Shown piece after piece: positions 1-64,000 of a stretch of 64,000 nucleotides of DNA. The position numbers and the translations under genes are program-made. Source of the stretch: Mycetocola miduiensis (GTDB lineage Bacteria > Actinomycetota > Actinomycetes > Actinomycetales > Microbacteriaceae); the NCBI RefSeq assembly GCF_900115155.1, contig NZ_FOVM01000001.1:682001-746000 (forward strand), written 5' to 3'. How positions within the stretch are numbered: position 1 is the stretch's first letter; the number at the start of each line of letters is the position of its first letter. The notes below the pieces were generated by a model that was given only the letters and a program-made list of their open reading frames with translations, did not search any database and had not been told where the DNA came from.

Positions 1-110
1 GCGGCCTGCAGCTCCTCTGCCACGCGGCGTCCCGAGCGGAGCGAGACATCACGTTCGTGGGAGATCCCGCCGGCGAGCACCACGATGTTGAGCTTCTTGA
101 ATGTAGTCAT
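1..110 (-). CDS. D-alanine--D-alanine ligase-like protein, N-terminal fragment
   Basis: Only the first 36 codons lie in the window; the gene runs off the left edge. From an ATG at 110 the protein begins with a short lead and then VVLAGGISHERDVSLRSG, which matches the N-terminal glycine-rich strand-loop of the ATP-grasp D-Ala-D-Ala ligases that make the peptidoglycan dipeptide. The aminotransferase gene upstream ends 34 bp away on the same strand, so the two are probably co-transcribed. Actinobacteria often carry a second, ligase-like paralogue near parAB, and the fragment is too short to tell that paralogue from the main Ddl. Confidence 0.72.
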   Translation of the reverse strand, partial: MTTFKKLNIVVLAGGISHERDVSLRSGRRVAEELQA

Positions 111-144
111 GATCAGGCCTTTTCTCTGGTCTGTGTGCGGGATA

Positions 145-1467
145 TCAGGACATATTGGGGGGAGGTGCCGTGAACTTCCCGCGTGCTTTCGAACTCGTCA
201 GGCGCCCCGTTCCAGCGAAAGTGTTAAGCAGGTCGAGCTCGCCGTTGATGACCGTGGCGAGGCGTCGGATGCCGACACGGATGCTCTCAGGCGCCGGGTA
301 GCAGAAGGACAACCGCATGTTCTGGTGCCCGTCGCCATCAGCAAAGAACGCCGTGCCCGGGGTGTAGGCAACGAGTTCTTTGACGGCACGCGGCAGCATG
401 GCCTTCGAGTCCAGCCCCTCCGGCAGAGTGAGCCACACGTAGAAGCCACCTGTCGGGTTCGTCCAGGTGAGGTCGGGCAGGTATTCCCCGAGCGCAGAGA
501 GCATCGTTTCTTTGCGCTCCTTGTAGACCCCGCGGAAGGTATTGATCTGGGCCTTCCAGTCGGCCTGGTCCAGATACTGCGAGATCACCAGCTGGCTGAA
601 CGACGACGGACAGAGGATCGCCGCCTCGTTGGCCAGAATCAACTTCTCGCGGATGGCGTGAGGCGCGAGGGCCCAGCCGACACGGAAGCCCGGTGCGAGC
701 GTCTTGGAGAATGTCCCCAGATAGACGACGCCGTCCTGTTCGAGCGAGCGCAACGCCGCCGGTGGCTTCTGATCGAAGTAGAGCAACCCGTACGGGTTGT
801 CTTCAAGCACGAGGATGTCATTCTCCCGCGCAATCTGAAGGATCTCGCTCCGCCGTGCTTCCGAGAGCGTGACGCCGGCAGGGTTGTGGAAGGTGGGAAT
901 CGTGTACAGGAACTTGATCTTCTTGCCGTCGGCCTTGAGCCGCGCAATCTGCTCGCGCAGCGCCTCGGGGATGAGCCCATCGTCGTCCATCGCGACATGG
1001 TTCACCTCGGCCTGGTAGCTCTTGAAGATGACCATCGCGGTGACGTAGCTCGGTCCCTCGGCGAGGACGACGTCACCCGGGTCGATGAAGAGTTTGCTGA
1101 ACAGTTCGAGGGCGTGCTGGCTCCCTGTCGTGATGACGACGTCCGAAGCGCTGCCCTGGATGCCCTCGAGAGCCATCACGTCAAGCGTCTGCTCCCGGAG
1201 CTTCTCAACACCCTGCCCCGAGCCGTACTGCAGGGCGACAGGGCCCTGTTCTCGCATGACGCGACTCATGGCATCCGTCACCAGGTCCTCGGGAAGGGCG
1301 GAGACGAACGGCATCCCACCGGCCAGCGAGACGACCTCTGGGCGGCTGGCGACGGCGAACAGTGCACGGACCTCGCTGGCGGCCAACCCGGCCGTGCGGG
1401 CGGCGTAGGCGCCGTACCACGGGTCGAGGTTGTTTCCGGATGCTTGGCGGTGGACTGGTTCTGACAC
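145..1467 (-). CDS. PLP-dependent aminotransferase, class I/II (LysN/MocR-type fold)
   Basis: A 440-residue cytosolic fold-type I aminotransferase. Visible landmarks are the LYTIPTFHNPAG segment with Asn195, the EDNPYG loop with Asp223 and Tyr226 that contact the cofactor, and the Schiff-base lysine Lys255 in GTFSKTLAPGFRVGW. This signature belongs to the 2-aminoadipate / aromatic aminotransferase group (LysN, ARO8-like). The exact amino donor cannot be read from sequence. The length is full for the family and there is no N-terminal GntR domain, so it is an enzyme and not a MocR regulator. The start is GTG at 1467, preceded by a GGAA-type ribosome-binding site. It lies downstream of the trxA terminator and upstream of the ligase-like gene. 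Confidence 0.88.
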   Translation of the reverse strand: MSEPVHRQASGNNLDPWYGAYAARTAGLAASEVRALFAVASRPEVVSLAGGMPFVSALPEDLVTDAMSRVMREQGPVALQYGSGQGVEKLREQTLDVMALEGIQGSASDVVITTGSQHALELFSKLFIDPGDVVLAEGPSYVTAMVIFKSYQAEVNHVAMDDDGLIPEALREQIARLKADGKKIKFLYTIPTFHNPAGVTLSEARRSEILQIARENDILVLEDNPYGLLYFDQKPPAALRSLEQDGVVYLGTFSKTLAPGFRVGWALAPHAIREKLILANEAAILCPSSFSQLVISQYLDQADWKAQINTFRGVYKERKETMLSALGEYLPDLTWTNPTGGFYVWLTLPEGLDSKAMLPRAVKELVAYTPGTAFFADGDGHQNMRLSFCYPAPESIRVGIRRLATVINGELDLLNTFAGTGRLTSSKARGKFTAPPPNMS

Positions 1468-1552
1468 TGTTCTTCCGTTCCTGGTTCCTAATCGATGTTA
1501 TCGGGGTTGAGTGATGCCAATTGCGCGCGTGTGGCTCCTGTTTTCGGTGGGT

Positions 1553-1588
1553 AAAAAAAAGACCCGCCCGGCGTGTGCCGGGCGGGTC
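1553..1588 (-). terminator. Rho-independent terminator of trxBA
   Basis: A perfect 12-bp GC-rich stem (1561-1572 with 1577-1588) closes a GTGT loop. Read on the minus strand it is followed by eight T residues (1553-1560). It starts 20 bp after the trxA stop, so it ends the trxB-trxA transcript before the aminotransferase gene. Confidence 0.93.
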
Positions 1589-1608
1589 GAGTTTCGAGGG
1601 TCGCCGGA

Positions 1609-1932
1609 CTACGCCAGGAAGGCGGCCAGGTCGGCTTCGAGTGCTGCTTTGGGCTTCGCGCCGATGATGGTCTGCGCGACCTCTCCACCCTTGAACACCT
1701 TGAGGGCGGGGATGGAGGTGATCTGGTACTGCATCGCCAGGCCGGGGTTCTCGTCGACGTTCACCTTGACGATGTCGAGCTTGTCGAGGTTCTCAGTCGC
1801 GATCTGGTCGAGGATCGGCGAAACCATGCGGCAGGGGCCACACCACTCGGCCCAGAAGTCGACGAGGACCGGTCGGGCGCTCTGCAGAACCTCTTTGTCG
1901 AAGGTGCTTTCGGATACGGCGCGTGCTGACAT
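1609..1932 (-). CDS. trxA: Thioredoxin
   Basis: A 107-residue cytosolic thioredoxin, the usual length. The redox site WCGPC has Cys31 and Cys34, and the cis-proline is Pro75 in TSIPAL. It reduces protein disulfides and is itself recharged by the thioredoxin reductase encoded 31 bp upstream. The start chosen is ATG at 1932, with AAGGAG placed 8 bp before it; a longer in-frame reading adds 42 residues that resemble no thioredoxin and overlap trxB. It is co-transcribed with trxB from a SigR-type promoter and ends at a strong terminator. Confidence 0.97.
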   Translation of the reverse strand: MSARAVSESTFDKEVLQSARPVLVDFWAEWCGPCRMVSPILDQIATENLDKLDIVKVNVDENPGLAMQYQITSIPALKVFKGGEVAQTIIGAKPKAALEADLAAFLA

Positions 1933-1963
1933 GAAGTGTTCTCCTTTGTGGATGGGTCGAAGT

Positions 1964-2938
1964 CTAGACGGATGCCGCGACGGCTGACGCGATTTCCGGG
2001 TTGTGCTGGGCTTCCTGCTCGAGGCTTGCGAGGAAGTGTTCGGCGTCGAGTGCGGCAACGGTTCCGGATGCGGCGGCCGTCACGGCCTGACGGTAGGTCG
2101 GGTCGATGACGTCACCTGCGGCGAAAACGCCGGGCAGGTTTGTGCGGGAGGACCGGCCGTCGACGGCGATGGTGCCGTCCTTGGTGAGTTCGAGCTGACC
2201 GTGGAAGAGGTGCGTACGCGGGTCGTTGCCGATCGCGACGAACAGGCCGCCGAGTTCGAGGTGGCTTTCGCTTCCGTCAACTGTGGATCTCAGAGTGACA
2301 CCGTCGACGGCGTTCTCTCCGGAGATGCCGACAACTTCGGAATTCCAGATGAATTCGATCTTGTCGTTGGCGAATGCGCGCTCCTGCATGATCTTGGACG
2401 CGCGGAGGGTGTCCTTGCGGTGGATGACGTAGACCTTCGACGCGAAGCGGGTGAGGAAGGTTGCCTCTTCCATTGCGGAGTCGCCACCGCCGACGACGGC
2501 GATCGTCTTCTGCTTGAAGAAGAAGCCGTCACAGGTTGCGCACCACGAGATCCCTCGGCCGGAGAGGCGTTCTTCGTCCTCGAGACCGAGTTTGCGATAG
2601 GCGCTGCCGGTCGCCACGATGACGGATGCCGCCTCGAAGTCGCCCGAGTACCCGGTCTTCACGGTCTTCACGTCGCCTTCGAGCGATACCTCAGTGACGT
2701 CGTCGAGGATGACCTCGGTTCCGAAGCGTTCTGCCTGCTCCTGGAACTTGGTCATGAGTTCGGGGCCCTGGATTCCCTCGGGGAAACCGGGGTAGTTTTC
2801 GACCTCAGTCGTGTTCATCAACTCACCACCGGCTTCAACGCTCGAGGCGAGAAGCAGCGGGTTGAGGTTCGCCCGCGCCGCATAGATGGCAGCGGTGTAG
2901 CCGGCAGGACCCGACCCGATGATGATGACGTTGCGCAC
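1964..2938 (-). CDS. trxB: Thioredoxin-disulfide reductase
   Basis: A 324-residue low-molecular-weight thioredoxin reductase. It has the FAD dinucleotide motif GSGPAGYTAA near residue 8, the redox-active CATC at residues 133-136 and the NADPH motif VVGGGDSAMEEA near 148-159. It uses NADPH to reduce TrxA. The start is GTG at 2938, because CAAGGAG sits 6 bp upstream and the flavin motif follows at once; a longer frame beginning at 2977 has no such site. It forms an operon with trxA and is probably induced by disulfide stress through the promoter described at 2973-2998. Confidence 0.97.
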   Translation of the reverse strand: MRNVIIIGSGPAGYTAAIYAARANLNPLLLASSVEAGGELMNTTEVENYPGFPEGIQGPELMTKFQEQAERFGTEVILDDVTEVSLEGDVKTVKTGYSGDFEAASVIVATGSAYRKLGLEDEERLSGRGISWCATCDGFFFKQKTIAVVGGGDSAMEEATFLTRFASKVYVIHRKDTLRASKIMQERAFANDKIEFIWNSEVVGISGENAVDGVTLRSTVDGSESHLELGGLFVAIGNDPRTHLFHGQLELTKDGTIAVDGRSSRTNLPGVFAAGDVIDPTYRQAVTAAASGTVAALDAEHFLASLEQEAQHNPEIASAVAASV

Positions 2939-2972
2939 AGAAGCTCCTTGGAAAATGTCAGTCGCTGAATGG

Positions 2973-2998
2973 AACACATCTTAGTTCGACGATATTCC
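2973..2998 (-). promoter_or_regulatory. SigR/SigH-type promoter of trxBA
   Basis: On the minus strand GGAAT (2994-2998) is followed, after exactly 18 bp, by GTT (2973-2975). This fits the GGAAY-N18/19-GTT consensus of the redox-controlled ECF sigma factors SigR (Streptomyces) and SigH (Mycobacterium), which are known to drive trxBA. The predicted transcript start lies about 28 bp before the trxB GTG. The sigma factor itself is not in this window. Confidence 0.8.
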
Positions 2999-3050
2999 GC
3001 TCACCTGTACGGCGCTCCGCCGCTGCCTACCGGCCGCGCCAAACGGCGTT

Positions 3051-3130
3051 CGCGCGGGTGAAATGGTCAGCAGCGGGTGTATTCTCACCCGCGCGGTGCA
3101 GATTGACCCGCGCGGGGGTGCGCGCCCGCG
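3051..3130. repeat. CGCGCGGG-rich intergenic repeat, copy 1
   Basis: Directly after the murJ stop there are three CGCGCGGG/CCCGCGCG half-sites separated by short AT-richer spacers (GTGAAATGGT, GTATTCTCA, TGCAGATTGA). The arms can pair as a branched hairpin. The same layout recurs at 11251, 11803, 33091 and 37491, always between genes. It may also act as a terminator for murJ. Confidence 0.7.
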
Positions 3131-3132
3131 TC

Positions 3133-4761
3133 CTAACGGCGGCGGAGGCGGCGGGTGATCGGGGTGATCGCCTCACGCAGCTCCGGAGAGCGAACGGCGA
3201 GCAGCGCGCCGACGTAGACGGCTGACATGACGAGGCCGACGAGAACCATCGTCAGGAGGGCTCCGAGAACGGATGCCAGGGCCCATCCACCGCTGTAACC
3301 ACCGAGCAGCCCGACCAGGCCAGCACCGACCAGCACGGCGGGGACTGCAGCGGCTGAGTAGATGACGAGACTGCGCACGATGCGGGGGATCTCAAGGCCT
3401 GAAATGCGCCTGCGCAGAAGGATGCCGGCCGTGAGCATCTGAACGATGATCGAGATCGACATCGAGATGGCGAGTCCGAGGCCGATGAACCGCAGCGGCA
3501 GCAGCGAACAGGCCAGTGCCAGGACGATGTAGACGGAGACCTGGACAAGCGTGAAGAAGAACGGGGTGCGGGTATCGCCGAGAGCGTAGAACGTGCGCTG
3601 GAAGACGAACAGAACGGCGAACGGCACGAGGCCGATCAGGTACGCGATAAGTACGAAACCCATCGCGGCTGTGTCGGCGAACGCTCCGGTGAACAGGCTC
3701 GCGAACGGGAACGCCAGGACCATGAGCCCTGCGGTGGCCAGCACGATGATCAGAGTGATCTGGCGGATCGCGGAGGAGACATCCGTCTTCAGCTCTTCGG
3801 TGCGGTTCTCGCGTACGTGTTCTGCGAGGCGGGTGAAGTACGCGGTCGCAACTGAAAGGGTGATGACAGAGTGCGGCAGCATGAAGATGAGCCAGGCGTT
3901 CTGCAGGGTGGCGGTTGACGGTCCGTTGCCGGATGCGATGAGGGCGACGTTGCTCTGGATGAGCCCGGCAACCGTCGTCAGCGCAAGCATGGCGAAGGAC
4001 CAGCCGGCCAGCTTGCCCGTCGCCCGCAGGCCGATGCCCCGCCAGCCGAAATCGGGACGGTAGCTCAGCCCGATCCGCTTCCAGAAGAAGAACAGGACGA
4101 GCGCCTGCGTGGCCACACCGAGCGTCGCCGTTCCGGCCAGCAGGGTGATCATGTCGGGCGTCCACTCGGTGACCAGCCGTTCGCCGTTGGGGTCGGCGCC
4201 GAAGAAGACGATGAAGAGGACCAGGCCGACCATGGCGACGACGTTGTTGACGACGGGTGCCCAGGTGAATGGCCCGAAGAGCTTGTGCGCGTTGAGGATC
4301 TCGCCGAGCACCGTGTACAGGCCATAGAAGAAGATCTGGGGCAGGCACCAGTACGCGAAGGTGATCGCGAGCGCCCGGGCGTCAGGATCGAGCCGCACGG
4401 AGTAGAGATGCACCAGGAACGGGGCGAGGACGACCGCCAGAGCCGTCGCCACGAACAGCACGACGAGGGTGATGGTCAGGAGCTTGTTGACGTACGCCCG
4501 CCCGCCGTCGGCGTGCACGATCGAACGGACGATCGACGGCACGAGAATTGCGCTCAGCACGCCCCCGGCGATGATGATGTACAGGGTGTTAGGAAGCTGA
4601 TTGGCCACACCGAACGCGTCGGCACTCTGGCTGCTGACCAGACCGATCGTCGCAGCCAGCAGCATGGCCTTCACGAAGCCGAGGATGCGCGACACCATCG
4701 TCCCGGAGGCCAGGAACATGCTGGCGCGTCCGATGCTGCCGCTTTCAGTCGTTTTCGTCAT
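3133..4761 (-). CDS. murJ: Lipid II flippase MurJ (MviN family)
   Basis: A 542-residue polytopic membrane protein with about 14 hydrophobic segments, typical of the MOP-superfamily flippase MurJ. It moves lipid II across the cytoplasmic membrane for peptidoglycan synthesis. Family landmarks include the N-terminal GTMVSRILGF segment and a Pro/Gly-rich helix around YFTRLAEH. The C-terminus is a short Arg-rich cytosolic tail (RRLRRR). There is no C-terminal pseudokinase extension of the kind found on mycobacterial MviN. Its ATG overlaps the stop of the upstream DUF6049-like gene by 4 bp, which suggests translational coupling of the two envelope genes. Confidence 0.95.
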   Translation of the reverse strand: MTKTTESGSIGRASMFLASGTMVSRILGFVKAMLLAATIGLVSSQSADAFGVANQLPNTLYIIIAGGVLSAILVPSIVRSIVHADGGRAYVNKLLTITLVVLFVATALAVVLAPFLVHLYSVRLDPDARALAITFAYWCLPQIFFYGLYTVLGEILNAHKLFGPFTWAPVVNNVVAMVGLVLFIVFFGADPNGERLVTEWTPDMITLLAGTATLGVATQALVLFFFWKRIGLSYRPDFGWRGIGLRATGKLAGWSFAMLALTTVAGLIQSNVALIASGNGPSTATLQNAWLIFMLPHSVITLSVATAYFTRLAEHVRENRTEELKTDVSSAIRQITLIIVLATAGLMVLAFPFASLFTGAFADTAAMGFVLIAYLIGLVPFAVLFVFQRTFYALGDTRTPFFFTLVQVSVYIVLALACSLLPLRFIGLGLAISMSISIIVQMLTAGILLRRRISGLEIPRIVRSLVIYSAAAVPAVLVGAGLVGLLGGYSGGWALASVLGALLTMVLVGLVMSAVYVGALLAVRSPELREAITPITRRLRRR

Positions 4762-7034
4762 CGCTCCCCCGCGTCCGCGTGGGCCGCGGGTGTGGCATCC
4801 GTGTCGGTTGTGGCGTCCGTGTCGGCGTTGGCATCCATGTCGGTTCCGGCATACGTGTCGGCTGGGATGCGACGTTCGGCCCGGCGCTTGTGAACGGTGC
4901 GGATGAGGCCACCGATGAACAGAAGGGCGACGAGCGCGACGAGCACGGCTGCGCCGATGCCCTCCCAGTCCGCCCGTACGGTGACCGGGACGAGTGAGCT
5001 CTCACCGATCACGGCGCTTTGCGGCGAATAGAGTTGTAGGCGCACGGTGACCTCACCGTTGCCCAGCCGGGCCTCGACGGGCACCCGAACCGATTCGCGC
5101 GCGTTCGCGGCGATGGTCTGGGTAACGCTTGAATCAACGCTGAGCTTGAGACTCGAACTGGATGCCTGCAGCACCACGGTCACGGGCAGGTCGTATTCAT
5201 TCCGCACGGAGAATGGAAGCGAGGACTGGTTGCTGACCATGAGAATGGGGCTGGTCTCCGCAATTGAGACCGAGTCGAGCGTTCTCGTTGTTGCGGTGTC
5301 GTGGGCGGTGATGGCGCGGGCCCAGCCTTCAGAGTCCGAGCGCCAGGCCACAGCGAGCAGGGCGAGAATTTCGGCGCGTTCCCGGCCGGTCAGCAGTGCC
5401 GGTTCGTCGAGCATTGTAGAGAACGCCGCAAGGCTTGCCTCGCGGGTGTGCAGGCGCTTCACGAGGGCGATGCGATCAGGCCCTTGCGGCAGGTCGGTGA
5501 TGATGACGGCTTCGGCTTCCTCGGCGGCCGCTGCGCTCAACGCGGATGCGGCGACCGTCGGCATGGCCATCAGGGCTGTGATCGCGTCACTCAGGCGGGA
5601 GCCGGTGGGTGGCCATCCCCGATCGAGAGTGAGCATCAGGGTGCGCTGCGGGGCATTTGGCTCGGCCGCGATCACCATGAGGTGGCCGGCGAGGGTAGCG
5701 AGGGCATCCAGTTGCTCGTCGCTGGTGATTGCAGTTGCTGCCTGCCGCAGTGCGTCGGAGGCGGCGGCATCCGAGACGAGGACCGACGCGTCACCGTTGG
5801 TCCCGGCTGCACCCAGCGTGTAACCCCCTTCGGAGGTTACGTTGGTCGACGAAACAACCGTGGTGGTCGCACCGGATGCCGAAAAGACCGGAAAATCAGC
5901 GGCCTGCACGGTGCCGTCGTCGGGCCAGACGATGCCGGCGGAGGTGTACTGCCACTCGGTCAACTCAGCGAGGGTGGGCAAAGTGGGCTCGGCCGGCCCG
6001 GGAGTGGGTGAGGGGGTGGTGGTCGGTGCGATCGTCGGAGCGGGGTTTGCCGGCTCGTCGGGGTCCGTTGGCTCAGCATCGGGGACGGCCTCCTCGACGA
6101 AATTCTCCGGCTCCATGCTGTACAGAAGCGACGTGGGATTCAGCAGGCCGGGCAGGCCTGCCTGCGCCTGCACAGAGGCGTCCGCATCCGCGAACTGGAG
6201 CGGGAACGTTTCGTTGGTGGCGCGGCTGAGGCGGTCCAACCAGTTGACGGCTGACGCCGGCGCCGCGTTGCCGAGTGCGCGGATCGAGGCGATGATCATC
6301 GGGTCGATCCCCAGAGCGACCGGCCGGTCGATCAAGCCGTCGAGCTGCCGGGTGAGAACGCCGGACGGCGAGGTGTAGAGGGCCAGGGCGTCGGCGCCGA
6401 GGAGTCCGGTGGTGCTGGGCGGTGCCGTGATCGGAGCGGCAACCGCGACGCCGAGAGGGTTGTCCGTTGCGCCATCCGGCCGGTGGACGATCGTTTCGGA
6501 GTCTCCGACGACCGTGTCGGCGCTCGTGTAGCTTGCATCGATCGGATAGGCACCGGGCTCGGCTGGCAGGCCGAGCAGTTCGGCGCTCACCGTGATCGGC
6601 GTGATCGTGTGGCGGCCCCCCGGTTCGAGCACAGGGATCGGGATACTGGTCAGGACGCGATCGCTCGCCACGTCGCCCGCACCGGACAGCCATTCGGTCA
6701 GCGCTTTGCGCGAGTCGATGGGTTGGGTGCCGGACGTGATGTCCAGGGTGCCGGCGGGCAGGTCTGACGTCGTGGAGTTGTCGATGGTCACCGTCAGCGT
6801 CATCGCTTCCGCCCCGCTGAGGAAGCTCGCCGACTGGTTGATCTCAACGGTGACGTCCTCGACGGAAGCCGCTGCGGGCGCTACGGCGGGGGCGGCACGG
6901 CCAGCCTCATTCGCCGTCGTTCCGGAGGGTGAGCTGTCAAGCGCTACGGCGCCTGTTCCGACACCAAGGGACACCAAGCCGACTGCAGTGGCTACGAGCG
7001 CACGCAGTGTCTTCGTTAGTCGGTTCTTGGTCAT
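4758..7034 (-). CDS. DUF6049-like secreted, membrane-anchored protein
   Basis: A 758-residue protein of unknown function. An N-terminal signal sequence (residues 1 to about 33, a KNRLTK basic start then an Ala/Val/Gly core) exports it. A Pro/Thr-rich linker near the middle separates two extracytoplasmic parts, and one C-terminal membrane segment (GAAVLVALVALLFIGG) is followed by a basic stretch and an acidic Asp/Ala/Thr tail made of 18-bp DNA repeats. The gene sits immediately before murJ and overlaps it by 4 bp, a conserved actinobacterial arrangement, so a role in cell-wall synthesis is plausible but unproven. The start at 7034 (ATG) was chosen because the signal peptide begins there; a longer frame adds 68 residues without signal character. 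Confidence 0.85.
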   Translation of the reverse strand: MTKNRLTKTLRALVATAVGLVSLGVGTGAVALDSSPSGTTANEAGRAAPAVAPAAASVEDVTVEINQSASFLSGAEAMTLTVTIDNSTTSDLPAGTLDITSGTQPIDSRKALTEWLSGAGDVASDRVLTSIPIPVLEPGGRHTITPITVSAELLGLPAEPGAYPIDASYTSADTVVGDSETIVHRPDGATDNPLGVAVAAPITAPPSTTGLLGADALALYTSPSGVLTRQLDGLIDRPVALGIDPMIIASIRALGNAAPASAVNWLDRLSRATNETFPLQFADADASVQAQAGLPGLLNPTSLLYSMEPENFVEEAVPDAEPTDPDEPANPAPTIAPTTTPSPTPGPAEPTLPTLAELTEWQYTSAGIVWPDDGTVQAADFPVFSASGATTTVVSSTNVTSEGGYTLGAAGTNGDASVLVSDAAASDALRQAATAITSDEQLDALATLAGHLMVIAAEPNAPQRTLMLTLDRGWPPTGSRLSDAITALMAMPTVAASALSAAAAEEAEAVIITDLPQGPDRIALVKRLHTREASLAAFSTMLDEPALLTGRERAEILALLAVAWRSDSEGWARAITAHDTATTRTLDSVSIAETSPILMVSNQSSLPFSVRNEYDLPVTVVLQASSSSLKLSVDSSVTQTIAANARESVRVPVEARLGNGEVTVRLQLYSPQSAVIGESSLVPVTVRADWEGIGAAVLVALVALLFIGGLIRTVHKRRAERRIPADTYAGTDMDANADTDATTDTDATPAAHADAGER
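4783..4860 (-). repeat. 18-bp tandem repeats encoding an acidic tail
   Basis: Three clear consecutive 18-bp units start at 4801, 4819 and 4837, each close to RTGTCGGYNNNGGCRTMC, with degenerate copies on both sides. They encode a run of six-residue units of the D-x-D-A-x-T type at the cytosolic C-terminus of the DUF6049-like protein. Confidence 0.75.
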
Positions 7035-7194
7035 AGGCTTTCGCTGGCTCTGGGCCTCGCCAGCATGAGACCTGATTCTACGTGGGGACGCTGGATGGAT
7101 GCCGCCAGCCACTCCGTCCGCGGTCCGTGCTCCTACTCCGCTCGCTTGAGGGAGCGAAACAACCGAAGCGTGCCAGCACGACCCTGCCCGGCCC

Positions 7195-7467
7195 TCAGAC
7201 GAGATCCCACGGGTCACGCCCGCCTGGTCCCTCTGCAATCAGCCGGTCCTTCTTCCATCGCACCCAGCCGTGGATCTGCCTCTCGCGGTAATAGGCCTCG
7301 TCGATCCGGTCGAAGTACTCGAAGTACACGAGGGTTAGTGGTCGACGCCGTGAGGTGTACTTCGCGCCAAGCCCTGAGTCGTGCTGGTCCATCCGGTGCG
7401 AAAGGTCCCAGGTGCTGCCGGTGTACAGGGTTCCGTCGGAGCAGCGAAGCATATACATGTACGGCAT
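7195..7467 (-). CDS. GIY-YIG domain protein (UPF0213-like)
   Basis: A 90-residue single-domain GIY-YIG protein. The first strand reads MYML, the second gives LYTGST with the conserved Tyr-x-Gly, and Arg25 of the DLSHRM helix and the RERQIHGW region with a catalytic-type Glu follow. Stand-alone GIY-YIG proteins of this size (the YhbQ/UPF0213 group) are nuclease-like, and some cut damaged or branched DNA; the substrate of this one is not known. It starts with ATG at 7467 and is monocistronic. The next gene on the same strand ends 125 bp upstream. Confidence 0.85.
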   Translation of the reverse strand: MPYMYMLRCSDGTLYTGSTWDLSHRMDQHDSGLGAKYTSRRRPLTLVYFEYFDRIDEAYYRERQIHGWVRWKKDRLIAEGPGGRDPWDLV

Positions 7468-7591
7468 GAGTCGAGGATGCCGAGCCGCCGCCGGAGGTGT
7501 GACGGTGTTGAGGGATCCGTGGAGCGAGGAGGCCGCGCCGCAGGTTGTGAAGGAAGCCGTGCGGGCTTGCGAGTGCGTAGCACTTGAAGCC

Positions 7592-7945
7592 CTACAGCCC
7601 GATCTCGCCGATCATCGTCCACACCGTTCGCGTGAGGTCCGGGTGTTCGAGCGCGATCTCACGGAGCAGGTCGTACTCGAGCCTCGCGACGTTGTGGCGG
7701 TGGGTGTCGGCATCCGGGCGGTTGCTGCGCGCGGCATACCGGGCCATCGTGTACTGGGTGGTCAGTCCGCGGGCGTCGAGGGCATCGGCCCGCAACTCGT
7801 AGACGACGAGCTCATCGACCGTCGGCAGGTCGTGGATGAAGTCGTACGGGTCTTCGCCCGCGCGGCAGCGGTGCTCGATGATCACATCGAGTTCGTCGCG
7901 TGCGTACCGGCGCAAGCGGTCAAGGTCGAACGGCGTTGTGGTCAT
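7592..7945 (-). CDS. Hypothetical protein
   Basis: A 117-residue cytosolic protein that I do not recognise. It is charged, with many Arg and Asp residues, predicted mostly helical, and has no membrane segment or cysteine pair. A central segment (LPTVDELVVYELRADAL) and the ending LTRTVWTMIGEIGL are hydrophobic enough to form a compact fold. ATG at 7945 is preceded by a GGGAAGGGGCC ribosome-binding site. The neighbours, a GIY-YIG protein and a divergent DksA-like protein, give no clear lead. Confidence 0.7.
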   Translation of the reverse strand: MTTTPFDLDRLRRYARDELDVIIEHRCRAGEDPYDFIHDLPTVDELVVYELRADALDARGLTTQYTMARYAARSNRPDADTHRHNVARLEYDLLREIALEHPDLTRTVWTMIGEIGL

Positions 7946-7995
7946 GTCGGCCCCTTCCCGTCTCGCTTCATGGCCTGGTTCACTCGATGGCCTGG

Positions 7996-8033
7996 TGCGC
8001 CCAACGACCCGTTGATGCGCCCAACGACCCGTT
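7996..8033. repeat. Two 18-bp direct repeats in a divergent promoter region
   Basis: TGCGCCCAACGACCCGTT occurs at 7996-8013 and again at 8016-8033, a 20-bp period, roughly two helical turns. The pair lies between the divergent genes at 7945 and 8126, so it could be a tandem binding site. A shorter repeat, ATGGCCTGGT, lies just to the left. Confidence 0.6.
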
Positions 8034-8125
8034 AAAGGGTACGCCTTCTTCCCTGGGCAGCGGCAGAGCGGGCAGCGCGCGTGCGGAATTCATGGAAAAC
8101 GGGCACCTGCGTGCGACGATGGGCT

Positions 8126-8503
8126 ATGGAAAACTCACGGTTGAGCACAGCAACGTTGGAGCATTTCCGCGCGGTCCTCGAAGAGCAGCGTGCCGAACTG
8201 CTGCAACAGCGGGCGAACCACGAGGTCTCGCTGGCCGAAGTGCGCGTGGCGCGCGACGGAGAGTCTGACGACGAGCACGACCCGGAAGGCCCGACGATCG
8301 CGTCGGAGTGGTCAAGGCTCACCGGTCTCCAGGAGGAGGCCGCCCGCCAGCTCACCGTCCTCGACAAAGCACTCGCCCGCGTCGACGACGGCAGCTTCGG
8401 GATCTGCGCCCGCTGCGGCAAGCCGATCGGTCGCGCCAGACTCGACGCACGACCGGCCGCAGAACTCTGCATCGACTGCGCCCGGCTCGCCGAAAAGCGC
8501 TAA
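8126..8503 (+). CDS. TraR/DksA family zinc-finger protein
   Basis: A 125-residue protein with an N-terminal coiled-coil-like helical part (residues 10-90) and a C-terminal four-cysteine zinc finger, Cys94/Cys97 (CARC) and Cys115/Cys118 (CIDC). This is the DksA/TraR layout, in which the coiled coil enters the RNA polymerase secondary channel. The actinobacterial members are shorter than E. coli DksA and their role is less certain. ATG at 8126 was chosen because homology begins there; an upstream ATG in frame at 8081 would add 15 residues. The NUDIX gene follows after 27 bp and may share its transcript. Confidence 0.88.
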   Translation: MENSRLSTATLEHFRAVLEEQRAELLQQRANHEVSLAEVRVARDGESDDEHDPEGPTIASEWSRLTGLQEEAARQLTVLDKALARVDDGSFGICARCGKPIGRARLDARPAAELCIDCARLAEKR

Positions 8504-8530
8504 CTCGACTACGGCGCGTACGCTCGGCGT

Positions 8531-9055
8531 ATGACCTCCGCGCTCCCCGCCGTCCCGGATCTTCCCGAGGTGTGCGTCTGCTACATCCTCCGTGAAACCG
8601 GTCAGGGCGGTTACGAGGTTCTGCTCGGCGAGAAGAAGAAGGGACTCGGCCTCGGAAAGATGGTCGGACCGGGAGGAAAGCTCGAGATCGGTGAGTCGCC
8701 CGAGCAGGCTGTCGTGCGTGAAGTACTCGAGGAATCGGGTCTGAGGGTGCGCGAGGAGGACCTCGTCTCGCTAGGGCGTATCCGTTACGAGTTCCCCGAC
8801 CGACCCGCCTGGAGTCAGGTTTCGTGGGTGTTCGCGGTGCACGCCTGGGAGGGCGACATCGTGGAGTCCGATGAGCTCCTGTTGCACTGGCACCCGGTCG
8901 ACGACATCCCATTCGACCGCATGTGGGACGACGCTAAACACTGGCTCCCCGCAGCGCTCGACGGCGAGTACTGCGAGCGTCACTTCGTATTCGGCCCAGA
9001 CCTGTCGACGGTCGTGGCCGGCGACCTGCCCGCTACGCCTGCACGGCGAGGCTGA
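8531..9055 (+). CDS. NUDIX hydrolase, MutT / 8-oxo-dGTP diphosphatase-like
   Basis: A 174-residue NUDIX enzyme. The full Nudix box Gx5Ex7REUxEExGU is present from Gly49 (GKLEIGESPEQAVVREVLEE), with the metal-binding REVLEES core. Such proteins hydrolyse oxidised or modified nucleoside diphosphate derivatives; the wording of the N-terminus (CVCYILRE) resembles 8-oxo-dGTP diphosphatase. Its last 23 bp overlap, tail to tail, the end of the RecQ gene on the other strand. Confidence 0.92.
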   Translation: MTSALPAVPDLPEVCVCYILRETGQGGYEVLLGEKKKGLGLGKMVGPGGKLEIGESPEQAVVREVLEESGLRVREEDLVSLGRIRYEFPDRPAWSQVSWVFAVHAWEGDIVESDELLLHWHPVDDIPFDRMWDDAKHWLPAALDGEYCERHFVFGPDLSTVVAGDLPATPARRG

Positions 9056-11192
9056 ACGGCAGCACAGCGGATGCCCCGGCGCCGCGAAGCAGACGGCCGG
9101 CGACAGTGATCGTCCAGCGACTGTCGACCAGGTCATCGACCAGCAGAATGGGGCGGCCGCGGTAACCATCGAGAACGGTTACCAACTCGGGGTCGAGGCC
9201 GAATCGGTCCCAGACGCTGGCAAGCCGGTACGCGCTGTTGCCGCCGGGTTCGCCTGACGGGCCTCCGTTTTTGAGGCTGAGCGGGCCGAGGTAGGGCAGC
9301 CGGCCCACCTCAGACAGGGCGCGGGCCACGGAGTCCACCAGCTGGGGGCGGCGCCTGGACGGCATGCTGACCACCGCGGCCGGGCGTTCGTCCCACCCCC
9401 ACTCGGCCAGCACCCGGATGCAGGCCTGGATCAGCGCAGGGCTCGCCGGCGCATCCGGTGTTCCGGGCGAGAAAAGGTCGCGGAGGGTTCCGCCCCAGCC
9501 GAGGTCGGTCAGCCGGGCGAGGGCGCGGCCTGCCTCAACGCGGTCCGCTGGACCGATCTTGCCCTTCACGGGCACGCTGAGCTTGTCGGCCCCCGTCGGC
9601 CATTGCGCCCGCGGCTCGATGGTGACGCCGACGCGGCTGAGCGACTTCTGCGCCTGCCCGGATGCCTCCTCCCGCACGTCGCTCGGGTACCAGGCCGGCT
9701 GCCCCGCTGCGGCTGCACAGTTGTCGCAGCGACCGCAGGGAACAGCGGTGTCGTCGTCGAGGGCGCGCTGGAGAAATTCCATGCGGCATCCGGTCGTGCG
9801 TTCGTATTCGAGCATGGCGTTTTGCTCGTTGACGCGTGCGGCGGCGATGCGTTCGTAGCGTTCGGCGTCGTAAACCCAGGGTTGACCAGTGGCGATCCAG
9901 CCGCCGGTGACTCGCTGCACGGCGCCGTCCACGTCGAGCACTTTGAGGAGCAGTTCGAGTGGGGTTCGTTTGAGGTTGACCCGGGCTTCGAGGGCAGGCG
10001 TCGACAGCGGCACCCCTTCGAACGCGAGTTCGTCGATCACGGCGAGGGCCTTTTGCTCGTTCGGCATGGACGACGTGGCGAAGTACTGCCAGATTGCTTC
10101 GTCTTCGGTGCCTGGAAGGAGCAGAACGTCGGCGCTGGCCTGTTTGCCGGCGATTCTCGCCGCGCGGCCGGCCCGGCCGACCTGCTGGTAGTACGCGACC
10201 GGGGAGGAGGGAGCTCCGAGGTGGATCACAAAACCAAGATCAGGTTTGTCGAAACCCATGCCGAGCGCGCTGGTAGCGACGAGCGCCTTGACCTCATTGT
10301 TCTTGAGCGCTTGTTCCAGTCCTTCGCGATCACCGGCATCCGTTCGCCCGGTGTAGGCCTGCACCTCATGGCCCGCTTCGCGCAGAAGCCGGGCGGTGTC
10401 TTCGGCGGCGGAGACAGTGAGCGCATAGATGATGCCCGAGCCGGTCAGCTCGCCGAGGTGGCTGAGCAGCCAGCCGAGGCGCGCCCCGGCGTCTGGCAGC
10501 CGCAGAACACCGAGTCGGAGGGATGCTCGCGCCAGCGGGCCACGGATCGTCACGACTGGTTCGCCGCCGGCGTGCTCGAGCTGCTCGGCGACATCCGTCA
10601 CGACGCGGGAGTTGGCGGTTGCGGTCGTCGCCAGGACGGGCACGCCGTGCGGCATCTCAGCGATCAGGTCGCGGAGGCGGCGGTAGTCCGGGCGGAAGTC
10701 GTGGCCCCAGTCGGAGATACAGTGGGCTTCGTCGACCACGAGCAGGCCGGTCCGCGGGATGAGCTTGGGCAGCTGCTCCTCACGGAAGCGCGGGTTGTTG
10801 AGCCGCTCGGGTGAGACGAGGAGCACGTCGACCTCGTCTGCATCCAGCTTTTGCAGCACGTCGCCCCATTCGTGTGGGTTGGCGGAGTTGATGGCGACAG
10901 CGCGAACGCCGGCGCGGGCGGCGGCTTCGACCTGGTCGCGCATGAGGGCGAGCAGAGGAGAGACGAGCAGCGTCGGCCCTGCGCCCTGCCGACGGAGGAG
11001 CAGCGTCGCGACGAAGTAGACGGCGGACTTGCCCCAGCCGGTGCGCTGGACGACGAGGGCCCGCTGCCGGTCGGCGACAAGGGTCTCAATCGCCTCGAAC
11101 TGTCCGTCGTGAAAGTCAGCGTCGGGTGAGCCGACGAGGGTGCGCAGGATCTCGAGGGCGTTCGCGCGCGTGTCGATGCCGGTGTTCGTCAT
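9033..11192 (-). CDS. recQ: RecQ-family ATP-dependent DNA helicase with phosphoribosyltransferase-like C-terminus
   Basis: A 719-residue helicase. Motif I is TGWGKS (residues 51-56), motif II DEAH (154-157) is followed by the RecQ aromatic loop CISDWGHDF, and a RecQ-type zinc cluster is visible in a TGCR...CGRCDNC block after the helicase core. There is no HRDC domain. Instead the last 130 or so residues resemble a phosphoribosyltransferase: ILLVDDLVDSRWT near residue 682 matches the PRPP loop, which is a known architecture in actinobacterial RecQ-like proteins. The role is unwinding of recombination intermediates. ATG at 11192 was chosen; a longer frame to 11789 would run antisense through the next gene. 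Confidence 0.92.
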   Translation of the reverse strand: MTNTGIDTRANALEILRTLVGSPDADFHDGQFEAIETLVADRQRALVVQRTGWGKSAVYFVATLLLRRQGAGPTLLVSPLLALMRDQVEAAARAGVRAVAINSANPHEWGDVLQKLDADEVDVLLVSPERLNNPRFREEQLPKLIPRTGLLVVDEAHCISDWGHDFRPDYRRLRDLIAEMPHGVPVLATTATANSRVVTDVAEQLEHAGGEPVVTIRGPLARASLRLGVLRLPDAGARLGWLLSHLGELTGSGIIYALTVSAAEDTARLLREAGHEVQAYTGRTDAGDREGLEQALKNNEVKALVATSALGMGFDKPDLGFVIHLGAPSSPVAYYQQVGRAGRAARIAGKQASADVLLLPGTEDEAIWQYFATSSMPNEQKALAVIDELAFEGVPLSTPALEARVNLKRTPLELLLKVLDVDGAVQRVTGGWIATGQPWVYDAERYERIAAARVNEQNAMLEYERTTGCRMEFLQRALDDDTAVPCGRCDNCAAAAGQPAWYPSDVREEASGQAQKSLSRVGVTIEPRAQWPTGADKLSVPVKGKIGPADRVEAGRALARLTDLGWGGTLRDLFSPGTPDAPASPALIQACIRVLAEWGWDERPAAVVSMPSRRRPQLVDSVARALSEVGRLPYLGPLSLKNGGPSGEPGGNSAYRLASVWDRFGLDPELVTVLDGYRGRPILLVDDLVDSRWTITVAGRLLRGAGASAVLPFSLAVQA

Positions 11193-11250
11193 GCTCCCAG
11201 CTTGGCAGGTGCTGCTGACAGCCCCGGCGGCCGGATGCTTGGGAGCATGG

Positions 11251-11319
11251 CCCGCGCGGGAGAAATTACATCGCGCGGGCGCAATTTCACCCGCGCGATG
11301 CAAAAAGACCCGCGCGGGG
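11251..11319. repeat. CGCGCGGG-rich intergenic repeat, copy 2
   Basis: A 69-bp element of alternating CCCGCGCGGG / TCGCGCGGG / CCCGCGCGA arms with AT-rich spacers. TCGCGCGGG and CCCGCGCGA form a 9-bp stem. It is about 90 percent identical by eye to the element at 11803-11871 and in the same orientation. The remaining bases between recQ and the next gene (11320-11444) show nothing else clear. Confidence 0.8.
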
Positions 11320-11444
11320 CCGTCGCGACCGCGGAGATAACTGGGTCTTACACACGAGGCAACGAGGTGGAAAAGTGGCACTACGTCGCCGTCGACAGCA
11401 CGCAGCGGGAGAGGTGGACCCATGACGCAGCCTGAGGTCCCGCC

Positions 11445-11795
11445 GTGCCTGTGACAACCCCTGCAGAGGTGGAGGAGCGGCTCAACTCCATCCTCGATCG
11501 GTACCGCCCCGAGCTGGTGGACGGAACCATCTATGGCATCCCAGCGCTCGTGTGGCCCGGTGCAACCGGCCACGACTACTTCGCCGCGCTCAAACAGGGC
11601 ACGAACAAAGTTGGGCTCTACCTCATCATCGCGGACCGATACCCGGAAGACCTCGAACTGGCCTCGGATGCCTTCCGATCCCGGCGCACAGGGCGAGCGA
11701 CCTTCTCGTTCGCGTCGCTCGACGACACGATGGAGGCCGAACTCATCGGCCTCCTCGACCGGTTGATGGAGCGGTACCGGTCCGAGCACGCGTAG
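11445..11795 (+). CDS. DUF1801-like (YdhG fold) protein
   Basis: A 116-residue small cytosolic protein with the look of the DUF1801 family: an N-terminal helix, the YGIPALVW strand, then YFAALKQGTNKVGLYL, and a C-terminal helical part. No catalytic function has been established for the family. The start GTG at 11445 has only a weak ribosome-binding site, and GTG at 11451 is an alternative. The gene is enclosed by two near-identical CGCGCGGG repeats, 11251-11319 and 11803-11871, in the same orientation. Confidence 0.75.
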   Translation: MPVTTPAEVEERLNSILDRYRPELVDGTIYGIPALVWPGATGHDYFAALKQGTNKVGLYLIIADRYPEDLELASDAFRSRRTGRATFSFASLDDTMEAELIGLLDRLMERYRSEHA

Positions 11796-11802
11796 TCACG
11801 CC

Positions 11803-11871
11803 GCCCGCGCGGGAGAAACTGCGTCGCGCGGGCGCAATTTAACCCGCGTGATGCAAAAAGACCCGCGCGAC
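11803..11871. repeat. CGCGCGGG-rich intergenic repeat, copy 3
   Basis: A 69-bp near-copy of the element at 11251-11319, starting 8 bp after the stop of the DUF1801-like gene. Differences are a few point changes, several of them in the AT-rich spacers. It may serve as a terminator between the convergent genes at 11795 and 11911. Confidence 0.8.
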
Positions 11872-11910
11872 CGTGCAGGAAGGGGCGACCCGCCCCGCGG
11901 CATCCGCTCG

Positions 11911-12282
11911 TCAGCCGTCGACGATCTGCTTTCCCAAGGGGAGAAGAGCGACGGGCACCATTTTGAAGTTGGCCCAGCCGAATGGGATGCCGATGATGGT
12001 GATGAAGAGGGCGACGCCGCTGAGAATGTGCCCGAGGGCAAGCCACCACCCGGCGAGGACCACCCACACCACGTTTCCCAGAACCGAACCGATGCCTGCC
12101 GTCGGTTTGTCGACGACCTCTTTGCCGAAGGGCCACAGCGCGTAGAGCCCGATCCGTGCGGCAGCGATGCCCCACGGGATAGTGACAATGAGGATGAACA
12201 TGGCGGCTGCGGCGAGCATGTAGCCGAGAAACAGCCAGAATCCCGACAGAACCACCCAGATGATGTTCAACAGAGTTTTCAT
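11911..12282 (-). CDS. YccF domain-containing inner membrane protein
   Basis: A 123-residue membrane protein with two duplicated YccF (DUF307) halves. Each has a hydrophobic segment ending in a related motif, IVTIPWGIAAARI in the first and IIGIPFGWANFKM in the second. About four membrane segments are expected. Function is unknown; some family members are linked to transport. The start is ATG at 12282 (MKTLLNIIWVVL). A longer frame adds 48 residues of non-membrane sequence and is rejected. Confidence 0.9.
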   Translation of the reverse strand: MKTLLNIIWVVLSGFWLFLGYMLAAAAMFILIVTIPWGIAAARIGLYALWPFGKEVVDKPTAGIGSVLGNVVWVVLAGWWLALGHILSGVALFITIIGIPFGWANFKMVPVALLPLGKQIVDG

Positions 12283-12437
12283 GATCCATCCAGTCTGGCA
12301 CCCCAGCTGTGCCGGCGCTTCGTGGGCACAACTCAGTCTGAACGGGCCCCAAGCCAGCCGAAATCCTCGGGTCAACGGTCTCACGGCAGCTGCAGGCTGA
12401 ATTATGCGCACCCCCGGACGGTGCAAGACTGGGGACC

Positions 12438-13964
12438 GTGACTTCTGAGCTCGTGCAGCGCCTCCGATCTGACCTCGACTCCGCCCGGTTCACGGTGACG
12501 ACGCTCACCGGCCTGTGGGGCGATGAAGCGGATGCCGCTTTGCACCGCAACGAGAGGGTCCCGGCTCTGCGTGCGCTCGCGCGACGACGTGAGGAGACCG
12601 GGGCCGAGGCATCCGCCACCCTCGCCCGGCTGTTCGTGCTCGGCCTGCCTGTGCAGCGTGAAGAGTTGGAAGCAGCCCTGCCGACCCTCGGAGCCGACGG
12701 GGCAGCCCAGCTCGAACTCGTCGCCGTCGACGACACGGAGGTGCGTCCGCTCGTCGACCTGCGCCCGTACAGTTTCGTCGACGCGGCCGGCGCAGGCAGC
12801 TGGTGGATCGTTTCCGACCTCGGCGAACTGGCCCTCGGTCGGCCGCTCGGTGAGGAACATGTGCTCGGTGTCGGCGGCGCGTCGATGACGCTCAGTGGCC
12901 TGATGATGCAGACCCCGGTCGGCAGCGTGCTCGACCTCGGAACCGGATGCGGCATCCAGGCGATGCACGCCGCCCGGCATGCCGTGTCCGTCATCGCCAC
13001 CGACATCTCCAAGCGGGCACTCGTTATCGCGCGACTCAACGCCGAACTCAATGGCATCCACAACATCGAATTCCGGCACGGCAACCTCTTCGAACCCGTG
13101 CGCGGGGAACGATTCGACCAGATCGTCTCGAACCCACCGTTCGTCATCACGCCGCGCAGCGAGGGTGTTCCCGCCTATGAGTACCGCGACGGCGGCATGG
13201 AGGGTGACGCGCTCGTCGAAGCCGTCCTCCGGGGAGCGGCCGCCCACCTGCACCCGGGCGGGGTCGCCCAGCTGCTCGGCAACTGGGAGTACCGCGTCGG
13301 TCAGGACGCTTTCCGCCGGGTCGGCGGCTGGGTCGACGGCACCGGACTCGACGCCTGGATCATCGAACGTGACGTTCAGGATCCCGCCCAATACGCCGAA
13401 ACCTGGATCCGCGACGGCGGCACCCGCTCAGGCACGCCGGAGTTCGAACACCTCTACACGGCGTGGCTCGACGACTTCGCCGCCCGCCGCGTCACCTCGG
13501 TCGGCTTCGGTTACATCACTCTTCGGATGCCGCTGGCCGGGTCCCCGACGCTGCGTCGTCTCGAGCGGATGCACGGCGCCCTCGGCTCCAACGAGACCGG
13601 GCTCGGCATCCACCTCGCGGCGGCACTCGCGGGCCATGACTGGCAGGTTGTGCGGTCGAATGAGGAACTCGGCCTCGCCCAACTCGCTGTCGCGCTGGAT
13701 GTGACGGAGGAACGTCACTACTGGCCGGGCGCGGAGCATCCGACAGCCCTCATGCTGCGCCAGGGCGGAGGTTTCGGCCGCACCGTCCGCATGGACACGG
13801 GGCTCGCCGCCCTCGTAGGGGCAAGTGACGGCGACCTGTCGGTCGCTGCGGTGGTCGCCGCGATCGCCCAGTTGCTCGACGCCGACTACCTCGAGTTGCT
13901 CGATGAGCTGCTGCCGCGCGTGCGGGCTCTCGTCGACGACGGCTTTTTGCTGCCCCCGGCCTAA
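12438..13964 (+). CDS. SAM-dependent class I methyltransferase (HemK/Rlm-like small domain)
   Basis: A 508-residue protein. The catalytic domain sits at residues 150-300: the SAM loop LDLGTGCGIQAMHAA, the acidic end of strand 2 ATDIS, and the NPPF motif (SNPPFVIT) that marks methylation of a planar nitrogen, as on glutamine or adenine. An N-terminal domain (1-145) and a long C-terminal part (300-508) flank it. This three-part form is common in Actinobacteria under the name methyltransferase, with no proven substrate; rRNA or a release factor is possible. GTG at 12438 is the start. A hairpin directly follows the stop. Confidence 0.87.
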   Translation: MTSELVQRLRSDLDSARFTVTTLTGLWGDEADAALHRNERVPALRALARRREETGAEASATLARLFVLGLPVQREELEAALPTLGADGAAQLELVAVDDTEVRPLVDLRPYSFVDAAGAGSWWIVSDLGELALGRPLGEEHVLGVGGASMTLSGLMMQTPVGSVLDLGTGCGIQAMHAARHAVSVIATDISKRALVIARLNAELNGIHNIEFRHGNLFEPVRGERFDQIVSNPPFVITPRSEGVPAYEYRDGGMEGDALVEAVLRGAAAHLHPGGVAQLLGNWEYRVGQDAFRRVGGWVDGTGLDAWIIERDVQDPAQYAETWIRDGGTRSGTPEFEHLYTAWLDDFAARRVTSVGFGYITLRMPLAGSPTLRRLERMHGALGSNETGLGIHLAAALAGHDWQVVRSNEELGLAQLAVALDVTEERHYWPGAEHPTALMLRQGGGFGRTVRMDTGLAALVGASDGDLSVAAVVAAIAQLLDADYLELLDELLPRVRALVDDGFLLPPA

Positions 13965-13973
13965 GCCGTCGCG

Positions 13974-14001
13974 CTCCGGCCTAAGCCGCCTGAGGCCGGA
14001 G
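13974..14001 (+). terminator. Hairpin after the methyltransferase gene
   Basis: CTCCGGCCT (13974-13982) pairs with AGGCCGGAG (13993-14001) over 9 bp with a 10-nt loop. It begins 10 bp after the stop codon. There is no T tract, so termination is likely but not certain. Confidence 0.55.
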
Positions 14002-14084
14002 AAATAGGGCAACTGCCCGATACTCGGCCCCCTCCTTAGAGAACACGATGAATACATCATCACAACCTGAGGAGAGTTGAGATC

Positions 14085-14321
14085 ATGCAGATTTCCGGAG
14101 AATACGGGACCGAACTACTTCTTCGCTACACGGAGGAGCAGCTGAGCCGTGACCTGGAGCGTCGCCGCATCGGAAACGAACGACAGGCGGAAACCCCGGC
14201 GAAGAAGCGCCACCCGCGCGGAACAATGCGTGCCCGGTTGGCTGCCCTTCTCGCGGGCGAGGGGATGCCGGTTGGTCGGCAGGACGTCGGGGTGTCCGCG
14301 GTCCACGCGGCCCACCGGTGA
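14085..14321 (+). CDS. Small basic hypothetical protein
   Basis: A 78-residue, Arg/Glu-rich protein that I do not recognise. The first half (residues 1-38) is probably helical, with LLLRYTEEQLSRDLERRR; the second half is basic. ATG at 14085 has a clear AGGAGAG ribosome-binding site 9 bp upstream, which supports expression. Its TGA overlaps a GTG start candidate of the LuxR regulator, so the two may be translationally coupled. Confidence 0.65.
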   Translation: MQISGEYGTELLLRYTEEQLSRDLERRRIGNERQAETPAKKRHPRGTMRARLAALLAGEGMPVGRQDVGVSAVHAAHR

Positions 14322-14428
14322 CTCCCACCTCACCCGCGTGGGCGCCGTCCGCGTCAGTGGCGGTTACCGACGGTGTTGTGACCGAAACCCGCTCGACCGC
14401 TGTCAGGGGTCCGTGGGACCATGAGGGT

Positions 14429-17398
14429 ATGAGGTCACCGGCGGCGAGCCCATCGATGATCGGGCGCGAGTCCGAACTGGCCCAGCTGCGGGCGGCGCTC
14501 GACGACACCCTGAACGGACGCCCACGTGGCGTCGTCGTTTCGGGAGAAGCGGGCATCGGCAAAACGCGGCTCCTTGAAGAATTCCTTGCCCAGGCGTCGG
14601 TCGAAGCAATCGTCGTCGCCGGGCAATGCGTCGACCTGGGAACGGTCGGAGCACCGTACGCCCCGATCAAGGGCGTGCTTCGGGGGCTCGTTGAACAGAT
14701 CGGTGCGGATGCTGTCCTCGACGCGGGCGGCCCGGGCCGCGACGCACTGACCGCGCTGCTTCCAGAACTGGGTGAAACCCCGTTCGACCGTACGGAGTCG
14801 GGCTCCAACCGCCTGCATGAGACGGTCGCCGTCCTGCTCGAGACGGTGTCCCAGCGCTCTCCCGTCGTCGTCGTCATCGAAGACCTGCACTGGGCTGACG
14901 ACGCGACCCTCAACCTGCTGCGATTCCTCCTTCGCGCGCTGACACGGGGCCGGCTCCTCGTCATCCTGAGCTTCCGGACCGAAGACGTGCCACGAGGGCA
15001 TCCGCTTCGTGGGCTCATCTCCGAGCTGGAACGGTCACGCAGTGTCTCGCGGATCGACATTCCACGGCTCGATCGCACCGACGTGCGCCAACAGGTGCAG
15101 GAAATCCTGGGAACGATTCCCGACGACGAAGCGTTCGACAACCTTTTCGCACGGAGCGAGGGCATCCCGTTCTTTGTCGAAGAACTCGTCGGGTTCGACG
15201 AGACCTGTGAAGGAGACCTTCCGTGGACCCTTCGCGAACTGCTGCTCGCCCGCTATGAGCGGCTGAGCGACGAGACACAGCACTTCCTCCGGATGCTGTC
15301 GGCCGGCGGGGTGCGCGTTGACCATGACCTTCTCGTGCAGGTGTACTCCGCAGACGCAGACATCCTCGACCGGGCCGCTCGAGAGGCAGTCTTCGCGAAC
15401 ATCCTGATGGCCGACTCTCGCGGTTACGCCTTTCGCCATGCTCTCGTGCGCGAGGCGATCCACTCCGAGCTGTTGCCTGGGGAACGCTCCCGGTTCCACA
15501 CCCGATACGCCGAAGCTCTCGAGGCCATACCTGGCGACCGGCGTCTGGCGGTGGAGATCTCCTATCACTGGCTCGCCGCCCACGACGCTCCGCGCGCATT
15601 CCGTGCGTCCCTTTCGGCGATGAGCGAGGCGCGGGCGACCTACGCCTACGGGACGGCAGCCCAGATGGGCGAACGGGCCCTTGAGCTCTGGGACCAGGTC
15701 CAGGATGCGGAGTCCGTCGCGAACCGTAAGAAGGTCGACCTGATCGCGCAGACGGCATCCGTGCTGCGCAACGCCGGCGAGGGGGAACGCTCGCTTGCCA
15801 TGGTCAACCTCGCACTCGAGGAGTGCCCCCGCGACGACACCTACCGTTATGCCCGCCTGCTGCGAGACAAGGCCATGCACCTGGGCAACCTCGGTAAACC
15901 TGGAACAATCGAGTTGATCCGCGAGGCGCTCGAACTTATTCCGCGCGGGTCGAGCGGAGTTGTCGGGACCGCAGGCCTGAGCGGGTCTGCCTTGACGGCA
16001 TCCGAGTTACGCTCAGCCATGCTCGCGGGACTCGCCGGTCGACTGATGATTGACGGCCAGTTCACCGAGGCTGAGACCATCGCGGCCGAAGGGCTCGAGG
16101 AGGCTCTGTCGGCAGGCTCCGACCGGAACGCATCGATAGCGTCGAACATCCTCGGCGCGTCACTGATCGACACCGGGCGGATCGAGGAAGGACTTGCTCG
16201 CTGGGAGGACGCACAACGTTTCGCTGAGAACGACCCCACTGCGATGCTCCGCTACCGCGTGAACGCGTCAGACGGCGAATACCTCCTCGGCCACTACGCC
16301 GAAGCGCTGCGCATCGCCGAAGCGGGAGTCGCCCGCGCCCATGAGCTCGGCGTCGAACGCAGTTCGGGAATCGTTCTCCAGGCGAACGCGATCGACCCTC
16401 TCATCGCGCTCGGCGACTGGGAGCGCGCTGACCGGCACATCAACCGGGCGCTTACCCTGCTGTCCTCGAGCACCTTCGACGCCTACCTGCAGCGGGCGCG
16501 GCTCTTCTTGATGATCTGGCGGGGAGACATCGACGGGGCGACGAAGGCGTACCGCAGCATGCGGGCACCGTTCCTTGCCCTCGCTGAGGTCGAGCTGCAG
16601 GTGAAACTGGGCCATGCCCGCACCGCAGCGGAACTGGCCCTCGCCCGCCACGACCCGAAGCAGGCCTGGGTCGACGTTGCCGTGCTGTTTGATCCCGACC
16701 GCCGCCCGTACCCCGGCTACGACCTGCCACTCCTCGCGACGGCGGCTCGCACGCTTGCCGAACTTCGAGCCTTGCCAGAGCCGCTCGATGCTCTTAGGAG
16801 TGGCGCTATTGCGACCGTGGCTGCCGATGCTGCTGCCGCCGAAGCGCACATCCGGGAGCTGACCGCCAGCCTGGCGTTCTGGCCGACCAGCAGGCTCTGG
16901 TCGACGCTGATCAATGCCGAGCTCTCCGGTCCAACCGGAACCGGCAACGACCCCGAGGCCTGGCAGCGCGCCGTCGACGACACGGGCACCGACCCTGCAT
17001 CACCCGCACACCTCCGCCCCTACGTTCTGCTCCGCCTCGGCCGCGCACAGACGGAATCGGGCGACCGAACCGCAGCGGCGGCATCCCTGCTGGATTCGAT
17101 CGCCGAAGCCGATCTTCTCGGTGCCGGCCTCATCCGGACTGAGGCCGAAAAGGTGGCATCGCGAGCCGGCATCGCCCTCGACGACACATTCGCGCGTCCT
17201 GCAATGGATGCCGCGGAACTCACCGCCCGCGAACGGCAGGTCCTCGAACTGATCGCCCAGGGCATGAGTAACCGGCAGATCGGAGAACAGCTGTTCATCA
17301 GCTCGAAGACAGCGAGCGTGCACGTGTCAGCGATCCTCCGCAAACTCGGGGCGGCCACCCGAACAGAGGCTGCGTTCCTCGCCAGACAACTCGTGTGA
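14429..17398 (+). CDS. Large ATP-binding LuxR-family regulator (LAL-type)
   Basis: A 989-residue transcription regulator of the STAND/LAL class. Residues 8-300 form an AAA/NACHT-like ATPase with the Walker A motif GEAGIGKT near residue 38 and a Walker B-like VVIEDLHWADD. The middle is a long helical TPR-like repeat region for ligand or partner binding. The last 65 residues are a LuxR helix-turn-helix (LTARERQVLELIAQGMSNRQ). Such proteins activate catabolic or secondary-metabolite genes when bound to a ligand. ATG at 14429 is adopted because homology starts within ten residues; a GTG at 14318, overlapping the previous stop as GTGA, would add 37 residues and cannot be excluded. Confidence 0.88.
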   Translation: MRSPAASPSMIGRESELAQLRAALDDTLNGRPRGVVVSGEAGIGKTRLLEEFLAQASVEAIVVAGQCVDLGTVGAPYAPIKGVLRGLVEQIGADAVLDAGGPGRDALTALLPELGETPFDRTESGSNRLHETVAVLLETVSQRSPVVVVIEDLHWADDATLNLLRFLLRALTRGRLLVILSFRTEDVPRGHPLRGLISELERSRSVSRIDIPRLDRTDVRQQVQEILGTIPDDEAFDNLFARSEGIPFFVEELVGFDETCEGDLPWTLRELLLARYERLSDETQHFLRMLSAGGVRVDHDLLVQVYSADADILDRAAREAVFANILMADSRGYAFRHALVREAIHSELLPGERSRFHTRYAEALEAIPGDRRLAVEISYHWLAAHDAPRAFRASLSAMSEARATYAYGTAAQMGERALELWDQVQDAESVANRKKVDLIAQTASVLRNAGEGERSLAMVNLALEECPRDDTYRYARLLRDKAMHLGNLGKPGTIELIREALELIPRGSSGVVGTAGLSGSALTASELRSAMLAGLAGRLMIDGQFTEAETIAAEGLEEALSAGSDRNASIASNILGASLIDTGRIEEGLARWEDAQRFAENDPTAMLRYRVNASDGEYLLGHYAEALRIAEAGVARAHELGVERSSGIVLQANAIDPLIALGDWERADRHINRALTLLSSSTFDAYLQRARLFLMIWRGDIDGATKAYRSMRAPFLALAEVELQVKLGHARTAAELALARHDPKQAWVDVAVLFDPDRRPYPGYDLPLLATAARTLAELRALPEPLDALRSGAIATVAADAAAAEAHIRELTASLAFWPTSRLWSTLINAELSGPTGTGNDPEAWQRAVDDTGTDPASPAHLRPYVLLRLGRAQTESGDRTAAAASLLDSIAEADLLGAGLIRTEAEKVASRAGIALDDTFARPAMDAAELTARERQVLELIAQGMSNRQIGEQLFISSKTASVHVSAILRKLGAATRTEAAFLARQLV

Positions 17399-17490
17399 AA
17401 CGAGACAGCTCGTGTGAAACGCGGCTCGTTTGAAACGCCTCGCTGACCTACCATGAAGGTTCAGGCCCGTTGCCCTCAGGGGAGGTTGCC

Positions 17491-17988
17491 ATGGTTCAGG
17501 TTCGTATCGTCGGTGTGGCGCTGGATTCGCGCGGACAACCCCTCATCCTGTTGAAACCGCTCAGCGAAACAGGCAGTGAACGGATGCTCCCCATCTGGAT
17601 CGGCGCACAGGAAGCGACGTCGATCCTCATCGCTGTGGAGGGTGCCGAGGCACCTCGGCCGCTGTCGCACGACCTGATGAAGACGCTTCTCGAAACAGTC
17701 GGCGCCACCGTCGAACGCGTGGATGTTACGAAAATCGAAGACGGAACGTTCTATGCGGAGATAACCCTCCACACGAAAGACGGTGCACTGGCCATCGATT
17801 CCCGGCCCTCAGACGCCATCGCTCTTGCAGCCCGGATGGATGCGCCCATCTGGGTAAACGACGAGGTGCTCGAAGAGGCAGGCATCGTCGATGAGGGCGA
17901 GAAGACAGATCCAGTCGAACAGGAAGAACGGGTAGACGAGTTCCGCAAATTCCTCGACGAGGTCGACCCGGACGACTTCCAGGGCTGA
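17491..17988 (+). CDS. Bifunctional nuclease family protein (BFN domain)
   Basis: A 165-residue protein with the BFN domain (residues 5-135). Hallmarks are LPIWIGAQEATSI, RPLSHDLM and SRPSDAIALAAR. The family is named for a plant nuclease with RNase and DNase activity; in bacteria the physiological role is unclear. An acidic C-terminal tail of 30 residues follows. ATG at 17491 is chosen because GGGAGG lies 6 bp upstream, whereas the ATG-less longer frame from 17470 has none. The gene follows the LuxR regulator by 92 bp on the same strand. Confidence 0.92.
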   Translation: MVQVRIVGVALDSRGQPLILLKPLSETGSERMLPIWIGAQEATSILIAVEGAEAPRPLSHDLMKTLLETVGATVERVDVTKIEDGTFYAEITLHTKDGALAIDSRPSDAIALAARMDAPIWVNDEVLEEAGIVDEGEKTDPVEQEERVDEFRKFLDEVDPDDFQG

Positions 17989-18013
17989 GCACGCACGACC
18001 GCTCTCCGGACGA

Positions 18014-18164
18014 TGCCTGCTGAGGCTTCCCGGGGTATCCGGGTCGGGCTTCGCGCGTCGAACGACACGAGATCGTCGGGGATCCGGAGGCCCAGGTCGC
18101 TGGCCGCGCGCCAGACACCCTCAGCGAGCGCGTTGTTTGGTTGCGTCGGCGCGGAGACACGGCC
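18014..18164 (-). pseudogene. Relic of a LacI-family repressor (C-terminal part)
   Basis: On the minus strand an open stretch translates to a segment with ALAEGVWRAASDLGLRIPDD followed by LVSFDAR. This resembles the LacI-family effector domain pattern in which a serine/asparagine-ALA-G-RAA helix is followed by GLRVPDDLSVVGFDD, with two residues missing in the last strand. No HTH domain or full gene surrounds it, so it is a decayed fragment. The bases from 17989 to 18234 hold nothing else that I recognise. Its place beside a sugar ABC transporter is where such a repressor would be expected. Confidence 0.5.
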
Positions 18165-18234
18165 GACCGACGAGCCACAGAATAGCCCCGCAGAGCGTCG
18201 CATAGTAGCCAGTCAACATCGCTTGCCAATGGTC

Positions 18235-18263
18235 TTGTGGCTCTATGGCTTCGGCTTTATAGT
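18235..18263 (+). promoter_or_regulatory. Sigma-70 type promoter of the ABC permease operon
   Basis: TTGTGG (18235-18240) and TATAGT (18258-18263) are separated by exactly 17 bp. The predicted transcript starts near 18270 and leaves a leader of about 115 bases before the first permease. This is one of the best -10 hexamers in the window. Confidence 0.7.
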
Positions 18264-18270
18264 CCCCCTG

Positions 18271-18284
18271 TGGCAACGACGCCA
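18271..18284 (+). promoter_or_regulatory. LacI-type operator candidate
   Basis: TGGCAACGACGCCA is an imperfect palindrome with the central CG and TGGC/GCCA arms typical of LacI/GalR-family sites. It lies right at the predicted transcript start, where binding would block transcription. The only LacI-like sequence nearby is the relic at 18014-18164. Confidence 0.5.
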
Positions 18285-18385
18285 TACTCGGCGCTCGGCT
18301 TCCTGCGGAAGTGGAACCTTAATAAGGGGTGTGCGATGAAACACAGCGGTTCTTGTGATCGGGGCTATCCGCCCGGGGAATCCCG

Positions 18386-19363
18386 ATGACCACCGAGGTT
18401 CGGCGCGACAACCCTGCGCCTGCCCCGATGTCGAGACGGCAGAAACGAAAGGCCGCGTTCCGGTCGAAGTACAACCGGCGCGAAGCCATTGCCGGATACC
18501 TCTTCATCGCCCCGTGGATCGTCGGCTTCCTCGTCTTCACCCTCGGAGCGATGGTCTACAGCCTCGTGATCTCGTTCAGTAACTACAACCTCGCGACGAA
18601 CACTGCAACGCCGGTGGGCTTCTCGAACTACGAGCAACTGTTCGAGGACCCCAAAGTCGGCCTCTCCCTGACGAACACGCTCGTCTACGCGCTTATGGCA
18701 GTACCGCTCGAATGCGCCTTCGCCTTGTTCCTCGCGATGCTGCTCGCTCGGGTGGGCAGGGGTGCCGGGTTCTTCCGCACCGTCTACTACCTGCCGAAGA
18801 TGACGCCGACGGTCGCGACGGCATCCGTATTTCTCCTGATCCTGAACGGCAACTCCGGGGCGATCAACAAAGGCCTGGAAGTGATCGGGATCCAGGGACC
18901 GCAATGGCTTGTCGACCCGGCATGGGTAAAGCCGTCCATTGTGCTGATGACTCTCTGGACCGTCAGCGGCACCATGGTCATCTTCCTCGCGGCTCTCAAG
19001 AATGTGCCGCGCGATCTCTACGAGGTTGCCGCTCTTGACGGCGCGGGGCCGGTGCGGCAATTCTTCAGCATCACGATCCCGATGATCTCGAGTGCCCTCT
19101 TCTTCAACGTCATCGTTCTCACGATCGCGGCACTACAGGTGTTCGACCAGGCGTATTTGTTGTTCTGGCGTGATCAATCGAATGCGTCGCCGGAGTCGTC
19201 GCTCTTCTACGCCGTGTATTTGTTCCAGCAGGCGTTCCGTCAATTCAACTTCGGATTCGCTGCTGCAATGGCCTGGCTGCTCTTCATGATCATCATGGTG
19301 ATCACTTTCATTCAAATGAAGTTCGGCAACCGATTCGTGTATTACGAGGGGGGTGACCACTGA
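18386..19363 (+). CDS. Carbohydrate ABC transporter permease (MalF/UgpA type)
   Basis: A 325-residue inner-membrane permease with six membrane segments. The EAA loop that docks the ATPase is EVAALDGAGPVRQFFSITIP. An N-terminal basic cytosolic region of about 35 residues precedes the first helix, as usual for MalF-type subunits. ATG at 18386 has GGGGAA upstream. The second permease begins in the stop codon (TGATG), so both are translated together. It probably imports an oligosaccharide or sugar acid, with the lipoprotein encoded at 20721-22085 as the binding subunit. Confidence 0.93.
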   Translation: MTTEVRRDNPAPAPMSRRQKRKAAFRSKYNRREAIAGYLFIAPWIVGFLVFTLGAMVYSLVISFSNYNLATNTATPVGFSNYEQLFEDPKVGLSLTNTLVYALMAVPLECAFALFLAMLLARVGRGAGFFRTVYYLPKMTPTVATASVFLLILNGNSGAINKGLEVIGIQGPQWLVDPAWVKPSIVLMTLWTVSGTMVIFLAALKNVPRDLYEVAALDGAGPVRQFFSITIPMISSALFFNVIVLTIAALQVFDQAYLLFWRDQSNASPESSLFYAVYLFQQAFRQFNFGFAAAMAWLLFMIIMVITFIQMKFGNRFVYYEGGDH

Positions 19364-20331
19364 TGAGCGTCACCGAGTCTTCACCCGAGGCCATCCGACT
19401 GAAGGGACAGGTGATCGGCGAACAGTCCGTCACTGGGCCGCCGCAACGTGAGCAGCTGCCGTCGCGCAAACCCGACCGCTGGTACAAGCCGAAAAGTATC
19501 CTCGGCAAGATCGTGCTGTGGATAGCGCTCATCTTCTTCGCGATTCTCTTCATGTATCCGTTTGTATGGCTGCTGTCGGCAAGCCTCAAACCGCGCGGCC
19601 AGGTCTTCGACAACGCGCTCTGGCCGCAGACCATCATCCCCGAGAACTACGTCGAAGTCTGGAATCAGCTGCCGCTGCTCAACTGGATGTTCAACAGCAT
19701 CGCGATCGCGCTGCTGGCGGCCTTCGCGGTGGCGTTATCGAGCTCGGTGGTCGCGTTCGGCTTCGCCTATTTCAAGTTCCCAGCCCGCAACCTGCTGTTC
19801 GGGCTTGTGCTCGCGACAATGATGCTGCCGGGTGCTGTCACGATGCTCCCCCAGTACCTGATCTGGAAGGAGCTGGGGTTCATCGGCACGTGGGTGCCTC
19901 TGTGGGGTGCCAACTTGTTCGGGTCGGCGTTCTACATCTTCCTCCAGCGTCAGTTCTTCCTCGGGTTGCCGCGTGAGCTGTTCGAGGCGGCCCGAATCGA
20001 CGGAGCAAGCTATTGGGGGCTGTTCCGCCGGATCGCGATGCCGCTGTCGATCCCGTCGTTCATCATCGTGTTCGTGTTCGAGTTCCAGGCGAGCTGGAAC
20101 AACCTCCAGGCATCGTTGATCTACCTCAATGCAGGCACAGTCGAAGGGTTTACCGCTCCGCTCGGCATCGCCTACGCGATGACGAAGTACAGCCCGACCG
20201 CGGGTGGGCAGGGCGATTACCAGTACGTCATGGTTGCGTCGTTGATCATCACGCTCCCGATGCTGCTGATCTTCGCCTTCGGCCAGCGCTACTTCATCGA
20301 GGGTGTGGCCACGCAGGGCCGCAAGGGGTAG
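19363..20331 (+). CDS. Carbohydrate ABC transporter permease (MalG/UgpE type)
   Basis: A 322-residue permease with six membrane segments and the EAA loop ELFEAARIDGASYWGLFRRI. A hydrophilic N-terminal extension of about 50 residues comes before the first helix. It overlaps the first permease gene by 1 bp. No ATP-binding gene follows; Actinobacteria commonly serve such importers with a shared MsiK-type ATPase encoded elsewhere, and that is the likely case here. Confidence 0.93.
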   Translation: MSVTESSPEAIRLKGQVIGEQSVTGPPQREQLPSRKPDRWYKPKSILGKIVLWIALIFFAILFMYPFVWLLSASLKPRGQVFDNALWPQTIIPENYVEVWNQLPLLNWMFNSIAIALLAAFAVALSSSVVAFGFAYFKFPARNLLFGLVLATMMLPGAVTMLPQYLIWKELGFIGTWVPLWGANLFGSAFYIFLQRQFFLGLPRELFEAARIDGASYWGLFRRIAMPLSIPSFIIVFVFEFQASWNNLQASLIYLNAGTVEGFTAPLGIAYAMTKYSPTAGGQGDYQYVMVASLIITLPMLLIFAFGQRYFIEGVATQGRKG

Positions 20332-20414
20332 CACGTCGCTGCCGCAAGGGATAGCACGTCGCTGGAGGGCCGGGTCTCCCGCCGGGTCTCTTGCATGCGC
20401 GGATGCAACGTGCC

Positions 20415-20479
20415 GCGTTTTCACCCGGTTCGACCGTATTCATTCGGTGCGCCGCGTGTTCTGGTCCGGAGTGTGTGAG
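20415..20479 (+). repeat. 65-nt hairpin repeat, copy A
   Basis: The element begins GCGTTTTCAC and ends GTGTGAG, with a central CGGTGCGCCG. It aligns without gaps with copies at 20578, 29066 (minus strand) and 37152. Its stem is partly decayed. The surrounding 20332-20720 gap holds this copy, copy B and the terminator at 20673; the rest (20480-20577) shows nothing recognisable. Confidence 0.75.
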
Positions 20480-20577
20480 TTGGCGGTTGTGCCCCGGCGC
20501 GGATTGGCTCCGAGTGCGGCGGGCGCAATGGGCGTCGGTGCGACGCGCGAACGCTGGGGGCGTAGCGCGAGGTGACG

Positions 20578-20642
20578 GCGTTTTCACCGGGTTCGGACGT
20601 GATCATCCCGTGTGCCGGGTGTTTTGGTCCGGCGTGAGTGAA
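20578..20642 (+). repeat. 65-nt hairpin repeat, copy B
   Basis: Begins GCGTTTTCAC, ends GAGTGAA, and contains GGAC...CCCG and CGGG...GTCC arms that can pair. It is roughly three quarters identical by eye to copy A, which lies 163 bp upstream in the same orientation. Confidence 0.75.
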
Positions 20643-20672
20643 TCGGTCGCTATGCACCGGCCGCGACGCTCA

Positions 20673-20706
20673 AGACCGGGCGGCCCCGCAAGGGACCGCC
20701 CGGTCT
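20673..20706 (-). terminator. Terminator of the solute-binding protein gene
   Basis: AGACCGGGCGG (20673-20683) pairs with CCGCCCGGTCT (20696-20706) over 11 bp. An inner mismatch and 3 more pairs close a small GCAA-type loop. It lies 14 bp after the lipoprotein stop. It has no T tract and may work in both directions between the convergent genes. Confidence 0.7.
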
Positions 20707-20720
20707 CTGCTGACGTGCGT

Positions 20721-22085
20721 TTACTTCGGCACTGCCTTGTCGTAGGCCCGCATCGCCGCTTCCTGAGCGTCGCCGAGCGCTTCCGCGGCCGACTTGTCAC
20801 CGAGGAGCGTGGATGTAACCGCATTCTTCAGCTCGTCCTGGATTACCTGACCAGCCGGGGAGGCGCCGAATGAAGCACCTTCGCCAACGATTTCGTAATA
20901 GGTAGCGATGGTTTGATCGAAGCCCGCGTTACCGCTCTCCTCGACGTACTCGTCACGGATGGCCTCGTCGACAGCGGGTGATCCGGTGAAAAGGCCGGTG
21001 TTAATGGCGCCCGGCGTTTTCGAAACAGTCTCGGCTCGCGCAGCGCCCGCGGCCATCCAGGCGTCCTGCGATGTGAGCTCGATTGCCCACGCGCACGCCG
21101 CATCCGCATTCTTAGCTCCAGCAGGGATGACGAAGGACGTCCCGCTCGCGACCGTGAAAGGCTCACCGTCCATGTTTTTGAACGGCACCGCCTCGATGTC
21201 GACAGTGTCGGCGAACTCAGCAAGAACGTTCACGTACCACTGCTGGTTGATCTCCGCGCCGACCTGGTCGGCTACGTACTGGTTATTTTCGCCGAAGAAG
21301 TCGAAGGAGTCGGTGAAGCTCTTGTATTTCGAGTAGCCACCCTGCGCGTCGAACAACAGCTTGAGGTACTCGATGGCCTCGACATTCGTCGGGTCATCGA
21401 GCGTGGGGCTGCCATCGTCATCCATCAGTGACCCGCCGTGCCCAAGCAACCACAACCCGGCCTGGTTCACGCCCTGCGAATCGAAACCGATAACGCTCGG
21501 GTTTCCGCCGCTCTCCTCATACATTTTGCTGACCGCTGCGAGGAGCACTTCGGGTTGGGATGTGTCGATCTGGTCAGCGGTGACACCGGCCGCGTCCATA
21601 ACCCGCTTGTTGAGAATGATTGCCGGCGGCTGGTAGAACTGCGGCACGGCCCAAACCTTGTCGTCCCAGGTGACGTCCTCGAGTACAGCGTCGTAGTACT
21701 GCTCGGCCGGGTCGACGCCGTGCGTAGCGAAGCATTCATCGAGGGGAATGATGAGGTCTTGGGCCGCGTAGGTGGCGACATACTGGCGGTCCATCTGCAC
21801 CACGTCGGGTACGTTGCCGCTGGCCGTCCGAGCGGAAAACTTCTGCGCGTCGAATCCGGTAACGTCCAGGGTGACGTCGACGTCAGGCAACTCCTTTTCG
21901 ACGTATTCGAGCCGAGAAAGTCCGACCTCATCGGCGTTGTCGAAACCCCAGGAGGCGAGGGCACCGGTAGGACTGTCACTGAACGATGTGTCCTCGGTGG
22001 TTGCAGCGCCGCCACCGCAAGCGGTGAGCGCGAGGAGGGAGGCCGTCGCTGTGAAGGCAAGGAGCACGTTCTGCCTCGTTTTCAT
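20721..22085 (-). CDS. Extracellular solute-binding lipoprotein of a sugar ABC transporter
   Basis: A 454-residue family-1 solute-binding protein. The signal peptide ends in the lipobox LTAC, giving a lipid-anchored cysteine at residue 22. The body has the usual two-lobe pattern, including DVVQMDRQYVATYAAQDLI near residue 95 and the AWAIELTSQDAWMAAG segment near residue 330. It would capture a sugar outside the membrane. It is transcribed towards the two permease genes and not in the same operon, which is unusual. The start ATG at 22085 has AAGGGA upstream, and a promoter lies at 22179-22207. Confidence 0.93.
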   Translation of the reverse strand: MKTRQNVLLAFTATASLLALTACGGGAATTEDTSFSDSPTGALASWGFDNADEVGLSRLEYVEKELPDVDVTLDVTGFDAQKFSARTASGNVPDVVQMDRQYVATYAAQDLIIPLDECFATHGVDPAEQYYDAVLEDVTWDDKVWAVPQFYQPPAIILNKRVMDAAGVTADQIDTSQPEVLLAAVSKMYEESGGNPSVIGFDSQGVNQAGLWLLGHGGSLMDDDGSPTLDDPTNVEAIEYLKLLFDAQGGYSKYKSFTDSFDFFGENNQYVADQVGAEINQQWYVNVLAEFADTVDIEAVPFKNMDGEPFTVASGTSFVIPAGAKNADAACAWAIELTSQDAWMAAGAARAETVSKTPGAINTGLFTGSPAVDEAIRDEYVEESGNAGFDQTIATYYEIVGEGASFGASPAGQVIQDELKNAVTSTLLGDKSAAEALGDAQEAAMRAYDKAVPK

Positions 22086-22178
22086 GTACTTTCCCTTCGA
22101 TCAGAGATCAAGTTCGGCGTCGTCGCCGGTCTGTGAACGAGATGTCCCGAAGAAGCTGGAATCCTTTCCACACGCTGC

Positions 22179-22207
22179 AAGGTAGTGCAGCCCCTTCCCT
22201 CAAACAA
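22179..22207 (-). promoter_or_regulatory. Promoter of the solute-binding protein gene
   Basis: On the minus strand TTGTTT (22202-22207) and TACCTT (22179-22184) are 17 bp apart; the leader is about 87 bases. Directly upstream of the -35 box is the palindrome TGTCATGACA, a possible operator. The rest of 22208-22391 shows no other clear signal except a ribosome-binding site for the divergent small gene. Confidence 0.5.
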
Positions 22208-22391
22208 GGGGTTGTCATGACATCAGGGCCGGGCCGCGGCAAAACCGGTATGGGACCGGTGTGGGCATCGAAATCGACCGCGACGACTGCTCTGGGTCGT
22301 TACCATGTCAACCCCTGTTCTCGAGATGGGAAGCGACTTAGCGTGCATCGTGAAGTCGTGGGAGTGCTGCGGTGCCGAGAGGGGTGATCCT

Positions 22392-22733
22392 ATGAAGAAC
22401 CGCAGAGCGTCCAGACCAATGCCGGGCCGTGGCATCCAGGGTTCACGCGCGCAGGTCGTGGTCGGTTGGATTCTCGCCGGAGCATCCGTGGTGTCGTCGA
22501 CCGCAGCACTCGCGATGTCTGCCGCAACCCTCCGACGCGTCGTTCGCTCCGGCCCGGAATCGACGGTATTCGCGACCGAGGCTGCCGAATACAACCCGGT
22601 CCGCATCTCCGCGGTCGGCGACGGACCGCGGGTTCCCCGTGTGCCACCGCTTCACGCGGTAGCGCCCGTGGCACCGGAGGATCCGGACGCTCCGCCCACT
22701 CCTCCGCTCGGCAATCCGGTCGTCGGACGCTGA
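22392..22733 (+). CDS. Small membrane-anchored hypothetical protein
   Basis: A 113-residue protein that I do not recognise. A basic N-terminus (residues 1-20) is followed by one membrane segment (VVVGWILAGASVVSSTAALA) and a Pro-rich, probably extracytoplasmic tail. AGAGGGG lies 7 bp before ATG 22392, which supports translation. It sits between the divergent lipoprotein gene and the convergent racemase-like gene. Codon use resembles its neighbours. Confidence 0.6.
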   Translation: MKNRRASRPMPGRGIQGSRAQVVVGWILAGASVVSSTAALAMSAATLRRVVRSGPESTVFATEAAEYNPVRISAVGDGPRVPRVPPLHAVAPVAPEDPDAPPTPPLGNPVVGR

Positions 22734-22743
22734 GCTGGGCGCG

Positions 22744-23439
22744 TCAGTTCGGTGCATCCTCAACAGGATGCCCGCCGCCGCTGACAGCGGCTACGAGCGA
22801 CCGCACGCCGCCCTCTGGCGAGGAGAGCACGGGCACCGGGACCTTCGTGTCGCCGAGCGCCGCCGCCATGGAGGCCTGGGCGAGAACGATCACGTCTGCG
22901 CGCCCGGCGAATTCAAGGATCGCGTCGGTCACGAGCCGGTCGTGCTCGGCCTGGTCGCCTCGCGCTCGTGCGTCCGCCGCTCCGTCGATCACTGTCACAT
23001 CGACCTCAACGTCCGCGCCGGTTGCGGCGCTTTCGAGGAGTCGTCCGGTCGGACCGATTGTCGCCTCGAGAGTGGCGAGGACCTCGATCCGGCCGGTGCG
23101 CGCTTCCTCCCGGGCCACTCGTCGCGCGATCCTGACGGCCTCCTCGGCCATCGGGGTATCCACTCTCAGCACGGGCACCGGGACGGATGCCGTCTCAGCC
23201 GCCTCGGCAATCGAGCTGCAGGTGACGAGGATGGCGTCGACGTCCAGCGCGGCCAGTTCCTGAATGCGGGCGACGACCGCCGCCGTCAGCTCGGGGGTCA
23301 CGCCGTCCCGAACCGCCGTCGAGAGCAGCGTGGGGTCGATGATGTCGACCACGTCGATGCCGGGGGATGCCTCGGCCAGGGCGGCCGAGAAGGTGTCGGC
23401 GAGGGCGGGGACGGTGTGCAGTAGTCCGACACGGGTCAT
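22744..23439 (-). CDS. Asp/Glu/hydantoin racemase-family protein
   Basis: A 231-residue protein of the aspartate/glutamate racemase fold. The first catalytic cysteine region is LVTCSSIAEAA near residue 73. The second, where a Cys is usual (about residue 188), reads VIVLAQASMAAAL with no cysteine, so a two-base racemase mechanism looks doubtful and a lyase or decarboxylase-like reaction is possible. Its ATG overlaps the stop of the aldolase gene by 4 bp. It is the last gene of a kinase / aldolase / racemase-like operon next to sugar-uptake genes. Confidence 0.8.
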   Translation of the reverse strand: MTRVGLLHTVPALADTFSAALAEASPGIDVVDIIDPTLLSTAVRDGVTPELTAAVVARIQELAALDVDAILVTCSSIAEAAETASVPVPVLRVDTPMAEEAVRIARRVAREEARTGRIEVLATLEATIGPTGRLLESAATGADVEVDVTVIDGAADARARGDQAEHDRLVTDAILEFAGRADVIVLAQASMAAALGDTKVPVPVLSSPEGGVRSLVAAVSGGGHPVEDAPN

Positions 23440-24320
23440 GATTCACTCCAGGGGTGTGCGTAACGGTCGACGGTGGCGATGAGGCGTTCGAGGCGGGGAA
23501 GGGACTTTTCGCGGAGCGCTGTCGCCACGTTTCGGGCGCCAACGACATCGCTCCACAGTGCGCGTCCGGCGAGGAACCCGCTCGCTCCGCCGTGGCAGGC
23601 GGCTTCGACGGCGGGCCGAAAGTTCCGCTGCTCGACACCCTGCGACAGCACCACCCATGGCCCGGTGATGGAGCGGCCGAGGCGGATGCTCGCGTCCCGC
23701 TGTTCGGCAGGAGTGCCGAACCCTGCGAGGGGCACCTGGACTTCATACAGCGACTGTCCGACGGCCGAGAGTTCTTCAGCACATTCGAGAATCGCCTCCT
23801 CACGGTCCCAGGTGCCGGCATCCGCTTCATCCCTGGTGGCGCGGACGACGGGTTCGAGTACCGACAGCAGCCCCCGCTCGGCGGACGCGACGACGAAGTC
23901 ACGCGCGAGTTGAACGCGTTCCTCGCGCCGGACGTCGCGGCGCCAGATGATCAGCAGTTTCAGGGCGACCACCCCGTGCAGGTCGAAGTCGGGCTCGAGC
24001 ACCACCGGGTCGAGCCCGGTTTCCTCGACCGGTGACCCGTGGTCCTGGGTGAGGGCGTCCGCGGCGAGGATGAGCCCGGCGGTCGGCCCGAGCCGATCTC
24101 GGATGTCGTCGAAACCGTATTCGCGGTCGAGGAGAAAGCCGGACGCCAGCGGCCCGAGAACATCCGCGACGTTTCGTTTGAAGTCAATGAGAACGCGGTC
24201 CGGCGGCCGGCCGGCGCCTGCAGCGTCGAACATCGTGCGCAGGCTCTCGCGCTGGTCCATCGCGACCATCGCCAGGGCGCCGGACGGCCGGGCGATGCTG
24301 TCAAGTGTGGGCGGCGTCAT
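23436..24320 (-). CDS. LacD-like class I aldolase (tagatose-bisphosphate / sulfofructose-phosphate aldolase family)
   Basis: A 294-residue TIM-barrel aldolase. The N-terminus MDQRESL, the IDFKRNVAD strand with a lysine, and VVALKLLI, which carries the likely Schiff-base lysine, follow the LacD / YihT pattern. Family members cleave ketose 1,6-bisphosphates or 6-sulfofructose 1-phosphate; the substrate here is unknown. The end, GASGFLAGRALWSD, is a phosphate-binding region. ATG at 24320 overlaps the kinase gene by 20 bp. A longer frame to 24512 lies inside the kinase gene and lacks the family's start. Confidence 0.82.
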   Translation of the reverse strand: MTPPTLDSIARPSGALAMVAMDQRESLRTMFDAAGAGRPPDRVLIDFKRNVADVLGPLASGFLLDREYGFDDIRDRLGPTAGLILAADALTQDHGSPVEETGLDPVVLEPDFDLHGVVALKLLIIWRRDVRREERVQLARDFVVASAERGLLSVLEPVVRATRDEADAGTWDREEAILECAEELSAVGQSLYEVQVPLAGFGTPAEQRDASIRLGRSITGPWVVLSQGVEQRNFRPAVEAACHGGASGFLAGRALWSDVVGARNVATALREKSLPRLERLIATVDRYAHPWSES

Positions 24321-25818
24321 GATTGGCGGGTGTCGATGGGGGAACGGCGGACGTTGCTGCCTCGACGAAGGCGCGGAAGAGATCATTCGCCCGCGGGTGG
24401 GGGCGTGAGGGAATCGGAAGAGATGGAAGGGCGGCGTCGGGCGGTACGGCGCCGAGGCGGACGGCGGCGAGGAGGGCAGCACCGGAAGCGACCGGTTCGT
24501 GGGATTCCACAACGGTGAGCGGGCGTGTCAGCAGTTGCGACTTCAGCCGGTTCCAGGCAGCGTTGCGGGCCCAGGCGCCACCGACGATTCCCAGTCCGGT
24601 CGGCGCGGAACCGATAATCCGGGATTGGCTCTCGTCCATCCAGCGCAGGTGGAGGCTCAGGCCGACGAGAACAGCGCGAAGAGAGTCGAGCGTCGTCTCG
24701 GTCGGGCCGACGACGAAATCACGGGCGGCCGGGTCGGGCCGTGGAGTCTGGCGCCCGCGCGGATAAGGCAGCAGGAAGGCGTTGCCTGGCCCTTCGAGCT
24801 CGAGGGCACGGAACAGCACGTCGGCATCCTTCTCGGGATGCGAGGCGATCCAACGCGCGATGACCGCCCCACCGCTTGCCCCGGCGAGGAGGCACTCATG
24901 ATCGCCGGTCACCGTGCGGGTGACGCTCATCCCGTCGGCCAGTGCGGCAGCGCGATCGATGGGATCCCCGGCCACACGCAGAAGCGCCTCGGTGGTGCCG
25001 ATCGAATCGGCCGCCTCTCCGTCCTTCCGTACGCCCGCCGCCCATGCGGCGACCGCGTGGTCATGACCGGCGAGATAGACGGGTGTTTTCGGCGCGAGAC
25101 CGGCGGCCTCAGCGGCGCCGGGCACGAGCATCCCCACCGGTTCACCCGGACGCAGGATTCGAGGCATCTGTTCGGCGGACATCCCCGCGAGAGCGAGCAG
25201 GTCGTCGTCGAACGTCGGCTCCAACGGACTGCCGGCCGGAGGGAGCCGGTACCCCATGGTCCGGCCCGCGAGCGTGTGGTCGGTGGCGAGTTCGCGGGTG
25301 AGCATCACGCCGATGAAGTCCGCCATGCCCGCCCACCGGAAGAGTTTGTCCCAACGGTTGGGTTCCTGGAACCGCAGTCGGTACAACGCCGCGAGTGGAG
25401 CCTTGGGCGTGGCCGGGACGCCCGTGGCAAGCGAGAGTTTCTCTCGTTCGGCCGGGCCGAGGTCGTCGAACAGTGCAGCGGACGTACCCGCCGACGTCCA
25501 GCGCACGATCGACCCGACGGGGCGGCCAGCTTTGTCGAGGACGACACCGCTCTCGGGCATCGACGCAATGCCGACGGCCACGGGGTGCCGGAACTGCGAT
25601 GATGCCAGGCCGCGGATGGCGGAGAGCACAGCGCCACCGAGTTCGCCCGGCCGGTCCGGGGTGCGAAAGGAGCGGATGCCCAGTTCCCGGGCGACACCGG
25701 AACGATCCGCAAACTCCAGGAGCACGACCTTCGTGTTCGTGCTTCCGATGTCGACACCGACGGAGGTGACCGGGTCACCGTCCCGGCCGCCCATGGCCGG
25801 AGGAGCCGCGGTGCTCAT
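24301..25818 (-). CDS. FGGY-family carbohydrate kinase
   Basis: A 505-residue sugar kinase of the actin-like ATPase fold. The N-terminal phosphate loop is VGVDIGSTNTKVVLLE; the substrate-binding GHDHAVAAWAAG and the ATP-binding GIVGGAWARNAAWNRL plus the C-terminal FGGY-type VASGAALLAAVRLG follow in order. It would phosphorylate the imported sugar before aldol cleavage. Sugar specificity cannot be assigned. It is the first gene of the operon, and the bases upstream (25819-25959) hold the only room for its promoter. Confidence 0.9.
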   Translation of the reverse strand: MSTAAPPAMGGRDGDPVTSVGVDIGSTNTKVVLLEFADRSGVARELGIRSFRTPDRPGELGGAVLSAIRGLASSQFRHPVAVGIASMPESGVVLDKAGRPVGSIVRWTSAGTSAALFDDLGPAEREKLSLATGVPATPKAPLAALYRLRFQEPNRWDKLFRWAGMADFIGVMLTRELATDHTLAGRTMGYRLPPAGSPLEPTFDDDLLALAGMSAEQMPRILRPGEPVGMLVPGAAEAAGLAPKTPVYLAGHDHAVAAWAAGVRKDGEAADSIGTTEALLRVAGDPIDRAAALADGMSVTRTVTGDHECLLAGASGGAVIARWIASHPEKDADVLFRALELEGPGNAFLLPYPRGRQTPRPDPAARDFVVGPTETTLDSLRAVLVGLSLHLRWMDESQSRIIGSAPTGLGIVGGAWARNAAWNRLKSQLLTRPLTVVESHEPVASGAALLAAVRLGAVPPDAALPSLPIPSRPHPRANDLFRAFVEAATSAVPPSTPANHDAAHT

Positions 25819-25959
25819 GCGTCAATTCTGTTCGTTGCTGAACATACCGGTCAAGATCACCGGCGCACGCTCGACAGGAGGGCATGCCGGAACACCGCCG
25901 TTTGCTCCTGTTGGGTGTGGGTGCAGCCCGATTCATCCTGTTGAGCGTCGACCGTCCGT

Positions 25960-26403
25960 TCAGCCCTCGGCTGCGCCGCCTTCGGCCAGGAAGGCGAGCC
26001 GCTGAAGCGTCTCGGTGTTGCGGGCGTGAAGCATGGGCTGGCGAAGCGGTGCGGGGATGTAGCGGCCTGGGCCGCGCACGGCGTCCTCACCGATGCGGAC
26101 GACGCATCCGTCACGGCGGGGTTTCACATCGAGGGTGACGTGAGCTTCGCCGATCGGCCAGCCGCGGGCTCTGATCTTCATGTGGCGCGGAGGATCCCAC
26201 TCAAGCACCGAGGTCGAGTCATTGATCAGGAACGGCCAGACCCCGAAGGAGTGAAAGATGCGCGCGCCCTCGGCTGGCCACGCGTCGTCGACGTCTCGCA
26301 TGCGGGATGCGCCGACCACCCAGCTCGGGTAGAGCCATCCGTTCGCCAGCACCGCGAACACCTCATCGGGTGTTGCCTCGATAAAGCGGTAGTTGACGGA
26401 CAT
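25960..26403 (-). CDS. SRPBCC-family protein (polyketide cyclase/START-like)
   Basis: A 147-residue single-domain protein of the START/SRPBCC fold, with the N-terminal YRFIEATPDEVFAVLANG, a common family start, and WPIGEAHVTLDVKP in the middle. Such folds bind small hydrophobic molecules; the ligand here is unknown. Its ATG lies 7 bp after the stop of the FAD oxidoreductase, and the two surely form an operon. Confidence 0.85.
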   Translation of the reverse strand: MSVNYRFIEATPDEVFAVLANGWLYPSWVVGASRMRDVDDAWPAEGARIFHSFGVWPFLINDSTSVLEWDPPRHMKIRARGWPIGEAHVTLDVKPRRDGCVVRIGEDAVRGPGRYIPAPLRQPMLHARNTETLQRLAFLAEGGAAEG

Positions 26404-26410
26404 GGCTCTC

Positions 26411-27871
26411 CTAGAGGTTGGGAACGGGCGCGAGCGAGGGCGGTGTGGTCATGCCGAAAACGTCGTGCAGGGCAAGGAGCGCGGCGTTCCAGCCGGGTAG
26501 GCCGTGCACCCCGGGACCCGGCGGGGTTGACGAGGAGCAGAGGTAAACGCCGGCGAGCGGGGTCCGCCATGGCTGCAGAGACGCCACCGGGCGGGCGAGA
26601 AGCTGCAGGAGGTCCACATCGCCGGCGGAGATGTCGCCTCCGACATAGTTCGGGTTGTACGCCGCGTAATCGACGGCGGTTTTCGATGCCGAGGCGAGGA
26701 TGAGGTCGCGGAATCCTGGCGCGAAGCGCTCGATCTGCCGAGTGATCGCGTCGGTGCGGTCGACGTCGGATCCGGCTGGGACGTGCGTGTACGCCCAAAG
26801 CGTGTGTTTGCCCTCCGGCGCCCGGGTCGGATCGAAACTGCTCGGTTGCGAGACGAGGACGTACGGATTCTCCGGATGCCTGCCGCGCGCGACGTCACGC
26901 TCCGCACGTGCGATGTCAGCACGGGTTCCGCCGAGGTGCAGGGTGCCGGTCTGCGCAAGTTCTGGATTCGTCCATGGCACCGGCCCTGACAGGGCGAAGT
27001 CCACCTTAGCGACGGCATTGCCGTAGGCGAACCGTGACAGCTTGCGACGGTAGCCGGCGGGGAGCCGGTTGCCCGCAATCCGGTCCAGCCCGCGCGCACT
27101 CGTGTCGAACAGCACCGCCCGGCTCGGCGGCAGCTCGCGGAGGCTTGTGACGTTGTGGTCGGTGACGATTTCACCGCCGTGCGCGACGACATCCGCTGCC
27201 ATCACGTCGACGATTCCCTGGCTTCCGCCAACTGGGATGGGCCAGCCATAGGCATGTGCATAGCTGGCGAGCACGAGTCCGGCAGCGGTCGGCGCGAGGC
27301 CGGGAAGCGGCCGGATCGCATGAGCGAGCACGCCGGTGAGCAGGGCGGGCGCCGTGTCGCTACGCCACCGCACGTTCCACAATGGGCTGCCCTGCTCCAG
27401 GGCGCGCAACCCGAAGCGGGAGAGCGTGAGCGGATGCTTCGGCACGCGAAACAAGGACGTGGAGGTGAACTGGCCGATGGCATCCGCATGCTCGGCCAGC
27501 GGGCCGAACAAGTGTTGCCAGGCGAGCCCGTCGACGCCGAGGCCGTCGGCGGTACGCTCGAGCGAGCGCCAGGCAAGGCCCGCCCGACCACCATCGAGGG
27601 GGTGGCCGTAGGCGAGTTCGGGGGTGACGAAGTCGAGGCGGTCGGCGAGCCCGAACCGTTGGAAGAAACCGGATGCGTAGGCCATCGGGTGGACGGCGGA
27701 GCAGATGTCGTGGCGGAAGCCCGGAAGTGTCACTTCCGCCGTCCGCGAGCCTCCCCCGATCGTGTTCTCTCGCTCGTAGACGCGGACTGAAACTCCGGCG
27801 CGAGCGAGCGTGACGGCTGCGGCGAGGCCGTTCGGTCCCGACCCGATCACGATTGCGTCTGGCGAAGTCAT
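26411..27871 (-). CDS. FAD-dependent oxidoreductase, phytoene-desaturase-like
   Basis: A 486-residue NAD(P)/FAD-dependent oxidoreductase. The dinucleotide motif IVIGSGPNGLAAAVTLARAG at residues 6-25, the GGGSRTAE segment and the C-terminal flavin motif GVYLCSSSTPPGPGVHGLPG are those of the carotenoid-desaturase / amine-oxidase superfamily. The specific substrate cannot be given; there are no carotenoid genes nearby. ATG at 27871 is taken because the flavin motif follows; another frame start at 27889 adds six residues. Confidence 0.88.
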   Translation of the reverse strand: MTSPDAIVIGSGPNGLAAAVTLARAGVSVRVYERENTIGGGSRTAEVTLPGFRHDICSAVHPMAYASGFFQRFGLADRLDFVTPELAYGHPLDGGRAGLAWRSLERTADGLGVDGLAWQHLFGPLAEHADAIGQFTSTSLFRVPKHPLTLSRFGLRALEQGSPLWNVRWRSDTAPALLTGVLAHAIRPLPGLAPTAAGLVLASYAHAYGWPIPVGGSQGIVDVMAADVVAHGGEIVTDHNVTSLRELPPSRAVLFDTSARGLDRIAGNRLPAGYRRKLSRFAYGNAVAKVDFALSGPVPWTNPELAQTGTLHLGGTRADIARAERDVARGRHPENPYVLVSQPSSFDPTRAPEGKHTLWAYTHVPAGSDVDRTDAITRQIERFAPGFRDLILASASKTAVDYAAYNPNYVGGDISAGDVDLLQLLARPVASLQPWRTPLAGVYLCSSSTPPGPGVHGLPGWNAALLALHDVFGMTTPPSLAPVPNL

Positions 27872-27925
27872 TGGTCGCCAGTATGTCACCGGCGCTGTTT
27901 GTCGAGCGACCCCCTTGACGGCGTT

Positions 27926-27950
27926 CCGACGCCCCGAAATGGGGCGTCGG
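27926..27950. promoter_or_regulatory. Perfect hairpin in the divergent promoter region
   Basis: CCGACGCCCC and GGGGCGTCGG form a perfect 10-bp stem with a GAAAT loop, between the oxidoreductase (start 27871, minus) and the phosphodiesterase (start 28068, plus). It overlaps a TTGACG hexamer (27915-27920). An operator or a leader hairpin are both possible. A TAAGGT -10-like box for the plus gene lies at 28020-28025. Confidence 0.5.
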
Positions 27951-28067
27951 TAACCAAGGCGACGCGTGCCGTTCAGAGACCGTTCGGAATTCTCTGGTCA
28001 AATTGGGCGTTAACGGAAATAAGGTGTTACAGAAAGCGCACCACCGCCAAACCCGATTGGACGGATT

Positions 28068-29027
28068 GTGACCACGCGAACGGCTGAGTACCCCAGGCCG
28101 GATCACTTCATACTTCACATCAGCGATACACACCTCCTGGCAGGAGGCAACAGGCTTTACGGCCAGGTAGACAGTGAGACACACCTCAGGCAGGTTTTCA
28201 CCGAGCTAGAGGCCTCCGGTGGCCACCCCGAAGCCATCGTTTTCACCGGGGACCTCGCCGATCGCGGCGAACCCGAGGCGTACGAACGCCTTCGCCGCAT
28301 CGTCGACCCAGCGGCCAGCCGACTCGGCGCCCGAGTCATCTGGGTGATGGGTAACCACGACGACCGTGAGGCGTTCCGGGCCGGACTCTTCAACGAAGTG
28401 CCCACCCAGCGCCCCGTCGACCGGGTGTACGACCTCAACGGGCTGCGGATCATCACCCTCGACACCACCGTTCCCGGCCATCACTACGGTGAGGTCACGG
28501 GCGACCAGCTCGACTGGCTCGCCGAGGAACTCTCTGTTCCCGCTCCGGACGGCACCATCCTCGCCATGCACCACCCGCCGGTCCCGAGCGTGCTCGACCT
28601 GGCCGCGAGCGTGGAACTGCGTGACCAGAAAGACCTCGCCGAAGTACTTGAAGGCACGGATGTGCGCAGCATCCTCGCCGGTCACTTGCACTATTCGTCG
28701 ACGGCGACGTTCGCGAACATCCCGGTGTCCGTGGCATCCGCCACCTGTTACACGCAGGACCTGACCGTTCCGGTGGGCGGCACGCGCGGCCGCGATGGCG
28801 CCAGGGCGTTCAACCTCGTGCATGTCTACCCGAACACGGTGCTGCACTCGGTCGTGCCGCTCGGCAGCTTCCCCACGCTCGACTACATCGACGCCGACGA
28901 GAGCGCCCGACGGCTGAGCGCCCTCGGCGTACGTTTTGTCGAGTCCAGTGGTTTCATGCAGCTCGACATCGACCCGCTGGTTGCGTCGCAATCACCGCCG
29001 ACGGAGTCGATCCCGGTCCTCACCTGA
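28068..29027 (+). CDS. Class III cyclic-nucleotide phosphodiesterase (calcineurin-like)
   Basis: A 319-residue metallophosphoesterase. The metal-binding motifs appear in order: ISDTHLL (Asp-x-His), [23 protein letters not shown] and AGHLHY. This set matches the CpdA / Rv0805 group, which hydrolyse cyclic AMP and other phosphodiesters with a dinuclear centre. The C-terminal part is longer than in E. coli CpdA and similar to mycobacterial Rv0805. GTG at 28068 is the start. It stands alone, so its link to cAMP control is inferred from family only. Confidence 0.88.
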
Positions 29028-29065
29028 TTGATCGAGTAGCCCGCTTGCGGCCGTTCGAGATCCGG

Positions 29066-29130
29066 ATCACTCACTCCGGACAGATGCACGCGGTGCACCG
29101 CATGCATCCGTCCAATGTGCGTGAAAACGC
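29066..29130 (-). repeat. 65-nt hairpin repeat, copy C
   Basis: Read on the minus strand it begins GCGTTTTCAC and ends GAGTGAT. Its centre (29078-29113) is a 16-bp stem with a TGCA loop; two G-T pairs make the stem fully paired on the minus strand only. It lies 12 bp from the stop of the Stealth gene and may terminate it. The match with copy D is in the ends and loop while the arms differ by paired changes. Confidence 0.85.
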
Positions 29131-29142
29131 CGGGGGTTCGCG

Positions 29143-30861
29143 CTAGCCGACATCCGTTGCTGAGGCAGCCTCGGTCGAGTGCACCGCGACCTCGGTCTCC
29201 CAGGGGGCCGGGAACGGGAAGTAATGCTCGAGGAACCTCGTCACTGCAGCGGTGCGCTCGTCGACCGAGATCTCGGGCTTCGAGCCGTCGTTGAGGCAGA
29301 ACATGTCCTGGTCACGGCGTTTCAGCAACCGTTCCATCGACTTCAGCGCCGACTTCAGCGTCGTCTCGATGTACTTCACGCGCGCGTTGGTCTGCACGAC
29401 AGCACGCCCGGTCATGAGCGCGTAGTAGTGGTACAGCGAGTTGGTCACCGAAATGTCGGTGGCTGACCGGAACCGGCTGGCCGCGGTGCGCTTGAAGTCC
29501 TCGGGGAACTCACGCTCCATTTCGTGGAGCACGCTCTTGCGCATCGGCGCTGCCGAGTGCTCGAGGTGCCGTGTGGTGACCTTGCCAAAACGCTCGCGCA
29601 AAAGGCTCCGGTTCACCCGTGCGGCGTTTTCGAAGCCACTGCGGGTGGGATCGCTGTCGCCGAGCCCGATCCGGGTGGCTGCTTCGACGAACTTCGTGAT
29701 GCCGCCCGGGGAGAAGAACACCTCGGGTTTGATCGGCCGCCCGATGAACATGTCGTCGTTCGAGTAGAGGAAATGCTCAGCGAGCCCGTCGATGTGGTGC
29801 AACTGCGCTTCGACCGCGTGTGAGTTGTGGATCGGCAGCACGCTGAGGTCGGCGAAGTGGTCTTCGCTGCGGACGAGGGTGACCGACGGATGCTCGGCGA
29901 GCCACTCGGGCCTGGGCGAGTCGGTCACGATGAAGATCCGGCGCACCCATGGCGCGAACATGTAGACGCTGCGCAGGGCGTACTTGAGCTCGTTGATCTG
30001 GCGGAACCGGGCCTCGGAATCGTCGCCGTCACCGACGACGTAACTCTGCATGCGCTTCGCACGGGCACGCTGGAACTCGGCGCTCGAACCGTCGACCCAG
30101 GAGAACACCATGTCGATGTCGAAGCTCACGTCGCTCGCCAGTTCGGCGAACATGTTCTGCAGCGTCGGCCAGGTCACGCCGAACATCTCGACCGTGTCTT
30201 CGAGGGCCTCGGAGCGCGGCAGGTTCCGGCGCATCAGGGCGTTCTCGACCGGCGTGACGATCTCATCTTCATCGAACCGCCACAGTTCGAGCTGCACGGC
30301 GGTCTCTGGGCCGTACCGCAGGCGGCCGATCGGCTCGATCCGCGGGCGGTAGAGGCGGAAGACGGACGCCTTCCGGAAGCTCGTCAGCGCACCGTCCGCG
30401 AGCAGCGCCGATGGGGCATCCGTTTTCTTGGAGCGACGCCCGTTGCGGATCTCAGCGGGGTCGAGCCGCTTGGCGTAGAACGGTTCGTTGGCGTACGCGT
30501 CGGCGAACGCGGCGCTCAGTTGCTTGCGGCACTTGCGGTCAACGGCGAGGACGAGGTTGTCCCCGCTCCCGCGCACGAGAAGGTAGGGGATCTCATTCCG
30601 TTCGAGGACACCGCGAAGAGAGAGCAGGTCCGTGATCATCGACTCACGCGGGGTGAGGTGGCCGTTGATCAGTGTGTACTCACCTTTGCGAAGCACGACG
30701 TCGTCGCGTGAAAAGCGATTCGCGCGGATGCCGCTCGAGAGAAGGACGAGTTCTGGAGCCTCGCTGATGATTGGCATCGATGCAGTGATCGGGTCGTCGC
30801 GGCGGAATGCGTCTGCTGACGCTTCGATTTTCGTTGCGTGATGCTTGTTAACTGGGGTCAT
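29143..30861 (-). CDS. Stealth-family sugar-phosphate transferase
   Basis: A 572-residue protein of the Stealth family. Conserved regions appear in order: CR1 IDMVFSWVDGSS near residue 248, CR2 RFRQINELKYALRSVY near 282, CR3 HLEHSAAPMRKS near 437, and CR4 DQDMFCLNDG near 527. The N-terminal 230 residues form an extra domain. Stealth proteins transfer hexose-1-phosphate units from nucleotide sugars to build phosphodiester-linked surface polymers, and have also been found in human GlcNAc-1-phosphotransferase. ATG at 30861 has AAGGGTGG upstream. No other capsule gene is close by. Confidence 0.9.
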   Translation of the reverse strand: MTPVNKHHATKIEASADAFRRDDPITASMPIISEAPELVLLSSGIRANRFSRDDVVLRKGEYTLINGHLTPRESMITDLLSLRGVLERNEIPYLLVRGSGDNLVLAVDRKCRKQLSAAFADAYANEPFYAKRLDPAEIRNGRRSKKTDAPSALLADGALTSFRKASVFRLYRPRIEPIGRLRYGPETAVQLELWRFDEDEIVTPVENALMRRNLPRSEALEDTVEMFGVTWPTLQNMFAELASDVSFDIDMVFSWVDGSSAEFQRARAKRMQSYVVGDGDDSEARFRQINELKYALRSVYMFAPWVRRIFIVTDSPRPEWLAEHPSVTLVRSEDHFADLSVLPIHNSHAVEAQLHHIDGLAEHFLYSNDDMFIGRPIKPEVFFSPGGITKFVEAATRIGLGDSDPTRSGFENAARVNRSLLRERFGKVTTRHLEHSAAPMRKSVLHEMEREFPEDFKRTAASRFRSATDISVTNSLYHYYALMTGRAVVQTNARVKYIETTLKSALKSMERLLKRRDQDMFCLNDGSKPEISVDERTAAVTRFLEHYFPFPAPWETEVAVHSTEAASATDVG

Positions 30862-31009
30862 ATCGCCACCCTTCCCGAATGGTCGCCATGAGGGCGAAGA
30901 ATGCGCTGCCAGGGAGCGCTTGCGGCACGACGGAGAACACCGCTGCATACCCATTCTACGGGCGACGGCTTAGAGGAGGGGTGGGTTGCGTTTTCTGTGA
31001 GTGGCCAAG

Positions 31010-31052
31010 CGAAAACTGAAACGGCCCCGGCCCGCCGAAGCGGACCGAGGCC
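31010..31052 (-). terminator. Terminator of the F420 reductase gene
   Basis: Read on the minus strand, a 13-bp stem (31023-31052, two G-U pairs) closes a UUCG tetraloop and is followed by GTTTCAGTTTTC. It begins 22 bp after the stop codon. Confidence 0.85.
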
Positions 31053-31073
31053 ATCGATTGGCCGCTCTACTGC

Positions 31074-31691
31074 TTACTTGACGAGCGCGAAGCCGGCGGT
31101 CCAGGAGATCTTCTCTCCGGCGGCGAGGGTCAGCTGCAGGAAACCGAGGGATTCGAGCTCGCGGGCACGCTTGAGCGAACCGGCGTCGACGGCGTTCAGT
31201 CCGCCGCCTTCGATGATCGAAGCGAACGTGGCCTTGGCGTCGGCGTCGTCACCGGCGACGAGCACGGTGGTCTTGGCGTCGTTCCCGACCGATCCGGTCG
31301 CCAGGGTTGCGGCGAAGTTGGTGTTGAGAGCCTTGAGAACCTTGGCGCCGGGAACCTTGGCGGCGAACTGTGCGGCAGCGGAGCTGTCGGCCGGAACGAC
31401 GAGGTCGTCGAAGGTCGAGAAATCGAGCGGGTTGGTGAGGTCGACGAGCACCTTGCCGTCGAGCTGTCCTGCGTAGGTGTCGAGAACTTCGGCAACGGCC
31501 GGGTAAGGGAGGGCGAGGATGACGACGTCACCCGTGATCGGGTCGCCGACGACACCGGCGTTGACCTGCGCGTTGACCTCTGCTTTTTCGGCCGCGCGGG
31601 CAAGGACCTGCACACTGTTGCCGCCGGCCAGGGCGATCCCTGCGATAGCCGAGCCCATGTTGCCTGCTCCGACGATGGTGACGTTCGTCAT
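31074..31691 (-). CDS. NADPH-dependent F420 reductase / NAD(P)-binding protein
   Basis: A 205-residue Rossmann protein. The N-terminal dinucleotide motif VTIVGAGNMGSAIAG, followed by LVDLTNPLDF and VLKALNTNFA, fits the NpdG-type F420H2:NADP+ oxidoreductase family, which exchanges hydride between NADPH and the deazaflavin F420. The GAGNMG motif and length agree. ATG at 31691 was selected since homology begins there. A MarR regulator is divergent across a 103-bp region with inverted half-sites, so MarR control is likely. Confidence 0.85.
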   Translation of the reverse strand: MTNVTIVGAGNMGSAIAGIALAGGNSVQVLARAAEKAEVNAQVNAGVVGDPITGDVVILALPYPAVAEVLDTYAGQLDGKVLVDLTNPLDFSTFDDLVVPADSSAAAQFAAKVPGAKVLKALNTNFAATLATGSVGNDAKTTVLVAGDDADAKATFASIIEGGGLNAVDAGSLKRARELESLGFLQLTLAAGEKISWTAGFALVK

Positions 31692-31734
31692 GGTGATCTC
31701 CTCAGTTCTCCGGGCGCCCGCCCGATTGGTTGTC

Positions 31735-31787
31735 GATACAAGCAACGCTAGCAATCCTTGGTTGTAGCGTCAAGTATTTGGTAGAGT
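31735..31787. promoter_or_regulatory. Operator/promoter between F420 reductase and MarR genes
   Basis: ACGCTA (31745-31750) and TAGCGT (31765-31770) form inverted half-sites, with GATAC and GTAT as outer arms. CAAGTATTTG (31771-31780) is a second near-palindrome. TTGGTT (31758-31763) and TAGAGT (31782-31787) give an 18-bp-spaced promoter for marR, whose ATG at 31795 falls at the expected transcript start, implying leaderless translation. Confidence 0.6.
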
Positions 31788-31794
31788 ATTTCTC

Positions 31795-32298
31795 ATGAAC
31801 GATGTGCGCTGGCTCAATTCGGACGAACTTCAGGCCTGGAAGAAGTTCGTCGCCGTGGTCGAACTGCTGCCCGGGGTGCTGGATTCGCAGCTTCAGCGCG
31901 ACGCCGAGCTCAGCCACTTCGAATACTTCGTGCTTGCAATGCTCTCCGAGGCACCCGACCGGACCCTCCGGATGACGGGGCTCGCGTCGGCGACAAACGC
32001 CACGCTTCCTCGTCTCTCCCATGTTGTCGCGCGGTTGGAGAAGCGCGGTTTCATCGAGCGGACCCCGTGCCTCGAGGATCGCCGCGCGACGAACGCGCGG
32101 CTGACGGATGTCGGCTTCGAGAAAGTCGTCGACACGGCACCTGGCCACGTCACCACGGTGCGTGAGAACGTGGTCGATCCGCTCACTGCAGCGGACGTCG
32201 ACGACCTCGATCGGATCATGACCCGCATCCTCTCCACCATCGACCCCGAGCACCGGTTCAACCCGGGTGCGCTCGGCGAGACCCAGCCGACCGACTGA
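31795..32298 (+). CDS. MarR-family transcriptional regulator
   Basis: A 167-residue winged-helix regulator. The DNA-binding part covers residues 40-110, with MTGLASATNATLPRLSHVV as the recognition region and the wing CLEDRRATNARLTDVG. Helices at both ends make the dimer interface. It has one cysteine, Cys94 in the wing. It probably represses the divergent F420 reductase gene and itself. The mRNA appears leaderless because no ribosome-binding site precedes ATG 31795 and the -10 box is 7 bp upstream. Confidence 0.93.
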   Translation: MNDVRWLNSDELQAWKKFVAVVELLPGVLDSQLQRDAELSHFEYFVLAMLSEAPDRTLRMTGLASATNATLPRLSHVVARLEKRGFIERTPCLEDRRATNARLTDVGFEKVVDTAPGHVTTVRENVVDPLTAADVDDLDRIMTRILSTIDPEHRFNPGALGETQPTD

Positions 32299-32352
32299 CG
32301 CGCGCTCCATCAGGTACGCAGCCGAGGGCATCCGCTCTGCCCGCCGACCGGC

Positions 32353-32438
32353 GCGCATAACTCAGCCAGAACCAGACCGTAAACCGCGATCCGGCACCGC
32401 CGGGCCCGGTTTTCGGTAGGACCGGCGGAGCTATGCGC
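32353..32438. repeat. 86-nt imperfect inverted repeat
   Basis: The ends GCGCATAACTC and GAGCTATGCGC pair at 10 of 11 positions, and GC-rich inner arms (CCGGCACCGCCGG, CCGG...CCGG) can pair further. It fills most of the gap between the MarR and PfpI genes. No second copy was found in this window. Confidence 0.6.
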
Positions 32439-32525
32439 ACCGGTTAGCCGTTCGGCCCCCGATGCGTCAAGGCCATGCCGCTCCCCAACCGCCGCGCGTA
32501 AAGTGGCGGGCTGGAAAGGAGCATC

Positions 32526-33077
32526 ATGACAGACACACTTTCAGGCAAGAAGGTCGCCTTCCTCCTCACGGACGGTTTTGAAGACTCGGAGTTGACGAGC
32601 CCGTGGCAGGCGGTGACGGATGCCGGCGCCAGCGCCGTTCTCGTGGCCCCGGAGTTGGGAACACTCACCGGTGAGAACGGTCACACGCAGGACGCGGACG
32701 TTCGGGCCGCCGACGCAGCGTCAAGCCAGTTCGATGCCCTGGTGCTGCCAGGCGGAGTTGTGAACGCCGACCACCTGCGGATGGACGCGGACGCCGTCAA
32801 CCTCGCCCGCTCGTTCTTCGAGGACCACAAACCGGTCGGCGTCATCTGCCACGGTGGGTGGCTGCTGATTGAAGCCGATGTGGTTCGTGACCGTGAGCTG
32901 ACCAGTTACCCGAGTCTCAAGACAGATTTGATCAACGCCGGCGCCAACTGGGTCGACGAGGAGGTTGTCGTGGACAACGGTCTCGTCTCAAGCCGTACTC
33001 CGGAGGACCTGCCCGCGTTCAACGCGAAGCTCGTCGAGGAGATCGCCGAGGGCGAGCACGAGCGCCAGACCGCATAG
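32526..33077 (+). CDS. DJ-1/PfpI-family protein (type 1 glutamine amidotransferase fold)
   Basis: A 183-residue PfpI-like protein. The nucleophile elbow VGVICHGGWLL carries the reactive cysteine near residue 102, and LVLPGGV and FLLTDGFEDSE hold the other conserved residues, including the Glu that activates the cysteine. Such proteins are stress-linked deglycases or proteases; the activity is debated. ATG at 32526 is preceded by AAAGGAG. It is alone on its transcript. Confidence 0.93.
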   Translation: MTDTLSGKKVAFLLTDGFEDSELTSPWQAVTDAGASAVLVAPELGTLTGENGHTQDADVRAADAASSQFDALVLPGGVVNADHLRMDADAVNLARSFFEDHKPVGVICHGGWLLIEADVVRDRELTSYPSLKTDLINAGANWVDEEVVVDNGLVSSRTPEDLPAFNAKLVEEIAEGEHERQTA

Positions 33078-33090
33078 CGCCCGCTCGTAA

Positions 33091-33176
33091 CCGCGCGGAT
33101 GCGTCTCGCGCGGGTCTTTCTGCGTCGCGCCGGTAGAAAAACACCAGCGCCCCGCGGTTTGGCCCGCGCGAGCGGC
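33091..33176. repeat. CGCGCGGG-rich intergenic repeat, copy 4 (inverted)
   Basis: CGCGCGGGTCTTTCTGCG here is close to the reverse complement of the GCAAAAAGACCCGCGCG end of copies 2 and 3. It separates the convergent PfpI and F420-oxidoreductase genes and may act as a terminator for both. Confidence 0.65.
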
Positions 33177-33183
33177 CTGCGCT

Positions 33184-33576
33184 CTACCGCCCGTGCACCT
33201 TGGTGATCGACATGACGAGGATCACCCGGTCCGCCTTGTCGGGCGGGGCCTCCTGCGTCGCGTTGCCGTACCGCTTGCCGAGCCGCACATAGAAGTCCCC
33301 GGTCGGGTCCTCCCGTACCTCTGACAGTTCGCCGCGCACCTCGATGTAGCTCAGCGGGTTCTGCGGATCGAAGACGGCAAGCGCCATCGACGGGTTCTTC
33401 TGCAGGTTCCGGAACTTCGCCCGCTTCTTCGTGTGGGTGAACAGCAGGTGCTCGCCGTCATACTCGAACCACATCGGGTTCACCTGGGCGGTGTTGTTGG
33501 GTCGGACGGTCGCAAGGCTGCCGAAGTTGGGTTCGGTGAGCAAGTGCACGAGGTGTGCCGGGATCTCTGCGGTCAT
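33184..33576 (-). CDS. PPOX-class F420-dependent oxidoreductase
   Basis: A 130-residue split-barrel protein. The pattern LATVRPNNTAQVNPMWFEYD then KRAKFRNLQKNPSMALAVFD is that of the F420- or FMN-binding PPOX family, in which Rv1155-like members bind F420. The active form is a dimer. ATG at 33576 was chosen; a longer frame from 33642 adds 22 residues without homology. The divergent hypothetical gene starts 96 bp away. Confidence 0.9.
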   Translation of the reverse strand: MTAEIPAHLVHLLTEPNFGSLATVRPNNTAQVNPMWFEYDGEHLLFTHTKKRAKFRNLQKNPSMALAVFDPQNPLSYIEVRGELSEVREDPTGDFYVRLGKRYGNATQEAPPDKADRVILVMSITKVHGR

Positions 33577-33672
33577 TGTTCCATCTAAGCGGACTTGTCC
33601 ACAGGCATCCGTTTCTCCACAGAAATGCGGATGCCGTGCCACAGGCCGGGCGGGACGGCCACGCTTGTCGGC

Positions 33673-34098
33673 ATGATCGAAATCAGCGCCGACGCGTCGG
33701 CAAAAGTCCCGCTCGTCTCAGACGAGCTCATTGAACAACGTGTGCGGGCGCTCGTCGGGCGCGCCAGCAGCCGGCAGGTATGGATGCTGTTTCTCGACGA
33801 CAGAAGCATCCAGATGCCGCTGGTCCTCCCCGTGGCTGACTATCCGGAGTCCCCGGGCGACGGTCATGCCGAGTCGTTCGCCGCGAGCGTGCGCGACATC
33901 GTCGAGGCCGTAAGCGCGGCCCAGGTGATCTTCGTCTGGGAGCGCTACGGCAGCGACAGTCTCACCAGGTCAGACTGTGCCTGGGCGGAACAATTGCACC
34001 GCGCCTGCGCCACTGAGGGTGTTGCCGTGCGGGCGCAACTGCTCAGCCACAAACGCGGGGTGCGCTGGATCGCCGCCGAGGACTACTTGGTGGCGTGA
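33673..34098 (+). CDS. Hypothetical protein, JAB/DUF-like alpha-beta fold
   Basis: A 141-residue protein that I cannot name. It is probably an alpha/beta domain: QVWMLFLDDRSIQMPLVLP forms two strands, AQVIFVWERYG a third, and AEQLHRACATEGVAVRAQLL a helix and strand, ending with HKRGVRWIAAEDYL. It has no membrane segment. ATG at 33673 was taken because conservation-like content begins there and a longer frame overlaps the promoter region. It converges with the PPOX gene with a gap of 14 bp. Confidence 0.6.
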   Translation: MIEISADASAKVPLVSDELIEQRVRALVGRASSRQVWMLFLDDRSIQMPLVLPVADYPESPGDGHAESFAASVRDIVEAVSAAQVIFVWERYGSDSLTRSDCAWAEQLHRACATEGVAVRAQLLSHKRGVRWIAAEDYLVA

Positions 34099-34112
34099 CC
34101 GCGTGAAGAGAC

Positions 34113-34661
34113 CTAGAGGTCCACCGCTTTGTTCTCGCCGACGTCCGGTTCGGTGTGAGTGACGATTGCTTTGGCGATCTTGAACGCCGTCACCACGCCC
34201 GGTTCGTTCGACGCCCAGTATTCGGCGGATTCGGCGCTCAGCTTGATAAGCGCAACCGTCGGGTCGTCCTTTCCCTCTGGGAACCACGCTTCAACGACAG
34301 GGGTCCAGAGCTCGTCGACCTTGGCCCGGTCGTGCACGATGCTCGCGGTCCCGGCGACCGACAGGTAGCCCTTGCCTGATTCGAAAGCGGCGTTCACCTG
34401 GTTGTTTGCGCGGATGTCGTCGACTTTCGAGCTGGGATCCTGGGTGAAGAACCACAGGTCCCCGTCGAACTCGACCTGCTGGGCGGCGAGCGGGCGGCTG
34501 TGCAGGTGGCCGGTTGCGGTGATGGTGGTGACCAGGGCGATTTTCGCCGACTTCACCAGAGCGGCGATGGTCTTCATGTCCTCGTCGTCGGCCGGAATGA
34601 AGGTGTCGGTCGGGACGGTTGTGTTGGCGGGGGTTGCGATCTCGTCGTCGCTGAACGTCAT
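34113..34661 (-). CDS. Pyridoxamine 5'-phosphate oxidase-like general stress protein
   Basis: A 182-residue FMN-binding split-barrel protein. The sequence ALVTTITATGHLHSRPLAAQ, then DLWFFTQDPSSKVDDI and GKGYLSVAGTASIV, fits the general stress protein 26 group of the PNPOx family. These bind FMN or F420. About 40 N-terminal residues precede the barrel. ATG at 34661 is used; a longer frame to 34772 runs into the next gene's end region and is Arg-rich noise. Confidence 0.88.
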   Translation of the reverse strand: MTFSDDEIATPANTTVPTDTFIPADDEDMKTIAALVKSAKIALVTTITATGHLHSRPLAAQQVEFDGDLWFFTQDPSSKVDDIRANNQVNAAFESGKGYLSVAGTASIVHDRAKVDELWTPVVEAWFPEGKDDPTVALIKLSAESAEYWASNEPGVVTAFKIAKAIVTHTEPDVGENKAVDL

Positions 34662-34782
34662 GGCTCTCCTTGGTTCGTGTGCGCGCGTTTTTGTTGTGGA
34701 TGCGCGGTTTGTGGATGCACGGTTTGCGGTGCAGGGCGAGAACGCGAGGCGTCGAGTGCGACGCATCGACATCGTCTTCGCG

Positions 34783-35511
34783 TCACCGTGGGCTGAGCAG
34801 CTTTTGCAAATCCGTCTTGCTCATTCGGGAGAAGCCGGAAAGTCCCGCCGACCTGGCCTGCTGCCTGAGCTGAAGCAGCGTCGGTTCGGCTGATTTGCGC
34901 CGGCCTCTTCTTGCGGTGCCTGCCGTCGGCGCAGAAGTGGCGGCAGGCGCCGTCAGCTTCGACACAATTGCGTTTCTGGTTCCACGCGCCGGCGCCGTGG
35001 CCGTGCCTGAGGCGGTACTCGCAGCAGTGGGGCTCGCAGCGGTGGTGCTCGGGCTGCTTGCGGCTGTCGTTGCGCTCCGAGTGGGAAAAGACCGGACGAC
35101 AGGCTTGTCGGATTGACCTGGCTTCGGTTTGGGGGCTTTGTCTTTGCTGATGGCCTTGCTCTTCTTGCCGCCCATGCTCGCTTTCGCGTCCTTTGCCTTC
35201 GCCGGCTTGTCGGCCTTGGAGGCCTTGATCTTCACAGCTTTCGAGGGCTTCTTGACGTCTTTTGCCTTTTTGGAAGCCGCTGCGGACTTTGCGGGCTTGG
35301 TGGGCTTCTTGATCGCGCCGGACTTCTGCGCTGTGGCGGTCCGCTTCGGCGACCCGCTGAGGCCCTTGTCAAGTTTTGCCTTCAGGCCGGCAGCGTCCTT
35401 GCGTGCACCCTTATCCGACTTCTTTGCCGCCTTCGTCGCGGCCTTGATCGCGTCGAGAGCATTCTTGAGGGCGTTCTTCGCGGCCTTGTCGTTCTTGGTC
35501 AGCTGTGCCAT
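34783..35511 (-). CDS. Histone H1-like Lys/Ala-rich DNA-binding protein with Rho-N/SAP-like end
   Basis: A 242-residue, strongly basic protein. Residues 1-135 are Lys/Ala/Pro repeats of the eukaryotic H1 C-terminal kind, with many AKKSDK, KKPTKPAK and KADKPAK-type units. A Ser/Thr/Ala stretch follows (140-200). The last 35 residues (TLLQLRQQARSAGLSGFSRM) resemble a Rho N-terminal or SAP-like helix-extended-helix DNA-binding unit. Similar tails occur on mycobacterial HupB. It probably compacts DNA or binds RNA. It starts at ATG 35511 with a GGAAGGGACA ribosome-binding site. Confidence 0.8.
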   Translation of the reverse strand: MAQLTKNDKAAKNALKNALDAIKAATKAAKKSDKGARKDAAGLKAKLDKGLSGSPKRTATAQKSGAIKKPTKPAKSAAASKKAKDVKKPSKAVKIKASKADKPAKAKDAKASMGGKKSKAISKDKAPKPKPGQSDKPVVRSFPTRSATTAASSPSTTAASPTAASTASGTATAPARGTRNAIVSKLTAPAATSAPTAGTARRGRRKSAEPTLLQLRQQARSAGLSGFSRMSKTDLQKLLSPR

Positions 35512-35709
35512 GACATGTCCCTTCCGGGCGGTCCGGAGCCCGTTGCCATCGATGATGGCACTGTTGAGTACTCGCGGCTACCTCTTTCCACCCGGAGGAT
35601 TCTGTGAGAGGTGGCGGGTATGTCAGGAACGACTCGGGCGCTCTCGGTTGCCTCCGCAGGCCGGTGGCCACCCATTGAAGCGGACTCCGCACGGGTCTAA
35701 CGTCGGCTT

Positions 35710-37140
35710 GTGATGGAGTGGTTCGCCGCTGAGGACTATGAGCTCGCCCGCCAAGTTCTCCAGCGCGGCATAGCGGCGCTGTACCTCATCGCGTTCATAG
35801 CGGCGGCGAACCAGTTCCCGGCGCTGCTCGGCGAGCGGGGACTCTTGCCCGCACCGTGGTTCCTGCGCCGCGTCAGCTTCAAGCAGTCGCCGAGCCTGTT
35901 CCATCGTGGCTACAGCGACGACCGTCTCCTCGCGGTCGCGGCGGTCGGCGCCGGCATCTCCGCGACACTCGTGGTCGGCCTGCCGCAGTCCGGGCCGCCA
36001 TGGCTGCCGATGATCGCGTTTCTCGTCGTGTGGGCCCTGTACCTCTCGATCGTGAACATCGGCCAGACGTTCTACGGTTTCGGCTGGGAGAGCCTGCTCC
36101 TCGAGGCCGGCTTCGTCGTCGCGTTCCTCGGCTCAGACCAGGTCGCGCCGCCGCTTCTGGTTATCCTGTTCCTGCGGTGGCTGGTGTTCCGACTCGAGTT
36201 CGGCGCCGGCATGATCAAAATGCGCGGGGGTCGCGAATGGCGTGACCTGACCGCCCTCATGTACCACCACGAGACGCAACCGATGCCGAACCCGGTCAGC
36301 TGGTTCGTGCACCACCTGCCGAAATGGTTCCACCGCGGTGAAGTGATCGGCAGCCACTTCGCTCAGCTCGTGGTGCCGTTTTTTCTATTCACACCGCAGC
36401 CCGTGGCATCCGTTGCGGCGACGATCATCATCCTCACCCAGTTGTGGCTGGTGTTCACGGGCAACTTCGCGTGGCTCAACTGGATCACGATCGTGCTGGC
36501 ATTCTGCGCGATCGACGATGAAACACTCAGGGCTGTGCTGTCGTTCGACGGCCTCAGCACCGAGTATCCGCCGACACCGCTCTGGTTCGACGTGGTGGTG
36601 ATCGCGGTGATCGTATTCCTGCTCGTGCTCAGCTGGCAGCCCCTCGTGAACCTTTTCGCCCGGCACCAGCTGATGAACGCGAGCTTCAACCGGTATCACC
36701 TGGTCAACGCGTACGGTGCGTTCGGCACGGTGACGAAGGTGCGGATCGAGGTCATCGTCGAGGGGTGCGCCGATGAGAACCCCGGGCCGGCATCAGAGTG
36801 GATTCCATACGAGTTCAAGGGGAAACCGGGGAACGTGAGGCGCATGCCGCCTCAGGTCGCGCCGTACCACCTGCGGCTGGACTGGTTGATGTGGTTCCTC
36901 GCGCTCGGTTCGCCTGACTCCCGGTGGTTCCAGATGTTTGTCGTAAAGCTTCTCGAAGGCGACCGGCGCACGCTACGGCTGATGGACGTGAACCCGTTCC
37001 CGGATGCTCCGCCCCTCTGGATCCGCGCCCGCGCGTTCCGGTACCGCTACTCGACCTGGGCCGAACACCGGGCTACCGGCGCCTGGTGGGTACGCACCCC
37101 GGTCGGCACACTCCTGGAGCCGGTGTCGCTGCCGCGCTGA
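35710..37140 (+). CDS. Lipase maturation factor family protein
   Basis: A 476-residue membrane protein with about nine hydrophobic segments and a C-terminal soluble domain after residue 320. The N-terminal VLQRGIAALYLIAFIAA, followed by GFGWESLLLEAGF and KMRGGREWRDLTALMYHHET, matches the LMF1/LMF2 family, known from vertebrate lipase folding but common in Actinobacteria, where the role is unknown. GTG at 35710 or ATG at 35713 starts the frame, and neither has a clear ribosome-binding site. A 19-bp-stem hairpin lies 22 bp after the stop. Confidence 0.9.
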   Translation: MMEWFAAEDYELARQVLQRGIAALYLIAFIAAANQFPALLGERGLLPAPWFLRRVSFKQSPSLFHRGYSDDRLLAVAAVGAGISATLVVGLPQSGPPWLPMIAFLVVWALYLSIVNIGQTFYGFGWESLLLEAGFVVAFLGSDQVAPPLLVILFLRWLVFRLEFGAGMIKMRGGREWRDLTALMYHHETQPMPNPVSWFVHHLPKWFHRGEVIGSHFAQLVVPFFLFTPQPVASVAATIIILTQLWLVFTGNFAWLNWITIVLAFCAIDDETLRAVLSFDGLSTEYPPTPLWFDVVVIAVIVFLLVLSWQPLVNLFARHQLMNASFNRYHLVNAYGAFGTVTKVRIEVIVEGCADENPGPASEWIPYEFKGKPGNVRRMPPQVAPYHLRLDWLMWFLALGSPDSRWFQMFVVKLLEGDRRTLRLMDVNPFPDAPPLWIRARAFRYRYSTWAEHRATGAWWVRTPVGTLLEPVSLPR

Positions 37141-37151
37141 GGCATTCTTGC

Positions 37152-37216
37152 GCGGGTTCACGCGTTCCGGTCACGCTCACGTGGCGCACCGCGTGAGCGT
37201 GACCGGAACGAGTGAT
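37152..37216 (+). repeat. 65-nt hairpin repeat, copy D
   Basis: A perfect 19-bp stem (37163-37181 with 37192-37210) around a 10-nt loop, between convergent genes. The ends GCGGGTTCAC and GAGTGAT and the loop-side GCACCGCGTG match copy C, but the arms carry different bases that still pair. It probably terminates both flanking genes. Confidence 0.85.
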
Positions 37217-37224
37217 GCGGGGCG

Positions 37225-37419
37225 TTACTCGGCGGGGCTGTCGTCCGACGACTGGCCAGCGTTGCCGTTGCCTTCGCCCATGCCTGTGCCGTCGCCGATT
37301 CCCTCGTCGGCGCCAAAGCCGGCGTCGTCGACCGAGTCCCCCGTCTGGTCGTCGTCGAGTGGGCTGTTGTCGAAGCCGAAGTCGCCGTTGTCGTTTGATG
37401 CCATGTCGTTGGATGTCAT
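37225..37419 (-). CDS. Small acidic, disordered hypothetical protein
   Basis: A 64-residue protein made almost only of Asp, Gly, Asn, Ser and Ala, which suggests a disordered acidic chain. I do not recognise it. It has no ribosome-binding site. The sequence CCGTAGCCTC just before ATG recurs before another small acidic gene at 40897, where TAGCCT would be a -10 box 6-7 bp from the start codon, implying leaderless mRNA in both. Confidence 0.6.
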   Translation of the reverse strand: MTSNDMASNDNGDFGFDNSPLDDDQTGDSVDDAGFGADEGIGDGTGMGEGNGNAGQSSDDSPAE

Positions 37420-37490
37420 GTGGGGAGGCTACGGGGTGGAATGTCGGTGGAGCGAGGCCTTGACGGGGCGGCCAGCGCCGTGGCATCCGG

Positions 37491-37558
37491 CTGGCGCGGG
37501 TGAAATGGTGGTGCGCTACTGAATTTCCTCCCGCGCGCGGCCGGAATACCCGCCCGAC
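37491..37558. repeat. CGCGCGGG-rich intergenic repeat, copy 5
   Basis: GGCGCGGGTGAAATGGT here matches the start of copy 1 at 3052. Later arms (CTCCCGCGCGC) are partly changed. It lies in the divergent promoter region before the CYTH-CHAD gene. Confidence 0.6.
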
Positions 37559-37615
37559 CGCCCGAGGCGGGCCGACCGGTGGCCAGCGGGCCACCGTGCA
37601 GTCGACAATGGGGGT

Positions 37616-39172
37616 ATGACGAACACCGCCGAGGCCGGCCACCACTCCCAGAGCGAGATCGAGCGCAAGTATGACGTCGAGGAGGGGGCGAGCGTCCCAG
37701 ACCTCAGCGCCGTCGACGGGATCGCGTCGGTCAGAACCCTGGAGCCCGTGCACCTCGAGGCCGTGTACTACGACACCGACAACCTCGATCTGGCTGTGCG
37801 ACGCATTGTCGTCCGCCGTCGAACGGGCGGCGGAGACGCCGGCTGGCACATCAAGAAGCCCGCGGCCGAGGGACGCACCGAACTGCACTGGCCGCTCGGC
37901 GACGACACGGGCACCGTGCCAGACGCGATCCTCGAACAGGTGCGCGCGTGGGTGCGCAACCGCGACCTCACCCCGCTGGCTCGCATCGCAACAACACGCA
38001 CCGCGATCCACCTGCAGGATGCCGACGGCAATGGCGTCGTCGAGATCGCCGACGACGAGGTCACCGCCACGGACCTCCGCAACGGCGAAGAACGGAGTTG
38101 GCGGGAGTGGGAGGTCGAACTCCTCGACGCTGCCCCAGACACAGAGGAAGGCCGCACAGCCCTCCTCGACCAGATCGCAGGCCTCATCGCCGAGGCGGGC
38201 GCTCACCCCTCATCGAGCGTCGCCAAGATCGCTCGGGCGCTCGGCGCCGATTCGCTCACCGAGGTAACTCCGAAGGATGCCACCCCGGCGGTAAACCCCT
38301 CCGCGACCGACGCTGACGGCAGCACGGCATCCGTTGTGATCGTCGGGGCGATCGGAGATCTTGTAAACGCGCTCGAACAGGCCGACCCGGCCGCCCGTGC
38401 CGACGAACCTGACGCAGTGCACCGGATGCGCACGATCGTGCGGCGCCTGCGTAGTGTGCTCGCCGCCTACCGCGCACTGTTCGACCGCGACGTGACGAAC
38501 GACCTCCGGGACCGGCTGAAAACGATCGGCGACGCGCTCGGATACGCCCGCGACCTCGAAGTGCAGGCGATCCGCGCCGAGGGGCTGCTCGAGACGCTAG
38601 GCCAGCCCGAGAACGACGCCCGAACCCGCCTCGTCGACGGCACTCGCGAGCGCTACGGCAAGGCCCACCGCCATCTCAAGAGCGTGCTGTCGTCTCCCGA
38701 GTATTTTCGCCTGCTCGATGACCTCGATGCGTTCGTCGCCGATCCCCCACTGACCGATGCCGCCGCGAAGAGCGCGAAGAAAGTCGTGAAGAAGGTGCTG
38801 GCCCGTGAGATCCGGCGGGTGGAGAAGCGGTCGGATGCCGTCGCCGCGTCAGACGGTGACCTTGAGTCCCAGCTGCACGCGGTCCGCAGGGCGGGCCGTC
38901 GCCTGCGCTACGCCGCGGAAGCAGCCGAGGTTGCGGGGGTGGGGCGGTCTGCTGCCGTCGCGGCCGCGGGCGAACGGGTGCAGGACACACTCGGCGAGCA
39001 CCGGGACTGCATCCTGTTCAGCGGTCACCTCTCACGCACCGCTGGCAGGGCCGAAGCAGCCGGCGAGAAAACGGCCGTCTACACGACGCTGTCGGAATTG
39101 AGCGCCCGGAGCGGGACCGCAGCGCTCGCCGAGTCCACGAGCGCCCTGGCTGAGGTGCGTAACCTCCACTGA
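37616..39172 (+). CDS. CYTH-CHAD domain protein
   Basis: A 518-residue two-domain protein. The CYTH domain (residues 12-210) starts with the ExExK-type EIERKYDV motif and has many acidic and basic residues lining a triphosphate tunnel. The CHAD domain (250-515) is helical, with paired His/Arg-rich motifs such as [20 protein letters not shown] enzymes cleave triphosphates, and CHAD domains bind polyphosphate, so the protein probably acts on or senses polyphosphate. ATG at 37616 is used. It is monocistronic; nhaA begins 92 bp downstream. Confidence 0.93.
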
Positions 39173-39264
39173 GCCGCCGGGCGCCCGCCTGTAGAGTGGA
39201 TGCCGGTGAGCCGGGAAGTCTGGTCGGCATTGTCTTCTGTCGACCCGTCCAGCAAGGAGCCCCC

Positions 39265-40593
39265 GTGGCGAACACCCCACCGAAACCGTCCCCCAGCCTC
39301 TTCGGCCGTGGAAGCTATTCCGAAGCCGTGCGGATCGGCGACATTCTCCGCAAGGAGACCGTCGGCGGACTGTTGCTCGTCGCCGCGGCAGCGATTGCCG
39401 TCATCTGGGCCAATTCGCCGGCATCTGATGCGTATTTCGCGATCCGCGACTTCACCATCGGCTATGAACCGTGGCACCTCGAGCTGAGTCTCGGAACGTG
39501 GGCGTCTGACGGACTTCTCGCCATCTTCTTCTTCCTCGTCGGACTGGAACTGAAACGAGAGTTCGTCGCCGGAGACCTCAGTCAGTTCAGCAAGGCCGTC
39601 ATCCCCGTCGCAGCGGCGGTGGGCGGGGTCGTTGTCCCGGCCGTGATCTACGTCGCGATCAATCTCAACGACCCGGAGGGCATCCGCGGCTGGGCCATTC
39701 CGACGGCGACCGACATCGCCTTCGCCGTCGCCGTCCTCGCCATCATCGGCTCTCATCTGCCGAGCGCCCTGCGGATTTTCCTGCTCACCCTCGCGGTCGT
39801 CGACGACCTGATCGCGATCAGCATCATCGCCGTGTTCTACACGAACGAGATCTCCGTGCTCCCACTCGTGCTGTTCCTTCTTCCGGTCGCGGTGTACGCG
39901 TTCGTTGCGCACCGGTACCGCCGGTTCTTCGGGCTGCACGCGAGTGCGGCCTGGCTGATCCTCCTGCCCCTCGGGGTGATCGCGTGGGGGCTGCTCCACG
40001 CCTCCGGTGTGCACGCCACCATCGCCGGAGTGGTGCTCGGATTCGCCGTGCCCGTTCTTCGCAGCACGGCAAGCGGTGGCCCAGCAGCCGGCCCGGGTCT
40101 CGCGGAGATCTTCGAACACCGCTTCCGCCCGATCTCCGCCGGTTTCGCGGTCCCCGTGTTCGCATTCTTCGCGGCCGGTGTCGCCATCGGTGGCTGGGAC
40201 GGCTTCACCTCGTCCCTCGTCGACCCGGTCACGATCGGCATCATCGTCGCGCTTGTGCTCGGCAAACCGATCGGCATCGTTGCGACCACCTGGGGAATGG
40301 CCCGGTTCACCCGAGCGCGGCTCGACGCCTCCCTCGCTTGGATCGACCTCGTCGGCATCGGGCTGCTTGCCGGCATCGGCTTCACTGTGTCGTTGCTCGT
40401 CGCCGAACTGAGCTTTGGCCTCGGCGATGTACAGAACGACCACGCCAAGGTCGGCATCCTGTTGGCGTCCGTGCTCGCCGCGGTGCTGGCATCCGCTCTG
40501 CTGATCAGCCGCAACCGCCGGTACCGCCGAATCGAACAGGAAGAACGAAGGGATGCCAACAACGACGGCATCCCGGACGTCTACCAGCGCTGA
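39265..40593 (+). CDS. nhaA: Na+/H+ antiporter NhaA
   Basis: A 442-residue antiporter with about 12 membrane segments. The ion-binding pair is in [12 protein letters not shown] (two adjacent Asp), and [13 protein letters not shown] and [10 protein letters not shown] are also NhaA signatures. It exchanges sodium for protons across the membrane to control pH and salt. GTG at 39265 is preceded by AAGGAG at the right distance; a longer frame from 39196 adds 23 residues. The C-terminus is a short acidic/basic cytosolic tail. Confidence 0.95.
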
Positions 40594-40597
40594 CCGA

Positions 40598-40897
40598 TCA
40601 GCTGATGCCGGCGTTGCCTTCGAGGTCGATCTCGTCCGGGTCGACCTCGATGTCGCCGACATCGTCCGGGCCGCCGGTGCCCGGCAGTAGGTTCACGTTC
40701 TCTGGGTCGATGTCCTGATCGTCAAGTGCCTGGGACTGCGGGGAGTCCTGGAGTTGTTCGGTCTCACGCCCGCTCGATGGGCTGTATGACATGTCCTTGT
40801 CGGTCTGCTCGGTGTCGTTGAGGTTGCCGCCGGTGTTTGCCTGCGTCACCGGGTCGCCGCTCGGGGCGTTGCCGGGGTTCAGTGTCTCGTCGCTCAT
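40598..40897 (-). CDS. Acidic disordered hypothetical protein
   Basis: A 99-residue protein rich in Asp, Glu, Asn, Gln and Ser, with no hydrophobic core. I do not recognise the family, although similar short acidic proteins are annotated as hypothetical in Microbacteriaceae. Its stop lies 4 bp from the nhaA stop. The start ATG at 40897 has the same upstream CCGTAGCCTC as the gene at 37419, and no ribosome-binding site. It may be leaderless. Confidence 0.65.
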   Translation of the reverse strand: MSDETLNPGNAPSGDPVTQANTGGNLNDTEQTDKDMSYSPSSGRETEQLQDSPQSQALDDQDIDPENVNLLPGTGGPDDVGDIEVDPDEIDLEGNAGIS

Positions 40898-40961
40898 GGG
40901 TCCGAGGCTACGGTCCCAAACTGCGGCTGAGAAACCCCTTGCATTCGGGAGGGCCGTTCGT

Positions 40962-41045
40962 AACTGCGGAGAAAATCGCTCGCGGTGGCTGTTTCGGCCC
41001 GAAAGCGGGGTTTCTCGGTAGAAACTCCGCAGTTGCAAACGCGGG
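40962..41045 (+). repeat. 84-nt palindromic repeat, copy a
   Basis: AACTGCGGAG at the left end pairs with CTCCGCAGTT near the right end (10 bp), and inner TTTCGGCCCGAAA forms a second hairpin. It aligns without gaps with copies at 44197 and 47082. It lies between the acidic gene and the PepSY gene. Confidence 0.7.
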
Positions 41046-41063
41046 TGTGCCCGCTCATCGTGC

Positions 41064-41097
41064 AAAAGGGGCCAGACGCAGTGCGTCCGGCCCCTTT
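41064..41097 (-). terminator. Terminator of the RR/HK/PepSY operon
   Basis: AAAGGGGCC (41065-41073) pairs with GGCCCCTTT (41089-41097), with a further inner GACGC/GCGTC stem. On the minus strand it follows the PepSY stop by 14 bp and is followed by TTTTGC. It could work in both directions. Confidence 0.85.
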
Positions 41098-41111
41098 CTG
41101 CTGCGCGATTA

Positions 41112-41675
41112 CTACTTGTCGTCGTTGCCGTTGTGTCCCGAGTCGTCGTTGCCGTTGTGGCCCGAGTTGGCGTCGTCGTCGACCCGCACCACGGTGAAGG
41201 CGGCGTCGAGTTCGACCTCGACCTCGGTGCCGTCCTCGCGGGTGATCTTCACCTCGAAAGCGTGGTCGCCGTCGTCGCTTCGCTCGACCTCGGTGACCGT
41301 GCCGGGTTCGGCAGCGAGGGCGGCCGCTTCGGCGCTGGCGTGCTCATCGGCGGTCACCGCGCCGTTGTCGTCAGTGCCCTTGTCGGCGTCGGCGTCGACG
41401 CGCACAACGGTGAAGGTGTCGTCGAGCCTCACGTCGACTTCGCTGCCGTTGTCGAGGGTGACCTCGACCTCGTAGCCGCCGTGTTCGGCTTCCGCCTCGG
41501 TCACGCGGCCTTCACCGGTCTCGGCGAGTGCAGCTTTCGATGCCATGTCGAGTGTCGTGCCGGCGAGCGGGGTGTCGTCGTCGTTCGAGCTGTTGGCGGC
41601 GACGGCAGCGCCGGTTCCTCCGAGCACGAGTACAGCGGCGAGAGCAGATCCGATGATCACTGTTTTCTTCTTCAC
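41112..41675 (-). CDS. Exported PepSY-repeat protein
   Basis: A 187-residue protein with a signal peptide or N-anchor (KKKTVIIGSALAAVLVLGG) and two PepSY-like domains in tandem. Each ends in an EVEVxLDxxFTVVRVD pattern (TLDNGSEVDVRLDDTFTVVR then TREDGTEVEVELDAAFTVVR). The C-terminus carries two SGHNGNDD repeats. PepSY domains are common in extracytoplasmic modulators next to two-component systems. GTG at 41675 has AGGAGG upstream. It lies 76 bp downstream of the kinase gene on the same strand, so it is probably a partner of that sensor. Confidence 0.85.
   Translation of the reverse strand: MKKKTVIIGSALAAVLVLGGTGAAVAANSSNDDDTPLAGTTLDMASKAALAETGEGRVTEAEAEHGGYEVEVTLDNGSEVDVRLDDTFTVVRVDADADKGTDDNGAVTADEHASAEAAALAAEPGTVTEVERSDDGDHAFEVKITREDGTEVEVELDAAFTVVRVDDDANSGHNGNDDSGHNGNDDK
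41119..41166 (-). repeat. Two 24-bp tandem repeats encoding SGHNGNDD
   Basis: Units at 41119-41142 and 41143-41166 differ at one base (T or G) and encode the last two eight-residue repeats of the PepSY protein. Confidence 0.85.
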
Positions 41676-41751
41676 GAGAGCCTCCTTGTGGCGTTTGTTC
41701 CACAGTGCCCGGCACCCGCTGAAGCCAGCCTGAAGCCTCCTGAAGAGAGTT

Positions 41752-43371
41752 TCAGGAAGGCGAAACGGATGCCGCAGGCAGCCGCAGTTCGACTCGTGCA
41801 CCGCCCGCTGCGCCCTCTGTGGCGACGACGGAACCGCCGTGTGCGTGAGCGATCTCGCGCACGATGGAGAGCCCGAGCCCGCTGCCGCCGGACTCGCGGG
41901 CGCGAGCCTCGTCGAGCCTCACGAATCGTTCGAAGACGCGGTCCCGGGCATCCTCGGGGATGCCGTTGCCGTCATCCGAGACGGCGAGGAGCACCTGCCC
42001 ATTCGACTCGGACAGCGCGAACGACACCTGGCCCGCAGCATGCCGGGCGGCGTTGTCGGCCAAGTTCCGCAGGGCCTGCCCGAGCAGGCCGACGTCGCCG
42101 AGGACCCGGGCAGGCCCGACGGAAGCGGTGTCGATGGTGAGGGACGTTGTGTCTTTCAATCGTCGCGCTTCGGTGAGCACGAGATCGTCGAGGTCGACGG
42201 CGGTGCGGCTCACCGCCAGGGCATTCTCGTCGGCCTTGGCGAGCACGAGCATCCCCTGCACGAGCCGCTCCAACCGAGCGCCCTCGTCGAGCACGACGTC
42301 ACTGAGCTCACCGACTCCGACCTGGTCGGGGTGCGCCTGGGCGACCTCGGCGTACTGCCTCATCGACGCGAGCGGTGATTTCAGCTCGTGCGAGGCATCC
42401 GAGATGAAGCGCCGCTGGGTCTTCTGCGACGCATCGAGCCGGTCGAGCATCCGGTTCATTGTTGTCGCGAGTCGTCCGATCTCGTCACGGGACCCGGGGT
42501 CGGCGATGCGTCGGTGGAGGTTCGCGGATGTCACGTCGTCGACTTCGAGGCGCATCCGATCCACAGGGCGCAGCGCCCGGCCGACGACGAACCAGGTGAT
42601 CAGGGCGACGAACAACAACAGGATCGGCAGTGCGACGGTGAGCAACCGGGTCACTGTTGCGGTGGTCTCGCCGATGGAGGCGATGCTGCGACCGGTGACG
42701 ATCGACAGGTCGCCGGATGTGTCGGCGACAGTGAGGAACTCGCCTGGTTCGCCGGGCAGGCGGAGTGACTGCACCTGATTCGGCGGCGGGGCGGTGATCG
42801 TTCCGATCGCGGTGGCGTTGTCGCTCGCGGCGACGACCGTGCCGGCGTCGTCGATCACCTGGAAGAACGCCTCGTCATCGTCGTAGTTGGAGAGGAACTC
42901 TTCGGTGGTCTGGGTGACCGGGTCGTCGTCGGCTCCGTCGTCATTGCCTGAGTCATCATCTCCTGAGCTATCGGAGCCCGAGTCGTCGCTGTGGCCCCGG
43001 CCGCTGTTGTCACCGTCATCACTGCCAGAGCCATCGCCGCCAGAGTCGTCGTTGCCGGAGTCGTCGCCGTCGGAGTCATCCGAGTCGTCCTCGGGTACGG
43101 CAGGCGGCACGGTTTCCTGCGAAACCGGGTCCTGCGGCACGGCGCCTTGCGAAACCGAGTCGAGTCCCGAGATCTCGACCCGGTTCACGAGGTCGTTGAG
43201 GCCCTGTTCCGCTGTTGCCTGCACTCCGTCGCGCAGTGAGTCCTGCAGCAGGACCACGAAGCCGGCGGCGCCGATCAGGAGCGCAACGGCGACGACGGCG
43301 GTCGCGGCGAGAACAATCCTGGTTCGCAACGAGACCCGGCGTCGGGTGCCTGCGATCGGTTCCTTAGCCAC
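41752..43371 (-). CDS. Sensor histidine kinase with Asp/Ser/Gly-rich sensor domain
   Basis: A 539-residue kinase. The first membrane segment (about 17-43) is followed by an extracellular sensor region to residue 240, a second segment (242-264), HAMP, the H-box FISDASHELKSPLASM with His328, and the ATPase with GNGIPEDARDR and GSGLGLSIV. Inside the sensor region, residues 95-150 are an almost pure Asp/Ser/Gly/Asn stretch, like the SD repeats of surface adhesins. This is likely to bind cations. GTG at 43371 overlaps the regulator stop by 8 bp; other frame starts up to 43413 exist (TTG) but are weaker. Confidence 0.9.
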   Translation of the reverse strand: MAKEPIAGTRRRVSLRTRIVLAATAVVAVALLIGAAGFVVLLQDSLRDGVQATAEQGLNDLVNRVEISGLDSVSQGAVPQDPVSQETVPPAVPEDDSDDSDGDDSGNDDSGGDGSGSDDGDNSGRGHSDDSGSDSSGDDDSGNDDGADDDPVTQTTEEFLSNYDDDEAFFQVIDDAGTVVAASDNATAIGTITAPPPNQVQSLRLPGEPGEFLTVADTSGDLSIVTGRSIASIGETTATVTRLLTVALPILLLFVALITWFVVGRALRPVDRMRLEVDDVTSANLHRRIADPGSRDEIGRLATTMNRMLDRLDASQKTQRRFISDASHELKSPLASMRQYAEVAQAHPDQVGVGELSDVVLDEGARLERLVQGMLVLAKADENALAVSRTAVDLDDLVLTEARRLKDTTSLTIDTASVGPARVLGDVGLLGQALRNLADNAARHAAGQVSFALSESNGQVLLAVSDDGNGIPEDARDRVFERFVRLDEARARESGGSGLGLSIVREIAHAHGGSVVATEGAAGGARVELRLPAASVSPS

Positions 43372-44041
43372 CGTTGGACGCCAATCGATACCCGGCGCCA
43401 CGGAGCGTCTCAATCGCTTCGCGGCCGAACGGCCGGTCGAGCTTGTTGCGCAGGTGCCGCACGTAGACCTCGACGATGTTCGGGTCGCCCTCGAAGTCGA
43501 AGTCCCAGACGTTGTCGAGTACCTCCCGCTTCGACACGACGCTGCCGAGGTTCCGCATCAGGTACTCGAGTACCGCGAACTCCCGGCTGGTCAGGTCGAT
43601 CGGTGTTTCACCCCGCCAGACCCTCCGGGCAGCAGGATCCACGCGGATGTCGCCGGCCTCGAGCACGACAGGACGTTCGGCGGCACCGCGACGCACGAGG
43701 GCACGCACCCGCGCCAGCAGGATCGCGAAGGAGAACGGCTTCGTCAGGTAGTCGTCGGCGCCGGTGTCGAGCGCTTCGACCTGGTCCCATTCGCCGTCCT
43801 TGGCGGTGAGCATGAGGATGGGCGTCCAGTCCTTCTCGGCGCGCAGGGTTTCGCAGACCCGGTACCCGCTGATCCCCGGCAGCATGATGTCGAGCAGGAT
43901 GGCCGCGTACTGGTTCTCGCGCGCGAGCCACAACCCGTCGGTGCCGGTCGGAGCGACGTCCACGGCAAACCCTTCGGCCTCGAGTCCGCGGCGCAAACCG
44001 TCGGCGAGCCGCGTTTCGTCTTCGACCACGAGCAGCCGCAT
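43364..44041 (-). CDS. OmpR-family response regulator
   Basis: A 225-residue regulator. The receiver domain has the acidic triad VVEDE, phospho-acceptor Asp51 in LLDIMLPG, and Lys in YLTKPFSF. The C-terminal winged helix (residues 128-222) ends with YVRHLRNKLDRP and GAGYRL. ATG at 44041 has GGAGGT 8 bp upstream. It is the first gene of the regulator / kinase / PepSY operon, and probably controls itself and surface genes. Confidence 0.96.
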   Translation of the reverse strand: MRLLVVEDETRLADGLRRGLEAEGFAVDVAPTGTDGLWLARENQYAAILLDIMLPGISGYRVCETLRAEKDWTPILMLTAKDGEWDQVEALDTGADDYLTKPFSFAILLARVRALVRRGAAERPVVLEAGDIRVDPAARRVWRGETPIDLTSREFAVLEYLMRNLGSVVSKREVLDNVWDFDFEGDPNIVEVYVRHLRNKLDRPFGREAIETLRGAGYRLASNGG

Positions 44042-44196
44042 GCCGATCACCTCCCCGCTCATTCTGCCCGAGCCGCGCTGAAGCGGGGCTGAAGAGGCTG
44101 GCACAGCCCTTCCCGGTCGGTCCACCTCGCGCCGGACAGTTCTCGTGCGCCACAATCGGCGCATATCGCCCCGGGTGTTCGGGACGTGCTGTCTCC

Positions 44197-44280
44197 AACT
44201 TCGGAGATTCTCGCTGAATCGGCCCTCTCCGGCCGGACACAGCTCGCGAACGAGTGAATATCCGAAGTTGGAAACACGGG
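44197..44280 (+). repeat. 84-nt palindromic repeat, copy b
   Basis: AACTTCGGA at the left pairs with TCCGAAGTT at the right (9 bp, with an outer CC/GG pair). Inner bases differ from copies a and c, but the length is the same and the CGGAGA...TCGCTGAA part is shared. It lies between the response regulator start and the J-domain gene. Confidence 0.7.
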
Positions 44281-44403
44281 TCGGCGTTAGCGGCGGAAGT
44301 CTGGCCTTCTGCCTGCGACCCAACCGCCGCTGGCTTCGAGCACGCCTCCCAGATTTCCTCGGTATCGTCGGATACGCAGAATTCCCCACCCGAAAGCGAG
44401 CGG

Positions 44404-45327
44404 ATGCCAGACAGCCCGATCTCGGCGACGCCTTACGAGGTCCTCGGCGTGAGCCCGACAGCCGGCCAGGACGAATTGCGGCGCGCCTACCGCCGCCTGA
44501 TGCGCGAGACTCACCCGGACACCGGCGGAGATGCCGTCCGGTTCACCGCCGTGCAACTCGCCTGGGAACGGATCGGAACCGTTGAGGGGCGCGCCGCCTA
44601 CGACCGCGGTCGCTCGACAGGTGCGACCGCTCCCGAGGAACACCACACCTGGGCAGCATCCGCCGCCAAGCCGCGGCCGGACTCACGTCCGCGGGCTCGC
44701 TCGTACGGGCATCCGGGCGGCTGGCGGAGGGAGCGATACCTCCGGCTCATGCGGGAGTGGACCGGCCGCGGCGTCGACGCCGACCCCTATGACCCCGCGC
44801 TCGTCCGCACCGCGCCGCGTGAACTCCGCCACCTTCTCGCCGACGCGCTCGCCGAGGAGTCCACCGCCCGCAACCTCGCTGAGCTCGGCCTCGGCTTCAC
44901 CGTCTGGCATGACGTCGCCACCGGGGCACCCGACGAGAAGATCGACCACATCGTTCTCGGGCCGACCGGGCTGTTCGCCCTGCTCTCGGAGGACTGGGGC
45001 AGCGAGGTGAAGATCAAGCGCGGCGAACTCATCGGCGAAGCCATCGACGGAGAACGGCCCATGCATGGACTCGCGGCGCGGGCCAAAGTCGTCAGTCGGT
45101 CGCTGCGCGTGAAGTTCACCGGACTGGCGATCGTGCTCCCCGACGACGCCCTCGAGGCCCCGTACGTTCAGCTCGGCAGCAGCCGGGGCGCAGCGACGCT
45201 CGCCATCCGTGCGTCGTTCCTCCCCGGATTCCTCCGGGCCGGGCTCCCCGACCTTGCCAGGGCGGGCGGCAACGAACTCTTCGACCTGCGCACCCGACTG
45301 CAGAACGGCATCCGCTTCGTGGAGTGA
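44404..45327 (+). CDS. J-domain protein with degenerate NERD-like C-terminus
   Basis: A 307-residue protein. Residues 8-68 form a J-domain with the HPD motif at 37-39, the contact for Hsp70. A linker with YGHPGGWRRERYLRLM (101-116) is shared in kind with the second J-protein at 54750. Residues 145-260 resemble the NERD nuclease-related fold: DEKIDHIVLGPTGLFALLS fits strand-loop-strand, but the catalytic Lys of the xTK motif is missing. It may recruit DnaK to a DNA- or membrane-linked target. The next gene, a NERD protein with intact motifs, follows by 95 bp. ATG at 44404 is used. Confidence 0.82.
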   Translation: MPDSPISATPYEVLGVSPTAGQDELRRAYRRLMRETHPDTGGDAVRFTAVQLAWERIGTVEGRAAYDRGRSTGATAPEEHHTWAASAAKPRPDSRPRARSYGHPGGWRRERYLRLMREWTGRGVDADPYDPALVRTAPRELRHLLADALAEESTARNLAELGLGFTVWHDVATGAPDEKIDHIVLGPTGLFALLSEDWGSEVKIKRGELIGEAIDGERPMHGLAARAKVVSRSLRVKFTGLAIVLPDDALEAPYVQLGSSRGAATLAIRASFLPGFLRAGLPDLARAGGNELFDLRTRLQNGIRFVE

Positions 45328-45422
45328 CCCGGATGATAGCGGCTTGTCGCGAGCCCGTTCTGGGGATGCAATCGCGCCAAGGCGGCTCAGTACTGTCGAA
45401 TGACAGCTACAAAGGGAGTCCA

Positions 45423-46244
45423 GTGACCGTCACCGCCACGAGCATGCGACAGCGCAAGGCTGCACAGGCCGTCATCGAAGAGCTCCTCGCTGACCCCTCG
45501 CACCTCGTCGAGCGTGGCCCGCTGGCCCGCATTTTCGGCCGTTCACCGCTCAGCAGCAGCGGGGCCGCCTGGTTCCGGGGCGCCCAGGGAGAGATCGCGG
45601 TCGGGCGGATGCTTGACACGCTGCCGGCGGACTGGAGCGTCTTCCACGCACTCCCGGTCGGCACGAAAGAAGCCGACATCGACCACCTCGTCGTCGGATC
45701 AGGCGGTGTCTTCAGCATCAACACGAAGCACCACCGCGGAAAGCCGGTCTGGGTTGCGAACCGGACCCTGATGGTGGCAGGACAGCGCCAGCCGCACATC
45801 CGCAACGCCGAACACGAAGCCGCCCGCGTGACCAAGCTCGTGCACGCCAGGCTGGGCCTGACCGGACGGGTCCGTCCGGTCGTCGCGATCCACGGTGCCG
45901 CCTCGATCGTCGTCAAAGAGCAGCCGGATCTCGTCACCGTTCTCGACGCTCGCCGCTTGCGGCGCTGGCTGCTCAAACGTCCGGTGCAGTTCGGACCCGA
46001 AGACCTCACCCGCATCGTCGGGCTGGTCGATGACCCTGCCACCTGGCGCACCGGGGCATCCGCCCCATGCGAGCAACTGTTGGCTCGCTTCGATGAGCTT
46101 CGCGGCGAGGTCCGCACCGCCACAACCCGGCGCTCGCTCTGGAGCTTCGGCAGCCTGGCAGTCGCCGGCGCCGGGCTGATTTTCGTCGCTCCCCTGCTGC
46201 TGACGGCGATGTTCACGTCACTCGCTACGAGCCTGATGCCGTAA
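45423..46244 (+). CDS. NERD domain (nuclease-related) protein with C-terminal membrane anchor
   Basis: A 273-residue protein. The NERD domain (residues 50-165) has GAQGEIAVGRML, then EADIDHLVVGSGGVFSINTK, in which Glu/Asp and Lys102 fit a PD-(D/E)xK-like active site. A C-terminal hydrophobic segment (about 240-265) would anchor it in the membrane. NERD proteins are inferred nucleases linked to DNA processing and some defence contexts; no activity has been shown for this type. GTG at 45423 has GGGAGT upstream. It probably shares a transcript with the J-domain gene. Confidence 0.85.
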   Translation: MTVTATSMRQRKAAQAVIEELLADPSHLVERGPLARIFGRSPLSSSGAAWFRGAQGEIAVGRMLDTLPADWSVFHALPVGTKEADIDHLVVGSGGVFSINTKHHRGKPVWVANRTLMVAGQRQPHIRNAEHEAARVTKLVHARLGLTGRVRPVVAIHGAASIVVKEQPDLVTVLDARRLRRWLLKRPVQFGPEDLTRIVGLVDDPATWRTGASAPCEQLLARFDELRGEVRTATTRRSLWSFGSLAVAGAGLIFVAPLLLTAMFTSLATSLMP

Positions 46245-46302
46245 CCCGCTGGTCAACGAGCGAGGGGCCGCGCCGGATCGGCGCAGACCCGCTCGCCCGG
46301 AG

Positions 46303-46340
46303 GATGTCGCGGTGTGCGAGGAACGCGACATCTCTTTCCC
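46303..46340 (+). terminator. Terminator after the NERD gene
   Basis: GATGTCGCG (46303-46311) pairs with CGCGACATC (46324-46332) over 9 bp, followed by TCTTTCCCC. It lies 58 bp after the stop. The rest of the 46245-46450 gap shows no gene. Confidence 0.65.
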
Positions 46341-46450
46341 CCCAACAGACGAACCCTTGTGAGGGTCGCCATATCGCGTGTGTGCGTTGGCGCACGTTGC
46401 GCTCGGCGGAAACGCTGCACTACGACGCTAGTCGGGGCGCGCTCGCGTTT

Positions 46451-46629
46451 CTAGGCGATGATTTCTTGCACGAGGGTGCGGACGATGTTGTACGCGGTGC
46501 CAAGCGTGAGGCCGGATGCCTGGGCTCTCGCTTTCACCGGAAGGGGGTTTGAGCGTTCGCCACGACATCCACGAGAGCGGCGCGTTGGACGGAGCCAAGC
46601 AACGTACCGTCGCGATCACTCGTCATCAT
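46451..46629 (-). pseudogene. Relic of an IclR-family regulator (HTH part)
   Basis: From ATG 46629 the minus strand reads a short IclR-like start, GTLLGSVQRAALVDVVANA, which ends in TGA after QTPFR. In another frame it continues with VKARAQASGLTLGTAYNIV and RTLVQEIIA then TAG at 46451. Together they follow the IclR helix-turn-helix pattern (SVQRA...L...V...G...STAYR...L), split by a frameshift. The effector domain is absent. The rest of the gap up to 46737 shows only the upstream region of the next gene. Confidence 0.6.
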
Positions 46630-46737
46630 CGAACCCCTGTGTTCCGGGGTAGCCACCTTTGCCCGCTACGGGTATGGCATTTACGGCTCCCCCATTCGGG
46701 GGCTAACGTGAGTGTCACGCGAGAGAGAGGGACCGAC

Positions 46738-47061
46738 ATGGATTCCACAATTCCTGAGCCGGTTGCCCGGTTGGTGGCTGCTGCCAACTCCGGAGACACC
46801 CAGGGCTTTCTCGACACCTTCGCCCCGGATGGCACCGTCAACGACCAGGGCCGCGTGTTCACCGGTCGCGATGAGATCCAACGCTGGTCGGATGCCGAGT
46901 TCATCGGCATGCACGTCACTCTCGACGTCACCGCCGACATCACAACCGGCGAGTACACCACGTTCACGGCAACGGTCGGTGGTGACAGCTTCACCGGGCA
47001 GAGTCACTTCAGCTTCACGGTGGAAGACGACCTTGTGGAGCAGATGACGATCACCGCCTGA
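46738..47061 (+). CDS. NTF2-like (SnoaL-type) protein
   Basis: A 107-residue single-domain protein of the NTF2/SnoaL fold. ARLVAAANSGDTQGFLDTFAP is the common start; the following GRDEIQRWSDAEFIG and the beta-rich end complete the cone-shaped fold that binds small ligands. Ligand unknown. ATG at 46738 is used, with GAGAGGG upstream. It stands between the IclR relic and the partner-switch genes. Confidence 0.88.
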   Translation: MDSTIPEPVARLVAAANSGDTQGFLDTFAPDGTVNDQGRVFTGRDEIQRWSDAEFIGMHVTLDVTADITTGEYTTFTATVGGDSFTGQSHFSFTVEDDLVEQMTITA

Positions 47062-47081
47062 GCGCGTCGCTACTCGTCTGC

Positions 47082-47164
47082 AATTGCGGAGATACTGGCT
47101 GAAACCATCCGTTTTCGCCTGGAAAGAGAAGCAACGGGCGGAATCTCCGCTCCTGCGAATGCCG
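47082..47164 (+). repeat. 84-nt palindromic repeat, copy c
   Basis: AATTGCGGAGAT at the left faces AATCTCCGC near the right, giving a 7-8-bp stem. CGGAGAT...GGCTGAA is shared with copy b. It separates the NTF2-like gene from the convergent RsbW-like gene. Confidence 0.65.
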
Positions 47165-47174
47165 TAGCGGACAG

Positions 47175-47603
47175 TCAGTCGGCGGATGCCTCAGAAGCAG
47201 CTCGCTTCTTGATGAGCGACCACACGTTCCGGTCCTCGACGCGTTCGTAGCGAACCTCATCGACGAGCATCTGCATGAAAGCAAGGCCACGACCGGATTC
47301 GGCGAGGTCGTCTGGCATGGTCGCGGTACGCATCCGGAATCCGCCTGCCTCGGCTGTGTCACTGAACTGCGCTCGCAGCTCGGTGGAGTCAGCTGACACC
47401 GACAGGGCGCAAGTGACGCCGTCGCCCGTGTCGGCGTGCTGAATGACGTTCGATGCAAGCTCGACTAAAGCGGTTTCGAACGCCATCCGGTCCATCTCAT
47501 CGATATCCGGGTGCAGAGCCCAGGTCTCGTGGAGGAAGTCGTGGACGGCGTCGACGTCAGTGGGCGGCGAAGAGAAGAAGAACGAGTTCTCATGTTTCGT
47601 CAT
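47175..47603 (-). CDS. RsbW-like anti-sigma / serine-protein kinase (GHKL ATPase)
   Basis: A 142-residue GHKL-fold protein of the RsbW/SpoIIAB group. The N-box is ALVELASNVIQHA, and the G2-like box is ESGRGLAFMQML. Such proteins phosphorylate a STAS partner and hold a target, usually a sigma factor. The STAS gene overlaps its start by 14 bp, and a SpoIIE phosphatase lies upstream, so a full partner-switch is present; no sigma factor gene is near. It is the last gene of the set. Confidence 0.9.
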   Translation of the reverse strand: MTKHENSFFFSSPPTDVDAVHDFLHETWALHPDIDEMDRMAFETALVELASNVIQHADTGDGVTCALSVSADSTELRAQFSDTAEAGGFRMRTATMPDDLAESGRGLAFMQMLVDEVRYERVEDRNVWSLIKKRAASEASAD

Positions 47604-47928
47604 GGAAGGCGTCCTCCGCAGTGTCGTAGGTCTTCAAAACCCGGTCGAGGTTCGACAACTGCAGCACCATAACGACCTGTTTCGTCGGTGCGGCGATGCG
47701 CAGGTCGCCGCCCGCCTGGCGGGTGGTCTTCAGGCATCCGATGAGGGATCCGAGACCGGAGGAGTCCATGAAGTCGATGCCGGAGAGGTCGACCACGATC
47801 TTCGACCGGCCGGCATCGACGAGTCCTGTGATCACCTGACGGAGGGCGGGAGCCGACACCATGTTGAGGCGCCCGTCGCCGCGGACAATCGCGATTGTGT
47901 CTCCGACATTCTCGCTGTGAAACTTCAT
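47590..47928 (-). CDS. STAS-domain anti-sigma factor antagonist
   Basis: A 112-residue STAS protein. The phospho-site motif IDFMDSSGLGSLIG has Ser56/Ser57, as in SpoIIAA and RsbV. Phosphorylation by the RsbW-like protein and dephosphorylation by the SpoIIE protein would switch its binding partner. Its ATG overlaps the glycosyltransferase stop by 4 bp, a tight coupling that suggests the switch and the transferase act together. Confidence 0.93.
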   Translation of the reverse strand: MKFHSENVGDTIAIVRGDGRLNMVSAPALRQVITGLVDAGRSKIVVDLSGIDFMDSSGLGSLIGCLKTTRQAGGDLRIAAPTKQVVMVLQLSNLDRVLKTYDTAEDAFHDET

Positions 47929-49877
47929 TTATGCCTTCCTTTTCTTGCGGAATAGCCGCGATACGAGACCGCCCGGAATAGGACGCTCAAGATGATCAGA
48001 TCGAAGACTGCCCAGAAGATGTTCACGCCGGTGCCGAGCGGCTCGGCTCCGTTGACGAAGATCCGGACAAGGCCGATGAGGATCGCGAGTAGCAGCAGGA
48101 CCATAACCACCAGCTGAGGCCGGATCAGGTGCCAGGGCCGCCCGGTCGTCTCCTGCCGGGTCTTCGGAGTGACCGCGAACCCGAGCGGTGTGCCGAGCAC
48201 GACGTTCTGGAACGCTGTCGTGCACGCTTTGATCCAAACCGGGAACAGGGCCAGGCTGTACTGCTGCCCCCGCCAGGTCGGCACCCCGCGCCCGGCGACG
48301 AGGAACAGCAGCTGGTTCACGAGAATGAACGGCACGAACCGCACGAAGAAGTCGAATGCATTCGTATCCACCGGGAGGATGCCGAGAACGAGGAACACGA
48401 TCGGTGCGGCGAAGTAGACGAGCGCGGCGTAGCCGCTCAGGTACGTCCACATTGTGGCGAAGTACATCAGCCGCTGAGGCAGCGTCATTCCCCACTGCAC
48501 GAGCGGGTTCTCGCGCAGCAGGACCTGCATAGTGCCCTGCGCCCAGCGCAGTCGCTGGGTGAGCATCGAGCCGACGTCTTCGGGGGCAAGGCCGTCGGCA
48601 AGCAGTTCGTGGTGGTAAACGCTCTTCCAGCCGAGGCCGTGAAGCCTCATAGACGTCGCCATGTCTTCCGTCACTGAGATGGTCGCGAGCGGCATCACCG
48701 GCTGCGCCTCGTCCGGGCGGTCGATCGCGATGGAGCGGAGCACGGCCTGAACTGCCTCTAGCGCGTTGAATGGCGACAGTTCCTTCGTCGCCAGCGCCGA
48801 AACGGTGTTCTGCAGGTCGATCTGGTACTCCAGGTTCGTCGCGCCTGGCACCGGCGCAGCGAGGGCGTAGATCTCCTTGAGGTCCTCCTCCATCGCCGCG
48901 AGGTCGACGGCGACGATCGACTCAGCGGCCCGGTCGACGCGCTGATGCAGAGCGTAGGTGACCTCGGCGAACGGTTCCTTGCGCGCCAACTGGCCTCGGG
49001 CATCCGTGATCGCGGCGGCGACCTCATCGAGCGCCGCCCGGACGGCGGGCTCGGCAGCCGACGGATGCGAGCGTGCCTTCCGCACGACACGGGACGCCAG
49101 CCGCAGCGACGAGGTAACCGACCGGTCGAGTTCGTCGACGTAGCCGAGGACTCCAAGCATCATCAGCGCCTCGCGACGCAGCACAGCGTTGGAGCCGCAG
49201 AAGAATGCCGCGTTCCAGCCGTCCTTGCCCTGCTGGATCGGCCCATAGAACAGGGGCGCCTGGCTGCCGAGCGGGTCGCCCGTTGCGACGTTGCTGAACA
49301 CCTGAGGCGTTTGCACGAGCGCAACCTTGTCGTCGGTGAAGTAGCCGAGCGTGTTGTCGAGGATCTCCGGGCGCGGAATCTGGTCGGCGTCGAGGATGAG
49401 GATGAACTCTCCATCGGTCATCGACAGGGCGTTGTTGACGTTGCCGGCCTTCGCGTGCCGAGGCAGGCCGTCCCACTCGTCTCCGCGTGTGATGTAGCCG
49501 ATGCCGGCGGACTCTGCCGCCTCGCGCATCTCAGCCCTTGCGCCGTCGTCGAGGATCCAGGTCTTGTGCGGGAATCGGATCGCCTTCGCCGCCATCGCCG
49601 TCGTCATCACGAGGTCGATCGGTTCGTCGTAGGTGGTGATGAGCACGTCTGCCGTGGCGGATGCCGCGGGCGGCGGCGGTGCGAGGCGCGTCCTCGCCTG
49701 CCACATGGTCATGCCGAAGAGGAGCACGTCGATGAGGCTGTAGGTTTCGGCGATGATCAGCGGGATGGCGATCCACCAGGCATCCCAGTTGAGCGAGAAC
49801 AACCAGCGCCAGGCGATGTAGTTCACGCCGAGGATCGCGGTGAGCACGACGATGAGGCGGAGCAGGAAGAGTCGCAT
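47925..49877 (-). CDS. Cellulose-synthase-like family 2 glycosyltransferase
   Basis: A 650-residue membrane glycosyltransferase. Two membrane segments near the N-terminus precede the catalytic domain with ILDDG (Asp110-111), ILDADQ (163-165), SVTED (403-405) and QRLRW (441-445), the processive-synthase signature D,D,D,Q(R)xxRW. Five or six C-terminal membrane segments follow. Between residues 245 and 398 lies an insertion of about 150 residues that is helical in look and absent from BcsA. There is no visible PilZ domain. It may make cellulose or another beta-glucan. ATG at 49877 has GGGGAA upstream. Confidence 0.92.
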   Translation of the reverse strand: MRLFLLRLIVVLTAILGVNYIAWRWLFSLNWDAWWIAIPLIIAETYSLIDVLLFGMTMWQARTRLAPPPPAASATADVLITTYDEPIDLVMTTAMAAKAIRFPHKTWILDDGARAEMREAAESAGIGYITRGDEWDGLPRHAKAGNVNNALSMTDGEFILILDADQIPRPEILDNTLGYFTDDKVALVQTPQVFSNVATGDPLGSQAPLFYGPIQQGKDGWNAAFFCGSNAVLRREALMMLGVLGYVDELDRSVTSSLRLASRVVRKARSHPSAAEPAVRAALDEVAAAITDARGQLARKEPFAEVTYALHQRVDRAAESIVAVDLAAMEEDLKEIYALAAPVPGATNLEYQIDLQNTVSALATKELSPFNALEAVQAVLRSIAIDRPDEAQPVMPLATISVTEDMATSMRLHGLGWKSVYHHELLADGLAPEDVGSMLTQRLRWAQGTMQVLLRENPLVQWGMTLPQRLMYFATMWTYLSGYAALVYFAAPIVFLVLGILPVDTNAFDFFVRFVPFILVNQLLFLVAGRGVPTWRGQQYSLALFPVWIKACTTAFQNVVLGTPLGFAVTPKTRQETTGRPWHLIRPQLVVMVLLLLAILIGLVRIFVNGAEPLGTGVNIFWAVFDLIILSVLFRAVSYRGYSARKGRHK

Positions 49878-49939
49878 CAGTTCCCCACCCGTCGGATGGC
49901 AACACCCGCAGCAAGCCGGGGATGATGACGTAGACCATG

Positions 49940-49968
49940 GGGTTGCAGGACGACGCTCCAGGCAACCC
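49940..49968 (-). promoter_or_regulatory. Hairpin in the leader between phosphatase and glycosyltransferase
   Basis: GGGTTGC and GCAACCC form a 7-bp stem with a 15-nt loop in the 125-bp gap before the glycosyltransferase. No T tract follows. It may be an attenuator or a processing site; no riboswitch class was recognised. Confidence 0.35.
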
Positions 49969-50002
49969 AGCCCTCCAGCGTCTGACTTTCAGGAGACACG
50001 GC

Positions 50003-51178
50003 TCAGCTCAGGCGTGTGATCACGACGAGGGTCACGTCGTCCGTGGCGTTTCCATGGGTCAGCGCTCGAATTCGTTCGGTGATGTCGCGCACGGACGTCG
50101 CTGTGCGGGCGAGTTCTCCGAGCCGGTCGAGCGAGGCGAGTGTCCCATCGAAGAGGTCGAGCAGCCCATCAGTGAACGAGAGCAGGACATCGCCGGCCAG
50201 AAGCGTCGTCGAGCCGGTCTGCCACGTGCCGGCCGGCGTGACTCCGACGGGGAGGCCGGTCGCCTGAAGCCGTTCGACCCGGCCATCGGCCCGCGCAATG
50301 ATGGTCAAACCGTGGCCGGCGTCTGCATAGACGAGTTCTCCGGATGCGACGTCAAGCCGCGCATGGAACAGGGTGGCGAAGGTTTCGGTCGCATCGAAGT
50401 CGCTCGCCAGCTGCGCGTTGACCTGCGCGACTGCGAGGGCCGGGTCTGTGCCGGTTCGGGCTTGGAAGGCCGAACGGACGCCGGCGCCGACGATGGCGGC
50501 TCCCGCACCTTTGCCCATGACATCCGCGACGGTCACGTCGACACCGGTCCCGTGTTCGCTCCAGCTATAAAAATCGCCACTGACCTGGTGGAGCGGCACT
50601 GACAGCCCAGCGCTGTCCCACGCGGGAGCCCCGGGTTGGCTCTGCGGGAGCAGGCTGCGCTGGATGTCGGCGGCGCGGTCACGCTCGGCGGTCTCGCGGA
50701 GTTCACGTTCGACCCAGGTGCCGAGGTCGTCGAGAAGCTGTCTGTCGTCGTCGGTGAGGTCGCGTGGGGATGTATCCACCAGGCAGAGTGTGCCGACGTT
50801 GAGGCCTGGATCAATGCTCAGCGGCCGGCCGGCGTAGAAGCGAATGTGACGCGGCCCGGTGACGGTGTCGCGATTCGCGAACCGCGCGTCGGCGGTGGCA
50901 TCCGGAACCACCAGAAGCTCCTGCTCCTGGATCGTGATGTCGCAGAAGGACTCGGAGCGGGGTGAGTTCGGTGAGTGCCCGGGCGTCTGGGGCGATTTGG
51001 TGAACTGTCTGTTTTCGTCGAGGAGGTTGATTTCGACCACAGGCACGTCAAAGAGCTGCCGCGCTATGCGCGTGATCCGGTCGAAGCGTTCCTCGGGAGG
51101 GGTATCGAGAAGGTCGAGCTCCTCGACCGCTGCGATCCGCATGCGTTCGCTCGCGCTCATGGCGGCTTCGACTGTCAT
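50003..51178 (-). CDS. GAF-SpoIIE family protein phosphatase
   Basis: A 391-residue protein. A GAF sensor domain (residues 20-160; SFCDITIQEQELLVVPDATA) is followed by a PP2C-type SpoIIE domain (190-390) with VSGDFYSWSE, VTVADVMGKGAG, LSFTDGLLDLF and TDDVTLVVITRL, which carry the metal-binding aspartates. It would dephosphorylate the STAS protein when the GAF domain senses a signal such as a small ligand or redox state. ATG at 51178 has AGGGGG upstream. It is 125 bp upstream of the glycosyltransferase on the same strand. Confidence 0.92.
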   Translation of the reverse strand: MTVEAAMSASERMRIAAVEELDLLDTPPEERFDRITRIARQLFDVPVVEINLLDENRQFTKSPQTPGHSPNSPRSESFCDITIQEQELLVVPDATADARFANRDTVTGPRHIRFYAGRPLSIDPGLNVGTLCLVDTSPRDLTDDDRQLLDDLGTWVERELRETAERDRAADIQRSLLPQSQPGAPAWDSAGLSVPLHQVSGDFYSWSEHGTGVDVTVADVMGKGAGAAIVGAGVRSAFQARTGTDPALAVAQVNAQLASDFDATETFATLFHARLDVASGELVYADAGHGLTIIARADGRVERLQATGLPVGVTPAGTWQTGSTTLLAGDVLLSFTDGLLDLFDGTLASLDRLGELARTATSVRDITERIRALTHGNATDDVTLVVITRLS

Positions 51179-51445
51179 GATCCCCCTCGAGTCAGCAGGC
51201 TTCTGCTGTCGGCTCGTAATAATCGTGCGTTGCAAGCGCTGTCCACCCTGACCCGCTGCGTGCTGCATCTGGCTCTCAGCCTAGGACACGGCGTGGCGTT
51301 CGGGGGACAACGATTGAGTGGCGGCATGCGCTCCCGGTCATTTCCACTGCGGCCGGACGCCGGCGCTCTACCGGAGCAGCGCGTCTGTTGCCAAACTGTC
51401 TGCATGGGCGTGCACCCTCGAGCACATCCACCGAGGAGCAGAGGC

Positions 51446-52420
51446 ATGAAGGCAGTAGTCCAGGACCGGTACGGGGCGCCGGAGGTGCTCCGCATCGAGG
51501 AGCTAGATCGCCCCGCTGTTCGCGATCACGACGTGCTGATCCGGGTGCGGGCCGCCGGCGTTGACGCGGGCGTCTGGCACACGACCGCCGGCAAGCCGTA
51601 CCTCATCCGACTGTTCGGCTTCGGCCTGCGGGCGCCGAAACAGCGGACCCCCGGGCGAGATGTCGCGGGTCAGGTGACGGAGGTCGGCGCCCAGGTGACG
51701 TGGTTCAAGCCGGGTGATGAGGTGTTCGGCACCACTCTCGAGGGAAGCTTCGCCGAGTTCACCCGCACCACCGAGGACCGCCTCGCGGTCAAGCCCGAGA
51801 CGATCAGCTTCGAGCAGGCGGCGGCGTCTCCGATCTCAGGCTGCGCCGCACTTCATGCATTGCGCGATGCGGGTCGTTTGCGCGCCGGCGAGCGGGTGTT
51901 GGTTCTCGGCGCCGGTGGCGGAGTTGGATCCTTCGCTGTGCAGATCGCGGTCGCTCTCGGTGCCAAGGTCACCGGCGTAGCCAGTACGTCGAAGGTCGAC
52001 TTCGTCCGCTCGCTCGGCGCTGAGAAGGTGATCGATTACGAGCGGGAGGACTTCGCAGACCGCCCCGAGAGGTACCACCTCATCGTCGACACCGCTGGAC
52101 ACAACTCGCTCTCACGCCTGCGTCGCGTCCTGGTCAGGTACGGCACTCTCGTCATCGTCGGTGGTGAGGGCGGCGGCATGCTGTTGGGTGGCTTCGGTCG
52201 TTCCCTCGCCGCTCCGCTGGCCTCCGTCTTCGTTCGGGAGAGGATGATCGGACTGATGTCCGAGGAGGACCAGCCCGCGCTAGAGACGCTTCGCGAGATG
52301 CTCGCCTCCGGCAGCATCACGCCGAGAATCGACCGGATGTTCCCTCTCGAGGAAGCAGGTGGGGCCATCGAGTATCTCCACTCGGGAAGCCCCCGCGGCA
52401 AAGTCGTCCTGACCGTATAG
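51446..52420 (+). CDS. NAD(P)-dependent alcohol dehydrogenase / quinone oxidoreductase-like (MDR)
   Basis: A 324-residue medium-chain dehydrogenase. The start MKAVVQDRYGAPEVLRIEEL, the GRDVAGQVTEVG turn and the nucleotide motif VLVLGAGGGVGSFAVQIA near residue 155 are typical. Structural and catalytic zinc cysteines are missing, so it is closer to quinone oxidoreductase than to zinc alcohol dehydrogenase. ATG at 51446 has GAGGAG upstream; a longer frame from 50975 runs antisense to the phosphatase and is rejected. Confidence 0.92.
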   Translation: MKAVVQDRYGAPEVLRIEELDRPAVRDHDVLIRVRAAGVDAGVWHTTAGKPYLIRLFGFGLRAPKQRTPGRDVAGQVTEVGAQVTWFKPGDEVFGTTLEGSFAEFTRTTEDRLAVKPETISFEQAAASPISGCAALHALRDAGRLRAGERVLVLGAGGGVGSFAVQIAVALGAKVTGVASTSKVDFVRSLGAEKVIDYEREDFADRPERYHLIVDTAGHNSLSRLRRVLVRYGTLVIVGGEGGGMLLGGFGRSLAAPLASVFVRERMIGLMSEEDQPALETLREMLASGSITPRIDRMFPLEEAGGAIEYLHSGSPRGKVVLTV

Positions 52421-52612
52421 CCGGCTTGGCTCGTACGCAAAACAGGAAAACGCAGGATTAATAGGACGCCTGTGCGATTTCTCCCCTGAAAACAGTGCGA
52501 TCTCCTGAAAACCGTCATCCCGGCCCACCTGTCCAGCGTGACGCGCCCGGGGTTCGAGCCGCCCGTCGTCACATTGGCCGGAGCATCCTTTGCAGCGTGT
52601 CAGCATTGAACT

Positions 52613-53635
52613 ATGAGCTCTAGCCTTCCGATCCTCGATTTCTCCCGGCTGGATGCCGGCGCTGACGAAGCCGCCGCGTTCCGCGCCGACCTACTGCGCG
52701 CAACCCACGAGGTCGGGTTCTTCTACCTCGTCGGTCACGGCGTCGACCGTGAGCTGATCGACGATCTCCTCGCTGTTTCCCGGCGGTTCTTCGACCTGCC
52801 GACCGAAGAGAAACTGAAGCTCGAGAATGTGCACAGCCCACAGTTCCGCGGGTACACCCGGGTCGGCGGTGAACTCACCCACGGCGATGTGGACTGGCGT
52901 GAGCAGATCGATATCGGTCCGGAACGGGATGCCGTCGAACTGACCGAGGGGACGCCGGACTACTGGCGCCTCGAAGGCCCCAACCTGTGGCCGGAGGTGC
53001 TGCCGGAACTGCAGCAGGTCGCCGAGCGGTGGAACGACGAACTCAGACGGGTCTCACTGCGACTGCTGCGAGCCTGGGCGCTGTCGCTCGGTGCCCCGGA
53101 GGACTCGTTCGATGAAGCGTTCGCCGACAAGCCGTTCGCGTTGACGAAGATCGTGCGGTACCCCGGTGAGTCCGGTGCCGAGCGCAAGCAGGGTGTCGGG
53201 GCGCACCGCGACGGTGGCGTGCTCACCCTGCTGCTCGTCGAGCCGGGCAAGGAAGGACTGCAGGTCGAATACAACGGCGAGTGGATCGATGCGCCGTCCA
53301 TCCCCGGTGCGTTCGTCGTGAACATCGGCGAGATGCTAGAGCTCGCCACCGGCGGCTACCTCAAGGCGACGCTGCACAAGGTGTTTTCGCCGCCGATCGG
53401 CTCCGACCGTATTTCGGTACCGTTCTTCTTCAACCCGGCCCTCGACACGGTGATGCCGAGGCTCGAACTGGACCCCGAACTCGCGGCAGCGGCTCGTGGT
53501 CTCTCGGTCGACCCGACGAACAGCCCGATCCTCGACACCTACGGCGATAACGCGCTCCGCTATCGGCTGCGTGCGCACCCGAATGTGGCTGAGATCCACC
53601 ACCCGGATCTGCTGGGCGGCAGCGCGTCAGCTTGA
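52613..53635 (+). CDS. Isopenicillin-N-synthase-like 2-oxoglutarate/Fe(II) oxygenase
   Basis: A 340-residue oxygenase. The N-terminal DIOX_N part has VGFFYLVGHGV; the iron ligands appear as GAHRDGGVLTLL (His, Asp) and KATLHKV (His), and RISVPFFFNP carries the Arg-x-Ser that binds 2-oxoglutarate. Family members hydroxylate or ring-close small molecules; the substrate here is unknown. ATG at 52613 is used. It is a single gene between the MDR and ribokinase genes. Confidence 0.92.
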   Translation: MSSSLPILDFSRLDAGADEAAAFRADLLRATHEVGFFYLVGHGVDRELIDDLLAVSRRFFDLPTEEKLKLENVHSPQFRGYTRVGGELTHGDVDWREQIDIGPERDAVELTEGTPDYWRLEGPNLWPEVLPELQQVAERWNDELRRVSLRLLRAWALSLGAPEDSFDEAFADKPFALTKIVRYPGESGAERKQGVGAHRDGGVLTLLLVEPGKEGLQVEYNGEWIDAPSIPGAFVVNIGEMLELATGGYLKATLHKVFSPPIGSDRISVPFFFNPALDTVMPRLELDPELAAAARGLSVDPTNSPILDTYGDNALRYRLRAHPNVAEIHHPDLLGGSASA

Positions 53636-53826
53636 GATAAGGAAAAAGCGCCGGGATAAGGATGCTGCAGCGACAGCATTCTTAAGGGTTCCGGATGCCT
53701 TCACGCCTTCATAGTCGCCCGGTCGGAACGCCTCCAGCCCCTTCGCGAATCGCCTGGACTTGCGCTGAGCCACGCATGGACCGGCCATAATCGATGAGGC
53801 CGGCGAATCCTGAAAGGCACTCCCCC

Positions 53827-54690
53827 ATGACTCATTCTTCGCTCCCCTCCGTTGCTGTTGTCGGAACGATCAACCTGGACCTCGTTGCGAGCGTCGACCG
53901 GCTTCCTGGCGCTGGCGAGACCGTCGCTGGCGGTGTCTTGAGCCGGCACATGGGTGGCAAGGGGGCGAACCAGGCTGTGGCATCCGCTCGCCTTGGTGCG
54001 TCTGTTCGCATGATCGGCGCGGTCGGTGACGACAGCGATGGGCGATGGATGCGCGGTGAAATCGAGGCTGCCGGTGTGGATGTCTCCCGGGTTCGAACGG
54101 TTGATGCGGCGACCGGCACGGCGCTCATCGTGGTCGACAGGGCAGCAGAGAACCAGATCGCGGTGTGCCAGGGCGCTAACGACGAGGTCACGGTTGAGGA
54201 CGCCGCGTTTGGTGCGGACGAGGTCGTTATCGCTCAACTCGAGATTTCGATGGCGATAGCGGCGAGACTCGCGGAGGTCGTGCCCGGCTATCTCGCCGTC
54301 AATGCGTCGCCGGCGCAGCCGATCCCGGCGGAGTTGCTGCGGCGCGTGGACCTGTTCATCGTTAACGAGACAGAGTATGAGCTCATGCCGGAGCTGGCCG
54401 AGGCGCGGTTGGTGGCTGTGACGTATGGGGCAGCAGGAGCAGCGCTCCTCGAGCAAGGTCGCGAGATCGCCCGGGCCGCTGGTGTCTGCGTCACGGCGGT
54501 CAACTCGGTGGGGGCCGGTGATGCGTTCTGTGCGGCGCTGGTGCTCGCGCTGCGTTCGGGGCAGTCGCCCGAGCATGCACTGCGGACCGCGTGTGCGGTC
54601 GGGGCGGCCGCCGTGTCGCATCCGTCGTCGCAGCCGCCGTTGGAGTCTCTTGCCGTGTATTCGTCGGCATCGCCCGACGGCTCGGTGTGA
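53827..54690 (+). CDS. rbsK: Ribokinase (PfkB family)
   Basis: A 287-residue sugar kinase. The N-terminal VVGTINLDLVASVDRLPGAG and the ribokinase-type MGGKGANQAVASARLGA near residue 40 are followed by IVNETEY and the active-site NSVGAGDAFCAALVLAL near residue 230. It phosphorylates ribose or a related sugar using ATP. It is slightly short compared with the usual 300-310 residues. ATG at 53827 is used, with GAAAGG upstream. There is no transporter beside it. Confidence 0.9.
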   Translation: MTHSSLPSVAVVGTINLDLVASVDRLPGAGETVAGGVLSRHMGGKGANQAVASARLGASVRMIGAVGDDSDGRWMRGEIEAAGVDVSRVRTVDAATGTALIVVDRAAENQIAVCQGANDEVTVEDAAFGADEVVIAQLEISMAIAARLAEVVPGYLAVNASPAQPIPAELLRRVDLFIVNETEYELMPELAEARLVAVTYGAAGAALLEQGREIARAAGVCVTAVNSVGAGDAFCAALVLALRSGQSPEHALRTACAVGAAAVSHPSSQPPLESLAVYSSASPDGSV

Positions 54691-54749
54691 GCTTCCTCCG
54701 GTAAAAAGGCGCAATCAACACGACGGTCGTACCGACGTTTAAGTGGCGC

Positions 54750-56018
54750 CTATGCAAACGCCACCCGCCGCGCCACCCGCTCCACCAGCTGGCGCACTTC
54801 CCAGCTCTCACCGCGTTCGATGCCGTGTATCCCACCACCGAGCATCGGCGCAAGCCGGGTTATCCCGATCCGCCACGAGAGGGTCGGCACCTCTCCGAGC
54901 TTCGCCGGCGGCGCGTTCACCGCAGCCGGGTCCAGATCGACGAACAGCACCCCGGACAGGGCGGCAACGCCAACCGCATCCGCCAACTCCGTCAGTCGCG
55001 GATCGAGACGCGGCCGCTCACTGAGGGGCTCCACGAGAAAGAGACCCTGCGGCCCGACCACCAGATGCGAGGCATAGGCATCCGTTTCGCGGATCCGCAC
55101 GTCATCCCAAATGGTGAACTCATCACTGAGCGACTTTAAGGCCCCGGCGATTTGCTCCTGCGCCAGCGCCCTGGCGAGCTCGACCTGGGCTGCGGCTGGC
55201 GCAACCATCACCGACTCAGGCGAATACGGCGATCGGAGAAAACTGTCTGGAGACTCGGGGAGACGGCCCAAGTCCTCGTGGAACGCCCGCAGGTCGGCAG
55301 CATGCGCGGCCCAAAGCCCGGCATAGATGTCCCGATTGCGCGCCCGGACGCGACGAACCTCGGCACGCGCAGGACTCGTGCCCAGCCGCAGCGTCGCCAC
55401 AGCCCCGCCACAGAGGAACGCCACCCCGAAGAGAGCGATCGTGACGTGGCGCAGCACAGGGAACAGCGCGTCCGTCGGAATCGTGGGCAGATTTCCGGCG
55501 GCAGCCGCGATCGCGGCCAGGCCGGCAACGATCAGCACAAAGGTCACGAACAGTTGCAGGCAAACGACGCCCCACATGTGCAGAAAGCGGTCACGCTCGT
55601 GCGGGATGCGCGGCGGCTTCGCGGGCGGCGTCGGTGGCTGGGGCGACAGCATCCATTCGCGGGCGATATCGAGGTATCGGGAACGTGAATATCCGCCCGG
55701 ATGCCCGTGGGCCGTCGCGAAAGTCGGCGTCGCTGTCGCGGTTGGCTCGTCGGCTGTCCGGCGCGACGACGCCCGTTCGCGGCGGGTCTCGCCCTTCGGA
55801 GGAGCGGATGCCCTTGGCAGGTTCAGTCGGTCGTACTCGCTTCGCCGGGCGGCATCGCCCAGAACGGCCCACGCCTCTTGCACCCTGCGGAAGCTCTCGG
55901 CCGAGCCACCGACATCCGGGTGACTGGCGCGGAGCGCGCGTCGATAGGCTCGCTTGAGGTCATCGAGATTTGAGGCGGGCGGCGCACCGAGAACGTCGTA
56001 ATAGGTCTCGCGACTCAT
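54750..56018 (-). CDS. J-domain protein with two membrane segments and degenerate NERD-like C-terminus
   Basis: A 422-residue protein with the J-domain at 5-66 (HPD at 33-35), then a HGHPGGYSRSRYL motif (near 112-124) as in the J-protein at 44404, two membrane segments near 165-235, and a C-terminal region (about 310-422) with SHLVVGPQGLFLVEPLSE that fits the NERD strand pattern but lacks both the acidic pair and the Lys. It may place DnaK activity at the membrane. ATG at 56018 is used. It is 60 bp downstream, convergent, of the ribokinase gene. Confidence 0.82.
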   Translation of the reverse strand: MSRETYYDVLGAPPASNLDDLKRAYRRALRASHPDVGGSAESFRRVQEAWAVLGDAARRSEYDRLNLPRASAPPKGETRRERASSRRTADEPTATATPTFATAHGHPGGYSRSRYLDIAREWMLSPQPPTPPAKPPRIPHERDRFLHMWGVVCLQLFVTFVLIVAGLAAIAAAAGNLPTIPTDALFPVLRHVTIALFGVAFLCGGAVATLRLGTSPARAEVRRVRARNRDIYAGLWAAHAADLRAFHEDLGRLPESPDSFLRSPYSPESVMVAPAAAQVELARALAQEQIAGALKSLSDEFTIWDDVRIRETDAYASHLVVGPQGLFLVEPLSERPRLDPRLTELADAVGVAALSGVLFVDLDPAAVNAPPAKLGEVPTLSWRIGITRLAPMLGGGIHGIERGESWEVRQLVERVARRVAFA

Positions 56019-56200
56019 CCGCCCCCCTCGCTCGGTAAGCGACACCCCAATCTAGGGTGAGGTGATTCGGCAAGCGAGGCCCCAGTTGTGGGATGCCGAC
56101 GAATGGGCGCTCATCTCGTCTGCAACGACTTCGCTACATCAGCCAGACACCGAGCACCAGCTCGAATCGTGAACGGGTGGAAGGAAAGGGGCGGGGGCAG

Positions 56201-57106
56201 CTAGAGAGGGAAACTGACGCCCGTGAGGGTTTCGGATGCCGCCCAGAGGCGGGCGGCGACGGCCGGATCGGAGGCGTTAGCGGAGCGGTCGACGAGGACG
56301 GGTGGGCCGGCGAAGCCGCCGCGCTTACTTGGCCCGGCGTATCCGGCGGGCGGCATCGGTGCCGTCGCAGCGAACAGCGTCGGGGCGGCGCCGTCGATCG
56401 ACGGCTGGGCGAAGACGGCCACAACGGCCTTGGCGAAGAGGTTGAGAGCAACGTTGGTCGAACTCGAGTTGAGGTTCGTCGCCGCCATGCCGGGATGCGC
56501 CGCGGTGGCGAGAACGCTCGATCCGGCTGCCGTCAGGCGCCGCTGCAGCTCGAGGGTGAACAGCAGGTTCGCCAGCTTGGACTGTGCGTAACCGGCGGAA
56601 CCGCCGCCATAACGGCGCGTGGTGAAATTGAGGTCGTCAAAGTCGATCCGGCCTGAGCGGTGCACACTGCTCGACACGATAACGATGCGTCCGATGATGT
56701 GCGGCAGGAGGAGGTTGGTCAAGGCGAAGTGGCCGAGGTGGTTGGTGCCGAACTGCAGCTCGAAGCCATCCTCGGTGCGGGTGAGCGGCGGCACCATGAC
56801 GCCGGCGTTGTTGACCAGGATGTGGATGTCACCGGTCCAGGCCGCGGCAAATTTCTGAATCGACACGAGGTCGGCCAGGTCAAGTCTGCGAACCTCGGTC
56901 GACCCCGCGATCGTGGCCGCGGCATCCTGCCCCTTCTTCTCGTCGCGCACAGCGAGCACGACATGGGCTCCGTGCGCGGCGAACGCACGGGTGGCTTCGA
57001 GGCCGATCCCGCTGTTGCCGCCGGTGACGACGACCGTTTTGCCGGCGAGGTCGGGAATGTCCGCCTGGGTCCAGTCGTGGATGGTGGGGGCGAGCGTGCT
57101 GGTCAT
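56201..57106 (-). CDS. SDR-family oxidoreductase (WWOX/retinol dehydrogenase-like)
   Basis: A 301-residue short-chain dehydrogenase. The nucleotide motif VVTGGNSGIGLEATRAFAAH, the NNAGVM strand and the YAQSKLAN active site are intact. The order resembles the protochlorophyllide/retinol dehydrogenase-like branch. ATG at 57106 is used. The TetR gene is divergent, and two operator repeats lie between them. Confidence 0.93.
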   Translation of the reverse strand: MTSTLAPTIHDWTQADIPDLAGKTVVVTGGNSGIGLEATRAFAAHGAHVVLAVRDEKKGQDAAATIAGSTEVRRLDLADLVSIQKFAAAWTGDIHILVNNAGVMVPPLTRTEDGFELQFGTNHLGHFALTNLLLPHIIGRIVIVSSSVHRSGRIDFDDLNFTTRRYGGGSAGYAQSKLANLLFTLELQRRLTAAGSSVLATAAHPGMAATNLNSSSTNVALNLFAKAVVAVFAQPSIDGAAPTLFAATAPMPPAGYAGPSKRGGFAGPPVLVDRSANASDPAVAARLWAASETLTGVSFPL

Positions 57107-57129
57107 GATCGTGGTCCTTCGGATAAGTC

Positions 57130-57178
57130 ACCATACGGTGTAAGGTGATGCCTGAAAAGTACCATACGGTGTAAGGTG
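57130..57178. promoter_or_regulatory. Duplicated TetR operator with two -10 boxes
   Basis: ACCATACGGTGTAAGGTG is present exactly twice, at 57130-57147 and 57161-57178, 31 bp apart (three helical turns). The core ACC-ATAC-GGT is a near-palindrome. On the minus strand TATGGT within the first copy is a -10 box for the SDR gene, with TTTTCA 17 bp upstream, so binding would block transcription. Confidence 0.8.
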
Positions 57179-57226
57179 GCGTCTGGAGGTAATTCAGAAT
57201 TGTCTGCATAGACGAGACCGGAGGGC

Positions 57227-57898
57227 GTGGTGGCACAGTCGACACCGAAGGCGACGCGAGAGCCAGTGACGCGAGAAAGGGCGATCCGATTGGCAGTGGC
57301 GCTCGCCGACTCAGGAGGCATCGAGTCGCTGAGTATGCGCAAACTCGCGGGAGAGCTCGGCGTCGAAGCGATGTCCCTGTACTACCACGTGAAAAACAAG
57401 GACGAACTGCTCGACGGCATGGTCGGCCTCGTCGTCAGCGAGATGGCCGTGCCGGCTGCGGATGACGCGTGGAAACCAGCCATGCGCGAACGCTCCGAGT
57501 CCGCGCGGGAAGTGCTCAAGCGGCATCCGTGGGCCATCTCGCAGGTCGACGCACGGAACACGCGTGCAACCCTGCACTACCTCAATGCGACAATCGGGTG
57601 TCTCGTGGGAGCGGGATTCTCGATCCCGCTGGCGGCCCACGCCATGTCTCTGCTTGACAGTTATGTGCACGGCTTCGCGCTGCAGGAGTCGTCGCTGCCG
57701 CTTGACGAGGCGGGGGATATCGGGGCCGTGACCGAGGACATCCTGGCGCAGCAGGAGATGATGTCCGGTGCGTTCCCTTTCCTGGGGCGGATGGCGACCG
57801 AGCTCATCCTGCAGCCTGGGTATGCATACGGCAATGAGTTTGCGTTCGGGCTCGGGATAATCCTCGACGGGATCGAAGCGTCGCTGGAGGCGCGATAG
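57227..57898 (+). CDS. TetR/AcrR-family regulator (TetR_C_1 type)
   Basis: A 223-residue repressor. The HTH domain is at 15-65 (ERAIRLAVALADSGG then MRKLAGELGVEAMSLYYHV), and the C-terminal part resembles the TetR_C_1 ligand domain. It very probably represses the divergent SDR gene through the repeats at 57130-57178 and is released by an unknown ligand. Start GTG at 57227 or 57230, with GGAGGGC upstream. Confidence 0.93.
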   Translation: MVAQSTPKATREPVTRERAIRLAVALADSGGIESLSMRKLAGELGVEAMSLYYHVKNKDELLDGMVGLVVSEMAVPAADDAWKPAMRERSESAREVLKRHPWAISQVDARNTRATLHYLNATIGCLVGAGFSIPLAAHAMSLLDSYVHGFALQESSLPLDEAGDIGAVTEDILAQQEMMSGAFPFLGRMATELILQPGYAYGNEFAFGLGIILDGIEASLEAR

Positions 57899-57999
57899 GG
57901 GCTGGCTCGTCGCTCAAGCGCATACCGTTCTCGATGCAGGACCTCGACCGGGATGCCCGTACGTGGTGTACTACGGGGGAGCCGCCAGAAAGGACCGCC

Positions 58000-58653
58000 A
58001 TGCGCCTGACCGCTGAGAACGTGTTCCAGCTCGAGAAATCCAGGGGAGCCAACGGGTACGTCGTTCGCGGCGACGGCCGCACCGCCGTGATCGACCCGGG
58101 GATGGCGTCCGCATTCGATGACCTGGTGGCCGAACTGCGCGACGCTGAGTCGCGAACCGGGCCGATCACGGACATTTTGCTCACGCACTACGACCCCGAC
58201 CACGCTCAGGTGGTGAAGCGGCTGCAGCAGACGCTTCAGGTCCAGGTCTGGATCAGCACCGCGGATGCCGCGATCCTGCGTGGCGATGTCGCCCCGCCGA
58301 CCCGGTTTCGTCGCTTCCTTCACCGGATGAGCTCGTCGGAGTACCCTGACGGGGTTGTGGAGGTCACCGGGACGCTCGAGATCTTCCCCGGGCTGCTGGC
58401 GTTCCCGACGCCAGGGCATACCCCCGGTCACCTCGGTTTTCGCTGGAACGATGTCCTGTTCACCGGGGATGCCGTTCGCGTCACGAGGCAGGGCAACCTC
58501 AAGCAGTTCCTCTGGCTGCTGACCAGCGATCGGCCGATGGCGCGAACGACGGAGCGATTGCTGCGGGAGCGGATCAAGGCCGAGGAGATCGAGTGGATCT
58601 GTGCAGGCCACAACCCGCCGACGCGCTGGGTGGGTGGCGCCGAGGAGTGGTGA
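58000..58653 (+). CDS. MBL-fold metallohydrolase
   Basis: A 217-residue metallo-beta-lactamase-fold protein. The metal motif reads THYDPDH, i.e. HxDxDH in place of HxHxDH, a variant also seen in some lactonase-like families. PTPGHTPGHLGF and FTGDAVR hold other ligands. The substrate cannot be named. ATG at 58000 has AAAGGA upstream; its stop lies 4 bp from the convergent dehydrogenase stop. Confidence 0.9.
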   Translation: MRLTAENVFQLEKSRGANGYVVRGDGRTAVIDPGMASAFDDLVAELRDAESRTGPITDILLTHYDPDHAQVVKRLQQTLQVQVWISTADAAILRGDVAPPTRFRRFLHRMSSSEYPDGVVEVTGTLEIFPGLLAFPTPGHTPGHLGFRWNDVLFTGDAVRVTRQGNLKQFLWLLTSDRPMARTTERLLRERIKAEEIEWICAGHNPPTRWVGGAEEW

Positions 58654-58657
58654 AGTC

Positions 58658-61534
58658 TCAGCGCGTCGCCTCCTCGAGTAGCTCCAGGATGTGCCGGTAG
58701 TTCTCACCCGTCGCCCGGCTCATGCCGATCTCGCACGTGCGGTTGCAGGATGCATGCGCATCGAAGTCCCCGGATGTCACCTCGGCAGCCTCCGCGCGCG
58801 TGGCAGCAGCGGTGAGCTCCGGATGCAGCATTCCGCGGTCACCCGCGAAACCACAGCAACCCCAATTGACCGGCACGGCCGCGTCGACGGCGACAGCATC
58901 CGCCAGTTGTTGCAGGTGGACGTTCGAGCCGAGCCGTGTGCTTGAACAGGTGGGATGAAGCGCGAGCGTCTCCAGCATCCGTTCGGGTTTCAGGCTGGGC
59001 AGCAGCCGCTCGGCGGCGAAGTCGACGGCATCGAGAATCGTCAGCTGGATCGGAGCACCATCGATTTCGCGCACGTTCGTGAGAGCGTGCAGAAGTCCCT
59101 CGGAACACGAGGAGTTGTCGCAGACGATCGGCAGGCGTCCGCCGTCCGAGGCGGCCACGAGGCTGCGCGCCGTCTTCTCGATCATGGTGTCGTAACCGGT
59201 GCTGAGGCCCTTCGACTTCCACGGAGTCCCGCAACAGAGCGACTCGATCGACTCCGGGGTAACGATGTCGACGCCAGCGCGCTCGCAGAGACGTCGGAAC
59301 GCCACCGCAGAGCCGAGACCCCCGGCGGCCGGGCCGAACATGGAACCGACACAAGCGGCGAAGAACACGACCGGTGTCGTTACGCGGGGTACCGCGGCCG
59401 GCTCGACGGGCTGCGGGTCGGCCCGCTTCGAGCCTCCAGCGGGCAGGTCCGAGCTCCACTGGGGCACGATGTCGCTACCCAACACCGCTCGCCCCAGCGC
59501 GCTCGCCGACCGGGCCACAGGGGCAGGCAGGGTCTTGGCTGTGCTGAGGGCGACGGATGCTCCGCGGCTCACGGCTCCCCAGTGTTTAGCGACAGCCGCG
59601 CCTCCCCCTTTCACGGCGGCCCCGGCATCCTGTTCCCGCAGCCGTCGCACCAGATCCCCGGTGTTGATGAGCACGGGGCAGGCGGTCTGGCACATGCCGT
59701 CCGCGGCACAGGTCTCGACGGAGGCGTACCCCTCCGCCTGAGCCAGCCGCTCATCCAGCGCGTGATCGCCGGAGGTGCGAGCGGCTGCGCGGGCGCGACG
59801 CACGACGATGCGCTGCCGCGGGGTGAGCGTCAGGTCCTTGCTCGGGCAAACCGGCTCGCAATAGCCGCACTCGACACAGCGGTCCACTTCGGATTCCACT
59901 TCGGGTGTGAGTTTGAGGTTCTGCAGGTGCGAATCGGGGGAGTCCGTCAGCAATACACCGGGGTTCAGGATGCCGTGCGGGTCGCACAGCCGCTTCACCT
60001 CGAGCATCACCGCGTAGAGCTCGGCACCGAACTGGCGCTCCACGAACGGCGCCATGATGCGGCCGGTGCCGTGCTCCGCCTTGAGCGTGCCGCCGGCCCG
60101 CAGCACCAGGGTGACGAGGTCCTCGGTGAACGCCCGTTGACGTTCGACGGCGTCAGCGTCGGTGAAGTCCTCGGTGAGCAGGAAGTGGATGTTTCCGTCC
60201 TTCGCGTGCCCGAAGATGACGGCGTCGTCGTAGCCGTACCGTTCGAACAGGACCTGAAGCGCGGCGCAGGTGTTGGCCAGCTCGGGAACGGGCACGGCGA
60301 TGTCCTCGAGCAGCGCGGTGGTTCCCGGCGGTCGCACACCGGCGATCGCCGCGTAGAGCCCCTTGCGGAAGTGCCAGAGCCGGGCGCGTTCAGCGGCGTC
60401 CCTGGTCGGCTCGAGTGCGGGGGCGCCGGCGGATGCCAGGGCGTCGGCCGCCGTGTCGAGCTGTCGCTCAAGGTCGGCGTCGTCGGTGCCGTGATACTCG
60501 ACCAGGAGCGCCGCATGTCCGTCGATCACGAGGGCGTCGAGCATGCCCGCCGCGGTCGGATCGTTCTGGATCACCCGGAGGGATGCCGCATCCATCAGCT
60601 CGAGCGTTGCTGCTCCGGTGTCGAGGAGGGTAGGGAGGATGCGTGTGGCTGCGTCGAGGCTCGGGAACAGCAGCAACGCCGTCGCAACCGCTGGTGCGAT
60701 CGCGACGGTCTCGAAAACCGCCTCGGCGACGAAACCGAGCGTTCCTTCACTGCCGACGAGGAGGTGGGCGAGGATGTCGACCGGTGCGGCGAAGTCGAGG
60801 AACGAGTTGATCCCGTATCCCATGGTGTTCTTACCGCGGTACTGGCGCTCGATCTCCTGCACCAGGTCGGGACGGCCGGTGAGGAACTCGCGGAGCCGGA
60901 CGAGGCCTGAATGCAGTTCCGGTTCAGCGCTCGCCAGCGTCGCGTCGGCATCCGGCGCCGTCGTGTCGATCACCGTGCCACTCGGCAAGACGAAGGTCAG
61001 CCCGCGGAGCGTTTGGTAGCTGTTGTGGTGCGTGCCGCACGCCATGCCGCTGGAGTTGTTCGCAATGACGCCGCCGATGGTCGCAGCGATTTCGCTCGCC
61101 GGATCCGGACCGAGCTTGCGCCGGTAACGGGCAAGCCGCGCGTTGACCTGCCGCACGGTCGCGCCCGGCTGAACCTGCACGAGGGTGCCGTCGTCGAGCG
61201 GTTCAATCGAGCGGAAGTGCCGCCGAGTGTCGATCAGGATGCCGTCACTCGAGGCCTGCCCCGAGAGGCTCGTTCCGCCGGAACGGACCGTGACATGGCG
61301 ACCGGTGTTCCGGGCGAAGGCGAGAACCGCGGCCAGCTGAGTCGCGTCCTGCGGTGTCACGACAGCGCTCGGGGTGAGCAGGAAGTGTGAGGCGTCTACG
61401 CCGGCGACGATCCGGTCGAATTCCGCGACGCTGACCCGCGCGTCCCCGATCCCGGGTGTCGCAGCCAGTGCAGTAGCGAGGGCGTCGTCACCCGATGGAA
61501 GCACCGCGCGGGATTCGAGTTGGGGATTGATCAT
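58658..61534 (-). CDS. FAD-linked oxidase / Fe-S oxidoreductase fusion (D-lactate dehydrogenase-like)
   Basis: A 958-residue fusion. Residues 45-540 are an FAD-binding type 4 oxidase (VRSGGTSLSGQA, HGTGRIM). A ferredoxin-like linker has CVECGYCEPVCPS and ADGMCQTACPV four-cysteine sets near 545 and 600. The C-terminal CCG-type Fe-S region (from about 720) contains SLCCGTPW and NWGCCGFAGD. This order matches Dld/GlcD-GlcF-type 2-hydroxy acid dehydrogenases. It overlaps the MFS gene by 4 bp. It probably oxidises a hydroxy acid imported by that transporter. Confidence 0.93.
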   Translation of the reverse strand: MINPQLESRAVLPSGDDALATALAATPGIGDARVSVAEFDRIVAGVDASHFLLTPSAVVTPQDATQLAAVLAFARNTGRHVTVRSGGTSLSGQASSDGILIDTRRHFRSIEPLDDGTLVQVQPGATVRQVNARLARYRRKLGPDPASEIAATIGGVIANNSSGMACGTHHNSYQTLRGLTFVLPSGTVIDTTAPDADATLASAEPELHSGLVRLREFLTGRPDLVQEIERQYRGKNTMGYGINSFLDFAAPVDILAHLLVGSEGTLGFVAEAVFETVAIAPAVATALLLFPSLDAATRILPTLLDTGAATLELMDAASLRVIQNDPTAAGMLDALVIDGHAALLVEYHGTDDADLERQLDTAADALASAGAPALEPTRDAAERARLWHFRKGLYAAIAGVRPPGTTALLEDIAVPVPELANTCAALQVLFERYGYDDAVIFGHAKDGNIHFLLTEDFTDADAVERQRAFTEDLVTLVLRAGGTLKAEHGTGRIMAPFVERQFGAELYAVMLEVKRLCDPHGILNPGVLLTDSPDSHLQNLKLTPEVESEVDRCVECGYCEPVCPSKDLTLTPRQRIVVRRARAAARTSGDHALDERLAQAEGYASVETCAADGMCQTACPVLINTGDLVRRLREQDAGAAVKGGGAAVAKHWGAVSRGASVALSTAKTLPAPVARSASALGRAVLGSDIVPQWSSDLPAGGSKRADPQPVEPAAVPRVTTPVVFFAACVGSMFGPAAGGLGSAVAFRRLCERAGVDIVTPESIESLCCGTPWKSKGLSTGYDTMIEKTARSLVAASDGGRLPIVCDNSSCSEGLLHALTNVREIDGAPIQLTILDAVDFAAERLLPSLKPERMLETLALHPTCSSTRLGSNVHLQQLADAVAVDAAVPVNWGCCGFAGDRGMLHPELTAAATRAEAAEVTSGDFDAHASCNRTCEIGMSRATGENYRHILELLEEATR

Positions 61535-62751
61535 GGGGTGGAGCCTTCGTGCTGAGCCGCGGTGAGCGGAGGCGATACGGGAAGTACGGATGGGCGGGAG
61601 AACAGCAACACGAGGCTAGCCCCGGCGCACAGAACCAGGCAGAGAACCGCCGAGAGCAAAAACGTTTCCGCGCTCGTCGGCCCCAGCCCGTTCACGAGCA
61701 CGGCGGCAGGCACGAGCGTGCCGCCCAGCGCCCCGGCCGCGACGAGCGGTCCCGTTGCGCGGGCTGCCGCACCGGAGGGGAGGCGGTCGAGCGCTTCGCC
61801 GAGCACCAGTGAATACACCGGCGCCATGGCGACGACCGCCGCGGCGAGGCCGAGAAGCCCGAACGGCGCCGGCGCGAGTACGGCGGATCCGAGGGCGGAT
61901 GCTGCGACGGCGGTGCAGGCGACCAGCAGGACTCCCGGTCGAAGACCGCGATGCAGCAGGCCAGCGGCGAGAAATCGCCCCGCCGCCATGCAGATCCAGA
62001 ACACGGAGGTGCCCAGCGCAGCCGTCTGGGCGTTCAGTCCGAGCACGGCGGCCGGGATGACGGCAGACCAGCCCGAGAACACGGTTTCGATGCCGACGTA
62101 GATGACCAGGGCGAGAGCGGCGAGGGCGAACGCGCGCACGCCCCCGGTCGACCAGCGGGGCCCGCCAAAGTTGGGGGAGTCGCGCACCGGGTCGGGCGCT
62201 GCCTCATCGCTGCTGAAGAGCGCGAAAGAGGCGGTGAGATGCAGGACGGCGACGAGCACGGGGATGAGCCACCAGCCACCAGCGGCCACCGCAACCAGGA
62301 TCGGGGTGACCGCGGCGACAACCGCGACGGTGCCAGTCAACGCTGCGAGGGTTCGCGTGGCGGAGCCGGCCGTCGAACGTTTGGCGGCCACGCTCGCTGC
62401 CGCCTCGGTGAGACCGAACCCGACTCCCGCGACCGCTGCGACGAGAACCACGGCATTCCCGGCGGTCACGAGTATCAGCGCAATCAGAGAGGCCGCCTGC
62501 ACGAGCGCTCCGAGAGCGGCGACCGTGCGCGCACGCAACCGAACGAGCAACGGGGCGGACAGAAGAACACCGATCAGAAGGCCCGTGAAGAGAGCGGGAA
62601 CGGCAGTGAGCGCCGCTGAGCCGAGACGAAGCTCGAGGGACGGGATGAGCGCCGGGATCGCGGCTGCGGTGCCGCCCATTCCGGCGAAAGCCGCGAAAAG
62701 TCCGACCCGCGAACGGATGCCTGCCGAGTCGCTCACTGCTGTGTCGCTCAC
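61531..62751 (-). CDS. MFS transporter
   Basis: A 406-residue transporter with about 12 membrane segments in two bundles. It has no clear substrate signature. The cytosolic loop near residue 195 is short. It overlaps the RpiR gene stop and the dehydrogenase start by 4 bp each, so the three are one transcript. The substrate is probably the compound used by the dehydrogenase. Confidence 0.9.
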   Translation of the reverse strand: MSDTAVSDSAGIRSRVGLFAAFAGMGGTAAAIPALIPSLELRLGSAALTAVPALFTGLLIGVLLSAPLLVRLRARTVAALGALVQAASLIALILVTAGNAVVLVAAVAGVGFGLTEAAASVAAKRSTAGSATRTLAALTGTVAVVAAVTPILVAVAAGGWWLIPVLVAVLHLTASFALFSSDEAAPDPVRDSPNFGGPRWSTGGVRAFALAALALVIYVGIETVFSGWSAVIPAAVLGLNAQTAALGTSVFWICMAAGRFLAAGLLHRGLRPGVLLVACTAVAASALGSAVLAPAPFGLLGLAAAVVAMAPVYSLVLGEALDRLPSGAAARATGPLVAAGALGGTLVPAAVLVNGLGPTSAETFLLSAVLCLVLCAGASLVLLFSRPSVLPVSPPLTAAQHEGSTP

Positions 62752-63653
62752 TGCTGGGCCGGGACGTCGCGGTGGATCGCGGCGTACGTGCTCCTCAGCG
62801 CCGCCATCGAGCTGTCGTAGTTGGACTGCGCGACCCCGATGAAGAGGCAGTCAACGACCATGAGCTGAGCGATCCGGCTGCCGAGCGCGCCGGATCGAAA
62901 GCCGGTCTCTCGGGCGGCCGTGGTCAACACGATGTCGGCGTGGCTGGCCAGCTCGGACCCGTCGTGGTTTGTGAGGGCGATCGTCGTCGCGCCGCCGGCC
63001 CGTGCGAGAGCCAAGAACCGGACGGTGTCGACAGTCGCGCCGCTGTGCGAGACGGCGAGGGCCACCGATCCGGATTCAAGTGTTGCTGCAGAGGTCCACG
63101 CCGCATGGGTGTCCGGCCAGTTGAGCGCTACGCGGCCGATTCGGATGAGCTTCTGCTGCAGGTCCTGTCCGACGAAGGAGCTCGCGCCAGCGCCGAAGAT
63201 GTCAACGCGCCTCGCCCCGGCCACGGCGGCGACAGCGGCTGACAGCGAGTCGAGGTTCAACATCTTGGCGGTGTCGGCGATCGAGAGCGTCTCGGCCGTC
63301 GATACCTTGGCCACGATGTCTTCGATCGTGTCGTTCCTGTCGATGTCGCCAGACACCTCGGGCAGCGCCGCCGTTTCGAAGGTCTCCCTGGTGACCTCAC
63401 GAAGCACATCCATCCGGAGCTGACGCAGGTGCTCGTAGCCCATGCGCTTTGAGAACCGCACGACCGACGTGGTGGACGTCTCGCACCGGGCGGCAAGATC
63501 CGCAATGGAGAGGGCGGCCGTCGCGCTGGGTTCAGCGAGGAAAAGGGCGGCGATGCGCTGCTCGGTCGGTCGGAGTTGAGGCATCGCAGCTCTCATCCGC
63601 ACCAGGACGGCCTCGTGCTGGGCGTGAAGTGCCGGGATGTCGGTTGTTGGCAT
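62748..63653 (-). CDS. MurR/RpiR-family transcriptional regulator
   Basis: A 301-residue regulator. The N-terminal HTH (residues 20-90; ALSIADLAARCETSTTSVVR) is followed by a SIS sugar-phosphate isomerase fold (130-290) with FGAGASSFVGQDL and ALAVSHSGATVDTV, the phosphosugar-binding loops. RpiR proteins respond to phosphorylated sugars. ATG at 63653 has GAGGAG 8 bp upstream; a longer frame from 63866 would cross the promoter region. It is the first gene of an operon with the MFS and dehydrogenase genes and divergent from a lipoprotein gene. Confidence 0.92.
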   Translation of the reverse strand: MPTTDIPALHAQHEAVLVRMRAAMPQLRPTEQRIAALFLAEPSATAALSIADLAARCETSTTSVVRFSKRMGYEHLRQLRMDVLREVTRETFETAALPEVSGDIDRNDTIEDIVAKVSTAETLSIADTAKMLNLDSLSAAVAAVAGARRVDIFGAGASSFVGQDLQQKLIRIGRVALNWPDTHAAWTSAATLESGSVALAVSHSGATVDTVRFLALARAGGATTIALTNHDGSELASHADIVLTTAARETGFRSGALGSRIAQLMVVDCLFIGVAQSNYDSSMAALRSTYAAIHRDVPAQQ

Positions 63654-63878
63654 TGCCGCTCTCCTCGCTGATCGCAGTATTTTCGTGGCCGCTGGCCGTG
63701 GCGACCCCGTCGCATCGGCTGGATTTGTGTCGTCGAAGTAACAATAGAAGAAACTTTGGTACATAACCACTGTCTTTCGTGTACTTTTATGACCTACTGA
63801 GATCACAGATGCTCGCCGGCCCGGTTCCACACCGGGCAGTCTCACCGTCGAGGCATCACCAAGCACTGAGGAGTTCCC
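63654..63878. promoter_or_regulatory. Divergent promoter region between RpiR and lipoprotein genes
   Basis: About 225 bp. The segment near 63735-63800 is AT-rich compared with the surroundings and holds TATTGT (minus) and TTGGTA/TACTTT-like boxes (plus), none certain. It is the natural place for the RpiR operator. GAGGAG before ATG 63879 is the ribosome-binding site. Confidence 0.4.
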
Positions 63879-64000
63879 ATGTATGGAGGCACTCGCGCTA
63901 AGCGAGCGGGCTTCGCAGCGATCGGGCTGGCGGCGACATTCGCGCTGGCGCTGACCGGCTGCAGCCCAACGTCCGACAAGGCCGCCGAGCCCGCCGCAAA
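63879..64000 (+). CDS. Lipoprotein, probable solute-binding protein (N-terminal fragment)
   Basis: The first 40 codons only; the gene leaves the window at the right edge. After a basic start (GGTRAKRAG) comes a hydrophobic core and the lipobox LTGC, then a Ser/Ala/Pro-rich start of the mature chain. Next to an RpiR regulator, this is probably the binding protein of a sugar ABC transporter, but the rest is out of view. Confidence 0.75.
   Translation, partial: MYGGTRAKRAGFAAIGLAATFALALTGCSPTSDKAAEPAA

Follow-up and report, generated by a model that had tools for sequence, protein, structure and literature searches.

A four-gene locus around a BcsA-like synthase

Four genes lie together on the minus strand of the window, the 64,000-nt stretch of Mycetocola miduiensis DNA that was analysed as a whole. 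They encode a GAF-SpoIIE phosphatase, a BcsA-like GT2 glycosyltransferase, a STAS protein and a HATPase_c_2 kinase, in this order (Table 1). ORF coordinates and Pfam matches confirm the order and strand claimed by the sequence-only reading, including the 125-bp gap between phosphatase and GT2 and the overlaps of 4 bp (GT2/STAS) and 14 bp (STAS/kinase). The ATG start of the phosphatase at 51178 is preceded by GAGGGGGA sequence, and the open frame permits a start at 51268. No terminator-like site was listed by a scan of the 125-bp gap, and a single promoter-like match is found at the STAS start (0.4 expected). RNA elements were searched within the window and no Rfam match at gathering scores was obtained.

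Table 1. Features of the locus and the evidence for their assignment
Feature	Position in window	Strand	Evidence
GAF-SpoIIE (PP2C-type) phosphatase, 391 aa	50003..51178	-	Pfam SpoIIE 6.7e-33, GAF 1.4e-12
BcsA/CesA-like processive GT2, 650 aa	47925..49877	-	Pfam Cellulose_synt 5.8e-25; NCBIfam
GT2 helical insert, residues ~246-394, between GSNAVLRR and TED	48696..49142	-	Alignment and model
STAS protein, 112 aa, motif FMDSSGLG	47590..47928	-	Pfam STAS 8.5e-21
HATPase_c_2 (RsbW/SpoIIAB-like) serine kinase, predicted, 142 aa	47175..47603	-	Pfam HATPase_c_2 2.9e-14

The GT2, the predicted target of the switch, is the single match of its kind in the genome. Its motifs DDG (residues 110-112), DxD (163-165), TED (403-405) and QRLRW (441-445) are invariant among 33 aligned sequences, and long hydrophobic helices are found both N- and C-terminally. 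The best structural matches of its AlphaFold model are BcsA and plant CesA; the mean pLDDT of 69 is enough to judge the fold and, in rough terms, the helices of the insert. The GT2 shares with BcsA the fold and the DDG/DxD/TED/QxxRW motifs, but it has no Pfam match to a PilZ domain at E values up to 0.01, carries a long insert before TED and scores only 344.9 bits with the BcsA equivalog domain TIGR03030, whose cut-off is 699.1. The insert appears helical in the model, although confidence in this region is only moderate to low (pLDDT of blocks from 86 down to 39).

The phosphatase, the sole PF07228 match in the genome, is the predicted input and ON signal of the switch. The kinase is its predicted OFF element, which would phosphorylate the STAS protein. 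Eight PF13581 matches exist in the genome, and only the window kinase is matched in full length; the other seven are partial and lie inside frames of 400-651 aa. In phmmer comparisons with RsbW or SpoIIAB the kinase reaches E values of 0.16-0.94 only, and in NCBIfam it has no RsbW or SpoIIAB match, only a weak RsbA match under the cut-off. The window STAS, the predicted direct modulator of the synthase, aligns with SpoIIAA across the DSSG site, and Ser58 of SpoIIAA is the first Ser of the DS(S/T)G motif.

Conservation in related loci and in other phyla

Related loci were grouped by GT2 HMM score, with more than 900 bits defining the main group and 500-900 bits a sister clade. Before counting, 18 short loci that duplicate longer ones were left out, as were own-genome or unrelated loci (L001, L082-L092, L096 and L121). 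Conservation of the gene order beyond close strains was a check set beforehand, and it came out positive: among the 124 main loci, STAS adjoins the GT2 in 121, the kinase is present in 120 and the phosphatase in 115. Because 19 main loci are shorter than 6 kb, some of the missing phosphatases may lie outside. The loci are not equal to independent species, since a given species may be represented in both collections used; one pair among 138 loci shares an identical GT2 end. The STAS gene is located directly downstream of the GT2 on the same strand in 117 of these 121 main loci and in 10 of the 12 sister loci. With 1-6 recognisable STAS matches per genome in the six genomes searched, adjacency in 121/124 loci is unlikely to be due to chance. 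Three main loci have no adjoining STAS. L008 stops shortly after the GT2, L018 comes from A. agilis, where the trio is kept elsewhere, and the genome of L108 (G251) carries further STAS genes on two contigs apart from that of the locus. In addition, one locus (L159) has a STAS gene and no kinase match.

STAS adjoins insert-bearing GT2s in 133/136 loci and more distant GT2s in 0/28, the latter with flanks of at most ~1.5 kb. The more distant GT2s skip the insert, their alignment going from residue 240-242 to 395-400. To be noted, both the insert and STAS belong to a single clade, and common ancestry therefore confounds their correlation. The spacing from GSNAVLRR to TED was measured in 120 of the 124 main-group GT2s and amounts to 158-179 aa in 117 of them and 117 aa in three. 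Sequence identity is 51% in the insert versus 74% in the GT2 core, and the insert also stays below the STAS protein. Mean pairwise identity across 113 loci is 60% for STAS, 49% for the phosphatase domain and 43% for the kinase, the lowest conservation among the four proteins.

The residues for phosphorylation and dephosphorylation were compared as well. The DSSG motif is present in the window STAS and in 121/121 main-group STAS proteins. In the phosphatase, one of the metal-site Asp residues (position 232 in the 421-aa frame) is kept in 114/114 aligned sequences, and the other four metal-site Asp positions are kept in all sequences ungapped there (111 or 112 of 114). The sensor domains differ among loci, being GAF, receiver, MASE1-PAS or none recognised. 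All 120 kinases have the N-box residues E48 and N52, and the G-R-G of the G2-box is kept at 100, 99 and 100%. The G1-box Asp is present in the window kinase and in only 55/120 kinases (Ala in 55, Glu in nine, Gln in one), which makes kinase activity doubtful in many relatives.

The sister clade has a simpler arrangement. STAS adjoins the GT2 in 12/12 loci, while within the 9-18 kb examined per locus the kinase is found in 0/12 and no phosphatase is present. Both the phospho-serine and the preceding Asp are lost in 12/12 sister STAS proteins. The loss of the phospho-serine is expected if STAS acts on the GT2 independently of the kinase. Three genomes (G085, G207 and G796) have a sister locus plus the full module, which weakens this argument. 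A clade with STAS and with neither kinase nor phosphatase alongside suggests that GT2 and STAS form the constant pair and that phospho-control is an optional layer. Thus STAS, rather than the kinase, is the likely synthase-binding element.

The module is not confined to Microbacteriaceae or Actinobacteria. The phosphatase/STAS/kinase trio is found together with cellulose-synthase-like GT2s on a Nostoc plasmid and on 8 of the 9 proteobacterial plasmid loci inspected from 17 records, in alpha- and gamma-Proteobacteria (seven called by annotation, Vibrio by HMM). The combination therefore recurs in three phyla. The GT2 inserts of Nostoc and the Proteobacteria differ in size and place. The module on a Salmonella plasmid has no near match in the E. 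coli genomes searched. With the STAS protein as plasmid query, two distant matches were obtained, from Streptomyces and Nonomuraea.

Sigma factors and the proposed output of the switch

No SigB/F/G sigma above RpoD level was found in the genome with TIGR02980, a search confined to the SigB/F/G type; its matches are RpoD and a FliA-type sigma only, both under the cut-off. In 42 GT2-positive genomes of one family (f9) no SigB/F/G-like sigma was found at E 1e-45. In the order sample, 5 of the 13 full-module genomes have a SigB/F/G-like sigma and 8 have none over RpoD level. In one full-module genome (G196) TIGR02980 matches only once, at RpoD level, hence no FliA match. Closer to the module, no sigma gene was seen: phmmer with the genome's own RpoD and FliA gave no match in 156 sources, the window being one of them, with 10,473 ORFs altogether. 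This is a limited test that may miss distant sigmas, since each query finds itself in the control and the RpoD query does not find FliA. Furthermore, no sigma gene is annotated in the 8 annotated proteobacterial loci.

We consider it probable that the output of this partner switch is the synthase itself, through binding of unphosphorylated STAS to the GT2. The kinase would phosphorylate the first serine of DSSG, and the GAF-SpoIIE phosphatase, upon sensing its ligand, would strip the phosphate from STAS. Unphosphorylated STAS would then dock on the BcsA-like GT2 from the cytoplasmic side, possibly at the helical insert just ahead of the TED motif, which is a candidate docking site. Docking would turn the synthase on and polysaccharide would be extruded, so that STAS would set synthase activity in place of c-di-GMP/PilZ. 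The low conservation of the insert and its different sizes and places in Nostoc and the Proteobacteria speak against this docking site. The STAS-GT2 contact, its site, the ligand, the product and the choice of the unphosphorylated form as the active one are what we infer from sequence. The polymer is perhaps a beta-glucan. Cellulose, mixed-linkage glucan, curdlan and mannan may be candidates, the linkage being unreadable from the protein; curdlan was considered for its production by Cellulomonas (PMC3544764). A wider form of this proposal, which we favour only slightly, would describe a class of cellulose-synthase-like polymerases in at least three phyla for which a partner switch takes the place of c-di-GMP as the gate, with STAS as an allosteric subunit on clade-specific helical inserts. 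Kinase and phosphatase would be optional in it, and one lineage would have become phosphorylation-blind by joint loss of kinase, phosphatase and phospho-serine.

The more conventional explanation is a classical switch acting at a distance, in which the kinase holds a FliA-like, ECF or RpoD sigma and the synthase is a co-transcribed regulon member. The presence of the three canonical parts and their conserved residues would fit such a switch, the genome encodes RpoD and a FliA-type sigma, and the title of a Chlamydia study cited in PMC8256260 puts the primary sigma factor under the control of an Rsb network. The SigB/F/G-like sigmas in part of the order sample point in the same direction. They also weaken the suggestion of the sequence-only reading that polysaccharide synthesis is controlled at the protein level without a sigma factor, for which gene adjacency and sigma absence give genomic support. 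However, we regard the distant-sigma explanation as unlikely. The 42 GT2-positive f9 genomes gave no SigB/F/G-like sigma at E 1e-45, G196 offers an RpoD-level match only, neither the 156 sources searched nor the 8 annotated proteobacterial loci yielded a close RpoD/FliA relative or an annotated sigma gene, respectively, and the kinase resembles RsbW and SpoIIAB at high E values only. The sister loci, where GT2 and STAS stay together with no adjoining kinase, speak against it as well.

The same sister loci bear on a direct role of the kinase, which might bind and inhibit the synthase until unphosphorylated STAS removes it. This would be the exact mirror of RsbW logic, and the kinase accompanies nearly every main locus. 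But a regulator that is missing beside all sister GT2-STAS pairs and shows the weakest conservation of the four makes a poor candidate, and we give this arrangement a low probability. Even less probable, in our view, is that the direct target of STAS is some other envelope component associated with the synthase (OpgC/acyltransferase, an accessory protein or a lipid), which would make synthase control indirect. Genes for GH26-like, OpgC, acyltransferase and DUF3131 proteins are frequent beside the module; yet none of them is constant, none adjoins the module in the window, and the sole GH26 match of the genome is unlinked to it. The constant neighbour of STAS is the GT2.

Relation to known partner switches

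The RsbU/RsbV/RsbW and SpoIIE/SpoIIAA/SpoIIAB switches share with the present module the domain set, the DSSG phospho-site and the kinase N-box. They differ in that here the genome has no SigB/F/G sigma and the operon contains a membrane glycosyltransferase. SypE/SypA of Vibrio fischeri and HmpU/HmpV/HmpW of Nostoc punctiforme are described in PMC8256260 as partner switches that act on polysaccharide or biofilm and for which no sigma is established. Unphosphorylated STAS is the active form for SypA and is suggested likewise for HmpV, and the same text gives the SypA target as unknown and the HmpV target as unresolved. In the module described here, a candidate target is encoded in the same operon. 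SypE/SypA had been offered as a precedent; as the SypA target is given as unknown, it is a weaker one than implied.

A better precedent is SiaC-SiaD, because phospho-regulated SiaC binds and activates an enzyme. In the SiaABCD system of Pseudomonas aeruginosa (SiaA phosphatase, SiaB kinase), whose output is biofilm, SiaC in its unphosphorylated form activates SiaD by binding to its helical stalk, an effect that phosphorylation blocks (PMC8457831). The likeness to our proposal is a small protein whose phospho-state is set by a kinase and a phosphatase and which activates an enzyme through direct contact with a helical element. SiaC, however, acts on a diguanylate cyclase and not on a polysaccharide synthase, and its phospho-site is T68. 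The Anabaena protein all4160, a glycosyltransferase with a fused N-terminal STAS domain, likewise joins GT and STAS, but within a single protein (Wang et al. 2007, as cited in PMC8256260). Judged by title or abstract start, no paper tying a partner switch directly to a processive GT2 came up in searches of open-licence full text.

A candidate target beside the switch in three phyla makes the targets of sigma-free switches testable with few purified proteins. If the proposal is true, the BcsA/CesA superfamily would have a post-translational control besides c-di-GMP, and the sister-clade variants would be natural phosphorylation-blind controls. It would also provide a working hypothesis for the cellulose-synthase/DUF3131/OpgC block on enterobacterial plasmids. 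A similar gene block is listed as accessory block 3b of Klebsiella pneumoniae (PMC12974863, 2026), where the passage assigns it to a population-genetic axis as an accessory block and makes no connection between the switch and the synthase.

The four-gene module and its distribution

Gene calls and Pfam matches on the window agree exactly with the sequence-only reading of four genes: a GAF-SpoIIE phosphatase, a BcsA/CesA-like GT2 synthase, a STAS protein carrying FMDSSGLG and an HATPase_c_2 kinase. The synthase scores 344.9 bits with NCBIfam CelA, under the cut-off of 699.1, and no PilZ domain is matched in it. The Mycetocola miduiensis genome (3.30 Mb, 15 contigs, completeness 100) contains one match to this GT2, one to SpoIIE and eight to HATPase_c_2, one of them full-length.

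Scanning of genome contigs retained 80 loci of 461 relatives, by title from Microbacterium, Cryobacterium, Rathayibacter, Glaciihabitans, Arthrobacter and relatives, Kocuria, Gordonia and others. At these loci tblastn finds STAS and kinase in 78/80 and the phosphatase in 77/80. In the joined survey, 124 loci form the main group (GT2 HMM score above 900 bits), with a STAS in 121, a kinase in 120 and a phosphatase in 115. The gene order is identical to that of the window in 75 of them; elsewhere the phosphatase lies after the kinase, between GT2 and STAS or on the opposite strand, and one locus has STAS and kinase 5' of the GT2. The order is shuffled yet the same partners are retained, which argues for a functional tie rather than mere synteny. 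A. agilis 4041 carries the GT2 alone, with phosphatase, STAS and kinase grouped elsewhere in its genome. Whole-genome searches at E 1e-60, on overlapping genome sets, find such GT2s in 15/297 genomes of the order, 4/396 of the phylum (two of these without the helical insert of the GT2) and 42/200 of another family, f9. This patchy distribution resembles that of an accessory module. Genome G251 has a DSTG STAS about 4 kb from the C-terminal piece of a GT2 (L200); fragment and STAS are perhaps a decayed module.

Positions of the module and of side observations
Feature	Source	Position	Remark
Four-gene module	window, - strand	47175-51178	
Kinase	window	47603-47175	
DnaJ-NERD gene, then NERD gene	window	44254-46244	4-bp overlap; Pfam
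Second gene opening with DnaJ-like motif	window	54750-56045	by eye; 10 kb from DnaJ-NERD pair
Receiver and SpoIIE part of phosphatase, split by transposase-like ORF	L199, Nostoc sp. UHCC 0926	10427-13552	
GT2 C-terminal piece adjoining resolvase-like gene, and DSTG STAS	L200, genome G251	1827-3367 and 7730-8140	by eye

A candidate target of the switch

A sister clade of GT2s (500-900 bits) comprises 12 loci (L104-L107, L150-L157) from two families of genomes; tree support is 1.0 for this clade, 0.92 for the main clade and 0.986 for both jointly. The STAS gene lies 3' of the GT2 on the same strand in 12/12, and neither kinase nor phosphatase is found in any of the 12 (within 9-18 kb per locus). 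The window-type STAS aligns with SpoIIAA over the DSSG site; in SpoIIAA the first of the two serines, Ser58, is the phosphorylated one. The Asp-Ser of this site is gone in 12/12 sister STAS proteins, replaced by xPSG or GASG. The GT2 thus keeps a STAS even without an adjacent phospho-switch, the strongest support for the idea that STAS rather than the kinase contacts the synthase. The absence of a kinase applies to the 9-18 kb per locus, and three genomes (G085, G207, G796) hold a full module besides their sister-type locus.

A possible contact site is the helical insert between GSNAVLRR and TED, predicted with moderate to low confidence in the GT2 structure model, at a position that resembles the class-specific region of plant CesA. 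The spacing of the two motifs is 158-179 residues in 117/120 main-group GT2s measured and 123-167 in 12/12 of the sister clade. In 28 more distant GT2s (L102, L103, L170-L195) no STAS, kinase or phosphatase is found within flanks of up to ~1.5 kb; where both halves are matched the alignment ends at residue 240-242 and resumes at 395-400, and in the 4 measurable by motif pattern the two motifs are 14 residues apart. Mean pairwise identity is 51% for the insert, 60% for STAS and 74% for the GT2 core. The correlation between insert and STAS is confounded by shared ancestry.

The alternative target is a sigma factor, which partner switches usually free. A neighbourhood search with RpoD and FliA queries found none, though distantly related sigmas would escape it; the whole-genome tests cover one type, SigB/F/G (TIGR02980). 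No such sigma is above cut-off in the Mycetocola miduiensis genome; the two matches, both below it, are RpoD and, next to flagellin, a sigma of the FliA type. A SigB/F/G-like sigma is present in 5 of 13 full-module genomes of the order sample; matches in the other 8 do not exceed RpoD level. At E 1e-45 such a sigma occurs in 3/200 f9 genomes, none of them among the 42 GT2 carriers (main type in 33, sister type only in 9). In G196, a full-module genome, TIGR02980 matches once, at RpoD level.

For direct control of the synthase by STAS, SiaC-SiaD offers a precedent: SiaC in its unphosphorylated form docks on a helical stalk of the enzyme and activates it, which phosphorylation prevents (PMC8457831). 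By analogy, unphosphorylated STAS would be the ON form. The input would come from the sensor domain of the phosphatase, which varies among seven relatives scanned. The kinases fit poorly: at the G1-box Asp position (residue 82) 120 proteins have Asp in 55, Ala in 55, Glu in 9 and Gln in 1, despite preserved N and G2 boxes and no loss of the phospho-serine or of the phosphatase residues. The Ala-type examples listed come from Arthrobacter-type loci; the Ala-type kinases are possibly a pseudokinase branch. In the literature searched, no partner switch is described that acts on a processive synthase. A review of STAS-only proteins gives the SypA target as unknown and leaves the HmpV target unresolved (PMC8256260); the module is of interest because this open question of STAS targets becomes testable here.

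The same trio outside Actinobacteria

A Nostoc plasmid locus encodes a GH26-like protein (barely under the Pfam cut-off), DUF3131, GT2, PIG-L, STAS (DSSG), a split phosphatase and HATPase_c_2. The ORF splitting the phosphatase is transposase-like by eye, with no Pfam match. A Paracoccus GT2 query returned 17 plasmid records, of which nine were inspected. Seven carry annotated STAS, ATP-binding protein and phosphatase genes close to the GT2 (Paracoccus seriniphilus, Pseudooceanicola, Sphingobium, Pantoea, Rhodobacteraceae SC52, Salmonella enterica, Chimaeribacter). All three are found by HMM in the eighth, Vibrio THAF190c; the ninth, P. liaowanqingii, has phosphatase and partial ATPase, and no STAS was found. 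DUF3131 is annotated in 7/8 annotated proteobacterial loci and OpgC or acyltransferase in 7/8, with Sphingobium the exception in both cases. In eight aligned STAS proteins (Nostoc and seven Proteobacteria) the phospho-site reads DSSG, DSTG or DSSS. Their GT2s carry other insertions: the one in Nostoc, about 105 residues long, lies between DDG and HAKAGN, and the proteobacterial GT2s have two short ones.

The Pantoea, Salmonella and Chimaeribacter plasmids (L208, L210, L211) share one gene order, with switch, GT2, OpgC, three DUF3131 genes, globin and a large response regulator; no near match to this module was found in 5,426 E. coli genomes.

Polysaccharide product

Of 99 sources surveyed, 22 contain a GH26-type cluster and 15 a GH26-like/OpgC protein. 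Pfam finds GH26 in 2/2 scanned proteins of the former; in the latter it finds OpgC in 2/2 and GH26 barely below cut-off in 1/2, and blastp links the N-terminal part to GH26 proteins. These OpgC proteins (818-1112 aa; L002-L012, L014, L018, L048, L060) lie near the GT2, often immediately 5'. A GH26 gene follows in the sister loci read (L104-L107), and GH16-ricin-lectin genes are nearby in those scanned (L104, L106). Since GH26 and GH16 both contain lichenases, it is reasonable to guess at a beta-glucan as the product, perhaps one of mixed linkage. The single GH26 match of the Mycetocola miduiensis genome is unlinked to the module; it shares 51-55% identity with the GH26 proteins next to four sister GT2s and 57% with one from L006.
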